The notes below the pieces were generated by a model, which saw only the letters and a list, made by a program, of their open reading frames with translations, searched no databases and was not told the origin of the DNA. A stretch of 43,932 nucleotides of DNA from Halobellus captivus (GTDB taxonomy: Archaea; Halobacteriota; Halobacteria; Halobacteriales; Haloferacaceae). Positions 1 to 43,932 of this stretch are shown here, in pieces. The DNA lies in NCBI RefSeq assembly GCF_007655485.1, contig NZ_VJXQ01000009.1, positions 1 to 43,932 of the forward strand. Reading direction: 5' to 3'. The number at the start of each line of letters is the position of its first letter. Position 1 is the first letter of the stretch. A program made the position numbers and the translations under genes.

Positions 1-329
1 ACAATATTCTGGATTTCGATATCTGGGGAGGTGGCGACATCGACACCCAATTCACGGAGCTCGTCAAAGACGTATTCCAACGCAGTCGTCACATCATCGA
101 CGCTTTTTGCGCCTGTACAGACGACTTTTCCCGAGCGGAAGATGAGCGCTGCGGCTTTAGGATCGTGCATCCGATATACGAGTCCAGGGAAGTTATCGGG
201 ATCGTAGTCGGTGGCTCCTAAATCCTCAGAAAGCGTTTCCAGATCGAGTTCTTGACCGATATCGGATGACGCGACCACATTCTCGACTTGAATTGATTCG
301 GCTGTGACACTCATAGGAGTATCTTCCAT
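1..329 (-). CDS. tbp: TATA-box-binding protein (TBP), 3' end cut by window edge
   Basis: Basal transcription factor that binds the TATA element and recruits TFB and RNA polymerase. Read from the minus strand, the first repeat of the saddle fold is visible: a segment starting IQVENVVASSDIGQELDLE, then FPGLVYR, then AALIFRSGKVVCTGAKS, all diagnostic of archaeal TBP. Only about 105 residues of the usual 180 or so lie in the window; the second repeat is beyond base 1. The start is either the ATG ending at 329 (MEDTP extension) or the in-frame ATG at 314; I list the longer form. The family assignment is secure. Haloarchaea often carry several TBPs, and accessory copies sit on plasmids, so this is probably not the sole copy; that is inference. 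Confidence 0.93.
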   Translation of the reverse strand, partial: MEDTPMSVTAESIQVENVVASSDIGQELDLETLSEDLGATDYDPDNFPGLVYRMHDPKAAALIFRSGKVVCTGAKSVDDVTTALEYVFDELRELGVDVATSPDIEIQNI

Positions 330-385
330 TCACAACCCCCTTAAAACGGGGAGTGACTTCGAGCGTCGGTGTGGTACCTTCTGAA

Positions 386-553
386 TTAGAGGTCGCGAGG
401 CTGGACCGTCTTCCGGTCGTTGGCCTCGGCACGCTCTGCGGCGTCGTCGAGCAGTTCGGCGACCTCCTCATTGAGGACGTCGTAGAAATCGGCCGAGACG
501 TTGTTGTCCGAGAGTGCGTCCTTCACGGCTGCTTTGACGATTAGGTCAGACAT
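386..553 (-). CDS. Small histone-fold (DUF1931/CBFA-NFYB type) protein
   Basis: A 55-residue protein beginning MSDLIVKAAVKDAL and ending in KTVQPRDL. It matches the small haloarchaeal histone-fold proteins annotated as DUF1931: one amphipathic helix, a long acidic central helix (EEVAELLDDAAERAEAND) and the short loop that contacts DNA in histone-fold pairs. It lies 56 bases upstream of the TBP gene in the same direction, so the two may be cotranscribed. A TATA-like element sits about 27-34 bases before the ATG, fitting a leaderless transcript. The function is not established; DNA binding or a TBP/TFB-linked regulatory role is inference from the fold and neighbour. Confidence 0.8.
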   Translation of the reverse strand: MSDLIVKAAVKDALSDNNVSADFYDVLNEEVAELLDDAAERAEANDRKTVQPRDL

Positions 554-577
554 TCCATCGCGGACTTCTCTTGTGCA

Positions 578-588
578 TCATATAAAGG
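578..588 (-). promoter_or_regulatory. TATA-type promoter of the histone-fold gene
   Basis: On the minus strand the sequence reads CTTTATATGATG, centred about 30 bases before the ATG at 553. This is the expected position of an archaeal TATA box for a leaderless or nearly leaderless transcript. Confidence 0.55.
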
Positions 589-688
589 TTCGAATTTTCT
601 CATGCAGGATTTCGCCTATAGTACGACTGATGGGCACCTGGGCACCAGAGAACACTTAATCACCCCGTCAAAAATAGGGAATAGACGG

Positions 689-985
689 ATGCACGATCTA
701 ACTGGGTTCCAGCGCGACATCTTGTACGTGATCGCCGGGCTCGAGGAACCACACGGGCTCGCAGTCAAGAACGAACTCGACGACTACTACGAACAAGAGA
801 TCAATCACGGGCGGCTCTATCCGAACCTCGACGACCTCGTCGACAAAGGCCTCCTCAAGAAAGGCGAATTCGACAAGCGGACGAACGTGTATACGGTCAC
901 GCAACGCGGGTTGCGGGAGATCGAGGCGCGACGTGAGTGGGAAGGTCAATATCTAGAAGATGTGAATGCACCCACTACGTCGTAG
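689..985 (+). CDS. PadR-like winged-helix transcriptional regulator
   Basis: A 98-residue regulator starting MHDLTGFQRDILYVIAGL. The body (GLAVKNELDDYYEQEINHGRLYPNLDDLVDKGLLKKG, then YTVTQRG near the end) is the winged helix-turn-helix of haloarchaeal PadR-type and phage PhiH1-repressor-like proteins. The recognition helix is followed by the GRLYPNLDDL turn and the wing with TNVYTVT. The reading frame is open upstream to 602, but the ATG at 689 matches the family start. It lies 68 bases before the Fic-like gene on the same strand; that gene has its own TATA box, so this regulator could control it. That link is inference. Confidence 0.85.
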   Translation: MHDLTGFQRDILYVIAGLEEPHGLAVKNELDDYYEQEINHGRLYPNLDDLVDKGLLKKGEFDKRTNVYTVTQRGLREIEARREWEGQYLEDVNAPTTS

Positions 986-1005
986 AACCAGGTGAGTAGA
1001 AGTCA

Positions 1006-1015
1006 ATATAAAAGC
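1006..1015 (+). promoter_or_regulatory. TATA element before the Fic-like gene
   Basis: The sequence AATATAAAAG is centred about 43 bases before the ATG at 1054, so a transcript starting 26-28 bases downstream would carry a leader of roughly 15-20 bases. It lies in the short gap after the PadR-like gene and suggests separate transcription. Confidence 0.55.
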
Positions 1016-1053
1016 GGGACTGCTTTACCCACTTCCCACGAATACACAGTGAG

Positions 1054-1941
1054 ATGGCTCGGCTCGTCTTCTATCATCACCCTCAGGCCGAGAATTTCTC
1101 ACTCAAATTTAGCTCTGCATCGGTAGCAGAGATCCGATCTCAGCGAGAGCAATCCGACGAGTCGACGAAGCTCATCGGGTACCCCTTTGAAACACCGGTC
1201 TATGTGCTCTACGAAGGCGATTCAGAGATCGAATCTGCCCAAGACATCGACTTCGATCAGGAATGGCTGAGCGACCGTATTCGTGACCTCCCCCGTGCTG
1301 GGCAAGTTGTCGCATTCCGATTAGTAGAGTTGCTCGAAGCCGCTGTCGATGTTCGAGATGAGGATGAGTTTCGGCTTTACAAGGAGTTCGAACCGCAAAA
1401 GATCCAGCAGGCACTCGATCACGTATCCTGGGGAGCACCACTTCCGAACGTCGCTGGGGAAGTGATGTCGAATTTGATTCTCCGGCATTCCCTCCCGAAT
1501 GCGAATCATCGAACTGGCATCGCGATGCTCCAATTCTGCATTGAGAGTGTGGACCCAGAGTTTGAGATGCCACGAACTCACGTCGACGACGATACCTGGC
1601 GAGAGTGGGTCGACCCCTACATCGTCGACTCCAAACGGCTCATTACTGTCCGCCGGAATAACCTCCGTTTCAAGCAGCTCGAAGAGCTGGACGTCAACCT
1701 CGTCGAACGGAAAGATGGGATCCAAATCCGATTAGCCGAGTTCGAGCTGGATATGCATTGGCGAGAAGCCCTTTCGAAGTACGCTGAGCAGCATGAATCC
1801 CACTGTACGGACTTCGCGAAGGCAGTTCTCGAACGAGCAGAACGGGACGATCTGCTCAACCGTCAAGGACCAACGAAACAAGAGTTCATCACGTATCTGG
1901 AGGACGGGCTCGTCGAACGGGACTTCAGAGAACTGTTCTAA
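1054..1941 (+). CDS. Fic/Doc-like protein (divergent Fido motif)
   Basis: A 295-residue protein. Residues 145-154 read HSLPNANHRT, which resembles the Fido catalytic loop of Fic/Doc proteins (H, then N-x-N/K-R-T) with His145, Asn151 and Arg153 in the expected order. A helix follows (GIAMLQFCIES), as in Doc, and before it stands the segment HVSWGAPLPNVAGEVMSNLILR, where Fic proteins have the helix carrying the motif His. Residues 185-270 look helical with no other recognisable domain. Fic/Doc enzymes transfer AMP or phosphate to target proteins and often act as toxins. Transfer activity here is inference because the motif departs from the HxFx[D/E]GNGR consensus. A PadR-like gene lies upstream and a tiny convergent gene begins just after the stop. 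The family call is moderate. Confidence 0.6.
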   Translation: MARLVFYHHPQAENFSLKFSSASVAEIRSQREQSDESTKLIGYPFETPVYVLYEGDSEIESAQDIDFDQEWLSDRIRDLPRAGQVVAFRLVELLEAAVDVRDEDEFRLYKEFEPQKIQQALDHVSWGAPLPNVAGEVMSNLILRHSLPNANHRTGIAMLQFCIESVDPEFEMPRTHVDDDTWREWVDPYIVDSKRLITVRRNNLRFKQLEELDVNLVERKDGIQIRLAEFELDMHWREALSKYAEQHESHCTDFAKAVLERAERDDLLNRQGPTKQEFITYLEDGLVERDFRELF

Positions 1942-2046
1942 TCAGTCGCGAAGCTCGGCGACCGACTGACCGACCTCGCGAACGTGTTCACTTCGCTCGA
2001 GGTCAAGTTCCTCGGCGAGGTAGTCAACCGTCTCTTCGAGGCTCAT
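1942..2046 (-). CDS. 34-residue small protein, convergent to the Fic-like gene
   Basis: A short reading frame starting MSLEETVDYLAEELDLE and ending AELRD. It is too short for most gene callers, but a good TATA box sits 27 bases before its ATG and codon use is strongly haloarchaeal. The product is an acidic amphipathic helix. Its stop codon lies immediately after the stop of the Fic-like gene on the other strand. I do not recognise the family. It could be a small antidote or regulator for the Fic-like protein, but only proximity suggests that. Confidence 0.5.
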   Translation of the reverse strand: MSLEETVDYLAEELDLERSEHVREVGQSVAELRD

Positions 2047-2068
2047 ATTGGAAGAAAGCCGGCCGAGC

Positions 2069-2078
2069 GGTATAAACC
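2069..2078 (-). promoter_or_regulatory. TATA box of the 34-residue gene
   Basis: GGTTTATACC on the minus strand is centred 27 bases upstream of the ATG at 2046, the ideal spacing for a leaderless haloarchaeal transcript. Confidence 0.6.
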
Positions 2079-2233
2079 TAGTGCTGATCTCTGCTACTCT
2101 ACATCAATTCAGCTTCCGAGAGGGTATTGAGCCTCACACTTTGAGAGCACCTTGATTTGGATACGACCATCATGAGGTCTCTCTACTTATGAAGGTATTC
2201 GAAAGAACTACCTCCCTCAGCTTGAGCGTGCAG

Positions 2234-3523
2234 TCAGGATAGCAGTACAGCAGGTTGGTAGGTTCTGCTCCCACTTTCAGTGTCCAGAATATAAGTCTGA
2301 ATCGCAGGGGAAGTGTTGGTCTTCTGTCCGAGCAAGAATGCGAGCCCAGCTGGCGCAGCCATGAATAAATGTACGGTAGACGTTTCTGGAAGACGATTCA
2401 TCGCATCACGAAGTTCCTCCTGAAATACTTTTGCCGCATGTGCTGCTTCATGGGCTGTTAATCTCCCATTTGAGTCTTGCCCCAGTCCGAATTCCAGTAT
2501 CCCATTAAAGTCTGGGAGCGTAGATTTCGTTTTCCCGACCTCCGGCTTCACATCATCGGTGATGTTCACTAGGACGGCCAAGTTCGAAGCAGTTCGATCG
2601 ATCTCTTCAAGGTCGCTCTGTAAGTTGCTCTCTTCCAAGTTTAGATCGAGCCGCCATGGCGAAAAATTGCCATCCTGATCTGGTTGCATCCACGCAGTAC
2701 TAATCCCTCGTGTCTCCGGAAGGCAGTATCCAAGCGAGAATACTGCCGGTAAATGGGCCCGCCCTCTAAAACGAAGCTCTCTTCCTGGAGTCTCTTGCTG
2801 AAGATAATCGGTCGTTGTACGCAACGCTGGGAGCAGTTGCTCATTCCATAGGGATCCATCTGGTATACCGTCGTCAAAGTGGGGTGACCAATCAATACTC
2901 ACGGCCAGTTGAATATCATAGGAGGGTTTACCATACGTGTCCAGCGAGCACTCAACTGGAGAATTAGATGACAGATGATTGTGGATACATTGTAGTCGAC
3001 GCTCCAACGCAGCATCAACTACAGCATCAAGAGGGGGAAGGTGACTGCTGGTCTTCTGGTTCTGTCCCAATCTGTCTAATATCGAGTTAATGATTCGGCC
3101 AATAGCTGAGGAGGAAGAAGTCTCCTCCACTTCCAAGGACTCCATATACCAATGGGAAAGATCGTAGGGGGATTCTGCTTTGGACAAGATTGCTTCCCCC
3201 TCGTCATAATCAACACCAGGAACGAGAACCACGACAACAAAGAACTCATCATCACCCCGCCACCGTTTGTGGAGTCCAGGAAGCTCTGTTTTGAGGATGA
3301 CGGGGGATTGAGTAACATCACTACTTATAATTGCGACACCACCAGCAAGGTTCGAGTCTTGGAGATCTTTTCGGATTTGTTGCTCTAATGGATCTGGACC
3401 AATGTCGTGAACGTCACGCCAAACAGGTATCCCGTGATTCCGGAGGGCAATTTCCAGCTTTTCGGCTAAGTCCTGTTGTGAATGTTTGTAGCTAATGAAG
3501 ACATCCCCAGCTGGATTAGTCAT
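2234..3523 (-). CDS. TIR-SAVED effector of a type II CBASS system
   Basis: A 429-residue effector. Residues 5-120 form a TIR domain: DVFISYKHSQQDLAEKLEIAL at the start, IPVWRD, and a likely catalytic glutamate at 80 (in LKTELPGL) that would cleave NAD. Residues 170-429 match a SAVED domain, the cyclic-oligonucleotide sensor fused to many CBASS effectors; its C-terminal signature HLFMAAPAGLAFLLGQ is near residue 385-400. In this family, binding of the CD-NTase product assembles TIR domains into filaments that deplete NAD and stop infected cells. The gene is last in a three-gene operon, its ATG overlapping the stop of the E2-E1-JAB gene (ATGA). The domain reading is firm; the second messenger used is unknown. 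Confidence 0.9.
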   Translation of the reverse strand: MTNPAGDVFISYKHSQQDLAEKLEIALRNHGIPVWRDVHDIGPDPLEQQIRKDLQDSNLAGGVAIISSDVTQSPVILKTELPGLHKRWRGDDEFFVVVVLVPGVDYDEGEAILSKAESPYDLSHWYMESLEVEETSSSSAIGRIINSILDRLGQNQKTSSHLPPLDAVVDAALERRLQCIHNHLSSNSPVECSLDTYGKPSYDIQLAVSIDWSPHFDDGIPDGSLWNEQLLPALRTTTDYLQQETPGRELRFRGRAHLPAVFSLGYCLPETRGISTAWMQPDQDGNFSPWRLDLNLEESNLQSDLEEIDRTASNLAVLVNITDDVKPEVGKTKSTLPDFNGILEFGLGQDSNGRLTAHEAAHAAKVFQEELRDAMNRLPETSTVHLFMAAPAGLAFLLGQKTNTSPAIQTYILDTESGSRTYQPAVLLS

Positions 3524-5889
3524 TGAGAGTCACCTACTCTCGCATTCGGGAAGTCAATATCTAAATCAAAACTATTCGTTGGTCTACTTGGCTCATCTGA
3601 CGATCCGATGTGCACAAGTTCCTCATAACCACGATTCCGGTGGAAGAGATACGCTCTGATGGCAAGCGCCTCTGACGGGTTTCCTCCGACAATAAACATA
3701 ATCGGATGGGGACATCCATACTCATCAGTCGAAGCAATTTCGTTCATTTGTGCCCGATCTGGAGAACTCAATTCCGCAGATCCGCCGGGATGATAGTGCC
3801 ATTCTCCCAGATAGTGAATACCCAGACTATCACGGGCCTCTCGTAACCACTCGTCAACGCGTTCAGTACCTCTGGTGAAAGTTGTAGGCCCTTGATTAGA
3901 GTCTCGTGGCGGATCACTGGCACGGATAATCCGTGCGGCTGTTTCCTCTAACGCAGTACCGGCTAAAATCCCCCCTGTCTCAAGGGGATCCGCGTCGACG
4001 CAGATATCAACAATCGCTCTAAGACAACCAGCAGGAATCTCTACCGATACCTCAGAATCCGGGGCTACCCAATGTTCAACATCCTGAAATGGCGGCTCTG
4101 CCTCTGAAATCGTAGGAGTGCCATCGTCCCCAGCTTCGAGGACTCTGAATTCAGTTCCCCGAAGACCTAACGATGTATCCTGTTCAAGTAGGCGTGTAAT
4201 CGTTCCAGCCCATGTCATGACTTGATCCATACGAATCACCGATGCTGGATGCCAGCAGCCCACGCGCTCAGGAACTGCGTCTTCACCAGGTTGCCACTCG
4301 ATCTGTTCCTGCAACCGCCACGGTTCGAATTCTTCTTGAAACTGACTGGCCGGAAAACTCAGAGAGTATGATGCGAAATAGAATAGCCGGTTTGCTCGTC
4401 TACCCATAGACGCCGAACAGAAGAGAACCGGCTCCTCCCACCTAAATGAATTCAATGCTTGAAGAACAGAATTTGAGGCCGTACAATCGATTACCACATC
4501 TACAGATTCAACCACCTCTAATTGCTCGTCTTCCTCCAAAGGAAATGAAACAGAAAACCCATCTACATCGACATGCGGTGATACCGAGTTAAGCCTATTC
4601 GCGAGCGCCTCAGCTTTATTTTCTCCCACGTCAGGGAGGGTTAACGTGTGTCTCGCTAGGTTGCCAATTTCCAAGGTTTCCCCATCGACAATAGTGAGGT
4701 CGTGACACCCGTCCCGTACTAATCCCTCAGCAACGGTACTCCCGAGTGCACCGGCACCAATAAGAAGAACACTAGCTTCACGAAGCGGATCTTGGATATG
4801 CCCCCGACGAGAGAGCTGTTCGCGAGCCCAGTTGTCTGAATCAAGCCAACGGATAGAATCTCGAGAAAGATCTACTCTAGCCACAATTTCCTTTCCTCTG
4901 GGGGTTTCCCTAAATCCGGGTAATTCAGATACCGGTCGAACATCAGAGAGCTCAATGCCCTGCCAATGGATGAGTTCCGAGGACCCTCCGACCTCACTAG
5001 GAATTGGAAACCCTAAGAGGAGACAATTGAAGGCATCATCTTCGACGATAGAATCTATATTTGCCCGGAGTTCAAATGGATCAATAGAGGAATCTTCCAG
5101 TAAGTTTGCCAAATCACTCCAAGTTTCAGGTACCTCCCAAGGAGGCTCGATTGGGGGTTCCTCCAGTAATAGCCATGCACCACGAGTCTGAGAACAGATA
5201 TTTGAACTAATGTATTCACCCCACTCCGGGTGATACACGACGTTATCGTCTTCATCTCGGAACTGCTCCGTAAGGAAGACATCTGACGGCTCGGTAAGCT
5301 CCACGAAGTCAACGAATCCCCAATTACCAAACTCAGATCGCCAAAGTTCGAGGGATTCCGCTGTTTCATTGAATGCAACTCGATTCTGAGGAGCAGTGTT
5401 CGTGCTGAATATCGGGAGTTCAAATGGCTCTCCTTCCTGACGGAGTTCTCCCTTAGACGCTGCTTCTAACCACGACAAAGCCCGTTCCAAGTGCCATCGA
5501 AGACGTTCATCTGGGGGATTTGGTTCCCCCGTTGCGCCCGATCGCCCGATAATATGTCCGTAGCGAGCCACACAGATGTTCCCTTTTCTCCAAGGAGTAT
5601 CTTCGGTGCCTGCTACGTTGAGACGTTGATGAGGATAGGTGGCCGTGATACTCCCTTCCTCAGCAGGATAAATCCGAATGCTACCTCCAGGATAGGTCGA
5701 GTCGATAAGAACGAACCATGTGGACTCCTGTGGAATTTGGGTGGTGGGCTCAATTTCGTCTGGTTGAAGCTTGACTTCAAGAACCCATTTTGATCCCCCT
5801 TCGTGCTGAAACGGGCCTTCAACAACCGTGACACCATCAAGCGAATCGAGCGAAGAGACAGCCGCTGTGAGTTCAGAGGGTGGCATCAC
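3520..5889 (-). CDS. E2-E1-JAB triple fusion (Cap2-Cap3 type), type II CBASS
   Basis: A 789-residue protein joining the two ancillary activities of type II CBASS. Residues 1-160 resemble the E2-like domain (YPHQRL at 85-90; catalytic cysteine probably C106 in GNICVA). Residues 365-600 are the ThiF/E1 adenylation domain with nucleotide loop GAGALGS (378-384), NLARH (410-414), and cysteines C469 (DCTASN), C491 and C545 as candidates for the thioester. Residues 610-760 are a JAB/JAMM isopeptidase with E637, H698, H700, S708 and D711 in the metal-binding order. In this family Cap2 conjugates the CD-NTase C-terminus to a target and Cap3 removes it. The two are usually separate genes; here they are one chain. 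It starts 15 bases after the CD-NTase stop. Confidence 0.9.
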   Translation of the reverse strand: MMPPSELTAAVSSLDSLDGVTVVEGPFQHEGGSKWVLEVKLQPDEIEPTTQIPQESTWFVLIDSTYPGGSIRIYPAEEGSITATYPHQRLNVAGTEDTPWRKGNICVARYGHIIGRSGATGEPNPPDERLRWHLERALSWLEAASKGELRQEGEPFELPIFSTNTAPQNRVAFNETAESLELWRSEFGNWGFVDFVELTEPSDVFLTEQFRDEDDNVVYHPEWGEYISSNICSQTRGAWLLLEEPPIEPPWEVPETWSDLANLLEDSSIDPFELRANIDSIVEDDAFNCLLLGFPIPSEVGGSSELIHWQGIELSDVRPVSELPGFRETPRGKEIVARVDLSRDSIRWLDSDNWAREQLSRRGHIQDPLREASVLLIGAGALGSTVAEGLVRDGCHDLTIVDGETLEIGNLARHTLTLPDVGENKAEALANRLNSVSPHVDVDGFSVSFPLEEDEQLEVVESVDVVIDCTASNSVLQALNSFRWEEPVLFCSASMGRRANRLFYFASYSLSFPASQFQEEFEPWRLQEQIEWQPGEDAVPERVGCWHPASVIRMDQVMTWAGTITRLLEQDTSLGLRGTEFRVLEAGDDGTPTISEAEPPFQDVEHWVAPDSEVSVEIPAGCLRAIVDICVDADPLETGGILAGTALEETAARIIRASDPPRDSNQGPTTFTRGTERVDEWLREARDSLGIHYLGEWHYHPGGSAELSSPDRAQMNEIASTDEYGCPHPIMFIVGGNPSEALAIRAYLFHRNRGYEELVHIGSSDEPSRPTNSFDLDIDFPNARVGDSQ

Positions 5890-5904
5890 TAATCTAAGGA
5901 TGGA

Positions 5905-7020
5905 TTACGCAAATCGCTGGTCCGAGACACTCGTTGATTTTGAGGAGGAGTCGAGATTGACGGCTTTTTCTCCACCATCATCTGAATCGCCATTTCCATA
6001 TTCAGGGAAGGAATCACCAAGAAGATCAGACCACAGATCCCGTGATAACGCCTTATTGTCTTCTTCAAATGCTTCTCGAGCTAGCGTTGCCGCCTCTCCA
6101 GCTGCTTTATGGAAGGCAGCAAAGTCGTCTCCGTCAATTCGAGCAAACACGTCGATCTGCGGGAGTCCTCGAGCAGGGAGAGTGGGTGTGTCATTAATCC
6201 GGGCTTCATTTGCATAGCGCTGTTCAATAGTTTCGAAAGTACGAACGATCCCCTCAGCAACGCTATCGATATAATCAGGACAGCACTCGCCGACTAAATG
6301 CTCGAGTGGGTATCCCTTTGGGCGTTCAGGTGCAGAAATCTGAGTTCTTCGCCACCACTTGATTGCTTTGACGACGTTTACGTAATGACCGTCTGTAAGG
6401 TCGTTCTTTTTTAGGGTCCACTCGATTGTGGCGATGGGGTGTGTTTTATCCCACTCTTCGAGCCGCCGGTCCGGAATATCAAGTGGCTCGTCTCGCCACT
6501 CTTCCTCATTCTCGTCAAGGGTCAGTCCAAATGCTTCAGCAACTCGGCTTGATTGGTTTGTGTCCAATCCTTCGCCGACCTCTAATCCGCCAACCGAACC
6601 GTCTGGCTGAAGGGCTGCTTTAGCTGCCTCACTGGGGGATGCAGTCAACACTAGATCAATCTCAATACGGTCTTGGTCAATCTGATAGGCCCGATCCTTC
6701 CTGGTCCACTGGCCTTCATAGTGCTCTTCTAAGAAAGGCTCACATTTTTCCATAGCTTCTCGTGGGGTTACCTCGTCTTTGACCAGGTCTGTGACGAATA
6801 CAATATCAACATCCGATTTTTCATCCCCAATAGGCCTGACGGCAGTCCACCTCCGATAACTCCCTTGAAGGAAATCCCCAACATAGAATTCACTTATTGT
6901 GTCGTCATTTCGGAGTAATTCACGCAGGGTTTCGTGCCCCTCCTTGTAATCCTCAATATGCTGGTCTGAGGGACGAATATTCGTCAGAAACGTCTCAAAA
7001 AGCGACGGAAGGGTTGCCAT
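5905..7020 (-). CDS. CD-NTase (cGAS/DncV-like nucleotidyltransferase) of CBASS
   Basis: A 371-residue enzyme that would make a cyclic oligonucleotide on phage infection. The nucleotidyltransferase core is complete: GS at 53-54, SDVDIVF with D70 and D72, and the third acid D122 in RIEIDLV. A helical C-terminal half follows (IATIEWTLKKNDLTDGHYVN, then KAIKWWRR). The protein ends in a flexible acidic and serine-rich tail finishing DQRFA. A C-terminal Ala or Gly is what Cap2-type conjugation needs, so the terminal Ala agrees with the downstream E1/E2 gene. A GGAG stretch precedes the ATG by about 12 bases. It is the first CBASS gene and starts 64 bases after the recombinase stop. Base composition is more AT-rich than the recombinase. 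Confidence 0.9.
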   Translation of the reverse strand: MATLPSLFETFLTNIRPSDQHIEDYKEGHETLRELLRNDDTISEFYVGDFLQGSYRRWTAVRPIGDEKSDVDIVFVTDLVKDEVTPREAMEKCEPFLEEHYEGQWTRKDRAYQIDQDRIEIDLVLTASPSEAAKAALQPDGSVGGLEVGEGLDTNQSSRVAEAFGLTLDENEEEWRDEPLDIPDRRLEEWDKTHPIATIEWTLKKNDLTDGHYVNVVKAIKWWRRTQISAPERPKGYPLEHLVGECCPDYIDSVAEGIVRTFETIEQRYANEARINDTPTLPARGLPQIDVFARIDGDDFAAFHKAAGEAATLAREAFEEDNKALSRDLWSDLLGDSFPEYGNGDSDDGGEKAVNLDSSSKSTSVSDQRFA

Positions 7021-7084
7021 ATAGTAACAACACTCCTACTGGCTCATAATGGTCACGGGAGGGGAGTGAAAGTGGAATGGTTTT

Positions 7085-8314
7085 CTATAAGCCAGAATCG
7101 ATTTCTTCGAGGGCTTCAGTAGCCACATCGCCGAGTTCGCCCGCTTCGATGTGCGAATACCGTTCACGAACCATCTCTTCGGAGTTATCGAGATACCGGG
7201 CTGCCACCGTGTACCCGAACGCGCGGACAAGCACCTCGCCCATCCCTCGGCGACCGCCGTGAGGGGCTAGATAATCGTGTTTCGGATGGTCGATATCGAT
7301 CTCTGCGGTCTCCGAGAGCCGTTGAAGAATCGACCGTGCGCCGTCCGTCGTGATCGACGGTGGCCGAAGGTCCTCATCGAGCGCCAGCAGGAGGTCACGA
7401 GCGTACTCATCACGCCGTTCAGTAATTGCCTCTGGGCGTTCCCCTCGGTCGGCGAGCTCATCCTGGACGAGCCCTGCGAGCGTCCGTTGGTCGAACGTGG
7501 GAAACACCGGCCAGCGCTCCGTGGGTGGATCCATCAGCTGGCGATAGCTTCGCAGCGGCGAAATCACCGGGTCGGGTAGACTGGCGGCGTCCCACTGCTG
7601 TTTCTTCCGGTAGACGTCCATACTTCCGTCGTCGAGGGAGAGATCCTCCCAGCGGACGCCGCGCCGGCGCGGGTCGTTTGGGTCCCGAAGGAGTTCCCCG
7701 ACCCGAACGGCGGTGTACGCGAGAACGAACACCAGAGCCCGGTCACGAGCCGCCTTCAGCGCCGCGTAGCGCGCTCGCTGTTTGTCGAGGGGGTCAGTAG
7801 CCTCGGGGAGTGTCGTGTACGCCTCGACGGCGTCGCGGGCCCGTTCGTCGACGTGACGGGTGAGGACGTGGCGCTGTTCGGACGTCCAGGCCTGCTGGTC
7901 GCCGGGCTTGCGGCCGTCGTCCTCCGGCAACGGCGCCATCGCACTCGCCCGCTGCGCGTAATGCGCTTCGAGATATCCCTCGTTGACGCACCAGCCACAC
8001 CACGCAGAGATATAGCGGTAATAGGTTTGTACCGTGTTCTGCTTGAGTCCCCGATCTCCACCGAGACGTCGGGCGTACTCCCGGAACACGCGTTCGTCGA
8101 GATCGTCGAAGGTCGGCTCGCGGCCGACGTCGTCGGCGATCCCGGTCCAGTCGTCGGCGCCGCGGTCGCCGGCGGCCCACTCGGCGAACCGCTCGAGCTC
8201 GCGGGCTGCGTTGCGTCGATAGTTCCCACCGTCCCCACCGCGGCCTTTCCCCTTGTCCTGGAGGTAGCGCTCGAAGCTGTCGTCGAGCGACGTCGAAAGC
8301 GCTCGATCAGGCAT
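7085..8314 (-). CDS. Tyrosine recombinase / integrase (XerC-like)
   Basis: About 409 residues from MPDRALSTSLDDS; a start 15 bases upstream is also in frame. The N-terminal SAM-like core-binding domain covers residues 10-125, the catalytic domain the rest. Numbered from the longer start, visible active-site residues are R209 (AVRVGELLR), H357 and R360 (PHGGRRG), and the nucleophile Y391 (RERYSH). The usual LGH before the tyrosine is replaced by LDN, common among haloarchaeal integrases. It is clearly GC-richer than the CBASS operon 64 bases downstream. No tRNA or clear attachment repeat is visible nearby. It may have brought in the CBASS block or may resolve plasmid multimers; the sequence does not decide. 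Confidence 0.88.
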   Translation of the reverse strand: MPDRALSTSLDDSFERYLQDKGKGRGGDGGNYRRNAARELERFAEWAAGDRGADDWTGIADDVGREPTFDDLDERVFREYARRLGGDRGLKQNTVQTYYRYISAWCGWCVNEGYLEAHYAQRASAMAPLPEDDGRKPGDQQAWTSEQRHVLTRHVDERARDAVEAYTTLPEATDPLDKQRARYAALKAARDRALVFVLAYTAVRVGELLRDPNDPRRRGVRWEDLSLDDGSMDVYRKKQQWDAASLPDPVISPLRSYRQLMDPPTERWPVFPTFDQRTLAGLVQDELADRGERPEAITERRDEYARDLLLALDEDLRPPSITTDGARSILQRLSETAEIDIDHPKHDYLAPHGGRRGMGEVLVRAFGYTVAARYLDNSEEMVRERYSHIEAGELGDVATEALEEIDSGL

Positions 8315-8627
8315 CCACCGGCCCTCCACCGTCCTGGGTGCCCGGTCTCGGTGCCTCTACCCTGGGGGAAGCGCCGTCGTGAGCGGGTTGCAGCATTCGT
8401 GCTTCACCGACGGCGGCGGGGTACTTCAAAGTGGTCGTGATTACTCTCCTAATCAAGACCAGTCGGTGGTTTGGACGTATTGGCCAAATTCTACAGTTTC
8501 AGCCTATTATGCTCCCGCCTGCGCCCCTATAAACCATATGTAGATATACCAATTGTCCAAGCTGGGGAGTTGAGACTACAGTGGGTTAAGCTGACCTGTG
8601 GTTCGTATTTTCCGGTGAATCAATACT
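8315..8627. other. Intergenic gap between recombinase and SIR2-STAND gene
   Basis: About 300 bases without a credible gene. Short open frames here lack haloarchaeal codon bias or recognisable similarity. A TATA-like TTTATAG (minus strand, about 8527-8533) is present, but over 200 bases from the recombinase start. No repeat or attachment site stands out. Confidence 0.5.
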
Positions 8628-11600
8628 TCACTCAGACCTGCCCCCAAACCGTTCGATAGTCTCAGATGCGACCTGTTCAATAGTATCGCGGTCATGCTCA
8701 ATATCGGTCCCCTGCAGGTAAACGGCGAGTGGCGGCCCCTTACTATCCTCAAGCTCCTGTTGGAACCACGTCAACACCTGAGCGACGTCATCGTTAGGTG
8801 AAGCCATCGTTTCGTACATCGACGTCACCACGGTCTGGTCTCCTTTGTACTTCGAGGCGAGGGTGAGGACGCTGAATCGGATTAGGAAAGCGAGGGAGAG
8901 TCTCCCCTGCTCACGAAAGGCGGACGCCAGAGCAGCGCTTGTCGGGGCTGTCGCTTCGAGCAACTCCTCTCGCTCTTCCTCGAACAGGTGCCCGTGGAGG
9001 TGGAAGAATGCGTCTCGCATGAATGGTTCGAGGTCAGGGTCGCGTCGCCAGAGTCGGTAGCAATGAGCGTATAGATTTGCGATCGGAGGGAGGAGTCCCG
9101 ACCAATCGGGCCCCTGTTTCAACGTGAAGGAGAACAACGTGAAGAGGTTAGTCATCGGTCCTCGTAACTGGCTTTGGCCGAGATAGTTGAGGTTCGACTC
9201 AAAGAAGTAGCCCTCTGCTGTGTCGAGAGCCACCTTACGATCCTGGCCGGTCAGTTCTTGTGATCGCTCGAGGTAGATTGTGAAGAGGTTACCGTAGACG
9301 GCTGCCCGATCGGCGGATAGTCCGGGTTTGTAGACGAGCTGGTCACGTGCACGTTCGGCGTACCCGCATGCACGATCGAAATCGTTCTTTTCGATAAGAT
9401 ATCCGGCGATATCGTCATTACACCGCGCGACCATCACCATACGACCAACCATCTCAAAGTCCGATCTCGCGTCCTTAATCCACTCAATGCCTGTGTCAGA
9501 TAGCTCTGAGCGTCGACCAGGGGTCTCGCTGTTTGCGAAATCTAAGTAGCGAGATCCAATACGGTACTTTAGTTCGCCGCTCAGCTCTCGATCAAAGTCG
9601 TTCTTGATTGTCGAGACGACTTCGGCTAGTTCTTTGAGAGCTGAGACTGCGGAGATATTAATCAGGTCAATGAGGGCGTAGTACGCTTGGCGGTACGCTG
9701 AACTCCACCCTTGCAGGGTGGTCAGCTCCAGCTGGTAGAACACCGACCACGAGATTGGCGAAGCGTGATCTGTGTCCATCCGGACGCGATAGTAAACTAC
9801 CAGGGCATGCAGTTGCTCGTGTGGTTCGAGAGCGTCGAAGAACTCTGCCCCATCGCTTGCCAGCTGTAGGTATTCTGCGAGGGTAGAGGAGAGGAACCTT
9901 GGGTCACCACTGGTCACCTGAGTCAACGACAGAATCGTCTGGAAGCCCTGAGCGTATTCTTCGGCCTCCCAGAGATGTTTCTCTGCCTCAATGACGTGAG
10001 TGGACACTCGGGTCTCCTTGTCGATGGCGAGGGTACTAAACCGTTCACCGAGTCTTCGATGGAGCTCTTGTTTTCGCTCCATCGAGAGAGTGGTAGTCAC
10101 GCGGTCCACGACAACGGGATGAGCCATGATCCGACCGTTCATCGACTGTACCAGCCCAGCTGAACGTAGCTCCTCAAAGACCCGTTCGTCGACGTCTGCG
10201 AGATCCACCAGGTTTGAGGGATACTCGGATCGACGGAGGAGGGAAAGCAGCGAGAGTACCTCCCTTTCACTCGAATCGAGCCGATCGAGAGCGTCCTCGA
10301 CCTCCGGGCACCCAGCTGTGAGTGCGTCGCAGGCGAGCTGTTCAGACTCGGATACGCCCTCACCGGACCACACCATCCGATCCGAAGTGATTGTGGGAGG
10401 ACCTCGAAGGCGTTGCACACCGAGGTTGTCTCTCTCCGTGCGTCGCATAATCGCCAATGTACCATCCTCACTCTCGTTATGTGCTTCGACGAGGGTCTGC
10501 ACCATCGCCAGGAAGTTACCTTGCGTCCCGTCATTTACCTCATCGATAACGACAGTGGCGTCTCGATCGAAGAGTTCACGGAATGTTTCGGCCGACGAGA
10601 CATGCTGCTTGGTCTGACATCCGAGACGGTCGGCAAAATCAAGGAGGTGCTCATAGAGGTCTGAGCCGGGAAGGCCATTCGAGAAGACGGGGTTGAAGTA
10701 AAATCGACGCTCCGTTGGGAGCGAGTTGTAGAAGCGAGCACAGAACTCTGAAAACCCTGTCCCAGATGGCCCCTCAATTAGCGCTGGACCAATCTCAACG
10801 AGTTCGCGAACGCGATCGACCGTCGGCCCTATCTCGCCGTCGATCTCAGGTCGGTACGTGGGAGGCTGGTGCATAACCTCCCCAAACGTCGTATTGTATG
10901 AGTTCGGGACGTGGACGTTCGACGCGTCGACACCGAACGGAGAGACTTCGGGCTCACCAACACCCAACTCTGCCGTCAGTTCCGTCAGAAAATCAGCAGA
11001 GTCGGTCGGTCCGACGATCTCCACGCTCTTGTCGTTCGCTTCCATCGTCTCAACGAGCCGTCGAATATACTCGTTGTCGGGGCTCTCAAGGTCGATCCCA
11101 CTATAGGTCGTCCAGTAGAGACCCCCAGCCAGACCGGTCTCCGTCTCTGCACAGCTCTGGAGCAACTCCATGACACTGCTGTCGCTGCCAGAGTATCCAG
11201 TCACGAGGAGGGCCTTGTCTCGGAGGTACTCAGTGAGTTGCGCCCGCATGTTTTGGTTGACGCGGTCTCGCATTTCGTAGTCAAGGTTTGCGATGTCTCG
11301 GAAGAGGTAGTCGCCGTGGACTTTGAGGAGCTTTGGGACGTCCGTGGCGAGTGTCTCGATCGACAGTTGGGTGTCGTATTGGTAGATCCGATGATTTTGA
11401 CTACAGACGCTGTTGAAACCGATCTCGAGGAGGTGGTCAAAGTTGGTCGTCATCACGGTGGTACAGAAGCCACAGTCGACTAGGTGCGCTAGGAGATGGT
11501 GTTCGGCTGTCGGCGACGTCCCGGCGATGAACTCCTCAAAGAGGGCACGTCGATCCTCACGGTGTTCTTCATCCGGGAGTGCGGTCTCCCAGGCCTTGTC

Positions 11601-11780
11601 GTACTCGTACTCGGTGTCGTCGAACTTAGAACTGTATCGATCTCGGAGGATATCGACGATCTCATGCCCGAGTGGGACACCTGCGGACTTCGAGATCCCC
11701 GCCCCACACAGTACGACCACTTCGGTGTTACTGTCGAACACCTCCAGCAGAGAGTCTGAGACTCCATCGCGACGTTCCAT
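8628..11780 (-). CDS. SIR2-STAND-helical repeat defence protein (Avs-like)
   Basis: A 1050-residue protein of three parts. Residues 15-270 are a SIR2 domain: GAGISKSAGVP (26-36), TTNFDH with N113, and KVHGD with H155, the NAD-binding and catalytic set of defence SIR2 domains that deplete NAD. Residues 310-560 look like a STAND-type P-loop NTPase with Walker B VVIDEVND (410-417). The Walker A loop reads GPSGTGFS (337-344): phenylalanine stands where the invariant lysine should be. Residues 600-1040 are helical and tetratricopeptide-like, the usual sensor half. SIR2-STAND proteins recognise phage proteins and kill the cell by NAD loss; that role is inferred. It stands alone, between the recombinase and the par locus. 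Confidence 0.87.
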   Translation of the reverse strand: MERRDGVSDSLLEVFDSNTEVVVLCGAGISKSAGVPLGHEIVDILRDRYSSKFDDTEYEYDKAWETALPDEEHREDRRALFEEFIAGTSPTAEHHLLAHLVDCGFCTTVMTTNFDHLLEIGFNSVCSQNHRIYQYDTQLSIETLATDVPKLLKVHGDYLFRDIANLDYEMRDRVNQNMRAQLTEYLRDKALLVTGYSGSDSSVMELLQSCAETETGLAGGLYWTTYSGIDLESPDNEYIRRLVETMEANDKSVEIVGPTDSADFLTELTAELGVGEPEVSPFGVDASNVHVPNSYNTTFGEVMHQPPTYRPEIDGEIGPTVDRVRELVEIGPALIEGPSGTGFSEFCARFYNSLPTERRFYFNPVFSNGLPGSDLYEHLLDFADRLGCQTKQHVSSAETFRELFDRDATVVIDEVNDGTQGNFLAMVQTLVEAHNESEDGTLAIMRRTERDNLGVQRLRGPPTITSDRMVWSGEGVSESEQLACDALTAGCPEVEDALDRLDSSEREVLSLLSLLRRSEYPSNLVDLADVDERVFEELRSAGLVQSMNGRIMAHPVVVDRVTTTLSMERKQELHRRLGERFSTLAIDKETRVSTHVIEAEKHLWEAEEYAQGFQTILSLTQVTSGDPRFLSSTLAEYLQLASDGAEFFDALEPHEQLHALVVYYRVRMDTDHASPISWSVFYQLELTTLQGWSSAYRQAYYALIDLINISAVSALKELAEVVSTIKNDFDRELSGELKYRIGSRYLDFANSETPGRRSELSDTGIEWIKDARSDFEMVGRMVMVARCNDDIAGYLIEKNDFDRACGYAERARDQLVYKPGLSADRAAVYGNLFTIYLERSQELTGQDRKVALDTAEGYFFESNLNYLGQSQLRGPMTNLFTLFSFTLKQGPDWSGLLPPIANLYAHCYRLWRRDPDLEPFMRDAFFHLHGHLFEEEREELLEATAPTSAALASAFREQGRLSLAFLIRFSVLTLASKYKGDQTVVTSMYETMASPNDDVAQVLTWFQQELEDSKGPPLAVYLQGTDIEHDRDTIEQVASETIERFGGRSE

Positions 11781-12420
11781 TGGTGCTTGTGAGTGTCCTC
11801 GTCCTACAAGTATTCACATAATTCGGCCTTCTAGTGAGTGTCCCACTCAGATAAACTGAAGTCCGTTTCAATAGTTGATAAGATGATGGTTTGTAGACGC
11901 GATAATTTGATAGAGATGCTATTACACTCGCGGCACGCACCTAAGAACGTTGTCACGGACCACACATCTGAAACAAGCGTTCTGCCGATAATCGGGTCCT
12001 AGAACGCTCGCCCACATCTACACCACCACCTTCCGTTTAGGCATAATCGACTGACAGAGCATTGAGATTTGATTGACTGTTTCTGGGGAACCTTCTCGAA
12101 AACAGGGTCCGTGGTCTCAACCGCATACTCACATAGATTGAGGAACCGGTCTCAGCTTCTGTCCAAGCACTCTCGTTCAGGATATTCTACCGAGCTTCGA
12201 CGTAGGTACGTCTTCTCCTCTGTCGGAACCGCGAATATTGTTCGATGAGAAGCGGTGAACTTCATACCCCGAATTCGTAGGTTTGGTACTACAGGATTGG
12301 GTGCATCATATGAATAGCATTCTATTCATACTATCCAATCTATTCCAGCGATTCATCACCCTGTAGAGATGACCACTCCTCCGTCGTTCTCCCCATATGG
12401 GAAATAGAATGCTATTCACG
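11781..12420. other. Noncoding region between SIR2-STAND gene and par module
   Basis: About 640 bases with no convincing gene on either strand: open frames are short and lack the codon bias of neighbours. The right-hand part (12312-12426) holds copies of the 9-bp par repeat described separately. The left half shows nothing I can assign; it is lower in GC than the neighbouring genes and may be decayed coding sequence. Confidence 0.5.
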
Positions 12421-12426
12421 CTATTT
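12312..12426. repeat. Downstream 9-bp par repeats, inverted copies
   Basis: Copies of the GAATAGNNN unit beyond the partner gene. GAATAGCAT is at 12312-12320; three minus-strand units in register are at 12319-12345 (ATTCTATTC, ATACTATCC, AATCTATTC); two more at 12409-12426 overlap the 3' end of the partner gene. The 16-base GAATAGCATTCTATTC (12312-12327) recurs inverted at 12403-12417 with 15 of 16 bases. With the arrays at the parA end they bracket the segregation module. Confidence 0.75.
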
Positions 12427-12840
12427 TGAAATCTCATCCTTTCGTTCTTGCTCGAATCGTTCTGCGACCTCGTCAACCAAGTCTTCCTCCACGACCGTGC
12501 GCAGCAAGGCGTCAGTCATCTCCCGGACAACGATATTCTGATATCCACGGGTACTGAGCTCACGCTCAAGTTCGTAGTTCAGCCAAGAATCGAAGTTCTC
12601 GATAGTCTCTTCGCGTGCGTAAAACGGCCGTTGATTGGCTGCCTCGTATGAAAAGGCAGTGTCTGTCATCGGGTCCAGTTCCTCGACGTCCCCCTCATCC
12701 GGTTCGTCGACGTGTTCGGTTGTCGTGTCTGAGGCGGGTGGCTCGCGCGGTTCCTGTTCACTCTTCGTATCGTCTTGCTCGTCAGCATCGTCATCCAGCG
12801 TCTGACTAAGATCTGCGAACGGGTCACCGTCGTCAGCCAT
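12421..12840 (-). CDS. ParA partner / putative centromere-binding protein
   Basis: About 139 residues from MADDGDPFADLSQTL; an ATG 15 bases upstream is also in frame. The first 75 residues are acidic and probably disordered (DDDADEQDDTKSEQEP and similar). The last 65 are structured: FDSWLNYELERELSTRGYQNIVVREMTDALLRTVVEE, which could form the dimeric DNA-binding domain of a ParB-like partner. It overlaps the ParA stop by eight bases, the usual layout of archaeal plasmid segregation operons. I do not recognise the exact family; the role rests on position and on the flanking repeat arrays it would bind. Confidence 0.65.
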   Translation of the reverse strand: MADDGDPFADLSQTLDDDADEQDDTKSEQEPREPPASDTTTEHVDEPDEGDVEELDPMTDTAFSYEAANQRPFYAREETIENFDSWLNYELERELSTRGYQNIVVREMTDALLRTVVEEDLVDEVAERFEQERKDEISK

Positions 12841-13771
12841 GCCGGACCACCTCACCGGCCTCGACGATGTGTGCGAGTTCGTCGAAATTCTTCAGTTGAT
12901 CACAGTTGGCGTCGTAGTCCAGCAGCGGTTTGCGTTCACCGTACGCTTTCGTGATACTCGTTCGGTCTCGGATACCTGGTGTCGGACTAATGTCGCCGGT
13001 GCCCACAGCATCCCAATCCGTGATTCGAGCGAAGTTCGGAATACGGTCCTGCAAGCTGTTGTGGGAGTTCAGCCGTTCGAGGAGCTGGCGGTCCTGCGTC
13101 TGCTGGTCGATACGCCCATCCAGCATATTCGGGACGAGTGCGAGGACGTCAACGTCCATGTGCTTTCGCAGCGGAGCAATCTGGCGCTCGATAGTGCGTT
13201 CCAGTCCGGACATAGCCTCGTTGCCGGGCGCCAGTGGAAGCACGAGATTAGACGTCGCGACGAGAGCGTTGTCGGTCAGTCGCGAGCGATATGCGGGCGA
13301 GTCCGTGACAATGAAGTCGTATTCGTCGCCCAGCAGCGGCTCAACGACTTCGCGCTTCAACAGAGCAGACGGCTGGAAGACGTCACCGACGACGATTTCT
13401 CGCTCGACTTGCTCGAGATCCTCGCTCGAGGGAAGGATATCGAATTCATATCCGGTATCGTAAACGACTGAGGTTGGGTCTGCCTCGTCGAAGAAGACCT
13501 CACCGATGCCCTCGTCTGTATTGTGATAGTGGTCATCAAACCCGAGACCGACTGAAGCGTGTCCATTCGGATCAAGGTCGATGAGGAGGACATCATGGTC
13601 GTGGGTGGCGAGTTGACGCGCGAGATTCACTGCGATGGTTGACTTGCCAACGCCACCCTTCAGCATGCAGACTGAGACAGCCCGAGAATTCCCCGCTGTA
13701 TCCACGGATTCGTACGGGCTATTTGGGCTATTCGTGCTATCTATGCTATTCCTGCGATTCGTTCCCGCCAT
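12833..13771 (-). CDS. parA: ParA-family partition ATPase
   Basis: A 312-residue Walker-type ATPase that moves plasmid copies apart. The deviant Walker A loop KGGVGKST is at residues 38-45, LLIDLDPNGHASVGLG near 77-92, and FIVTDSPAYRSRLTDNAL near 150-170 is the switch II region. Residues 5-20 (RRNSIDSTNSPNSPY) precede the fold and are unusual: they are encoded by a tandem 9-bp repeat identical in type to the centromere-like array upstream of the gene. The start ATG at 13771 gives that extension; the fold itself begins near residue 30. The ParA assignment is secure. Confidence 0.93.
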   Translation of the reverse strand: MAGTNRRNSIDSTNSPNSPYESVDTAGNSRAVSVCMLKGGVGKSTIAVNLARQLATHDHDVLLIDLDPNGHASVGLGFDDHYHNTDEGIGEVFFDEADPTSVVYDTGYEFDILPSSEDLEQVEREIVVGDVFQPSALLKREVVEPLLGDEYDFIVTDSPAYRSRLTDNALVATSNLVLPLAPGNEAMSGLERTIERQIAPLRKHMDVDVLALVPNMLDGRIDQQTQDRQLLERLNSHNSLQDRIPNFARITDWDAVGTGDISPTPGIRDRTSITKAYGERKPLLDYDANCDQLKNFDELAHIVEAGEVVRHG

Positions 13772-13778
13772 GCTATTC
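13716..13778 (-). repeat. 9-bp par repeats inside the 5' end of parA
   Basis: Five consecutive 9-base units run from 13716 to 13760 (GGGCTATTT, GGGCTATTC, GTGCTATCT, ATGCTATTC, CTGCGATTC) and, after one diverged unit, another ATGCTATTC at 13770-13778. On the minus strand they read GAATAGCCC and variants, the same unit as the array at 13818-13934 but in opposite orientation. Because 9 bases are three codons, they give the tripeptide series NSI-DST-NSP-NSP in ParA. Confidence 0.85.
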
Positions 13779-13817
13779 TGGAATAGTGCTCTATCCCCTC
13801 TTATAACTAAGGGCAGT

Positions 13818-13934
13818 GAATAGCCCGAATCGCCAAGATAGCCCGAATAGATTGAATAGTGAGAATAGCATGAATAGTATGAGTGGCAAAGGTAGCATGA
13901 ATTGTTAGAATAGCATAAGTAGTATCGATAGAAA
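13818..13934 (+). repeat. Tandem 9-bp array upstream of parA (centromere-like)
   Basis: Thirteen uninterrupted 9-base units with consensus GAATAGNNN, beginning GAATAGCCC at 13818 and ending CGATAGAAA at 13934; seven keep GAATAG exactly and the rest differ by one to three bases. The array lies just upstream of parA and overlaps its promoter region, the classic place for a plasmid centromere (parS/parC) that also autoregulates the operon. Binding by the partner protein is inference. Confidence 0.82.
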
Positions 13935-14032
13935 ATCTCTATAAATAGGCTTCTATCTTAGAATAGTATCCGATTTCAGAATACCCCTAATAGTGCAGGG
14001 CTAGTACGTGCCGCAGGCGAGAGGATTCGTAC

Positions 14033-14836
14033 CTACTCCGTCCCTTTGTCAATGACGGCCTCGTCCAGTCTCTTCCAAACAGTATCGAACAGCGGTGGAT
14101 CACCGGTCAGGTCTGGAAGTGAGGTTTCCCACTGGCGCTGAATGTCCTCGCGCTGGTCACCCGGCAGACCTGTGGTGAGATCGACGTCAAGGTCGTCGTG
14201 GTCGCACTTTGCTTCGAAGGCAGGCAGGACAACGTCGAACTCAATCTCAACAGATTCGGTCTCTAAGAGCTGAAAAAGATCGTAGTAGTCTCTGGCAGCA
14301 CCCCGTTGGAAGATCGCCCGAAGTTTCTCCGCGAAGATCTCTTCGACACTATACGCCTGCAGTTCGAACTCCGGGATATCCTCGTAGGAGTGCGTATGGT
14401 GAACCGAGTCGAATGCGACGTACTCGTCGACCATCACGTCGAGACTGGTCGTATTCGGATGGTCAAGCACCGCCCGATACTGGATGCTCATGTCGACGTA
14501 GTGTGTCGGATAGTGTTGCTGGCGGGACTCGTGGTGCTCGCTGATGGTGAACTCAATCCCGGAGCGCTCGGTAACTGTGTCAAGGACATCACTGAGGTCG
14601 TCTTCTGATCCGTTGTACTGACCTTCGACGCCGAAATCGAGATCCTCTGAGAATCGCCACGACTGGGGGAAGTACAGTTTGCTCAGCGCCGTTCCACCTT
14701 TGAACATGAGGTTCTCGCCAAAGTCACTCGTGAAGATACCCCAGAGAATCCAGGAGTTGACGTAGTTCTTCTCAGCATAGCCCTGGCGGACACCTAGCTC
14801 ACGGGCAAGGACACGGAGTCGGTTTTGACTGATCAT
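14033..14836 (-). CDS. AbiEii-type nucleotidyltransferase toxin
   Basis: A 267-residue protein of the AbiEii/DUF1814 family. The nucleotidyltransferase signature is visible as KGGTALSK (46-53) followed by SEDLDFGV (63-70), and a later motif EIFAEKLRAIFQRGAARDYYDLFQL carries the conserved Lys and the R-x-x-x-D-Y-Y-D element. AbiEii toxins transfer nucleotides (GTP or CTP, to tRNA in studied homologues) and arrest growth; AbiE pairs act as type IV toxin-antitoxin and abortive phage defence. It starts five bases after the AbiEi-like stop, so the pair is one operon with the antitoxin first, as expected. Confidence 0.88.
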   Translation of the reverse strand: MISQNRLRVLARELGVRQGYAEKNYVNSWILWGIFTSDFGENLMFKGGTALSKLYFPQSWRFSEDLDFGVEGQYNGSEDDLSDVLDTVTERSGIEFTISEHHESRQQHYPTHYVDMSIQYRAVLDHPNTTSLDVMVDEYVAFDSVHHTHSYEDIPEFELQAYSVEEIFAEKLRAIFQRGAARDYYDLFQLLETESVEIEFDVVLPAFEAKCDHDDLDVDLTTGLPGDQREDIQRQWETSLPDLTGDPPLFDTVWKRLDEAVIDKGTE

Positions 14837-14841
14837 TAGAA

Positions 14842-15672
14842 TCAGGACTCCGTCGGACCGAGCGTGCCCGGGTCGACGTTAATTCGGAGGCGATACTCAC
14901 TGTCGTATGATCCCTGCTCGCTCTGCGTTGGGTCGAGCAGCGAGTACCCGCTCGTGAACGACGCGACGAGCGTCTCACGCGTTGGGAGGTCGATACTCAG
15001 CTGGTCGGCCAAGTAGACGATTCGCTTGGTCGCCGCGCCGTTGTCAAGCCGCTGGAGATACTCGCCGACCGTCGCCCACGAACAGGCTTGGTCGTCCGCC
15101 GCGACCATCGCCGTTGCGAGTTCGCGGATGCCACCGCAGTACTCGGGATGGTCGGCACAGTCGACAAGCGTCTTCGCCAGGTCGGCGACGTTCACGACAG
15201 TTCCCTCGATGGACGTCGGCTCGTAGCCGAAGAACTTCCGCTCGGTGACCGTCGCGACGCGATAGGGGACGCCGTGAATCTCGCGACTCTGGGCTCGCGT
15301 CGGGGTGACGACGTACACGGTTCGGGGAACCTGTTCGGTCAGCCCGTGATGGCTGAGGGCGCTGTAGTAGCCGATGTACATCGGCTCAGCGACGTGCGAG
15401 GCGATGAGATACTCGTGGGTCGTGTACACGGCCTCCTCGCCAGCAGCGAGGGGGATGATGAGATATCGGCCGGGGAGCAGCCGGTCCAGCCACCCTTTCT
15501 CGGTGAGGCGGGAGGCGATCTCGCGGGCGGTGTTCGGCGCGACCTCGAGGGTCGCCTCGACGTCGTCGATCGAGATTATTTGGTGGCCCTCCGCGGCGAG
15601 ATGCGAGAGGAGTCGGCTCTCACGGGTCGAAAGGCCCTGCCGTATAGTTTGTGTCTCTTGTGTGGAACTCAT
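14842..15672 (-). CDS. AbiEi-like antitoxin, winged-helix repressor
   Basis: A 276-residue partner of the AbiEii gene. Residues 15-75 form a winged helix (LSTRESRLLSHLAAEG, then TAREIASRLTEKGWLDRLLPGRYLI). The middle resembles AbiEi C-terminal domains: AEPMYIGYYSALSHHGL, PRTVYVVTP, then TERKFFGYEP and VADLAKTLVDCADHPEYCGG. AbiEi proteins neutralise AbiEii and repress their own promoter. Upstream of the ATG a CATATTCTATG stretch about 25 bases away could be the TATA element. The family call is strong; autoregulation is by analogy. Confidence 0.88.
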   Translation of the reverse strand: MSSTQETQTIRQGLSTRESRLLSHLAAEGHQIISIDDVEATLEVAPNTAREIASRLTEKGWLDRLLPGRYLIIPLAAGEEAVYTTHEYLIASHVAEPMYIGYYSALSHHGLTEQVPRTVYVVTPTRAQSREIHGVPYRVATVTERKFFGYEPTSIEGTVVNVADLAKTLVDCADHPEYCGGIRELATAMVAADDQACSWATVGEYLQRLDNGAATKRIVYLADQLSIDLPTRETLVASFTSGYSLLDPTQSEQGSYDSEYRLRINVDPGTLGPTES

Positions 15673-15761
15673 ACCTGCGTTTCGTACATAGAATATGAAG
15701 CCCGGCAGGCATCAACGTTGCGCCTCCTCCTTGCCGGACAGACACCGGATTATGAGCCTAG

Positions 15762-16199
15762 TTAGAGTGATTGAGGGCCGGTATCGACAACGCTGGCAAA
15801 TGCGACGTTCTCTTGGACCTGGTCGATTTCGATGGTCGGCTCGTCACCGGGCTGCGCACCTGGAATGATAACGACATAGCCGCGTTCGACCTTCGCGATT
15901 CCATCGCCTTGATCGCCGACTGTCTCGATCGTCACGTCACGGACTTCCCCTTCAGTGACCGGTGGGGTAGGTGGTCCAGAATTCCGTTCGGACGGAGCGG
16001 GCTGCTCCTGTGCTGTGCGTTCGTCAGCTGTCTTCGTCGAGGATTGTCGTTGTGTGAGCACGCCAATCCGATATGTTTCACCAGGAGAGATAGCGCCGTG
16101 TTCAACCTCGGTTTGCGGAACTTCGAGCGTATATGTCTCGCCTTGTTTTTCTACAGTTGCGCTAAACAGACTCTGGATCGACTCCGGAACCTCAACCAT
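15762..16199 (-). CDS. TRAM-domain protein
   Basis: A 145-residue protein. The N-terminal 50 residues form a small beta-rich segment (YTLEVPQTEVEHGAISPGETYRIGVL), a low-complexity linker follows, and residues 85-140 are a TRAM domain: VRDVTIETVGDQGDGIAKV, then GYVVIIPGAQPGDEPTIEI. TRAM domains bind RNA; small haloarchaeal TRAM proteins are linked to RNA chaperone or translation-related work. The mobile cassette inserted 80 bases upstream of its start, so it may have displaced the original promoter region. The family is firm, the precise role unknown. Confidence 0.88.
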   Translation of the reverse strand: MVEVPESIQSLFSATVEKQGETYTLEVPQTEVEHGAISPGETYRIGVLTQRQSSTKTADERTAQEQPAPSERNSGPPTPPVTEGEVRDVTIETVGDQGDGIAKVERGYVVIIPGAQPGDEPTIEIDQVQENVAFASVVDTGPQSL

Positions 16200-16270
16200 A
16201 CGCCGACCTACAGCCCCCAGTAGTTAATCGGTTATCTTCCGAGGAGACAAGTACCTATTCAGGAAAGTCC

Positions 16271-16278
16271 GTATTTCC
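16271..16278 (+). repeat. Left copy of 8-bp target-site duplication
   Basis: GTATTTCC directly abutting the left inverted end; identical to the word at 18864-18871. Confidence 0.8.
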
Positions 16279-16462
16279 GGCTCTGTTGAAATACTATTCT
16301 TCAGATACAGTGTAGAATGAAACAGCCGGTCACTGAAGACTGCGGATATTCCGATACGGGAGATCACTCCGACTCTTCGGCGATAGTATCGGCAATTGGC
16401 TCGAAAGTAGTTGCGAGTACTGACCGAAACCTTACTGGGTACTCACCAAAAAACCATTTTTA

Positions 16463-18685
16463 ATGCGGAAACGCCGATGGGTCGTTCTAAAATTGACGGG
16501 TCTGCTCAAACCTATCTATCAGCGACTCGGCTTTTTTCCATACCTAGGGTCACTTCGCATCCAAACGTGGGGAAGAGAATCGAACAGCGATCAAAGCCGA
16601 GTAGACAAGCTGCGCACATTACTCAGTGATCGGCAAAACGCACTGATCCAGGCCCTCCTGCTATTTGTAGCAACCCTTCTCATCGCATTTGCAGTCGATG
16701 CCTCGCCCCTGACCGAACCCAGCTGGTTTGACATCGAAACTGTCTGGCAAGTCCACGCCACAATCATCGGCCTCAGCTTCGTCGTCCTCGTCTTTCTCCT
16801 CGAAATCGTATCTCGAAGCCGCTACGTCGAAGATGTCCTACAACAGTTCCTACAACGGTCACGTGTCCTCCCTATCCTGTTCTACTCACTGCTAGGAAGC
16901 GCAGCTATCGGCGTCCTGGTGCTGTACCCCGACCCGGTCAGAGACTGGGTCAGCCCCAATGTCCTCACCACGATCTTCGTCGTCACCATACTGGGAATCA
17001 TGTTTGTTTACGGGAAGGTTGCGAATCTCGCATTAACGGGACCAGCCGACGAAGACGCATACAACGAGCTAAAGAAACACATCTCGAAGAAAATTGAGGA
17101 AGACGTCGCGGTATACGAATACGACCAGAAGTTACAGGATAGTCTCCCCGACGGCGTTGAAACCGAGAAACCGCTGTACCCGTTGTACGGCAGACGAAAA
17201 GACTCGGTGACAGCGGATGACTTGGATCTTAACGGTACTGTCGCGGATATACACGTCTCGACCTTCGCCTACGCCGTCTCAGAACTTATCCGAATTGGTG
17301 AGCAGAACCGTGACCTAAACGACAGTGAAGAGGGCAGTGATGCCCAACCTGTAGCAGAGGATATCGAGATCCAGGTGAAGATCGGGGACAACCTGCAGGA
17401 GTTCTCATCAATACTGCAGATTAGCTCCAACGTATTCGATCCCGCGATGGAAAGCGTCTACCCAGTCTTAGCGACCAGTATCTTAACTCACCCCGGAGAG
17501 GGACGGGGCGACACGGTTCGGCAGATCCACAAGTACACTGATTTCATGGACAGCGAGGGGAAACGCATCGTCAGAAATGCCCAGACACGATCCTTCCTCC
17601 AGTTTTTAGAGCAGTACCAGGAAATGGTTCATCACGCGCTCCACGAGTTGGATGACGTGCGGTTCCTGATTGATGAGAACAGATACCTGAGTGCGGATTT
17701 ACCCTTTTACAACCTCGATCAGGTGCTATTCCGGGTGTTTGAGGAAGCACTGGAGGAAGTGAACCGCGAGTTCACGCACCACATCGTTGCCTTAGTCCAT
17801 GGCATCACAGGGATGACGGCTGAAATGGATCTTTACGGTGCATATCAACGGAATATGAAACTCTATTCTCGCTTTTATTTTGTGGTGAGACAGAGCCTCC
17901 TTCCAGATAATTTTGTGACCGAGATCAACGATGCGATCATCGAAGACCTGGGCTCCTCTGCCATGGCCGGGATGCACGCGGATTTTGAGAGCTTCGATGA
18001 GTTAGACGCATTTCGGATCGAGATCGAGAGCTACAGCGAGGTGGCGTTTCAGCAGGCTCACCGGATGTTCAAATACGCGTTTGAGAACCAGGATGGTCGT
18101 GCATTTACCAAGATTTGGACGGAGCTTGGTATTCCTCAAATGCATGAAAACGATGCTGTCCGTGGGACGGTGCGCCGTGAAAAGCAGGATATGCTGTTCA
18201 ATGCTGCTGCGATGACCTATGATATCGCTAAAGACGAGGAACGGTATCAGGATACGTTCAAGAAAATCTACAATCAGTGCGTCGTCAAAACGTACGGCGA
18301 TTTAGCGGAGCTGTTTGAGATCTACTTCCGGATCAAGGCCAAGGAGGGGATGCGTACCCGGTGGGGCAAGTGGAATCAGCAGGAACACGATATTATCCAG
18401 CAAGTCCGCGGCCGGTCATACTCGATCGAACCTGAGTACAGTTTAGCTGAATTCTATTGCTTCACGGGCATCATGACTGGGCATTACTCTGACGTCCGTG
18501 AGGAGAACCCGTTGAAGGGGAAATCGATAAGTGAGAATGACTTACGGGGGATTCGGACTGCTGTGAACGAGGTGAAGCGGAAAAAGCCGTTTATTGACCT
18601 TCGGCAGTATATTGGTAAGGATGACTTTGAGGATAGAGCCGAAGAGTTCCTGGAGTACCACAAAGACATCGTCGAGGATGGCTGA
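16463..18685 (+). CDS. 740-residue four-TM membrane protein, cassette cargo
   Basis: I do not recognise this family. A basic N-terminus (MRKRRWVVLK) precedes four likely membrane segments near residues 61-78, 97-115, 135-155 and 167-187. A large soluble domain of about 550 residues follows, charged and helical, with no nuclease, NTPase or protease motif that I can see. By the positive-inside rule the soluble part is probably cytoplasmic. Codon choice is less GC-biased than neighbours, especially after residue 450, suggesting recent arrival. It fills a transposon-like cassette and ends 21 bases before the transposase stump on the other strand. A membrane module with a large sensor or effector domain fits a defence or stress role, but only the carriage on a mobile cassette in a defence-rich region suggests it. 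Confidence 0.8.
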   Translation: MRKRRWVVLKLTGLLKPIYQRLGFFPYLGSLRIQTWGRESNSDQSRVDKLRTLLSDRQNALIQALLLFVATLLIAFAVDASPLTEPSWFDIETVWQVHATIIGLSFVVLVFLLEIVSRSRYVEDVLQQFLQRSRVLPILFYSLLGSAAIGVLVLYPDPVRDWVSPNVLTTIFVVTILGIMFVYGKVANLALTGPADEDAYNELKKHISKKIEEDVAVYEYDQKLQDSLPDGVETEKPLYPLYGRRKDSVTADDLDLNGTVADIHVSTFAYAVSELIRIGEQNRDLNDSEEGSDAQPVAEDIEIQVKIGDNLQEFSSILQISSNVFDPAMESVYPVLATSILTHPGEGRGDTVRQIHKYTDFMDSEGKRIVRNAQTRSFLQFLEQYQEMVHHALHELDDVRFLIDENRYLSADLPFYNLDQVLFRVFEEALEEVNREFTHHIVALVHGITGMTAEMDLYGAYQRNMKLYSRFYFVVRQSLLPDNFVTEINDAIIEDLGSSAMAGMHADFESFDELDAFRIEIESYSEVAFQQAHRMFKYAFENQDGRAFTKIWTELGIPQMHENDAVRGTVRREKQDMLFNAAAMTYDIAKDEERYQDTFKKIYNQCVVKTYGDLAELFEIYFRIKAKEGMRTRWGKWNQQEHDIIQQVRGRSYSIEPEYSLAEFYCFTGIMTGHYSDVREENPLKGKSISENDLRGIRTAVNEVKRKKPFIDLRQYIGKDDFEDRAEEFLEYHKDIVEDG

Positions 18686-18706
18686 ACGATATATCGGGCA
18701 GCTTAG

Positions 18707-18811
18707 TTAGAAAATCAAGAACTTCGAGGAGTATCGAGAGACAACCCGGCGTGCCAGATCGATTGCCTTCTCAGTGAAACGAAGAATTTGCGACTTCGGG
18801 AGGGCGTTCAT
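18707..18811 (-). pseudogene. N-terminal stump of IS5-type transposase
   Basis: From the ATG at 18811 the frame reads MNALPKSQILRFTEKAIDLARRVVSRYSSKF and then stops within three codons. This matches the opening of haloarchaeal IS5-family transposases, whose full length is about 270-300 residues, so roughly 90 percent is missing. The start lies 52 bases inside the right inverted end of the cassette, the expected spacing for an IS. The stump shows that the cassette derives from a normal IS in which most of the transposase was replaced. Confidence 0.78.
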
Positions 18812-18863
18812 CTCGTCGAATTCTCGGACGAACCTGTGACTCCCTGAGGAGTTCAACAGAGCC

Positions 18864-18871
18864 GTATTTCC
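18864..18871 (+). repeat. Right copy of 8-bp target-site duplication
   Basis: GTATTTCC directly abutting the right inverted end. Removing the cassette and one copy restores a continuous intergenic sequence between the TRAM and Orc1/Cdc6 genes. Confidence 0.8.
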
Positions 18872-18876
18872 TTGAA

Positions 18877-18977
18877 TTTCCGGAAAAACGACCAAGTAGA
18901 ATACAGCAGAATCGCCCTCAAGCGATACGATATCCACGTAGTGCCCGATTACGATTATTCGCTTTCCGGAAACGACC
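18877..18977. promoter_or_regulatory. Paired TTTCCGGAAA motifs (ORB-like or operator)
   Basis: TTTCCGGAAAAACGACC at 18877-18893 and TTTCCGGAAACGACC at 18963-18977, 86 bases apart, upstream of the Orc1/Cdc6 start. The palindromic core plus the downstream A/C-rich tail recalls haloarchaeal origin recognition boxes (GGAAAC followed by a GC-rich tail), but no long G-string is present and only two copies are seen. They may be a small Orc-binding origin or an autoregulatory operator. Confidence 0.45.
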
Positions 18978-18985
18978 CGACCATC

Positions 18986-18993
18986 CTTATATG
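18986..18993 (+). promoter_or_regulatory. TATA box of the Orc1/Cdc6 gene
   Basis: CTTATATG about 36 bases before the ATG at 19026, consistent with a leader of about ten bases. It lies just after the second TTTCCGGAAA motif, so a protein bound there would touch the promoter. Confidence 0.5.
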
Positions 18994-19025
18994 GCCTGCC
19001 GCAGAATCACTTTTGTACCGAATTC

Positions 19026-20054
19026 ATGATACGCGATGCTCGCGTTCTCCGCGCCGGGTTCGTCCCTCGGGAAGTCGAGCATCGCGACGCCGAAGTAAAC
19101 CACCTTTCCAGCGTCCTTGAGCCCATCACAAACGGTGAACCCGCCGACACCGCCATCGTCACCGGGCCGAGCGGCACTGGGAAAACCTGTATCTCACAGT
19201 TCGTCACCGAGCGCCTTCGTGAGGAGGTTCTCAACGTTGAAGCCACCTACGTCAACTGCTGGCGAAACTATACGCGCTTCCGGACGCTCTACCAGATCCT
19301 CGATGATTTCGGCGAAACCATCGATATCCACCGCCAGTCCACGCCTCACGACGAACTCATCGACCGACTCCAACAGTACGACGGGCCACGGACAGTTATC
19401 ATCCTCGACGAGGTCGACCAGCTCGAAGATCCGGGCGTTATCTACAACCTGCATAGCCTCCCGCAGTTCGCGGTTATCTGTATCGCCAACAAAGAAGAGG
19501 ACCTGTTTAGCCGCGTCGACGACCGCCTCGTGAGTCGGCTTCGATCCAGCGAACACGTCCGCATGGACAAGTACCACGACGAGCAGCTCCACGACATCCT
19601 CGATGCTCGCGTGAAAGGGGGGCTCGAACCGGACGTCGTCACGAATAACCAACTCGACCGCATTGCCGACGCCGCTGCAGGCGACGCCCGCCTCGCGATT
19701 GGCATCCTTCGGACCGCCGCGAGCAAAGCCGACCGCGAGAGCAGCGAGCGAATCACCGATGAGATCCTACTTGACTCGGCGGAAGATGCTCGCGCTCACA
19801 TCAAGCAGAAGAATCTCGACTCACTCACGCCACACCAGCGGATCGTCTACGACATCATCCGCGAACACGGGCCCCTCGGGCCGAGCGAGATCCATGATCG
19901 CTACATAGAGGAAGTCGAAGACTCGCGAACGAAACGGACTGTCCGGACGTATCTCTCGAAAATGGCGCAGTACAACCTTCTCGAAGCCGAGGGTACAAGC
20001 CGAGATCGGAAGTACTCGCTCGTCGATTCGACGGCTGCATCAGCAATCCAATAA
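19026..20054 (+). CDS. orc: Orc1/Cdc6 family replication initiator (first copy)
   Basis: A 342-residue AAA+ initiator. Walker A GPSGTGKT is at 47-54 and Walker B VIILDEVDQ at 123-131; sensor-type NKEEDLFSRVDDRLVSRLR follows near 157-175. The C-terminal 80 residues (LTPHQRIVYDIIREHGPLGPSEIHDRYIEE and on) are the winged helix that binds origin DNA. Length is slightly short for the family (usually 370-410) because the N-terminal extension is missing. Genes on either side are unrelated: a mobile cassette upstream and the Argonaute operon convergent downstream. Family assignment is secure; whether it still serves an origin is unknown. Confidence 0.92.
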   Translation: MIRDARVLRAGFVPREVEHRDAEVNHLSSVLEPITNGEPADTAIVTGPSGTGKTCISQFVTERLREEVLNVEATYVNCWRNYTRFRTLYQILDDFGETIDIHRQSTPHDELIDRLQQYDGPRTVIILDEVDQLEDPGVIYNLHSLPQFAVICIANKEEDLFSRVDDRLVSRLRSSEHVRMDKYHDEQLHDILDARVKGGLEPDVVTNNQLDRIADAAAGDARLAIGILRTAASKADRESSERITDEILLDSAEDARAHIKQKNLDSLTPHQRIVYDIIREHGPLGPSEIHDRYIEEVEDSRTKRTVRTYLSKMAQYNLLEAEGTSRDRKYSLVDSTAASAIQ

Positions 20055-20071
20055 GCCGCTGAGTTCTAGTT

Positions 20072-20097
20072 ATCGTATATGCGAAATCCCATACGAT
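20072..20097. terminator. Inverted repeat between convergent genes, possible terminator
   Basis: ATCGTAT (20072-20078) and ATACGAT (20091-20097) form a 7-bp stem with a 12-base loop in the 64-base gap between the Orc1/Cdc6 gene and the convergent membrane-protein gene, followed by TTTA. A bidirectional terminator is plausible but unproven. Confidence 0.35.
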
Positions 20098-20118
20098 TTA
20101 ATAGTCAATCAGGGCTTT

Positions 20119-21417
20119 TCAACCGAAGACAGGGGTAGATACGATGTTGAACATCGAGATCAGGAGGATTGCGATAAGACTTGCAAGGACTCCCAGTAGC
20201 ACGTTGCGGAACCGGTCATACCAACCCTGAACTCGATGGAATCGGCCTATCGTATCCAGCACCTGTATTAAGAATTCCATCTCGAAATAGCCGAAGACTA
20301 TGAGGTAGACGGCGGACAGTTCCGGCTGCAACGGCTGAAGATCGAACTGGGTCACTCCATCCGTCCAGAGCACGTACCCGACCAGTCCGATGACACCTAT
20401 GCCGCTCAATAATTTCAACCGCTCTTCCCGAACCCTTCGCTGCTCGAGCGTTTCGGTTTCGTCGACGAGATCGTCGTGGGCGTCACGAACCTGAGTATTT
20501 AGGTTGGATTCAGTGAGTACTAGTATTTCGTCTTCGCTGCGACCAATCACGCGGTCCAGAAACGTGAGCCCCTCGATACTGGGTGTGTGACCCGGGTTCT
20601 CGGGCCCATTGTGAAGTATATTCCCCTGGTCGTACTGGGAGTATAGCTGTTGCCACGCGTTGCGGCGCAAGTCGTCAATGACCGCGGTCGCTGCTCCAGT
20701 CTCCACCTGTCCGGCGATCTCAGTCCAGTATGTCTCGATGAACCATAGAAGAGGGAACAGGTCACTGACGTCCAATTCCGCGAGATCGATCTGCTGGAGT
20801 TCGGTGCGGACCGCCTCGCACACCGCGGGGTCGTATCCGGAGCGTTCCAAGCGGACGGGTTCAAGATAGGCCAACCACACTACGTCCGGCCACTCCGAAT
20901 CCCGGTGGTCGTGGAGCAGCGTTTCGAAGAAAGTGTCGTACTCCTTAACCCATCCAAGTGTTCGGATCCCCACCCAGGCACAGTACACATACAGCGGCGT
21001 CCCGAAAAACTGGAGCTCAGGATCTTTGATTCGCTCCCCTGACCGGCGTTTATACTCCTTGACCTCCTGTTCTATCTCCCGTTTGAATACATCCATCACC
21101 TCCTCGGAAATACCTCGGTCGTCCGGGCGGTCAGCCAAATACGTCGCAATCAATCCCAGCGCCGCGATCGTTGACTGCGGAACCCGGTCGAACGCCTGGT
21201 CGGCCACCCACCGCTCCAACTCGTCATCGATCTGCGTCAACTGATCCCCTGCATCTTCGTGCGTCTGCAGGGCCCGCCCGACACATGCTGTCGCCAACGC
21301 ACTCCCGTACCATCCAGGTCGCTCCCGATGAGGGTCGTACTGATCGTGAACCGCACGGTGCAGCAGCAGTTTCAGGTCGGTAGCTTCACTGGCACCGCCA
21401 TTGGTCACAGGAACCAT
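20119..21417 (-). CDS. Three-TM protein in the Argonaute operon, candidate effector
   Basis: A 432-residue protein, last in the Argonaute operon. Residues 1-300 are soluble, helical and repeat-like with many Trp and Tyr residues (WYGSALATACVGRAL, YVYCAWVGIRTLGW); a coiled segment with many Glu/Arg covers 300-333. Three membrane segments close the chain near 335-351, 367-385 and 405-426. Its start overlaps the end of the PIWI gene by 13 bases, so production is coupled. The plan, a soluble domain followed by C-terminal membrane helices, resembles the membrane effector Aga2 of the Sulfolobus islandicus short-Argonaute system; I claim architecture, not homology. A role in depolarising or permeabilising the membrane on guide-directed activation is inference. 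Confidence 0.65.
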   Translation of the reverse strand: MVPVTNGGASEATDLKLLLHRAVHDQYDPHRERPGWYGSALATACVGRALQTHEDAGDQLTQIDDELERWVADQAFDRVPQSTIAALGLIATYLADRPDDRGISEEVMDVFKREIEQEVKEYKRRSGERIKDPELQFFGTPLYVYCAWVGIRTLGWVKEYDTFFETLLHDHRDSEWPDVVWLAYLEPVRLERSGYDPAVCEAVRTELQQIDLAELDVSDLFPLLWFIETYWTEIAGQVETGAATAVIDDLRRNAWQQLYSQYDQGNILHNGPENPGHTPSIEGLTFLDRVIGRSEDEILVLTESNLNTQVRDAHDDLVDETETLEQRRVREERLKLLSGIGVIGLVGYVLWTDGVTQFDLQPLQPELSAVYLIVFGYFEMEFLIQVLDTIGRFHRVQGWYDRFRNVLLGVLASLIAILLISMFNIVSTPVFG

Positions 21418-22715
21418 GGTCGGTCCTGCAGCCGGTCATTCACGAGCTGGTTCGGATTCAGCGAGATGACTTTCTCGCGGGCTAGGTATTGGCTGGCCTC
21501 GAACAGCTCCGCAATGTCCTTAGCGTACCGAAGCGTAATCGGGGTGCCAGCCCCCATCTGGTCCTTCCAGTAGACCGAGCACAGCGAGAACGTGTTCTGC
21601 GCCAGTCCGACCATATCGTCCCGCGTAATCTCCTCTATGCCTTCGACCCGCATGGCAATCGGTGAGGCTGAGCCGTTACGGAATCGTTTGCGGCCATCGG
21701 TCACGACAAGGCCCTTGTTGTACCCGGTCTGGAGGAACCAGCCTGGCTCCGGCAGCCCGGATGAATGGTTCGGGTCGTGGGTCTTGTACGGGTGGGTCGT
21801 GTTCAGGTGGAGCAGTACGACCTCGGTGTTGTCGTATTCGTCCTCGATCTTGCGGCGAGCCGACCGCTCCGTATCACCGATGCGCTCCGGCGTGTGGATA
21901 ATGATTCTACGGGGTGGCTGCTCGCGCTTGACGTACTCATCGACTACGTTACAGATGGTGTCGGTGAGTTTCGTTTCGAGTTCGCTGACATCGCCTCCGG
22001 AGGTCTCCGAGTCGAACCAGAAGAAAGAGCCGTTGCTTTGGTAGGCCGCGGCGAACCCCAGCGTCCGTTCGAGGGAGCCGTGTTTCTCGGGCTGGTAGTA
22101 GCTACGGCCAATTCCGACAACGAGATCCGCGTTATACCCGGTTTCTTCAACACCCCACGGCTTGCCGCCGAGCTTCGCATAGATTTGGCATACCGTGTTG
22201 ACGATGGCGTATTTCAGGTCGTAGTCGTCCTCGATGTTCCCGACCCTCATCATCTGAGTAGGGATGCCCTGTTCGGTCAGTTTCGCTTTCGCTATCCAGT
22301 ACGGCGACACCTGACCGAGCCGTTTCATCCGCTCTGCAGTCAGGAAGATGGCGACGCCGTCAAGGTTGCGGCGGACCACCTCTTCCGCCGCCTCCTTGTA
22401 GTTGGCCACGCTGTCACCCTCCATCTCCAGGCCATTGATTGTGATTTCGTCCAGTTTGAAAAACCGTTCAAACCCGCCACCGAAATACTCGTAGCCGTTT
22501 TTCAGGACGTTGATCAAGCGTTCCCCTTCGGATTGCCACTGCTCGGGGTAGACGACAGTGAGGGTGGAGCCGTCGATCCAGTCGTTGTGCTGGGAGTCGA
22601 GCGGTCCATACCGGGAGAGGCCCTTGCCGACGTTACCGTGGGTGGCGCTCGGCGACCCGTAATCGAAGCGGTGGGTCGGGTCTTCCAACTCCTCTATGTT
22701 GAGTCGTAGTGCCAT
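21405..22715 (-). CDS. MID-PIWI Argonaute protein, probably catalytically inactive
   Basis: A 436-residue protein with the features of a prokaryotic Argonaute lacking the N and PAZ half. The MID-type segment YWIAKAKLTEQGIPTQMM (139-156) matches the 5'-phosphate pocket pattern Y, K, Q. The PIWI fold follows: IVNTVCQIYAKLGGKPW (171-187), ADLVVGIGRSY (196-206), FAAAYQSNGSFFWF (221-234), RRIIIHTPERIG (269-280), and the closing strand PITLRYAKDIAELF (392-405). The first catalytic Asp of the DEDX set is replaced by Gly203 (GIG for GID), and the usual RDG is HTP, so cleavage is unlikely. It begins six bases after its partner's stop. Such inactive short Argonautes act as guide-directed sensors that switch on a partner. 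Confidence 0.8.
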   Translation of the reverse strand: MALRLNIEELEDPTHRFDYGSPSATHGNVGKGLSRYGPLDSQHNDWIDGSTLTVVYPEQWQSEGERLINVLKNGYEYFGGGFERFFKLDEITINGLEMEGDSVANYKEAAEEVVRRNLDGVAIFLTAERMKRLGQVSPYWIAKAKLTEQGIPTQMMRVGNIEDDYDLKYAIVNTVCQIYAKLGGKPWGVEETGYNADLVVGIGRSYYQPEKHGSLERTLGFAAAYQSNGSFFWFDSETSGGDVSELETKLTDTICNVVDEYVKREQPPRRIIIHTPERIGDTERSARRKIEDEYDNTEVVLLHLNTTHPYKTHDPNHSSGLPEPGWFLQTGYNKGLVVTDGRKRFRNGSASPIAMRVEGIEEITRDDMVGLAQNTFSLCSVYWKDQMGAGTPITLRYAKDIAELFEASQYLAREKVISLNPNQLVNDRLQDRPWFL

Positions 22716-22721
22716 CTATGT

Positions 22722-23717
22722 CTATTCTCCTCTGAGTTTGATCGGGTCGGTGTCAAACTCGACCGTTTGTCCGTTCGGTAACGGGAACTCACCGCCAATC
22801 TCTGCGACGACTTCCCGCAACTGGTCGTGCTCGTATTTTGCCCGCTTGTCCCGATCCGCGTGGCTCGGCATGTCAACCGCTTTCCGTGGGATGTCCCGGG
22901 CGATGTTCTTATAGCGGTTGCCGTGTTTGTCGACCGTCCACTCCTTGATGTTCTCGTAGTTGGCTTCGATGGCCACCCGGTCGGCTGGCGGATTCTTGTC
23001 GATTCCGTCAAGGTGGTCGGCTAACGCGACAAATGGGGTGTCGTCGCTGTCGCTGTACCGACATGCTTCACCACCATCGGTGAACGCGTCGAACTGGCCG
23101 ATTGCCCGTGTCTCCCCGTGGAATGTACAATCCTCATGGGGGCAGTCGCTTGGACAGTTCATCCGCAGCCAGTAATCCGTCTCGTTGACGCCGTCCAGCA
23201 CCTCGTCAAGCGGCTTCGTGAAGTGGTTCGTACTCCTCGGATTCAACACAAGGCCGACATACGGGCCGTGACCGGGCAGGTCCCAGTACTGGGACCGAAT
23301 CTGTAACCCGGAATGCACGTCAAGCCCGTCGACTGGACTGTACCGCGACTCAGGATCGAATAATCGGTCCACCCGGTTGAGGGCGACTTCCGTTTGGTCT
23401 TCTTGTAGGGGTAGCCACCCGTGTTCGTCGATTAAGTACCGGATGAACCCATACTTGCAGAGGTTCGCGTATGGCCCCAGGAATTCCATTGGGTCCACTG
23501 TTCGCTGTTCAAACCCTGTCAGGAACTCGTCGTCGAGTTTTTCACGGCCCTCTTGGTTCAGAGGGTACGCGACAGCGGGCGGGGTCCGAAACGAGACGGC
23601 AAATGAATCGAACCGTTCGTTCAGTTGCTGGGGGGTGGAGTTATCTTTAGTCGGGTACCTCCAGATGCGAAGATCCTTCGCTTGGAGTTCACATCCGAAG
23701 ATATTCAGATCCAGCAT
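22722..23717 (-). CDS. Argonaute partner with N/PAZ-side-like (APAZ-type) region
   Basis: A 331-residue protein encoded immediately before the PIWI gene. The opening FGCELQAKDLRIWRYP and a middle section GLQIRSQYWDLPG then YVGLVLNP (about 135-160) resemble the N, linker and PAZ-side strands of long Argonautes, the part missing from the downstream PIWI protein and supplied by APAZ partners in short systems. A cysteine/histidine cluster CPSDCPHEDCTFH near residue 190 could bind zinc. No TIR, SIR2 or nuclease domain is present, unlike SPARTA or SPARSA partners. Gene order and a six-base gap argue for a two-chain Argonaute. The homology is a pattern judgement and needs structural comparison. Confidence 0.6.
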   Translation of the reverse strand: MLDLNIFGCELQAKDLRIWRYPTKDNSTPQQLNERFDSFAVSFRTPPAVAYPLNQEGREKLDDEFLTGFEQRTVDPMEFLGPYANLCKYGFIRYLIDEHGWLPLQEDQTEVALNRVDRLFDPESRYSPVDGLDVHSGLQIRSQYWDLPGHGPYVGLVLNPRSTNHFTKPLDEVLDGVNETDYWLRMNCPSDCPHEDCTFHGETRAIGQFDAFTDGGEACRYSDSDDTPFVALADHLDGIDKNPPADRVAIEANYENIKEWTVDKHGNRYKNIARDIPRKAVDMPSHADRDKRAKYEHDQLREVVAEIGGEFPLPNGQTVEFDTDPIKLRGE

Positions 23718-23742
23718 TACTCCCGGATTGGTAGACAGTTGC

Positions 23743-23752
23743 CTAATAAGTT
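23743..23752 (-). promoter_or_regulatory. TATA box of the Argonaute operon
   Basis: ACTTATTAGG on the minus strand, centred about 30 bases before the ATG at 23717. Just upstream stands CTGTTAAACAG (23764-23774), a short palindrome that could be an operator. The operon therefore appears to have its own promoter, separate from the PIN/Panacea pair. Confidence 0.5.
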
Positions 23753-23813
23753 CCCGTTATGTGCTGTTAAACAGTCATAGCATAATCTTCTCAGGAAACC
23801 CCTCGGACTTAGG

Positions 23814-24635
23814 CTACAGAGAAGCGTCTGGGGCTTCGTCCCGCAGATAGATCACACGGAGTCCGGTGATCGCATCGATCTCCTGGCGGCTGTTGTAGAT
23901 GCCTGGTTCACCGTATACGACCTCGCCTTCCTCGTCTCGAATGATCTTGCCATCCTCGTCTCGGTAGGCGTCGCCCTTATCTCCGGTCAGCACGGTATGG
24001 AGCACGCCTTTCTCGTTCATGTGATGGGCATCGCAGACGATCTCGACGTCCATATTATCAGACAGCACCGTATCAACCTGATTTTTGACGCTGGAGTAGT
24101 CCTTGTCTCGGGGCGGGCCGAGCCGGATGTTGTCCCGCAAAATATCTTTCTTCTTTCTGGCGTCGCGGAAGTAGAACCGGATGAACTCCTTCTCGACCTG
24201 CCGGGCATGCTCCGGGGTGACCTCCCAGTCTCGCTTGTCCAGTTCGCGTTCGAAGAAGGTGCGAACGATGTCTTCTGCCCACTCACCGATCTCGAATTCC
24301 CGGGTGAACCGCGTGACGACGTCATCGAGCTCGATTTTCTGATCACTATCCTCCATGTCAAGTAGCCAGTCCTCGAACTCGAACCGCTTATCACGGAACT
24401 CCGACAGTAGGGCGTTGAACTTGCCCTGTTCCGCACTCCAGGTCAGATCGCGGCCATCCGGCGGTGGATAGTCCTCGTCCTGCGCGGTATCCTTGTTGCA
24501 GTATTCGAACAGCACGGCCTCCCCGATGTACAGGGCGTTACCCGAGTCGAACCAGCGAGTGGCGTCATTGTTCCACCAATCCAGGAACAACGTATACCCG
24601 AGCAGTAAATTGGTATCGGCATGGAACCGTGGCAT
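23814..24635 (-). CDS. PIN-domain-like nuclease
   Basis: A 273-residue protein opening RFHADTNLLLGYTLFLDWW, typical of PIN domains with the first metal ligand at D7. Other acids in plausible order are E39 (IGEAVLFEY), D202 (EIVCDAHHMNE) and D219 (VLTGDKGD). A helical insertion of about 150 residues sits between the two halves, making it roughly twice the length of a VapC toxin. The C-terminus (DAITGLRVIYL) ends in the expected last strand. PIN domains cut RNA, often tRNA or mRNA. It starts six bases after the Panacea-like gene and ends 96 bases before the Argonaute operon. Confidence 0.7.
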   Translation of the reverse strand: MPRFHADTNLLLGYTLFLDWWNNDATRWFDSGNALYIGEAVLFEYCNKDTAQDEDYPPPDGRDLTWSAEQGKFNALLSEFRDKRFEFEDWLLDMEDSDQKIELDDVVTRFTREFEIGEWAEDIVRTFFERELDKRDWEVTPEHARQVEKEFIRFYFRDARKKKDILRDNIRLGPPRDKDYSSVKNQVDTVLSDNMDVEIVCDAHHMNEKGVLHTVLTGDKGDAYRDEDGKIIRDEEGEVVYGEPGIYNSRQEIDAITGLRVIYLRDEAPDASL

Positions 24636-24641
24636 CGATGG

Positions 24642-25508
24642 TTAGTAGGCGGGAAAGCCGAGGAGTGATTCGCTCACCGCATCCGAGAGGTCGCGCACAA
24701 TATCGTCCTCTTCCAAGGTGGGGCCGAACTCCGTTTGTTCACGCTCGCGGTTGCGTAGCGATTCGCGGAGCCGGGCCTTGTACTCGTCAACATCGTCCGA
24801 GATCTCGCTTCGGATTTCCCTGACGGTCATGTCGCTGTGTTTGCGTTGCGCGAGCTCGATAGAGAAGATCGTCCAGAACCGATCCGAAATGCTGAGCAGG
24901 GTCTCCGGTTTGTAGCGTTCCTCATCCAGCTCCGTGCTCATCACGCCGTACCACAGGTAGAGGTCGTCCTCAAACTCGGGAAACTCATCGGTGGGGAAGC
25001 TCCGAACCACCCGTGACAGGGACCGGCGAACCGCATCGGGGTCGTACCCTTCCTCCATGAAGTCAGGGTGCTCATCGGTTGCGGTCCGGAGCTGTTTGTC
25101 CATCTCCCGGTAATGCCGCTGCACCTTGTATGGGGCGTCCTCGTACTGGCGGTCCGTGATACCCTCAAGACCACCTTGCTGTACATACCGGGAGAATTCC
25201 TGACTGATCACCATCTTGGCCTTGTCGACCACTGATTCGGAGTGATCGAGCGACGTTGGCGTCACCGGACACTGGACTGCCGTCCCGCCGTCAGTCTGGG
25301 CGATTGAGACGGCCGAGTCCGAAAGTTTTGCCATGGTCCCGTATCGGTACCAGTAGTATGGGATATCGGCGTCAATGCCTTCCTCCTGAAGTCCACGTTT
25401 GATGAAGTACAGGAGCTTGTGCAGCTCCTTTTCCCGGAGTGGATTGTCAAAATCACGGATGTCGAGGAGGAGGGCTGTGACCTCGTCCACGCTCAGCGTC
25501 GGAGGCAT
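24642..25508 (-). CDS. Panacea-like (DUF4065/SocA type) protein, putative antitoxin
   Basis: A 288-residue protein. Residues 22-70 read FDNPLREKELHKLLYFIKRGL, then IPYYWYRYGTMAKLSDSAV, the pattern of Panacea-domain proteins (a K-L-L-Y-F helix, then W-x-Y/R-Y-G-x-x and the S/L helix). Panacea antitoxins neutralise many unrelated toxins and are usually the first gene of the pair. The remaining 200 residues are helical and of unknown role. It shares an operon with the PIN-like gene six bases downstream, so an antitoxin-toxin arrangement is the simplest reading. Cooperation with the nearby Argonaute operon is possible but not shown. Confidence 0.6.
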   Translation of the reverse strand: MPPTLSVDEVTALLLDIRDFDNPLREKELHKLLYFIKRGLQEEGIDADIPYYWYRYGTMAKLSDSAVSIAQTDGGTAVQCPVTPTSLDHSESVVDKAKMVISQEFSRYVQQGGLEGITDRQYEDAPYKVQRHYREMDKQLRTATDEHPDFMEEGYDPDAVRRSLSRVVRSFPTDEFPEFEDDLYLWYGVMSTELDEERYKPETLLSISDRFWTIFSIELAQRKHSDMTVREIRSEISDDVDEYKARLRESLRNREREQTEFGPTLEEDDIVRDLSDAVSESLLGFPAY

Positions 25509-25530
25509 ATGACAGACCTCTTAGCCACCT

Positions 25531-25541
25531 TACTTATACGT
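25531..25541 (-). promoter_or_regulatory. TATA box of the Panacea/PIN operon
   Basis: CGTATAAGTAA on the minus strand, centred about 28 bases before the ATG at 25508. Confidence 0.55.
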
Positions 25542-25851
25542 TGATGCATTTATCGGATGTTTTTGCTGGTTAATTCGGTTTTCGACCTAATGTACTACCC
25601 TCTTCGACCAATGTTCGTGTTGCTGCGCCAATTGTTAGTGGCCGCTTACATAAATGAAAAACTTCTGGCTAAATTGACGCTACCTAAATTAGAAGGTAGT
25701 CACTGCAATCTGCACGCAGCTTATATTCAGCAAGACCCTATGAACTTCATCCCCGTCTAATCGAACTCTCGCCAGTCAACTTCACGATTATTCGGTTCCC
25801 ACTGACGAAACAACGCCCGTGAAGACGGTCTACACCCGAAATCAGTAGAGT
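25542..25851. other. AT-rich intergenic region
   Basis: About 310 bases between the Panacea-like gene and the SRAP gene. One 67-codon plus-strand frame (25557-25760) lacks haloarchaeal codon bias and acidic composition, so I do not call it. I see no repeat or RNA gene. The low GC suggests old insertion debris or a promoter-rich spacer. Confidence 0.45.
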
Positions 25852-26541
25852 TTATTCCAAGCTAAAGTCGCCGAGTCCGGATTGTTCGTGCCCCAGTGAT
25901 TCGATCACCGACGGATCGTCGTTGTCGGGGCTGTTGACGTGCATCGATATCTCGTACGCCTCAAGGTCGTCGTCCGGGTAGGGCTGGCACATGTTTGCGC
26001 GTTCATCCGGGCCAGCAGTGAGCCACGTCTCCTCGGCGCCGTCGGGGAGAACAATTGGCATCCGGTCGTGAATTGGCTGCATCAGATCGTTCGGCTCCGT
26101 CGTCAGGATGGTCACGCACGAAATGTCTCTTTCCTCTCCTTCCCAGACCTCCCAGAGACCGGCCATCGCGAACGCCGGGGCGTCCTCACGGTAGATTCGA
26201 TAGGGTTGCTTGGGGCCGCTGTCCCGCTTCTGCCACTCGTAGAACCCCGACGAAAGAACGAGACAGGGCCGCGAGTCCCAGGCATCGCGGAAGGCTCGTT
26301 TCTCGGCTGCAGTTTCAGAGCGAGCGTTGATAATCCCCTCTCCGGGATCGTCCGCCCACGACGGGAGGAGGCCCCAATGATACTGGTCGATCTCGGCGGC
26401 GGCCCGGTTGGTGATGACGTCCAGCTGCTCTCCAGGGGCGATATTGTATCTCGGAGCGTACCCGCCGTCCGTGACGACCTCCGCTCCGAAATGCTTCTCG
26501 AGGTCTTCCTGGGTTGCGAACAGCGCGTTTCGCCCACACAT
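25852..26541 (-). CDS. SRAP-domain abasic-site protein (HMCES/YedK family)
   Basis: A 229-residue protein beginning MCGRNALF; Cys2, exposed after removal of Met1, forms the covalent link to abasic sites in single-stranded DNA. Other family residues are present: N72 in IINARSET, E102 in SGFYEWQ, and H158 in PIHDRMP. I chose the start at 26541 because catalysis requires Cys at position 2; a frame open 90 bases upstream is not coding. SRAP proteins shield abasic sites during replication and SOS-type repair. A pair of GTTAACCAACA inverted sites lies 82-124 bases upstream. Confidence 0.93.
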   Translation of the reverse strand: MCGRNALFATQEDLEKHFGAEVVTDGGYAPRYNIAPGEQLDVITNRAAAEIDQYHWGLLPSWADDPGEGIINARSETAAEKRAFRDAWDSRPCLVLSSGFYEWQKRDSGPKQPYRIYREDAPAFAMAGLWEVWEGEERDISCVTILTTEPNDLMQPIHDRMPIVLPDGAEETWLTAGPDERANMCQPYPDDDLEAYEISMHVNSPDNDDPSVIESLGHEQSGLGDFSLE

Positions 26542-26622
26542 ATCTCTCTTCTCGAGGAGAGTGAGCATCAAAGTATGGTAGCTGTGCGACGTAGAACGAG
26601 AACAGGGGAGTCGTTCAACAGT

Positions 26623-26665
26623 GTTAACCAACAGCTAGGAGTTATCCTACGGCGTGTTGGTTAAC
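26623..26665. promoter_or_regulatory. GTTAACCAACA inverted pair, copy 1 (before SRAP gene)
   Basis: GTTAACCAACA at 26623-26633 and its exact inverse TGTTGGTTAAC at 26655-26665, with 21 bases between. The same pair occurs at 35157-35199 and 39975-40018. It lies upstream of the minus-strand SRAP gene. Confidence 0.75.
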
Positions 26666-26780
26666 ATAGGTGGCTGCCGTGTACCTAAATTCAGTTCCTG
26701 AACCACTTTTAGACGGTACGTTCCGAGAGTCAGAACCGGAATACTGGAGAGCGTTTCTCCGGCCCCTAACTGAAGGTGGT

Positions 26781-28805
26781 TCAGTACTCTTCGGTAATGC
26801 AGCTGTTTATCCATTCGATGGCGACCTGGCCATCCATTTCGGTGAATCGATCAATCTCTCGGTGATGGGCGATGGCGTTGCGGAATTCTGCGAAGTCCTC
26901 AAACCGGGTTTGAACCGCTGATTTCGATGGTAGGTAATCCCCGAAAACGTCCCAGCGAGCGTTGATGATCTTTGCGTAGTCCATCACGTTACAGAAGTCA
27001 AGTTTGTCTCGATCAGAGTCGACAGTGAACTCGGGATTACTGTCTTGCTCCTCGCTAATACGCCGCTGAACGTTCGAGTTCACATCGTTCGGGACTTCAC
27101 CCCAGAACGTGCCTCCATCGCTTGCTAGAGCGAGTTCTCTGTCAATGAAGTCTCGAACCAATACCTCCGTCTCTTTGACGGCGCTCTGTGGGTCATTTCG
27201 GAGATCAGATTCGAGAGCGGAATACTCCCCGATCAGTTCCATGAATTCGGAGTACACGAGTTCCGCCCTCTGTTCCTGGAACGTATCATAATCGTTGTCC
27301 CAGATACCCGAGTCCTCGTCATGGGGGATAAGGTGCGAATCCATGATTCGCTCAAACTCATTTACATCATTTGCGAGTCTTCCAAAGTACTCTTTTGCGG
27401 AGGTGTCCGAGAGACGGCGGTTAAGCTCGGCAGGAATGAAGGTAATGTCCATAATGCTCTTCCGTTCCTTTTTCGAGTAGTCTAACCCCCGCAGATAGGC
27501 GTTCGGAAAGATGTGATGCTTGTTGAGACGGAAGTCAGCGTACTCGTTTTCCGTCAGGTCAATTTCTGATCCGTCCTCGAAGTGAAGAGGTCGGTTCCGT
27601 GCAAGGAGACAGAGGAATGCATTCCTGAGGCCTGAAGTGGACCGCTTGATATTGGTTGTTTTGAGGCGTTCTGTGCTAATCTGCGGCGTGAAGTTGATTT
27701 CAACATCTTCTCCGGCGATGATCCTGTCGACCAGTTTGCTATCTTCAGTCATTCTGGTCTGTGCAGAACTGCTGTACCGACCCGAGAGAGCGACCCGCCA
27801 GAACCAGCGGTCTATCTGTTCCTGGTGGTCTGGATCGACATTCCTGCGATCTGTCTCATACATATAATATGCGAGCACAGGAATCATTCCTTCGTACGGA
27901 ATGAACTCGGACCGTTTCACTCCGTGTTGTTTTCTGAGATAGCCAATCGCGGAGATCATAGCCTCCTTGGTATCCTCCCAGTTCTCTCTGACATCATCGG
28001 GATCGAGATTCTTCTGAGCGTCCGTGCTGCACGTTCCATCAATGTTGAGAGCCAGGGTCTGGGTCACGGTGCCTCTGTCAATCTCCCCGAACCCGATCTG
28101 GTCTAAGTGCTCGAAAATATCCTCGTCGATGCGGCTACGAAGATTGAAATCCCTTGACCAGATGTTGGCGTTAACTATATCGAAGCGGCTGAGTCGCGTC
28201 CCTTTCTGATTGATCCGCTCGAAGATGTTTATGACGCTCTCAACTTCGTTCGTCTTGACGATGATAAGTGGGAGTTCGTATTTCGTCAGCGCATCGTTGC
28301 AATCAGTGAACGCCTCATATCGATCGTCCTCTAACTCGTCGCGAACCTCTCGCTTGTCGTCCCAGATGTCGCAGACTCGTACAAGGTGGTCGGCTTTGCC
28401 TTCTGCAACTTTGAACGTCTCTTCGTCAAGGTCAAAGACGATGCGGCTGTAGTCCGTGTCCGCATATTTCATCCCGTTGAGCGTAACGTAGAGCGAGGTT
28501 AGCCGTTGTTGGCCGTCAAGCACGAAACTGATTTCGGGGAATTCGGACCGCTGGATTTCTTCAAGTGAGGGCTGCTGGAGTTCGTCGACATCTCGGAAGA
28601 AGTCCCACATATCGTGCGGGACTCGCCAGAAGAAGAAACTCCCGATGGGGTAACTCTTGTAGATACTGTCGAAGAGATCGACGACGTCGGTTCGGTCCCA
28701 GACGAATTCTCGCTGGAACTCTGGAATGCGGTATTTTCCTTTCCCGACCTGAGTGATTACGTCGTCAAGACGTCGGTCATCGACGTCCAAGCTCACATTC
28801 CGCAT
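26781..28805 (-). CDS. GmrSD-like DUF262-HNH protein with C-terminal HEPN motif
   Basis: A 674-residue protein. Residues 10-110 are the DUF262 (GmrS-type) domain with IPEFQREFVWD (27-37) and DGQQRLTSLY (97-106), the nucleotide-binding signature of type IV modification-dependent enzymes. Residues 425-465 carry the HNH/DUF1524 nuclease motif HHIFPNAYLRG (430-440), followed by ITFIPAELNRRL. Residues 540-674 form a helical domain ending FRNAIAHHREI, with the HEPN-type R642-N643-x-x-x-H647 motif. GmrSD enzymes cut DNA with glucosylated hydroxymethylcytosine; substrate here is unknown. It stands alone with a TATA box 27 bases before its ATG. Confidence 0.87.
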   Translation of the reverse strand: MRNVSLDVDDRRLDDVITQVGKGKYRIPEFQREFVWDRTDVVDLFDSIYKSYPIGSFFFWRVPHDMWDFFRDVDELQQPSLEEIQRSEFPEISFVLDGQQRLTSLYVTLNGMKYADTDYSRIVFDLDEETFKVAEGKADHLVRVCDIWDDKREVRDELEDDRYEAFTDCNDALTKYELPLIIVKTNEVESVINIFERINQKGTRLSRFDIVNANIWSRDFNLRSRIDEDIFEHLDQIGFGEIDRGTVTQTLALNIDGTCSTDAQKNLDPDDVRENWEDTKEAMISAIGYLRKQHGVKRSEFIPYEGMIPVLAYYMYETDRRNVDPDHQEQIDRWFWRVALSGRYSSSAQTRMTEDSKLVDRIIAGEDVEINFTPQISTERLKTTNIKRSTSGLRNAFLCLLARNRPLHFEDGSEIDLTENEYADFRLNKHHIFPNAYLRGLDYSKKERKSIMDITFIPAELNRRLSDTSAKEYFGRLANDVNEFERIMDSHLIPHDEDSGIWDNDYDTFQEQRAELVYSEFMELIGEYSALESDLRNDPQSAVKETEVLVRDFIDRELALASDGGTFWGEVPNDVNSNVQRRISEEQDSNPEFTVDSDRDKLDFCNVMDYAKIINARWDVFGDYLPSKSAVQTRFEDFAEFRNAIAHHREIDRFTEMDGQVAIEWINSCITEEY

Positions 28806-28828
28806 AGAGAATCACATTCGCAGTCGAG

Positions 28829-28836
28829 TTATAAAT
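28829..28836 (-). promoter_or_regulatory. TATA box of the GmrSD-like gene
   Basis: ATTTATAA on the minus strand, centred 27 bases upstream of the ATG at 28805; an ideal leaderless promoter. Confidence 0.6.
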
Positions 28837-29016
28837 CTGTGTGGTTGACCCTTTTCCGCCCCGTCAGCCAGCGTATTCTTGAAACAACCCGGAAACGTGG
28901 GTTCAGAGGACTATAACCCGAATACTGCACGCCGTTTAGACTACCAGCTCTATCGTTCTATGAAACGTGGAAACGACACGCCACGCCTTATCGGACACTT
29001 CTCCGTCTAGTGAGGT

Positions 29017-29985
29017 ATGTCCGAGGGATCTCCATCGAGGTCGCGATCAACGAAGAGCGAGCTGGCGGTGAACCAGCCGACGCGTGGCGCAGACCGCAAT
29101 CAGCAGTCACTCACCGGGACGGCCGACCAGCCGCCTGACGAGTTCTTGTTTCCCTCACTCGATAACGGCATCACGCTCCTCGATATCGAGGGAGGGCGTG
29201 GCGTCCCAGTTCTCCAGTCGCTTGTGCTCGACCACCTCCTGCTGAGCGACGGACCGGCCTTCTGGGTCGACGCCCACGGCCACGCGACAACCACCTCACT
29301 CGCCCGCCTCACGCCCAGCCAGCGCTTACTCGACCGAATTCATGTCGCCCGCGGCTTCACTGCCTACCAGCACTACGGCGCGCTCTGTGACCTGCCCGAC
29401 GCCGTCAACCAGCACGTCCAGCAAGCCACGGCCGCGGACGCTGTAGCAACGCACCGAGAACGGCAGAGCCACGAGCAGGAGACCTCGCCACACACGCCGT
29501 CGCTCATCGTTGTCCCGGCGCTCGATGCCCAGTACTGGGACGACGATACCCTGGGGGAAGAACACGCGCAGACGCTCCAGGCGCGAGCTCTCGCTCGTCT
29601 CAGTACCTATGCACGGGGCTACGATGTCCCCGTCCTCGTCACGCGCACGACTGCCAACGAGTTCACGGCGCCGATCGAAACGACCGCCGATCATCATCTG
29701 GAGTGTGAACAGACGCGGATGGGGCCACGTTTCGTTGGCGACGAGTTCGAGACGCTCGTCTATCCCGTCGACGGCGGCGCGTACTACCAGACCACATTCG
29801 CGTACTGGCGGAAGATGCTCACTGCCCGTGCCGACCAGGTGGGCCTCCAGCCGGCGTCACCCCCTACCCCAGGAGATTCCGGCGGAACTACCGATATCGG
29901 GACCGGCGTCATGGCCGACGGCACGAGTACGACACTCACCACGAACCCACTACTTGACGCGTGGGCCAACACAGGAGGTCGGTGA
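29017..29985 (+). CDS. RecA/RadA-superfamily ATPase-like plasmid protein
   Basis: A 322-residue protein of a family found beside PolB genes on haloarchaeal plasmids. The core looks RecA-like: GITLLDIEGGRGVPVLQSLVLDHLLL (51-76) occupies the Walker A place, FWVDAHGHATTTSLARL follows, SLIVVPALDAQYW sits where Walker B is expected, and VPVLVTRTTANEF resembles the following strand. The Walker A lysine is absent (GGRGVPV), so ATP use is doubtful. The first 40 residues and the last 60 are disordered. A role in recombination or repair tied to the downstream polymerase is inferred from the conserved gene trio. The stop overlaps the start of the next gene. Confidence 0.65.
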   Translation: MSEGSPSRSRSTKSELAVNQPTRGADRNQQSLTGTADQPPDEFLFPSLDNGITLLDIEGGRGVPVLQSLVLDHLLLSDGPAFWVDAHGHATTTSLARLTPSQRLLDRIHVARGFTAYQHYGALCDLPDAVNQHVQQATAADAVATHRERQSHEQETSPHTPSLIVVPALDAQYWDDDTLGEEHAQTLQARALARLSTYARGYDVPVLVTRTTANEFTAPIETTADHHLECEQTRMGPRFVGDEFETLVYPVDGGAYYQTTFAYWRKMLTARADQVGLQPASPPTPGDSGGTTDIGTGVMADGTSTTLTTNPLLDAWANTGGR

Positions 29986-30305
29986 CGGTGGGGCGGACGA
30001 ATCCGACGTTCCGGGATGCGCTTCGCGCTATCGAAGAGCGGTGGGGAGAGTATCGCCGTGCGCTCCGGCGCCGCGACCAACCTCGGTTCGACCAGCTGTT
30101 CACGTACGCCCGCGAGCACGCCGACGCGAGCGGATTGTTGAACCACCAGAACCCCATGCTTCCGTCGCTTCTCAGCGTCGATCTCGAACAGGAGTCACGC
30201 CTCGACGCACATGACGAGCGCCTCGACGATATCGAGGATGCAATCGAGGCGCTACGAAAGCAGCACGACGAAATGGACGACAAGCCACAGCCAGCTGACG
30301 ACTGA
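29982..30305 (+). CDS. Small acidic coiled protein between RecA-like and PolB genes
   Basis: A 107-residue protein starting with GTG at 29982, giving the GTGA overlap with the previous stop; GTG at 29988 is an alternative, and an upstream ATG at 29961 would overlap further. It reads TNPTFRDALRAIEERWGEYRRALRRRDQ, then a helix rich in Asp/Glu (EQESRLDAHDERLDDIEDAI) predicted as a coiled coil. It belongs to a haloarchaeal family seen in the same trio. Function is unknown; a linker or accessory of the polymerase is possible. It ends five bases before the PolB start. Confidence 0.7.
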   Translation: MTVGRTNPTFRDALRAIEERWGEYRRALRRRDQPRFDQLFTYAREHADASGLLNHQNPMLPSLLSVDLEQESRLDAHDERLDDIEDAIEALRKQHDEMDDKPQPADD

Positions 30306-30310
30306 TACCG

Positions 30311-32455
30311 ATGCCGTTCAAAATCGACTTCCTCGACGACCGCGTCCTCGAATGGGAAGCGACGACCGACGGCGCCGTGGCCACTGAGCGCCGGGACTAC
30401 ACACCGCGGTTCCATGTCGCCGCTCGCTCGCCAGAGACTGACGTCGATCTCTCTGGACTTCAGGCGTTCTACGAGCGCCATCCGGACGTCGTCGCGACCG
30501 AGTACGTCGACCGACACCCTGGATTTCGTCGTGACCTGGAGCGGGTCCTTGCCGTCGACGTTTCACACATCGACCGGGTGACGGCGCTCGCCCGCCAGAC
30601 GCGCCAACTCTCCGAATACCCCATCGGCGATATCGCCTGTTTCAACGTAGACTTCTCGCGGGAGTTCCGCTACTGTCTGGAGAACAACGTCAATCCGACG
30701 CCGGCGAACGAGCTGTCGACGCTCCACCTCAGTATCCCGGTGACCGAGACGAACAGTAAAACCTACACCGAACTCGGCGTCGACGGCGAGACCGTCACGG
30801 GCCCGCCGGAGGAACTCCTCGCTGCTGTGCAGGACGCGCTCGACGTACGCGACCCGGATGTCCTTGTGTGCTCGACGAGCGAGATCATCCCGACGCTCTA
30901 CGCGATGGCTCGCGACGCCGGCGTCGACGGCTTCACGCTGAGTCGGTGGCCCAACGTCGACTACCAGCAGCTCGCCGGTCGGTCGACGTATTCGAGTTAC
31001 GGCCGGGTGGGACACTCCCCTGCCCGCTACAACGTGCCGGGACGGGCTATCATCGATGAGTCGAACGCGTTCTTCTTCGGTGAGACGAACCTCGACGGCA
31101 TCCTCGACCTCGTCACTCGGTCGAAAAAGCCAATCCAGGAACTCGCGTGGGCGTCGATTGGGAACGTCCTCACTGCCATCCAGATCTGTGAAGCACACAA
31201 GCGCGGTGTGCTGACGCCATGGAACTCCTGGCGACACGAGTTCTACAAGCCGATGACCACGCTTCACGACGCTGACCGCGGTGGCTTCATCTTCGCGCCC
31301 GAAGTCGGCCTCCACGAGGACGTCCACGAACTCGACTTTTCGAGTCTCTATCCGAATATCATCTGCACGCGGAACGTCTCGCCCGATGTCATCCGGTGTG
31401 ACTGCCACAGCGACCGCGACGATGTGCCCGGCCTCGGCTACGCGATCTGTGACGACCGCGGCTACCTCGTCGACGTCCTCCAGCCAATCATCGATGCGCG
31501 CGACGAGATCAAGACCGCAATCCGTCGCGAAGAACAGCGGGAGAACCCCGACCAAGACTGTCTCGACGAACTCGAGGGGCGGTCGGCCGCGCTAAAGTGG
31601 ATTCTCGTCGCGTGCTTTGGGTATCAGGGATTCAGTAACGCGAAATTCGGCCGAATCGAGTGCCACGAAGCAATTAACGCGTTCGCTCGGGAGATCCTGC
31701 TCATCGCGAAACAGCGGTTGGAAGCGGGCGGATGGCGCGTCGTTCACGGGATCGTCGACTCGATCTGGGTGACGCCCGACCCGGACGTCAGCGACGACGA
31801 ACGAGGATCACTGGAGACGTTGGCCGCCGAGATTACGGACACCGTCGATATCCGTCTCGAATATGAAGCCGAGTACGAGTGGGTAGCGTTCGTGCCACAG
31901 CGCGAGAGCGACGCCGGCGCGCTGACGAAATATTTCGGGAAGGTTGCGGGCAAGGACGAGTTCAAGATACGCGGCATCGAAGCCCGGCAACGATCGACGC
32001 CCGGATTCATCGAAGACGTCCAGCGCGACTGTCTCGAGATTCTCGGTCAAACGCAATCTCCGGATGTGGTAATTAATCGCTTGGAACGGGCGATTTCGGA
32101 GCTTCACGCTGGCGATGTCGATTCCGACCGACTCGTCGAACGGAACCGTGTTTCCAAGCCTGTCGAGGCGTACACGCAGTACACCCAGAACGTGGCGGCA
32201 CTCGAGCGTGCTCGGGACCAGGATCTCGCGGTCCATCCCGGTCAAGATGTCGAGTACGTGGTCGTCGACGACGAGAAGGCATCACGAGAACGTGTCGCCC
32301 TTGCTCACGAAGAGACGGACCAGTATGATCCATCGTACTATGAGACGCAGCTGGTCCGAGCTGTCGAGAGTATTATCTCACCCTTGGGATGGGATCGGTC
32401 GGATATCCGACGAAGGTTAGCAAAGACACGAACGACTAAGATCACCTCGTTCTGA
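30311..32455 (+). CDS. PolB-family DNA polymerase, proofreading site degenerate
   Basis: A 714-residue family B polymerase. Polymerase motif A is intact (LDFSSLYPNI, D342), motif B is present (ALKWILVACFGYQG, K429, G437) and motif C reads HGIVDSIWV (479-487), keeping one Asp of the usual DTDS. The exonuclease half is present but changed: the Exo I DxE is LHLSIP (138-143) and Exo II is DPDVLVCSTSE (181-191) without the Asn-Asp pair, so proofreading is probably lost. This pattern fits the archaeal PolB2-like group found on plasmids and mobile elements, possibly used in lesion bypass. It closes a three-gene operon and is followed by the iteron-bearing origin. Confidence 0.85.
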   Translation: MPFKIDFLDDRVLEWEATTDGAVATERRDYTPRFHVAARSPETDVDLSGLQAFYERHPDVVATEYVDRHPGFRRDLERVLAVDVSHIDRVTALARQTRQLSEYPIGDIACFNVDFSREFRYCLENNVNPTPANELSTLHLSIPVTETNSKTYTELGVDGETVTGPPEELLAAVQDALDVRDPDVLVCSTSEIIPTLYAMARDAGVDGFTLSRWPNVDYQQLAGRSTYSSYGRVGHSPARYNVPGRAIIDESNAFFFGETNLDGILDLVTRSKKPIQELAWASIGNVLTAIQICEAHKRGVLTPWNSWRHEFYKPMTTLHDADRGGFIFAPEVGLHEDVHELDFSSLYPNIICTRNVSPDVIRCDCHSDRDDVPGLGYAICDDRGYLVDVLQPIIDARDEIKTAIRREEQRENPDQDCLDELEGRSAALKWILVACFGYQGFSNAKFGRIECHEAINAFAREILLIAKQRLEAGGWRVVHGIVDSIWVTPDPDVSDDERGSLETLAAEITDTVDIRLEYEAEYEWVAFVPQRESDAGALTKYFGKVAGKDEFKIRGIEARQRSTPGFIEDVQRDCLEILGQTQSPDVVINRLERAISELHAGDVDSDRLVERNRVSKPVEAYTQYTQNVAALERARDQDLAVHPGQDVEYVVVDDEKASRERVALAHEETDQYDPSYYETQLVRAVESIISPLGWDRSDIRRRLAKTRTTKITSF

Positions 32456-32491
32456 CCCTGCGGTTGCAACAAGATACAGCTGGAACCACAC

Positions 32492-32512
32492 ACCCCCCTC
32501 GTTCGGAATGAG
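32492..32512 (-). repeat. Origin iteron 1 (inverted orientation)
   Basis: On the minus strand it reads CTCATTCCGAACGAGGGGGG followed by T. It is the only copy pointing the other way, across the AT-rich block from the rest. Confidence 0.85.
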
Positions 32513-32862
32513 ATTATACCCTCCATACCACCTGATTAGAAGCTGAGTTTCCACCCGATGAGAAGGTTGCAGTAATGGATTCGTTGGGTATACGCCCTCG
32601 ACGTATGGTCTACTGCTTCGATTCAAAGGATAGAATAGCTGTACTTCCAGTGTTAGGCGTATTCACGAATACTTCTAACTAGTGCCGTATTCTACTTAGT
32701 GGGCTCTTAGCGTAACTAGGTAATAAAGCTAGGGTAGTAACTAGACAAGTGATCCTTCGAAGTCTACGCTATCTTGCGGTTTGGAGAGAATGGCTCGTCC
32801 TAGTTAAGAACCGCCTAGTTGGTTGATGGAAGATCGCGCCCATACGGTCAGTCTTACGGGAT

Positions 32863-32883
32863 CTCATTCCGAATCAGGGGGGT
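32863..32883 (+). repeat. Origin iteron 2
   Basis: CTCATTCCGAATCAGGGGGG followed by T; the consensus copy. Confidence 0.85.
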
Positions 32884-32957
32884 GTGTCCCTCCAACTCCA
32901 ATCTCCATCCATCCTGTTTAAGCTGGCATCAATATCGTCCATTAGTTCGGGGAACAG

Positions 32958-32978
32958 CTCACTCCGAATCAGGGGGGT
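32958..32978 (+). repeat. Origin iteron 3
   Basis: CTCACTCCGAATCAGGGGGG followed by T; one difference from consensus. Confidence 0.85.
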
Positions 32979-33024
32979 CTCTTTAGCATTCCCGATTCTT
33001 GGCTGATGGACCAACTCGTACTAC

Positions 33025-33045
33025 CTCATTCCGAACGAGGGGGGT
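33025..33045 (+). repeat. Origin iteron 4
   Basis: CTCATTCCGAACGAGGGGGG followed by T; identical to the inverted copy 1. Confidence 0.85.
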
Positions 33046-33102
33046 TGATCTGAACCCGCTGATCATTTGAGCTGCTGGCAATCCTCTCGTTCTAGGAAAT
33101 AG

Positions 33103-33123
33103 CTCACTCCGAATTAGGAGGGT
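33103..33123 (+). repeat. Origin iteron 5
   Basis: CTCACTCCGAATTAGGAGGG followed by T; three differences from consensus. Confidence 0.8.
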
Positions 33124-33156
33124 GAGGTCATCAGGAGACGCAGATTTGAACGACAC

Positions 33157-33176
33157 CTCACTCTGAATCGGGTATC
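33157..33176 (+). repeat. Origin iteron 6 (degenerate)
   Basis: CTCACTCTGAATCGGGTATC; the first half is kept, the G-string is lost. Confidence 0.6.
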
Positions 33177-33236
33177 ATCGGGTATGGCGGTGCCACCTAT
33201 CGATCTTCCGCTGTTTAGCACCGATATCCAACGAAT

Positions 33237-33256
33237 CTCATTCCGAACCAGGGGGT
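33237..33256 (+). repeat. Origin iteron 7
   Basis: CTCATTCCGAACCAGGGGGT, one G shorter than consensus, 35 bases before the Orc1/Cdc6 start. Confidence 0.82.
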
Positions 33257-33290
33257 AACGACTAAGTAGGTTCCTTCCCAGGATGAATCT

Positions 33291-34685
33291 ATGACAGACA
33301 ACGAGGAACCAGATGGTGGAGGTGACTCGTCTATCGCGGACCAACAGCTGGATGATTTCGATACAAACAGGGAGGGCAGTTCTGCTTCTGAAAGCTCGTC
33401 GACCTCGGAGGAAATCCAACGACAAGACTCGAACGATCCGGCAAATGACCCGTTGTTCGTTCGGGAGGGCGATGAAGACGGTTCTTCAACTCATATCTGG
33501 GCAGATCGGGATTTACTCTCAATTGGAACAGTTCCTGGCCCTGATCGCATCGTCGGTCGTGACACGGAAATCCAATCGGTTGCTGGAGAAATCCGACATC
33601 TCATTCACGAATCACAACCAAACCACGTCGTCATTTATGGGGAAACCGGAACTGGAAAATCACTTGTCAGCCGACACGTGTCCGACCGTCTCGTTGATAC
33701 TGCCACGGCACGTAACGTTCCCGCTGCTAGCGTCTACGTTGAGTGCAAGAAGAATAATACCGAAACACGAGTAGCCCGAACAATCGCTCGTGCGCTAAGC
33801 GACAAATCTGATTCTGATATAGATATCCCTCGTATCGGTTTAGGTTCCGCCGAGTACTACGATTACGCCTACGACATCATCGACGAGTACTACGATGGGC
33901 TCATTGTCATCCTTGACGAAATCGACATGGTTGATAACGCTGAGGGCCTCCTCCATGAACTCTCGCGGGCTCGAGAAGCTGGTCACACCGACGCCTATAT
34001 CGGAATCATTGCTATCAGCAACGACATCGATTTTGGACAAAAACTCAACGCACGCGTTCAGAGTTCGATGCGGACAACGGACTTCGTCTTTGAACCATAC
34101 CAAAGCGATCAGATCGAACAGATCCTGGAGTATCGACGAGACGCGTTCCATGATGGTGTCGTTCAAGACGGCGTCATAACCGAGACTGCCGACCGGTCGG
34201 CGGATGAACACGGTGATGCGAGAAAGGCAGTCGATGTTTTGCGGATTGCTGGTGATATCGCTGACGACACCGATGCAGAGGTCGTCAGTCCAGAACACGT
34301 CGACAAAGCAGTCAAGCGAGCAGAGGTTAATCGAGTCAAGGAGACGATCGAGAGCACCTCACCCCAGTCTAAACTCGTTCTCTACACTCTCGGTCGCTTG
34401 ACTGGCTCGAATAATCGCCGCTTCCGCACCTCTGGTATCTACAGTCAATACGAGACGACCTGTGGCGACGTCGGTGCTGATCCTCTCTCATATGATCGAG
34501 TGAGCCAAATTCTCAGCACGCTCGCGCTAATGGGGATTTCTGAGTCACATCAGGTCGGTGGCGGACACAAACAGGGTGTCTACCTGGAACACCAGCTTAT
34601 CAAGGACAAAGATGTAGTGATGAAGGCAGTTGTAGAGAGCGATGAACGGCTTTCAGAACTTCACAACGGAACCTACGAGATTTGA
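33291..34685 (+). CDS. orc: Orc1/Cdc6 family replication initiator (origin-linked copy)
   Basis: A 464-residue AAA+ initiator. The first 65 residues are acidic and serine-rich, as in plasmid Orc proteins. Walker A GETGTGKS is at 117-124 and Walker B VILDEIDM at 206-213; sensor 1 is AISNDIDFG. The C-terminal 120 residues (TSPQSKLVLYTLGRL, then SQILSTLALMGIS and VGGGHKQGVYLEH) form the winged helix that binds origin DNA. It is surrounded by nine matching repeats, seven upstream and two downstream, so it is very likely the initiator for this origin. A likely start is the ATG at 33291. Confidence 0.94.
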   Translation: MTDNEEPDGGGDSSIADQQLDDFDTNREGSSASESSSTSEEIQRQDSNDPANDPLFVREGDEDGSSTHIWADRDLLSIGTVPGPDRIVGRDTEIQSVAGEIRHLIHESQPNHVVIYGETGTGKSLVSRHVSDRLVDTATARNVPAASVYVECKKNNTETRVARTIARALSDKSDSDIDIPRIGLGSAEYYDYAYDIIDEYYDGLIVILDEIDMVDNAEGLLHELSRAREAGHTDAYIGIIAISNDIDFGQKLNARVQSSMRTTDFVFEPYQSDQIEQILEYRRDAFHDGVVQDGVITETADRSADEHGDARKAVDVLRIAGDIADDTDAEVVSPEHVDKAVKRAEVNRVKETIESTSPQSKLVLYTLGRLTGSNNRRFRTSGIYSQYETTCGDVGADPLSYDRVSQILSTLALMGISESHQVGGGHKQGVYLEHQLIKDKDVVMKAVVESDERLSELHNGTYEI

Positions 34686-34731
34686 TTAAGCATCATGAGG
34701 GTTCGCTCTACCTAGAACCCTTCTACTGAAG

Positions 34732-34752
34732 CTCATTCCGAATCAGGGGTGT
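34732..34752 (+). repeat. Origin iteron 8, downstream of orc
   Basis: CTCATTCCGAATCAGGGGTG followed by T; same orientation as copies 2-7. Confidence 0.82.
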
Positions 34753-34776
34753 CAAATCTTCTGAGAAGGGAACAAG

Positions 34777-34797
34777 CTCACTTCGAATCAGGGGGGT
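34777..34797 (+). repeat. Origin iteron 9, downstream of orc
   Basis: CTCACTTCGAATCAGGGGGG followed by T. Copies 8 and 9 start 45 bases apart and lie between the convergent orc and DUF6788-like genes. Confidence 0.82.
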
Positions 34798-34820
34798 TGT
34801 TCTCGAGAGAACCAGGTTAG

Positions 34821-35144
34821 CTAATCGTCTGGACTGACCGGTCCTTTGTACTGCGAGCGCACCTTCTCGCCTTCCCGCCACTGCCAGTAGTAGTAGCGGT
34901 TGTCGTTGATTTCCTTGATCGTGATCGTCGCCTTGGCCGGCACGTCGTCTGGGAGGTCATCGGGGCGCTCCTCGATCTGTTCTTCCTCGTCCTGTTCGGC
35001 TAGTCGGGCTTCGCGTTCGCGATGTTCGGCGAGCCCCTCGGCGTACTGGGCGATATGCTGGAGCACCTCTGGTGATTGCTCATTGAGCATCTCCACGACG
35101 TCGTCGGGGATTTCTTGCGGTGGGGATGGTGGCGAGTAAGACAT
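34821..35144 (-). CDS. DUF6788-like small haloarchaeal plasmid protein
   Basis: A 107-residue protein. The N-terminal two thirds are acidic and helical with a coiled stretch (YAEGLAEHREREARLAEQDEEEQ). The C-terminus ITIKEINDNRYYYWQWREGEKVRSQYKGPV is a small beta hairpin domain (Y-Y-Y-W, then KGPV) seen in many plasmid proteins of this group. The function is unknown; the C-terminal motif resembles DNA- or RNA-binding hairpins. The second GTTAACCAACA pair begins 12 bases upstream of its ATG, so it must affect this gene's transcription or leader. Confidence 0.75.
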   Translation of the reverse strand: MSYSPPSPPQEIPDDVVEMLNEQSPEVLQHIAQYAEGLAEHREREARLAEQDEEEQIEERPDDLPDDVPAKATITIKEINDNRYYYWQWREGEKVRSQYKGPVSPDD

Positions 35145-35156
35145 GGATCACGGCGT

Positions 35157-35199
35157 GTTAACCAACAATGGCACTGGAATCTTAGTGTTGTTGGTTAAT
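35157..35199. promoter_or_regulatory. GTTAACCAACA inverted pair, copy 2
   Basis: GTTAACCAACA at 35157-35167 and TGTTGGTTAAT at 35189-35199, again 21 bases apart. It fills the gap between the SWIM gene stop (35208) and the DUF6788-like start (35144). Confidence 0.75.
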
Positions 35200-35207
35200 C
35201 TGGGTAT

Positions 35208-35741
35208 TTATCGAATCGAGAGCTCTTCGAGGACCGCCACTGTTGCTTCGAGTTCCCTCCGCCGGGCTTCTCGTTCGTCGATTTCCTGCTCTAGTTCGAG
35301 AATCCGCTCCGAAAGCTGCTCCGTCACGTCTACTGTCGCAGGAAGCCGTCCATCGGGACGGGGGACGCTCCCGCTCCGAATCTCGATGTCGACCCGTCGT
35401 AGATGCTTACAGCCACCGCTCGGCTGGCGCTTCGTGAAGTCTGGACACGTACACGTCTTGCTCGCGACGTCGACCTCGTAGGTGTTCCCCGACGCCGACT
35501 GCACCTCGTACACACCACCTTTCCTGAGCAATGAAATGTCCATCTCCTCAGTTCGAGCGCGCTCGGTACGGGGATCGCTATCCTCCTGGTGGTCTTCATC
35601 GCCAACCGACGGCTGTTGGATATCTCCACTGGGAGTCGCGGTCGTGGAGGTGGCAGCGACAACGCCGCCATCGGCGGCGAATCCATCTCGTTCGTCTCGA
35701 TCCATCGCTTCAGTCTCGCTTGTCTCGTTTCGTCCGGACAT
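35208..35741 (-). CDS. SWIM zinc-finger protein
   Basis: A 177-residue protein. The first 65 residues are low-complexity and acidic. Residues 75-115 form a SWIM finger: YEVQSASGNTYEVDV, then C97-x-C99 and C111-x-H113 (CTCPDFTKRQ, GGCKHL). Residues 140-177 form a coiled coil (LSERILELEQEIDEREARRREL). SWIM domains bind DNA or proteins and occur with recombination factors and transposases; the small haloarchaeal plasmid versions have no assigned role. An upstream hairpin element (35781-35807) of the shared type precedes it. Confidence 0.85.
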   Translation of the reverse strand: MSGRNETSETEAMDRDERDGFAADGGVVAATSTTATPSGDIQQPSVGDEDHQEDSDPRTERARTEEMDISLLRKGGVYEVQSASGNTYEVDVASKTCTCPDFTKRQPSGGCKHLRRVDIEIRSGSVPRPDGRLPATVDVTEQLSERILELEQEIDEREARRRELEATVAVLEELSIR

Positions 35742-35780
35742 GGATTATTCTGGGTCTGTCCGACGTGACGAGTGCAGTCA

Positions 35781-35807
35781 CGCCGCCACCATTCGCGGCG
35801 AGAAAAA
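35781..35807 (-). promoter_or_regulatory. T-tract plus inverted repeat, SWIM gene
   Basis: On the minus strand: TTTTT, then CGCCGC, eight bases, GCGGCG, ending about 39 bases before the ATG at 35741. Member of the family described in the findings. Confidence 0.55.
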
Positions 35808-35872
35808 CAACTCCTGAAACGCACTACCGCAGAAACCTCCGCTACTTCGTCTGCCGGAGAGACACAGACTCG

Positions 35873-36799
35873 TTACCCATCGACGGTTTCGATGAGTTCC
35901 TTAGCAGTCGATCCGATTCGACCAAGCCGTTCTTGAACTGCGTCTGCGTCGTCGTCCTGCCACGCGGCCAGGTAGAACGCGGACCCGCTCGTATCCAGTT
36001 CGAAATACCGCCCGACGATGTAGGCGACTGCCTCGGCCTCAACCTCGCGTTTCGCCCGCTCGGTCTCGTCGGTGACGTCTGCGTGGAGGAGCGCGTGAGC
36101 GTACTCGTGGATGAGTGTCACGGCGAGATCAGCCTGATTCGTACGGGCTTTCGCCTCGACGACTGGTTGGAGATCACGCTTACTCCGGTATTTGCAGACG
36201 CCCTTGGCGTCGCCATGCTCCCAGTCGACAGCGTCGACGATGCGGACCGTCACGTCGATCTCAGCGGCTGCATCCTCGAGTGCGGGTACCAGGTCGTCGG
36301 CGTCGCCAGTCGCCTCAGTCTCCAACTCAGGGAGCGGCTCACCCTCGGTCTGAGACACGTCGAAGACAGCAGTTGGCTTGAAGCCGACAAGCCCTTTCGA
36401 CCACTCGTCGGGCGATGTCTCGTCGTACTCACAGTCGCTTTGTTCATGGTAGCTAGGCGAGTTCTCGCACTTGGGACACTGCTTGGTGATGATCGGGGCC
36501 CAAATCCAGATGGCCTGTTCGCCCTCCTGGACGTGCCGGTCGAACTCATTCCGCCAGGTGTTGTACCCCGCGACCTTCGTCGCGTCAGGGCACTGGAGAT
36601 TGATGAGGAGTGTATTCCGGTGCGAATAGTCGTGGAACCGGGATTGAACATCAAGCCACTCCTGGAACTCTGAGCTGGACTGCGCGTCCTCGACGTCTGC
36701 AACGAGGTCGTCGATCCAGTCTTCGATGGTACTGTGCATCTCGTCGTGTCGGGCGTCGGTCTCCTCGAACGAGACCGACGAGTCACTGGCCGTAGCCAT
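35873..36799 (-). CDS. ardC: ArdC-like antirestriction protein (metalloprotease type)
   Basis: About 308 residues from MATASDSSVSF (an ATG nine bases upstream is in frame). Residues 45-110 are the ArdC N-terminal domain: FHDYSHRNTLLINLQCPDA and YNTWRNEFDRHVQEGEQAIWIWAP, which binds single-stranded DNA in homologues. A CPKC...C insertion near 111-125 may bind zinc. Residues 220-270 carry the protease site: HEYAHALLH with H234 and H238 (long-start numbering) and the downstream REVEAEAVAYIVG with a third ligand. ArdC proteins protect incoming plasmids from host restriction, which fits a transferable replicon. An upstream hairpin of the shared family lies at 36845-36873. Confidence 0.88.
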   Translation of the reverse strand: MATASDSSVSFEETDARHDEMHSTIEDWIDDLVADVEDAQSSSEFQEWLDVQSRFHDYSHRNTLLINLQCPDATKVAGYNTWRNEFDRHVQEGEQAIWIWAPIITKQCPKCENSPSYHEQSDCEYDETSPDEWSKGLVGFKPTAVFDVSQTEGEPLPELETEATGDADDLVPALEDAAAEIDVTVRIVDAVDWEHGDAKGVCKYRSKRDLQPVVEAKARTNQADLAVTLIHEYAHALLHADVTDETERAKREVEAEAVAYIVGRYFELDTSGSAFYLAAWQDDDADAVQERLGRIGSTAKELIETVDG

Positions 36800-36844
36800 A
36801 ATATTCACCGAATCGAGTTCACGGCGATTGCGTCAGTTCAGGAC

Positions 36845-36873
36845 GCGCCGCACCCCTTGGGGCGCACAAAAAA
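36845..36873 (-). promoter_or_regulatory. T-tract plus inverted repeat, ardC-like gene
   Basis: On the minus strand: TTTTTT, two bases, then GCGCCCC-AA-GGGGTGCGGCGC-type inverted repeat, ending 45 bases before the ATG at 36799. Shares the AGGGGTGCGG core with the copies at 40742 and 42925. Confidence 0.65.
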
Positions 36874-36886
36874 CTCGCGGCGGCGG

Positions 36887-37234
36887 TCACCGCAGGACTG
36901 CTTTCTCGTCAGCGAAGCCGACCGCGACGAGGTACTCGAGGAACTCATCGAACTGCTCCACGTCGCTGGGCGTGTCGGTCGCGAGGTGTCGCGCCCACTC
37001 GGTGGCCCACTGGAACGCGGGATCAGTCCCGCCCTTCCCGTGGATGTACCACCAGCGAGCCGCTTTCAAGACGACGAGCGGGTTCGTCGGCGGCTGCTCA
37101 CTTGCGAGTCCACGAGTGATTGACCGGATCTCCTCGGGAACTTCGGCGGGCTCGACCTCGCCGGATTGTGTGTTCGTGATATCGACTGGAATCGCATCGA
37201 TCGAGACGTCGTTCACACGTTGTTGTTGACTCAC
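36887..37234 (-). CDS. Uncharacterised haloarchaeal plasmid protein (115 residues)
   Basis: Starts with GTG at 37234 (MSQQQRVNDVSID). The C-terminal half looks like a small helical domain: LVVLKAARWWYIHGKGGTDPA, then WATEWARHL and QFDEFLEYLVAVGFADEKAV. I recognise it only as one of the small proteins that accompany ardC on haloarchaeal plasmids. It is followed by ardC after a 78-base gap holding a hairpin element, and preceded by its own hairpin at 37266-37297, so each gene appears to have its own promoter. Confidence 0.68.
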   Translation of the reverse strand: MSQQQRVNDVSIDAIPVDITNTQSGEVEPAEVPEEIRSITRGLASEQPPTNPLVVLKAARWWYIHGKGGTDPAFQWATEWARHLATDTPSDVEQFDEFLEYLVAVGFADEKAVLR

Positions 37235-37265
37235 GGGAATTCACCTCAGTCTGAAGACTCGTTAT

Positions 37266-37297
37266 CGAGCCTTCGCCCTCTTCGGGGGCTCGAAAAA
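37266..37297 (-). promoter_or_regulatory. T-tract plus inverted repeat, 115-residue protein gene
   Basis: On the minus strand: TTTTT, CGAGCC, fifteen bases including CCCGAAGAGGG, GGCTCG, ending 31 bases before the GTG at 37234. Confidence 0.65.
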
Positions 37298-37331
37298 CTG
37301 GACGACGGCGTCACACCGGCAGGAAGAATCC

Positions 37332-38838
37332 GCTCAGGGTTACGGAGTGACTCCGTCGCACCCTGTCATAGAATACGCTCGTGCCCCTCTTGGGGTGGTG
37401 TCTGCAACGGGAGTGAAATACCACCCTCTCTTACTGGCCACTACTCATGCACGAAACCGAAGAAAAGACGCTGAACAGCCTCGTACCACTCGGTCTAATT
37501 CATGCGTTTCAGAGTTGGTTTCGCGGGTTTCAGGGCCAGCGGGTCGGAGACCCGCGGCCCTGTCCGAAGTGCGGTGAAACCACGGTCTGGAAGAACGGCT
37601 ACCGAACGGATCGGCTCTTCGCCATCCTCATCACCGAGGATGGCTTCGACGAGATCACTGTCGAGATTCAGCGGTATCAGTGCTCCGAGTGCAGACATTC
37701 CTACGATGGCGATATCGGGGAGCTGTTCTACGAGGACTGTGAATACGCCAAACCAGTCGTTGATCTCTGCCTGTTCCATGCGGCGAAGAATCCGTTCCAC
37801 GCGTGCGAACGGATTCTTCAGAATCAGTACGGTCTCCAGGTTGACCGCGATACGATCCAACGCTATGCCGAGCTGTTCGGCGACGAAGTCGCCGAGCAGC
37901 ACAGCGTCACGATTGCCGGCTGCATCCTCTCGATGAACTTCCTCTCGCTGTTGTTCGGTGTCAGCACCGTTGACGAACTCAAAACCGAGTTCGCCGACGA
38001 ACTCGCTGCCGAGGACATCGACGGTCTCGTCGGGGTCGCCGACGAGACCTATCCGGCGAAGAAGGGCGCAAAGAAAGACCTCTACGAGGAAAATATGCGC
38101 CGGAAACAGGAGGGAGAAAACCCGAAGAAGTGGCCGGAAGGGTTCACTGTCGGATGTTCCTATCTGACTCAGCTGGGTTGTTTCGCCGGACTCCAGTGTC
38201 GGAACACCGCCTTCGCGCGAGCGCTGGCGCTCGCGCTCGTCTTCCCGCTCTTGGGTGTGGATTATTGGCTCACCGACGACAACGACTGCTACAACGACAT
38301 CTTGCCGGATCGGGTGAAGTGTCTCGTCCACAAGCTCCGGACACGCGCTCGCAGCGACGAGCGCGTGTCCGAACTGCACGAGGCGGGCGAGTTAGAGGAG
38401 TTGCGGGAGTATCTCGAAGACGAGTACGAGACTGCGTACGAGGAGATAGTGGCGACACTCCGTGAGGAGCACCCATCGTTCTGGGACGAGGACGAAGAAG
38501 AGTTCAATGGGCCAGTGAGTACGAATGCAATCGAAGGGGGGAACTGGCGGCTGAAATACGGCCTTGGAGTCCCGTACGCGCGGTGCCATGCGGCACGCGC
38601 GCGTACATCGTTGTTGGCGCTGCGTGAATCGATGTCGACGTTCACAAACGGCGAGCCGGCGGAGAGCTTCGCTCACCGCCACGGCTCATTTAGCTTTGAG
38701 CAGGTGTTGGGTGAGTCCTCGACACAGCCGCTACCGCCCCGGAAAGAAGATCACGTAACTCAGGCGGCGTAAGAATCGGAAGGAGGAAGCAGCGGGTAAG
38801 GCTCTGCGTTTCACCCGAGTACTCCTCAGCACCTGAGC
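37332..38838. mobile_element. Insertion sequence with ISH6-like transposase; ends uncertain
   Basis: The transposase gene at 37447-38772 is flanked by imperfect inverted sequences: GCTCAGGGTTACGGAGTGAC at 37332 and, on the other strand from 38838, GCTCAGGTGCTGAGGAGTAC. They share GCTCAGG and GGAGT. No matching target duplication is seen outside them, so the true ends are unproven. A perfect 15-base palindrome ACGGAGTGACTCCGT (37342-37356) sits just inside the left candidate end. Confidence 0.5.
37447..38772 (+). CDS. DDE transposase with N-terminal zinc ribbon (ISH6-like)
   Basis: A complete 441-residue transposase. A zinc ribbon at the start uses C39-x-x-C42 (CPKCGETT) and C79-x-x-C82 (CSECRHS). 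The catalytic half begins DGLVGVADETYPAKKG with the first acidic residue, continues GVDYWLTDDNDCYNDIL with the second, and ends STNAIEGGNWRLKYG with the likely catalytic Glu. This layout matches haloarchaeal ISH6-type elements; I am confident of transposase, less so of the exact family. It is intact, so the element may still move. It lies between the small plasmid genes and an imported monooxygenase/PfpI fragment, and probably took part in that rearrangement. Confidence 0.82.
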   Translation: MHETEEKTLNSLVPLGLIHAFQSWFRGFQGQRVGDPRPCPKCGETTVWKNGYRTDRLFAILITEDGFDEITVEIQRYQCSECRHSYDGDIGELFYEDCEYAKPVVDLCLFHAAKNPFHACERILQNQYGLQVDRDTIQRYAELFGDEVAEQHSVTIAGCILSMNFLSLLFGVSTVDELKTEFADELAAEDIDGLVGVADETYPAKKGAKKDLYEENMRRKQEGENPKKWPEGFTVGCSYLTQLGCFAGLQCRNTAFARALALALVFPLLGVDYWLTDDNDCYNDILPDRVKCLVHKLRTRARSDERVSELHEAGELEELREYLEDEYETAYEEIVATLREEHPSFWDEDEEEFNGPVSTNAIEGGNWRLKYGLGVPYARCHAARARTSLLALRESMSTFTNGEPAESFAHRHGSFSFEQVLGESSTQPLPPRKEDHVTQAA

Positions 38839-38887
38839 GTCTAGCATAAATAGTTATGTGAGTTGCGCACCTACCTACGGACTGGGT

Positions 38888-39193
38888 ATGACCGACGCAA
38901 ACGTCGCCCTCCTCGTTCGACTCCAAGCACAGTCCGGCAAAGAATCCGATGTCGAGGAATTCCTCCGTTCGGCACTGCCGATGGCCGAGGAAGAACCGGA
39001 CACCACCACGTGGTTCGCGCTCCGCATGGACGATTCGACGTTCGGCATCTTCGACACCTTTCCGGATGAATCCGGTCGGGAAGCGCATCTCTCGGGCGAA
39101 ATCGCTGCTGCCTTGGAGGAAAACGCGGACGAGCTGTTCGCAGAACCGCCGGAGATAGAAGAAGTCGACGTACTGGAGGCCAAACTCCCCTAA
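38888..39193 (+). CDS. Antibiotic-biosynthesis-monooxygenase-fold (YgiN-like) protein
   Basis: A 101-residue protein from MTDANVALLVRLQAQSGKES. The dimeric ferredoxin-like ABM fold is visible: the first strand VALLVRL, helix EFLRSALPMAEEEP, strands TTTWFALRMDDSTFGIFDTF, then the GREAHLSG helix and closing strand EEVDVLEAKL. These small enzymes oxidise quinones or act on short-lived metabolites. Haloarchaeal chromosomes often carry it beside DJ-1/PfpI genes, and a PfpI remnant lies convergent 98 bases downstream, so this block looks like a piece of chromosome moved onto the replicon. Confidence 0.82.
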   Translation: MTDANVALLVRLQAQSGKESDVEEFLRSALPMAEEEPDTTTWFALRMDDSTFGIFDTFPDESGREAHLSGEIAAALEENADELFAEPPEIEEVDVLEAKLP

Positions 39194-39290
39194 CATCTGA
39201 AATTGGACAGACAGAAGCAGCAAAGACGAATCTCACATCTCGTTCACGAACGCCGGACGTGGCGATGGACCCTTTCGCGCTACCGCGCCG

Positions 39291-39420
39291 TTAGTGGCGA
39301 CCTTCCTCGAACTCCTCGATGATTTTATCACAGAAGGCGGGGATGTCGTCGGGCTTGCGGCTGGTCACCAGTCCCTCGTCGACGACGACTTCCTCGTTGA
39401 CCCACTCGCCGCCCGCGCCA
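39291..39420 (-). pseudogene. C-terminal fragment of a DJ-1/PfpI family protein
   Basis: The last 40 or so residues of a PfpI/DJ-1 protein: [36 protein letters not shown], then stop. The family is normally about 180-220 residues, so the catalytic N-terminal part is missing. The fragment is joined, out of frame, to the 5' part of a DUF6610-like gene at about 39417-39424. It cannot be functional alone. Confidence 0.78.
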
Positions 39421-39894
39421 GTCCACAGGGTCGGAGAACTCGTGGGCGAGTCGATCAGCGTAGCCGCGCGAGTAGCCGACGACGAGGTCATCAGGGATCG
39501 CGTGAATCGCCGCACGGCACTTCGGGACGATCACGAGGTCAGCCGCTGGATAGCTTCCCTGAATCTCGCGAGCGGCAGCAACGTATTCGTTGACCTCGTC
39601 GACGTCGTAGGCGTCACCGATCACGCCGACCTGTGGTTCGTACTCGAAGAAACGCTCGACGTACCGATCAAGGTCAGGATTGCGAAAGTCGTTATCCAGC
39701 ATCCCGACTGGTAACTCCAAGTTTGTGTACTGGTGCTGTTGGTAGGTACAGTCCTCGCGAAAACCCGTGAGAAACCCGAGTCGGAATGCGTCAAGCGCGA
39801 AGGGAACGCGGTGAAGGAATGCTACGTGGTCGGCCTGCCGGGCTGCCGTAATTTCAGTCGCGATGCTGCTGGTCGGACGTGCTGAAAGCGCCAT
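39328..39894 (-). pseudogene. DUF6610-like gene with 3' end replaced by PfpI sequence
   Basis: The first 158 or so residues match the haloarchaeal DUF6610 family: [90 protein letters not shown]. The family then continues for roughly 90 more residues; here the chain instead runs into arginine-rich residues that are the wrong frame of the PfpI fragment and stops at 39328. The gene is truncated by recombination. Upstream it keeps a hairpin element (39923-39954) and, beyond it, the third GTTAACCAACA pair, so the promoter is intact. Confidence 0.75.
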
Positions 39895-39922
39895 CTCGAA
39901 TCACCCAGAAGACGCGGGAGTA

Positions 39923-39954
39923 CTCGCCCCGCGCCCGCTCTCGGGGCGAGAAAA
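39923..39954 (-). promoter_or_regulatory. T-tract plus inverted repeat, DUF6610-like gene
   Basis: On the minus strand: TATTTT, CTCGCCCC, twelve bases, GGGGCGAG: perfect 8-base arms, ending 28 bases before the ATG at 39894. Confidence 0.68.
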
Positions 39955-39974
39955 TACCACCAGCGGACGCCACT

Positions 39975-40018
39975 ATTAACCAACAACAGCAGCTTTACCG
40001 CTCCTGATGTTGGTTAAC
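39975..40018. promoter_or_regulatory. GTTAACCAACA inverted pair, copy 3
   Basis: ATTAACCAACA at 39975-39985 and TGTTGGTTAAC at 40008-40018, 22 bases apart. It directly follows the stop codon (40019-40021) of the zinc-ribbon gene and lies 80 bases before the DUF6610-like start. Confidence 0.75.
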
Positions 40019-40294
40019 TCACCGGTGGTATCGAGCCTCGAGTGGGTCGATCTCTCCGGCGTGGACGAGACTCGTCTCTGAGTCCGCCTCTTCGTGAAGA
40101 AGATCGACGAGTGCGAACTGCGCGCAGGCAGTGAACGAACACGCCTCGTTCTGACACCAGACGTCGGCGTAGGCGATGTCGGTCTGCTCGCCTGCATAGA
40201 CGGGTTTCCCAATACCAAGCTGCGAGTCGCAGCCGTCGCGAGGGCAGATCGGTTCGATACGCGTGAATGTGGGCGTGTCTTCCATTGAATTCAT
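40019..40294 (-). CDS. Small zinc-ribbon-like plasmid protein
   Basis: A 91-residue protein starting at 40294 with an ATGA overlap with the previous stop. It contains ICPRDGCDSQ and WCQNEACSF, two Cys pairs that could hold one zinc. The rest (FALVDLLHEEAD) is helical. The gene immediately upstream also has two Cys pairs, so the two are probably functionally linked and translationally coupled. I do not recognise a named family. Confidence 0.68.
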   Translation of the reverse strand: MNSMEDTPTFTRIEPICPRDGCDSQLGIGKPVYAGEQTDIAYADVWCQNEACSFTACAQFALVDLLHEEADSETSLVHAGEIDPLEARYHR

Positions 40295-40713
40295 CAGTAA
40301 GGGTCGTAGCTCGGCGTGATATCGCCGGTCAGGACGCTGCTCTCGATGGCGTTGCTCTCGCCGCCTTCGAGGTCGATGATTCGATAGACGGCGTCGCCGC
40401 TCCACTCGCAGTCTTCATCGGAACACTTCGCGCTCGCGTACGCGCCGTTCTCGTTGTTCAGATGGACACTCTGGAGATCGAGTCGCTCGCTACAGAGTGG
40501 GCACGTCGCCGGAACTTGCGCATAACGGTAACCTGTACTCACGTCAACGTCACCTTGGTCAGCGTCGATGCCACGAAGCCCTTCGACGAGATGGCCGACT
40601 CGCGAACGGAATTCGGTGAGAAGCGCGTTGCGGGCTTGCTGGTCGACGGGGAGCTCGGCGCTATCGAGAGTGATCGTTATTCGACACGCTGTCGTCTCGT
40701 TGGTTTCTTTCAT
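40294..40713 (-). CDS. Zinc-ribbon plasmid protein, coupled to next gene
   Basis: About 139 residues from MKETNETTACRITITLDSAEL; the frame is open further upstream, but the sequence there is the hairpin leader. Residues 1-65 form a strand-helix domain (NALLTEFRSRVGHLVEGL); a ribbon CPLCSERLDLQSVHLNNE and CSDEDCEWSGDAVYRIIDLEG follows. Function unknown; the C-x-x-C pairs suggest nucleic-acid or metal binding. A hairpin element precedes it at 40742-40769. Confidence 0.7.
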   Translation of the reverse strand: MKETNETTACRITITLDSAELPVDQQARNALLTEFRSRVGHLVEGLRGIDADQGDVDVSTGYRYAQVPATCPLCSERLDLQSVHLNNENGAYASAKCSDEDCEWSGDAVYRIIDLEGGESNAIESSVLTGDITPSYDPY

Positions 40714-40741
40714 TTGGCTCGCCTCTGGGGGATACGTTCGA

Positions 40742-40769
40742 TTCCCCCGCACCCCTTTGGGGGCGAAAA
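40742..40769 (-). promoter_or_regulatory. T-tract plus inverted repeat, zinc-ribbon operon
   Basis: On the minus strand: TTTTCG, CCCCCAAAGGGGTGCGGGGG, then AATCGAACG. It ends 28 bases before the ATG at 40713 and is nearly identical to the copy at 42925-42954. Confidence 0.7.
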
Positions 40770-40795
40770 CTATCCCAAGCTGTAACCCTCCGGCG

Positions 40796-41132
40796 TTATT
40801 GATCGGCTTTACTCTCAAGAACAGCAACGATATCGGATAGATCGAAGAGACGAAGATCATCACGCTCGTCTACAGCTTCCTCGGCCGAGCGTTTGAACCC
40901 AGAGCGGCTGAACAAGGCGAATTCATACGTCGGTTCATCACCTCCGGTGGGTGCCCAGCGGCTGGGCGACGTCGTCTTCGAGATCGGCAAACACGTCATA
41001 GCCGAGGGGGGTGTTGGTAAATTTCGCTTCGCCAGCGATCAGCGTTGACTCGTCAGTTGATGCTCCAAAGTTAGGAATCAGACTATAATAGTCTGAACTA
41101 TAATATTCTGACCCCCTAATACGGTGGGTCAA
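40796..41132 (-). pseudogene. C-terminal remnant of archaeal ATPase (DUF234 domain), frameshifted
   Basis: Two overlapping frames together give the DUF234 nuclease-like C-terminus of archaeal AAA ATPases. The first frame holds LIAGEAKFTNTPLGYDVFADLEDD; after a shift near 40955-40975 the second continues RWAPTGGDEPTYEFALFSRSGF and ends LRLFDLSDIVAVL. The ATPase half (about 300 residues) is absent, and a one-base shift breaks what is left, so the gene is dead. Just upstream lies an AT-rich palindrome/tandem repeat (41079-41111), probably where the rest was lost. Confidence 0.72.
41079..41111. repeat. Palindrome and 15-bp tandem repeat
   Basis: CAGACTAT-A-ATAGTCTG at 41079-41095 is a perfect 8-base-arm palindrome, and ACTATAATAGTCTGA (41082-41096) is repeated with one change as ACTATAATATTCTGA (41097-41111). 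It could be a relic of a mobile element end or a regulatory site. Confidence 0.6.
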
Positions 41133-41184
41133 TCATTCGAACATTCACCCACTAAGGTTCCGACAGATATTCCCGAATGTTTCG

Positions 41185-41406
41185 TCAGTCGTCCTGTGAG
41201 CGGATTTCGCTGGCCCGCTGTTCAAGCCGACGAAGGATCTGGATGCGCTGCTGATTCGCGTTCTCGTAGGCGACGCAGGCTCGGAGCGTCTCCATGTCGT
41301 GAATCGTCGCGATACCAGCGTTGATGAGTCGGGTGTTTGGTGGTTCAAGACGCTGTTCCGGTGTGAGACCGTCTGATTCGACGGAGAGATTCGACGAGTC
41401 GCTCAT
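41185..41406 (-). CDS. Small helical plasmid protein (73 residues)
   Basis: From MSDSSNLSVESDGLTPEQRLEPPNTRLINAGIAT; the C-terminus ACVAYENANQQRIQILRRLEQRASEI is a long helix. Recognisable only as one of the short proteins common in haloarchaeal plasmid clusters. A hairpin-type element ends six bases before the ATG (41413-41442), closer than in the other genes. Confidence 0.65.
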   Translation of the reverse strand: MSDSSNLSVESDGLTPEQRLEPPNTRLINAGIATIHDMETLRACVAYENANQQRIQILRRLEQRASEIRSQDD

Positions 41407-41412
41407 TTTTGT

Positions 41413-41442
41413 TCGCCTCCGCTCTCTCAAGGCGACAATAAA
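41413..41442 (-). promoter_or_regulatory. Inverted repeat leader, 73-residue protein gene
   Basis: On the minus strand: TTTATTG, TCGCCT, eleven bases, AGGCGA, directly before the ATG at 41406. A looser member of the family. Confidence 0.5.
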
Positions 41443-41492
41443 CAGCGGCCAGGCCACTCCCGATCGAAGAAATTTCTTGTCAGAACTCTAGG

Positions 41493-42152
41493 TCAGTTCG
41501 GACGGTAGTTCGCGTCAGTGTCGACGCTGTCGTACATGCGGCCGAGCATGTCGAGCGCTGACTGGAAGTGCGCGTAGTGCTCGTTTGCGAACGCCACGGT
41601 TTCTTGGAGCGGGATGACGGGCCGTCCGTCGACCATCTCGGCCTCGATCTGTGGCCGCGGCTCGAGTACCACCTGTATCGCACCATTGAGGTCGCCGGCG
41701 GGCTGGCGTTCCTGTGCGGTCGTGATTTCGAATCGATCGAGGAACGCCGTCCAGGCGTTGAGATTGGACTCGTGAACGGCGATGAACAGCGGATAGTCCT
41801 CTGGGTCGCGAGCGACCTGATAGCCACCGCGGGTCCAGACGTAGACCGCATCGATGCCAGTGTATGCATACTCCATCCCTGCGAACTGCGGGAGGACATA
41901 CGCCTCCGTGATGGATGGCGGCGAGATGTCTGCTGCCGCCGTCAGGAACTCGAGACCGACGTCTCGGAGCGTCTGATCGACAAGCTGGAGGCCATCATCG
42001 TACGCGACGTATCCCGCCTCTTCGAGGCGATTCACGACGCGCCGAATCGTCTCCCGGTTCCCGTCGATCTTCCGCGCGACGCCTGAGATGGAATCGCCCG
42101 GGTCAAGCGCGAGGATAACCTTGAGTTCCTTTTCACCGCACACTTCGTACAT
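41493..42152 (-). CDS. Winged-helix regulator-like plasmid protein
   Basis: About 219 residues from MYEVCGEKELKVILAL (an ATG 15 bases upstream is in frame). Residues 1-60 form a winged helix: ISGVARKIDGNRETIRRVVNRLEEAGYVAYDD. The remaining 150 residues (IDAVYVWTRGGYQVARD, PLFIAVHESNLNAWTAFLDRFEI, VVLEPRPQIEAEMVDGRPVIPL) form a compact domain with the look of the C-terminal part of AbiEi-type or nucleotidyltransferase-partner proteins. It could repress genes of this cluster, possibly acting at one of the repeated upstream elements, but nothing shows which. Confidence 0.72.
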   Translation of the reverse strand: MYEVCGEKELKVILALDPGDSISGVARKIDGNRETIRRVVNRLEEAGYVAYDDGLQLVDQTLRDVGLEFLTAAADISPPSITEAYVLPQFAGMEYAYTGIDAVYVWTRGGYQVARDPEDYPLFIAVHESNLNAWTAFLDRFEITTAQERQPAGDLNGAIQVVLEPRPQIEAEMVDGRPVIPLQETVAFANEHYAHFQSALDMLGRMYDSVDTDANYRPN

Positions 42153-42192
42153 CCTTTGGTTACACAATTCTGTGCAATAGTCAAAAGAAGTA

Positions 42193-42471
42193 CTATTCGT
42201 GTGGGTCGCCTGGCTGGATCTGGCGAGTGTCCTCAGCGAGGTCGTGGATATACTCGCGGAGGGTTTCCATATCCTCGCGGGCGTCTTCGAGCGTCTTGCC
42301 CTTCACTTTGGCCGTGATCTTGTCTTGATCGCGGGTGCCAGTACCGCGAGTGAGTTTGACGGTAAGTGAGACGCCGACATCGCTTCGCTCGACGTACTCG
42401 GTTGGTGCCTGACGCTCACGGTTCTGCGGCGATTCTGCGCCCGTACGAGGCTGCTGGGTGTGTTCTGACAT
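42193..42471 (-). CDS. DUF7389-like small plasmid protein
   Basis: A 92-residue protein. After a disordered start (MSEHTQQPRTGAESPQNRERQ) comes a strand-rich core VGVSLTVKLTRGTGTRDQDKITAKVKGKTLEDA and a closing helix EDMETLREYIHDLAEDTRQI. It matches a small haloarchaeal plasmid family of unknown role. It lies 40 bases upstream of the winged-helix gene in the same direction and 19 bases after the DUF6166-like stop, so the three may be one operon. Confidence 0.72.
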   Translation of the reverse strand: MSEHTQQPRTGAESPQNRERQAPTEYVERSDVGVSLTVKLTRGTGTRDQDKITAKVKGKTLEDAREDMETLREYIHDLAEDTRQIQPGDPHE

Positions 42472-42490
42472 TGATTGCTCTCTGTGATCG

Positions 42491-42895
42491 TTAGTTGACG
42501 GACGGTGCGACTGGATCGTCGACTATCTCACGAAGGGCTGCATCTATCTCGCGTCCCGTGAGTCGCCAGCAGCCGTCAGGTCCTGTACACTCTAGCTGGC
42601 TCACCACTTCGGTCTTGAACGCCTTGTACTCCCCAAGTGCCACCTCCTCATCGTCAGTGTAATCGAGCAGAAGGGCGAGTGCGAGTTGAGCCGGCCCGCT
42701 GCCACCATATCCCCATTCGAAGCCCGAAGGACTGTGATTCGCCAGCTCGAGACTCCGCTCTGGCGTGAGCTGTTCTTGGTCCGATTGCTTCTCGACAATG
42801 GCGCGGCCTCGACGACGGTAACCGACGTAGATGACGTCGGGATCAGCCGAGGTCCGTGACTGTACGTGTGAGCGTGGGTCGCTGATTCCACTCAT
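42491..42895 (-). CDS. DUF6166-like protein
   Basis: A 134-residue protein. Residues 20-35 read VIYVGYRRRGRAIVEKQ and 56-78 GFEWGYGGSGPAQLALALLLDY, the signature of DUF6166; the end (CWRLTGREIDAALREIV) is a helix. Members occur on haloarchaeal and bacterial mobile elements; function unknown. It is the first gene of the minus-strand cluster and has a hairpin element 29 bases upstream, while the divergent Mrr-like gene starts 122 bases away. Confidence 0.78.
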   Translation of the reverse strand: MSGISDPRSHVQSRTSADPDVIYVGYRRRGRAIVEKQSDQEQLTPERSLELANHSPSGFEWGYGGSGPAQLALALLLDYTDDEEVALGEYKAFKTEVVSQLECTGPDGCWRLTGREIDAALREIVDDPVAPSVN

Positions 42896-42924
42896 AGGTT
42901 GGTTCGCGGGAGGCTCGTTCGATC

Positions 42925-42954
42925 ACCCCCGCACCCCTCTCGGGGGTTCAAAAA
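42925..42954 (-). promoter_or_regulatory. T-tract plus inverted repeat, DUF6166-like gene
   Basis: On the minus strand: TTTTTGA, ACCCCC, GAGAGGGGTGC, GGGGGT, then GATCGAACGAG. An alternative fold pairs ACCCC with the inner GGGGT. It ends 29 bases before the ATG at 42895. Confidence 0.68.
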
Positions 42955-43017
42955 CAGGACGTAGCTGCGTTCGGCAACGTATTTGACAGTTGCAACGTAC
43001 TGTCCAGGTATATCGGA

Positions 43018-43932
43018 ATGGCTGTACTGGACGATCTCTCAGGGTTCGAGTTCGAGGACGTGATGGAGGACGTGTTCCGCAACCTCGGCTACGAGAACGT
43101 CCGCCAGGCAGAGCGGACGGCCGACGAGGGCCGCGACGTCATCATGGAGGAGGTCGTCGACGGTACCCGCCGCGCGATCATCGTCGAGTGTAAGCACACG
43201 GGGACGGTCGGGCGACCGGTCGTCCAGAAGCTCCACTCGGCGATCGCGACGTTCGACTTCGACGGTCCGAAACGCGGGATGGTCGTCACGACCGGCCGGT
43301 TCACGAACCCTGCTCAAGAGTACGCCCAGCGGCTCCAGCAAAATGACGATCCCCATCCAATCGAGTTGCTTGATGGCGAGGACCTCCGAGAGATCGCCGA
43401 CGAGATCGGTCTCGACCTCTACAACGGGCGCATCGAGATTCTATGCAACGATACCCTACGCCCGTACGACCCGGCCGCCGACGTCGACGCGCCCGTCGCG
43501 GAGGCGTTCCGCGACATCGATAACATTGAGGCCGCTGACCTCCCAGAACCACATTCGGCGGTGACGTTCCGCCCGGTGGTCGCGGTCACCGCCGACACGA
43601 ACGCCGTCTTCGAGACATCGGTGGGCGTCATCCACCGCATCAACGACCGATCGCGATTCGTCGCCCACGCCGAACGCGGGCAGCCGCAGGTCGTCGACGA
43701 GGACGTCGCGACGCTGGTCACCGAGAATCTCCACGCGACGGTCGACCTCGACACCGAGCAGTTCGGAGAGATGTTCGACGACGTCGAGGAGCGGCGGTTC
43801 GGCCAGACTGAAACGGAGTACAAGGAGTGGGCCGTCGAGCGACTCCAGCACCACCATACGACGACGGTGACCTACACCGGCGACAACAACGTCACGTACG
43901 ACAAGACCTGCGAGCCGAACCGCTCGGACATC
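43018..43932 (+). CDS. Mrr-like restriction endonuclease, 3' end beyond window
   Basis: 305 residues are visible from MAVLDDLSGFEFEDVMEDVF. The Mrr-type PD-(D/E)xK core is complete: the helix EFEDVMEDVFRNLGY, then ADEGRD with the Asp near residue 40, and RRAIIVECKHT with E57 and K59. VVTTGRFTNPAQEYAQRL follows, as in other Mrr-cat proteins. Residues 140-305 form a second region without recognised motif; the chain runs off the window. Mrr enzymes cut modified or foreign DNA and act as type IV restriction. It is divergent from the DUF6166-like gene. Confidence 0.88.
   Translation, partial: MAVLDDLSGFEFEDVMEDVFRNLGYENVRQAERTADEGRDVIMEEVVDGTRRAIIVECKHTGTVGRPVVQKLHSAIATFDFDGPKRGMVVTTGRFTNPAQEYAQRLQQNDDPHPIELLDGEDLREIADEIGLDLYNGRIEILCNDTLRPYDPAADVDAPVAEAFRDIDNIEAADLPEPHSAVTFRPVVAVTADTNAVFETSVGVIHRINDRSRFVAHAERGQPQVVDEDVATLVTENLHATVDLDTEQFGEMFDDVEERRFGQTETEYKEWAVERLQHHHTTTVTYTGDNNVTYDKTCEPNRSDI

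What the first reader, a model, noticed from the sequence alone, without database searches (positions are those of the whole stretch)
23814..25508. PIN-like nuclease paired with a Panacea-like protein next to the Argonaute operon
The PIN-like protein has a 150-residue helical insertion, unusual against VapC toxins, and its upstream partner carries a Panacea-type N-terminus with a long unknown C-terminus. Their position beside the Argonaute operon, same strand, raises the question of one larger system or two independent ones.
Basis: partly seen in the sequence, partly recalled or inferred. Interest (0 to 1): 0.5.

Follow-up and report, generated by a model that had tools for sequence, protein, structure and literature searches.

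The report
Toxin-like pair built into Argonaute cassettes
Two neighbouring genes, a PIN-type nuclease and an antitoxin-like partner, travel together with Argonaute defence genes as one mobile cassette in salt-loving archaea, and related pairs sit inside an unrelated defence system, which suggests a portable self-poisoning switch for immune systems.

Summary
Window 23814-25508 (-) carries a PIN-fold protein with a ~145-residue helical insertion and, 6 bp upstream, a divergent Panacea-like protein (PANA). They are not independent of the Argonaute genes. In 391 haloarchaeal genomes, 36 of 37 PIN matches sit beside Argonaute-type genes (one only beside an APAZ-gene fragment; the 37th match is weak). 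In 34 the pair is divergent from a short pAgo plus nuclease-APAZ gene, and that APAZ family was found in exactly those 33 genomes. The window type (PANA-PIN-AgoN-PIWI-membrane protein) recurs in three other haloarchaea. In 4 of 12 locus comparisons the conserved block is exactly the cassette; the genes co-diverge (r 0.89-0.95). Seven more distant PANA-PIN pairs lack Argonaute; two lie inside DISARM loci. Four related pAgo/APAZ loci outside the class show no such pair. Best reading: a portable PanA-PIN toxin-antitoxin-like module added to haloarchaeal defence systems, PIN acting as a second, RNA-cutting effector restrained by PANA. Cassette unity is shown; toxicity, neutralisation and triggering are inferred. 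Four searches of an open-licence library found no paper describing the link. New variant of a known kind.

The parts
24642..25508 (-). PANA: divergent Panacea-like N-terminal domain plus a conserved all-helical C-terminal domain; putative antitoxin/regulator
   Evidence: ORF; alignment A2; model; hhalign to haloarchaeal Panacea proteins prob 90.9%
23814..24635 (-). PIN-fold nuclease with ~145-residue helical insertion; acidic residues D7, E44, D196, D202, D219; putative toxin/effector
   Evidence: ORF; A1; model; VIA-align Z 11.5-9.6, mostly to VapC/PIN chains
22722..23717 (-). AgoN: N-terminal half (N-L1-L2-like) of a split long-B pAgo
   Evidence: PADLOC pAgo_II (class II) 5.2e-4 to the N-terminal part of the profile, 1.8e-4 for the G102 homologue; 44-45% identical in two sister loci; no PDB sequence match
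21405..22715 (-). MID-PIWI half of the split long-B pAgo, presumably catalytically inactive
   Evidence: PF02171 5.9e-15; best PDB relatives EcAgo 3.9e-20, RsAgo entries (5awh and others; name) 1.4e-16, AF1318 (AfAgo) 1e-11; long-B pAgos are described as all inactive (PMC6299218)
20119..21417 (-). 432-aa protein, three hydrophobic segments (334-352, 369-387, 408-426) at the C-terminus; putative membrane effector
   Evidence: hydropathy; last gene of the four window-type cassettes; no family or PDB match
25534..25538 (-). TATA-like element 30 bp upstream of the PANA start
   Evidence: 4 of 4 window-type loci have one at -29 to -31; chance rate not computed
23744..23748 (-). TATA-like element 31 bp upstream of the AgoN start: the Argonaute genes probably have their own promoter
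   Evidence: 4 of 4 window-type loci have one at -31 to -33; 0 of 26 distinct PIN starts; chance rate not computed

Best explanation
PANA-PIN is a toxin-antitoxin-like module that is an integral part of haloarchaeal Argonaute cassettes. The window's cassette has five genes, probably in two transcription units: PANA-PIN, and a split, presumably inactive long-B Argonaute (AgoN + MID-PIWI) with a downstream membrane-type protein. SHOWN: the genes are inherited as one unit; the same PANA-PIN family is coupled to two different Argonaute types; more distant PANA-PIN pairs sit inside DISARM loci or stand apart from Argonaute; the PIN active-site acids are kept. INFERRED: PIN is an RNase that cuts host or viral RNA; PANA binds and restrains it, as PanA antitoxins do; when the Argonaute complex recognises invader nucleic acid (or the invader disturbs the cell) the restraint is lifted, and PIN acts as a second, dormancy- or death-inducing effector beside the primary one (membrane protein here, PD-(D/E)XK-like nuclease in the commoner type). 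The helical insertion is the likely contact surface for PANA or substrate.
For: PIN in 36 of 391 genomes; the APAZ-nuclease gene in 33 of 391, the same 33 once own, G102 and the weak G036 hit are set aside. All 34 APAZ places lie beside PANA-PIN. Conserved block equal to the cassette in 4 of 12 compared pairs: L095 vs L163 9082-13709, L095 vs L101 9085-13711, L107 vs L108 9123-13735, L091 vs L161 5443-10813. Co-divergence r 0.887-0.954, 0 of 5000 permutations in each of six gene pairs. Four window-type cassettes in one order. Solo PIN partners are homologous to the Ago-linked PIN (hhalign 97.5%, E 8.1e-12). DISARM: DrmE-PANA-PIN-DrmA-DrmB-DrmC-MTase; and a weakly DrmE-like gene/PIN/PANA divergent from DrmA-DrmB-DrmC. 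Antitoxin-first order and close spacing fit PanAT loci (PMC8832971, passages). Control: of 43 pAgo places found with the window PIWI, the 39 other than own, G102, G212 and G234 are none of them adjacent to the pair.
Against: No activity is measured. Ago-linked PANA lacks the Gly-Pro-Val signature that PMC8832971 calls critical for neutralisation. In two loci PANA is frameshifted while PIN stays open (L118, L189), which a strict antitoxin should not allow, although an N-terminal ORF of 155 or 237 model positions remains. In one locus PIN is cut short with the Ago genes whole (L124, near a contig end). Five of the seven non-Ago pairs show no clear defence system among the neighbours scanned (one, L210, has an HNH-nuclease hit). 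Four pAgo/APAZ loci outside the class have no PANA-PIN nearby, so the pAgo core can do without it. In 8 of 12 comparisons the conserved block is longer than the cassette, interrupted, or cut by a contig end. Nothing here shows that Argonaute triggers PIN.
Confidence: 0.5

Rival explanations
1. PANA-PIN is a self-contained addiction module that merely stabilises the mobile cassette (or its plasmid) and has no mechanistic link to Argonaute.
For: Five pairs show no clear defence system among the neighbours scanned (L126, L128, L129, L209, L210). PANA is on 19 plasmid records. Where the Ago half is broken (L110, L118, L123, L183, L187) the PIN ORF is open in 5 of 5 and PANA whole in 4 of 5.
Against: The pair is absent from 39 of 39 other pAgo places and found with only two Ago types; it also lies inside two DISARM loci; 33 of 33 genomes with the APAZ gene have it. 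Addiction alone does not predict such partner choice.
Confidence: 0.25
2. Guard of the CreTA kind: Argonaute itself represses or restrains PIN, and PIN is released when Argonaute is lost or inhibited by an invader.
For: Precedent: CreTA modules protect CRISPR-Cas, studied in Haloarcula hispanica (PMC9458426, abstract and section headings; genus name recalled). The divergent promoters of PANA-PIN and the Ago genes share one spacer of 91-172 bp in most loci.
Against: In five loci the Ago half is broken while PIN stays open, which such a guard should make lethal; pairs without Ago survive.
Confidence: 0.1
3. PIN makes or trims the RNA guides used by the Argonaute; PANA controls it.
For: The common factor of both cassette types is Argonaute, not the effector. 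A PIN nuclease is a plausible guide maker (inference).
Against: Related modules occur inside DISARM loci and apart from Argonaute, and four pAgo/APAZ loci outside the class lack it.
Confidence: 0.08

Closest known systems
PanAT toxin-antitoxin systems (Panacea/DUF4065 antitoxin; PMC8832971, PMC10440598)
   Same: Panacea-like N-terminus, antitoxin-first two-gene layout, C-terminal extension, partner exchange between loci
   Different: No Pfam match; Gly-Pro signature replaced in the 21 Ago-linked rows aligned; ~160-residue conserved helical C-terminus; fixed association with Argonaute cassettes. Neither paper's text contains the word Argonaute. PMC10440598 has PIN nodes in its toxin-antitoxin network (passage); whether any is paired with Panacea was not seen
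VapC PIN toxins
   Same: PIN fold and acidic active site
   Different: Twice the length, with a ~145-residue helical insertion; partner is Panacea-like (VapB identity recalled, not compared)
SPARDA (short pAgo + DREN-APAZ) and PADLOC Aga_REase_Archaea
   Same: Core of the commoner cassette: short pAgo (best PDB relatives are the Agos of DUF4365-, HNH- and DREN-APAZ complexes) and an N-terminus with invariant D47, E64, K66 (PD-(D/E)XK motif recalled) plus APAZ
   Different: Four genes in two divergent units, with PANA-PIN; the window itself has a different Ago type
Split long-B pAgo systems (AfAgo-N/AfAgo, SiAgo/SiAga1/SiAga2; PMC10954474)
   Same: Separate N-half and MID-PIWI genes followed by a protein with a hydrophobic C-terminus
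   Different: PANA-PIN placed upstream, probably as an extra transcription unit
CreTA toxin-antitoxin guards of CRISPR-Cas (PMC9458426)
   Same: A toxin-antitoxin unit coupled to a guided defence system, also studied in haloarchaea
   Different: CreTA is RNA-based and depends on Cascade; here the pair is protein-based and persists where Ago is broken

Membership tests
PanAT (Panacea) toxin-antitoxin | Panacea domain in the antitoxin | tested here: inconclusive
   No SocA_Panacea hit at E<=1 and none by PF13274 in own genome; hhalign 90.9%, E 1.1e-6 over residues 9-122
PanAT (Panacea) toxin-antitoxin | Conserved Gly-Pro(-Val) signature | tested here: not met
   GP invariant in six haloarchaeal Panacea proteins; G-T, G-A or G-V in 21 of 21 Ago-linked PANA rows, window G-T; G-P in two of four solo relatives
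PanAT (Panacea) toxin-antitoxin | Conserved two-gene locus, genes within 100 bp | tested here: met
   6 bp in the window; -4 to +13 bp in most loci
PanAT (Panacea) toxin-antitoxin | Neutralisation of a toxic partner | not testable with these tools
   Needs expression experiments
VapBC | PIN fold with acidic active site | tested here: met
   Z 11.5-9.6, 9 of the top 15 rows titled VapC/VapBC/PIN/TA; D7, E44, D196, D202, D219
VapBC | Compact toxin of VapC size | tested here: not met
   273 aa with ~145-residue insertion; chains titled VapC/VapBC are 126-145 residues
VapBC | VapB-type antitoxin | tested here: inconclusive
   Partner shows no VapB-family hit and resembles Panacea; VapB was not compared directly
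SPARDA / Aga_REase_Archaea | Short pAgo plus nuclease-APAZ protein in the window | tested here: not met
   Window PIWI is long-B-like; no APAZ-gene match in the window or own genome
SPARDA / Aga_REase_Archaea | Short pAgo plus nuclease-APAZ protein in the commoner cassette | tested here: met
   PDLC02417 9.4e-171 and pAgo_I 2.1e-145 for L095; APAZ match to DREN-APAZ 1.3e-8
Split long-B pAgo | Separate N-half and MID-PIWI genes of long-B type | tested here: met
   PIWI nearest to EcAgo, RsAgo and AfAgo in the PDB; the N-half call rests on a weak class II pAgo match, 5.2e-4, and gene order
Split long-B pAgo | Downstream effector with helical region and effector domain | tested here: inconclusive
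   432-aa protein with three hydrophobic segments; no family or PDB match

The most novel reading that the evidence does not exclude
PANA-PIN is a portable, protein-based death switch that haloarchaea plug into unrelated immune systems (short pAgo with nuclease-APAZ, split long-B Argonaute, DISARM), each time giving the host system a second, RNA-cutting effector; it would be a general immunity-to-dormancy coupling part rather than an Argonaute accessory.
Probability: 0.4. Interest if true: 0.85.

Novelty: new variant of a known kind. Interest (0 to 1): 0.7.

Why it matters
A 2012 hypothesis holds that prokaryotic immune systems are coupled to toxins that impose dormancy or suicide (PMC3506569, passages). 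Here a separable toxin-antitoxin-like pair is fixed beside two Argonaute types, and relatives lie inside DISARM loci, so the coupling can be tested by deleting two genes. It would also lengthen the gene list of archaeal short-pAgo systems: a pAgo survey defined operons by genes continuous on one strand (PMC6299218 section 12), which would leave out a divergent PANA-PIN unit. Haloarcula marismortui ATCC 43049 carries an intact cassette on pNG600, all four genes annotated hypothetical, so a cultured strain with the cassette exists.

Tried and rejected
One system only because of Argonaute: rejected, since distant pairs occur without Argonaute and inside DISARM. G036 (PIN E 9.7e-4 over residues 118-253; no PIN, PANA, Ago or APAZ hit by HMM) was treated as a chance match. 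Direction of the Ago swap: the window-type PANA trio (L184 not in the tree) is one clade (100/99) and sits inside the commoner type on the tree (91/90), but the opposite is not rejected (AU p 0.19), so no direction is claimed. Phages and viral contigs: no PANA match in 50,697 phage records and none by the pattern scan of IMG/VR. Shared operator in the divergent spacer: none seen by eye across groups; not tested statistically. PANA fold search: no Foldseek hit at E<=0.001; VIA-align gave Z 9.0 to a DarTG chain over residues 3-137 and as high to an unrelated helical domain, so the fold match is not used as proof. TATA scan: 10 of 29 distinct PANA starts including the 4 window-type, 3 of 23 APAZ-gene starts; mixed in the commoner type. 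My gene caller missed or shortened several genes (PANA in L115, PIWI starts, PIN in L111); correct this. Loci outside the class (L204-L207): only L204 (APAZ gene split by an insertion) and L205 match c2 strongly; L207's contig is 4.8 kb and L205 is cut just after PIWI, so absence of the pair there is partial evidence, and the A1 profile, built without solo pairs, found PIN in only 3 of the 4 solo loci L126-L129. The Methanosarcina acetivorans control hit was not opened.

Dropped rows: the co-divergence test left out L118, the window and L091, the non-Ago loci and near-copies (13-18 rows per gene pair). Of 19 plasmid records with PANA, 10 were opened; second places in H4, H16 and H18 were not looked at. 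Neighbours of the five other non-Ago pairs scanned with PADLOC: L126 ten proteins, one weak partial SoFic hit (4.8e-4); L128 two and L129 two, none; L209 three, none, and L210 three, one HNH-type protein with ZorE2 6.7e-10.
Full report
What is in the window. On the minus strand, in order of transcription: PANA 24642-25508, PIN 23814-24635, AgoN 22722-23717, PIWI 21405-22715 and a 432-aa protein 20119-21417. Spacings are 6, 96, 6 and -13 bp. No Pfam, PADLOC or NCBIfam family names PANA or PIN. PIN is a PIN-fold protein: its model (pLDDT 89) gives 15 top rows at Z 11.5-9.6, nine of them titled VapC, VapBC, PIN or TA complex, and its acidic residues are kept in 23 aligned sequences, 24-43% identical to it. 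Five helices, about residues 48-193, are inserted between the second and third acidic positions. PANA has a divergent Panacea-like N-terminus (hhalign 90.9%, E 1.1e-6) and a conserved helical C-terminus. The Panacea Gly-Pro signature is replaced in 21 of 21 Ago-linked rows but kept in two of four solo relatives, one of them as Gly-Pro-Val, which fits descent from Panacea.

The Argonaute half. The window's PIWI protein is nearest to long-B pAgos (EcAgo 3.9e-20, RsAgo 1.4e-16) and to AfAgo (1e-11) among solved structures (long-B label of RsAgo from PMC10954474, of EcAgo recalled). Its upstream partner AgoN weakly matches the N-terminal part of class II pAgo (5.2e-4). The last gene has three hydrophobic segments. 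This is the plan of split long-B pAgos described for AfAgo and SiAgo (PMC10954474, passages).

The survey. In 391 haloarchaeal genomes (own included) PIN relatives occur in 36 (37 places). Setting aside one weak partial match (G036), the window and G102 have the five-gene order PANA-PIN-AgoN-PIWI-TM; 33 genomes (34 places) have another layout, in which PANA-PIN is divergent from a two-gene unit: a protein of mostly 462-492 aa (here c2) and a ~470-aa PIWI protein. One of the 34 (L118) keeps only a c2 fragment and no PIWI, and in one (L116) PIWI is cut by the contig end. c2 is PADLOC's Aga_REase_Archaea (9.4e-171) and the PIWI protein is class I short pAgo (2.1e-145, L095). c2 keeps D47, E64 and K66 in all 20 aligned sequences, as expected of PD-(D/E)XK nucleases (motif recalled), and its C-terminal half matches solved APAZ proteins, DREN-APAZ among them. 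Searching the same 391 genomes with c2 returns 33 genomes and 34 places: the same genomes, every place beside PANA-PIN. By contrast, of 43 pAgo places found with the window PIWI (one per genome), 39 are neither own, G102, G212 nor G234, and none of the 39 is adjacent to PANA-PIN (compare). PANA relatives occur in 42 of 391 genomes: own, G102, the 33, and seven with more distant PANA.

Named records. A pattern scan of GTDB species contigs with PANA gave 10 loci, all with Ago-type genes adjacent, one only as a c2 fragment. One, Halegenticoccus soli, is window-type. PANA was found on 19 plasmid records, all of haloarchaea by name. Of the 10 opened, Haloplanus rallus pMBLA003601 is window-type, with PANA 57%, PIN 46% and the last gene 33% identical to the window's; Haloarcula marismortui pNG600 carries the commoner type, all four genes annotated hypothetical.

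One mobile unit. Twelve pairs of related loci were compared. In four the conserved block equals the cassette within a few bases: L095 vs L163 9082-13709 (PIN stop to PIWI stop), L095 vs L101 9085-13711, L107 vs L108 9123-13735, and for the window type L091 vs L161 5443-10813 (end of the last gene to the PANA start). In L100 vs L117 it overshoots by about 35 and 160 bp, in L102 vs L109 by about 110 and 570 bp; the other six share longer or interrupted blocks or reach a contig end. Distances of PANA, PIN, c2 and PIWI correlate at r 0.887-0.954, with 0 of 5000 permutations as high in each of six comparisons, rows closer than 10% in the first gene removed. A host tree was not available as a control.

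Two transcription units. In the window type, TATA-like elements lie 29-31 bp before PANA (4 of 4) and 31-33 bp before AgoN (4 of 4), and before none of 26 distinct PIN or 18 PIWI starts. The motif list is loose and no chance rate was computed. In the commoner type the signal is mixed (6 of 25 PANA starts, 3 of 23 c2 starts).

Beyond Argonaute. All seven genomes with more distant PANA were opened (L126-L129, L208-L210). In each the next gene is a PIN relative: those of L126-L129, as an alignment, match the Ago-linked PIN profile at 97.5%, and the three others match the solo PIN profile at 2e-22 to 3e-42. None has a c2 or PIWI hit by HMM. In L127 the pair lies between DrmE and DrmA of a DISARM operon that continues with DrmB, DrmC and a methyltransferase. 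In L208 PANA-PIN is divergent from DrmA-DrmB-DrmC and followed by a gene with a weak DrmE C-terminal match (6.7e-8). The other five show no clear defence system among the 20 neighbours scanned with PADLOC, apart from an HNH-type protein in L210. Conversely, in a 324-genome phylum sample four genomes outside the class have a c2/APAZ-type gene beside a PIWI gene and no PANA or PIN nearby; two are convincing c2 relatives and two loci are cut by contig ends. So PANA-PIN looks like a haloarchaeal addition to a wider pAgo core (inference).

Decay pattern. The Ago half is broken in L110, L118, L123, L183 and L187; PIN is open in all five and PANA whole in four. PANA is frameshifted in L118 and L189 with PIN open. 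PIN is cut short in L124, near a contig end, with the rest intact. The first group argues against a guard that fires when Ago is lost; the second argues against full-length PANA being indispensable; numbers are small and sequencing errors are possible.

Mechanism. Shown: one unit of inheritance, two Ago partners, DISARM and other contexts, kept catalytic acids. Inferred: PIN is an RNase; PANA restrains it by direct contact, as PanA proteins do (PMC8832971, passages); infection sensed through or around Argonaute lifts the restraint, adding an RNA-cutting second effector. I give 0.5 to this whole reading and about 0.95 to the cassette being one unit of inheritance.

Literature. 'short prokaryotic argonaute'+'Panacea', 'prokaryotic argonaute'+'PIN domain'+'haloarchaea' and 'APAZ'+'PIN domain'+'argonaute'+'archaea' found no paper. 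'pAgo'+'PIN domain' found two: PMC3506569 (passages) treats pAgo and PIN toxins separately under a general coupling hypothesis; the other was seen in the listing only. 'Panacea'+'PIN domain'+'toxin-antitoxin' found two; PMC10440598 (passages) has PIN nodes in its network, and a Panacea-PIN pairing could be in its datasets, which were not seen. The 2018 pAgo survey clustered 20-gene windows but defined operons by same-strand genes (PMC6299218, section 12 read), so a divergent PANA-PIN would fall outside its operons; its tables were not seen. PMC2743648, PMC10810196, PMC10620215 and PMC10544981 were seen as passages only. The library holds open-licence papers only, so absence there is weak evidence.

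Noticed in passing
window 2234-7020: CBASS-like operon: SMODS nucleotidyltransferase (5905-7020), ThiF/JAB protein (3520-5889) and TIR-SAVED effector (2234-3523) (CBASS label recalled).
   Followed up: partly
window 8628-11780: 1050-aa protein with a SIR2-like domain and a sub-threshold AAA match, a further likely defence gene.
   Followed up: no
window 14033-15672: AbiEi/AbiEii type toxin-antitoxin pair.
   Followed up: no
window 25852-28805: SRAP peptidase (25852-26568) and a GmrSD protein with a sub-threshold HEPN match (26781-28805) just upstream of PANA.
   Followed up: no
window 19026-20054 and 30311-34685: Two Orc1/Cdc6 genes and a family B DNA polymerase, suggesting a plasmid or minichromosome-like context.
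   Followed up: no
L127 7018-19242 and L208 4691-16307: PANA-PIN pairs embedded in DISARM loci in two arrangements, co-directional and divergent.
   Followed up: partly
L183 (halophilic archaeon DL31), L187 (Halosimplex aquaticum): Transposase genes interrupt the c2 region while PANA-PIN stays whole.
   Followed up: partly
top row: The PIN model's best structural row is chain G of 8wmm, a CbCas9-PcrIIC1 complex: possibly a PIN-like fold in another guided defence system.
   Followed up: no
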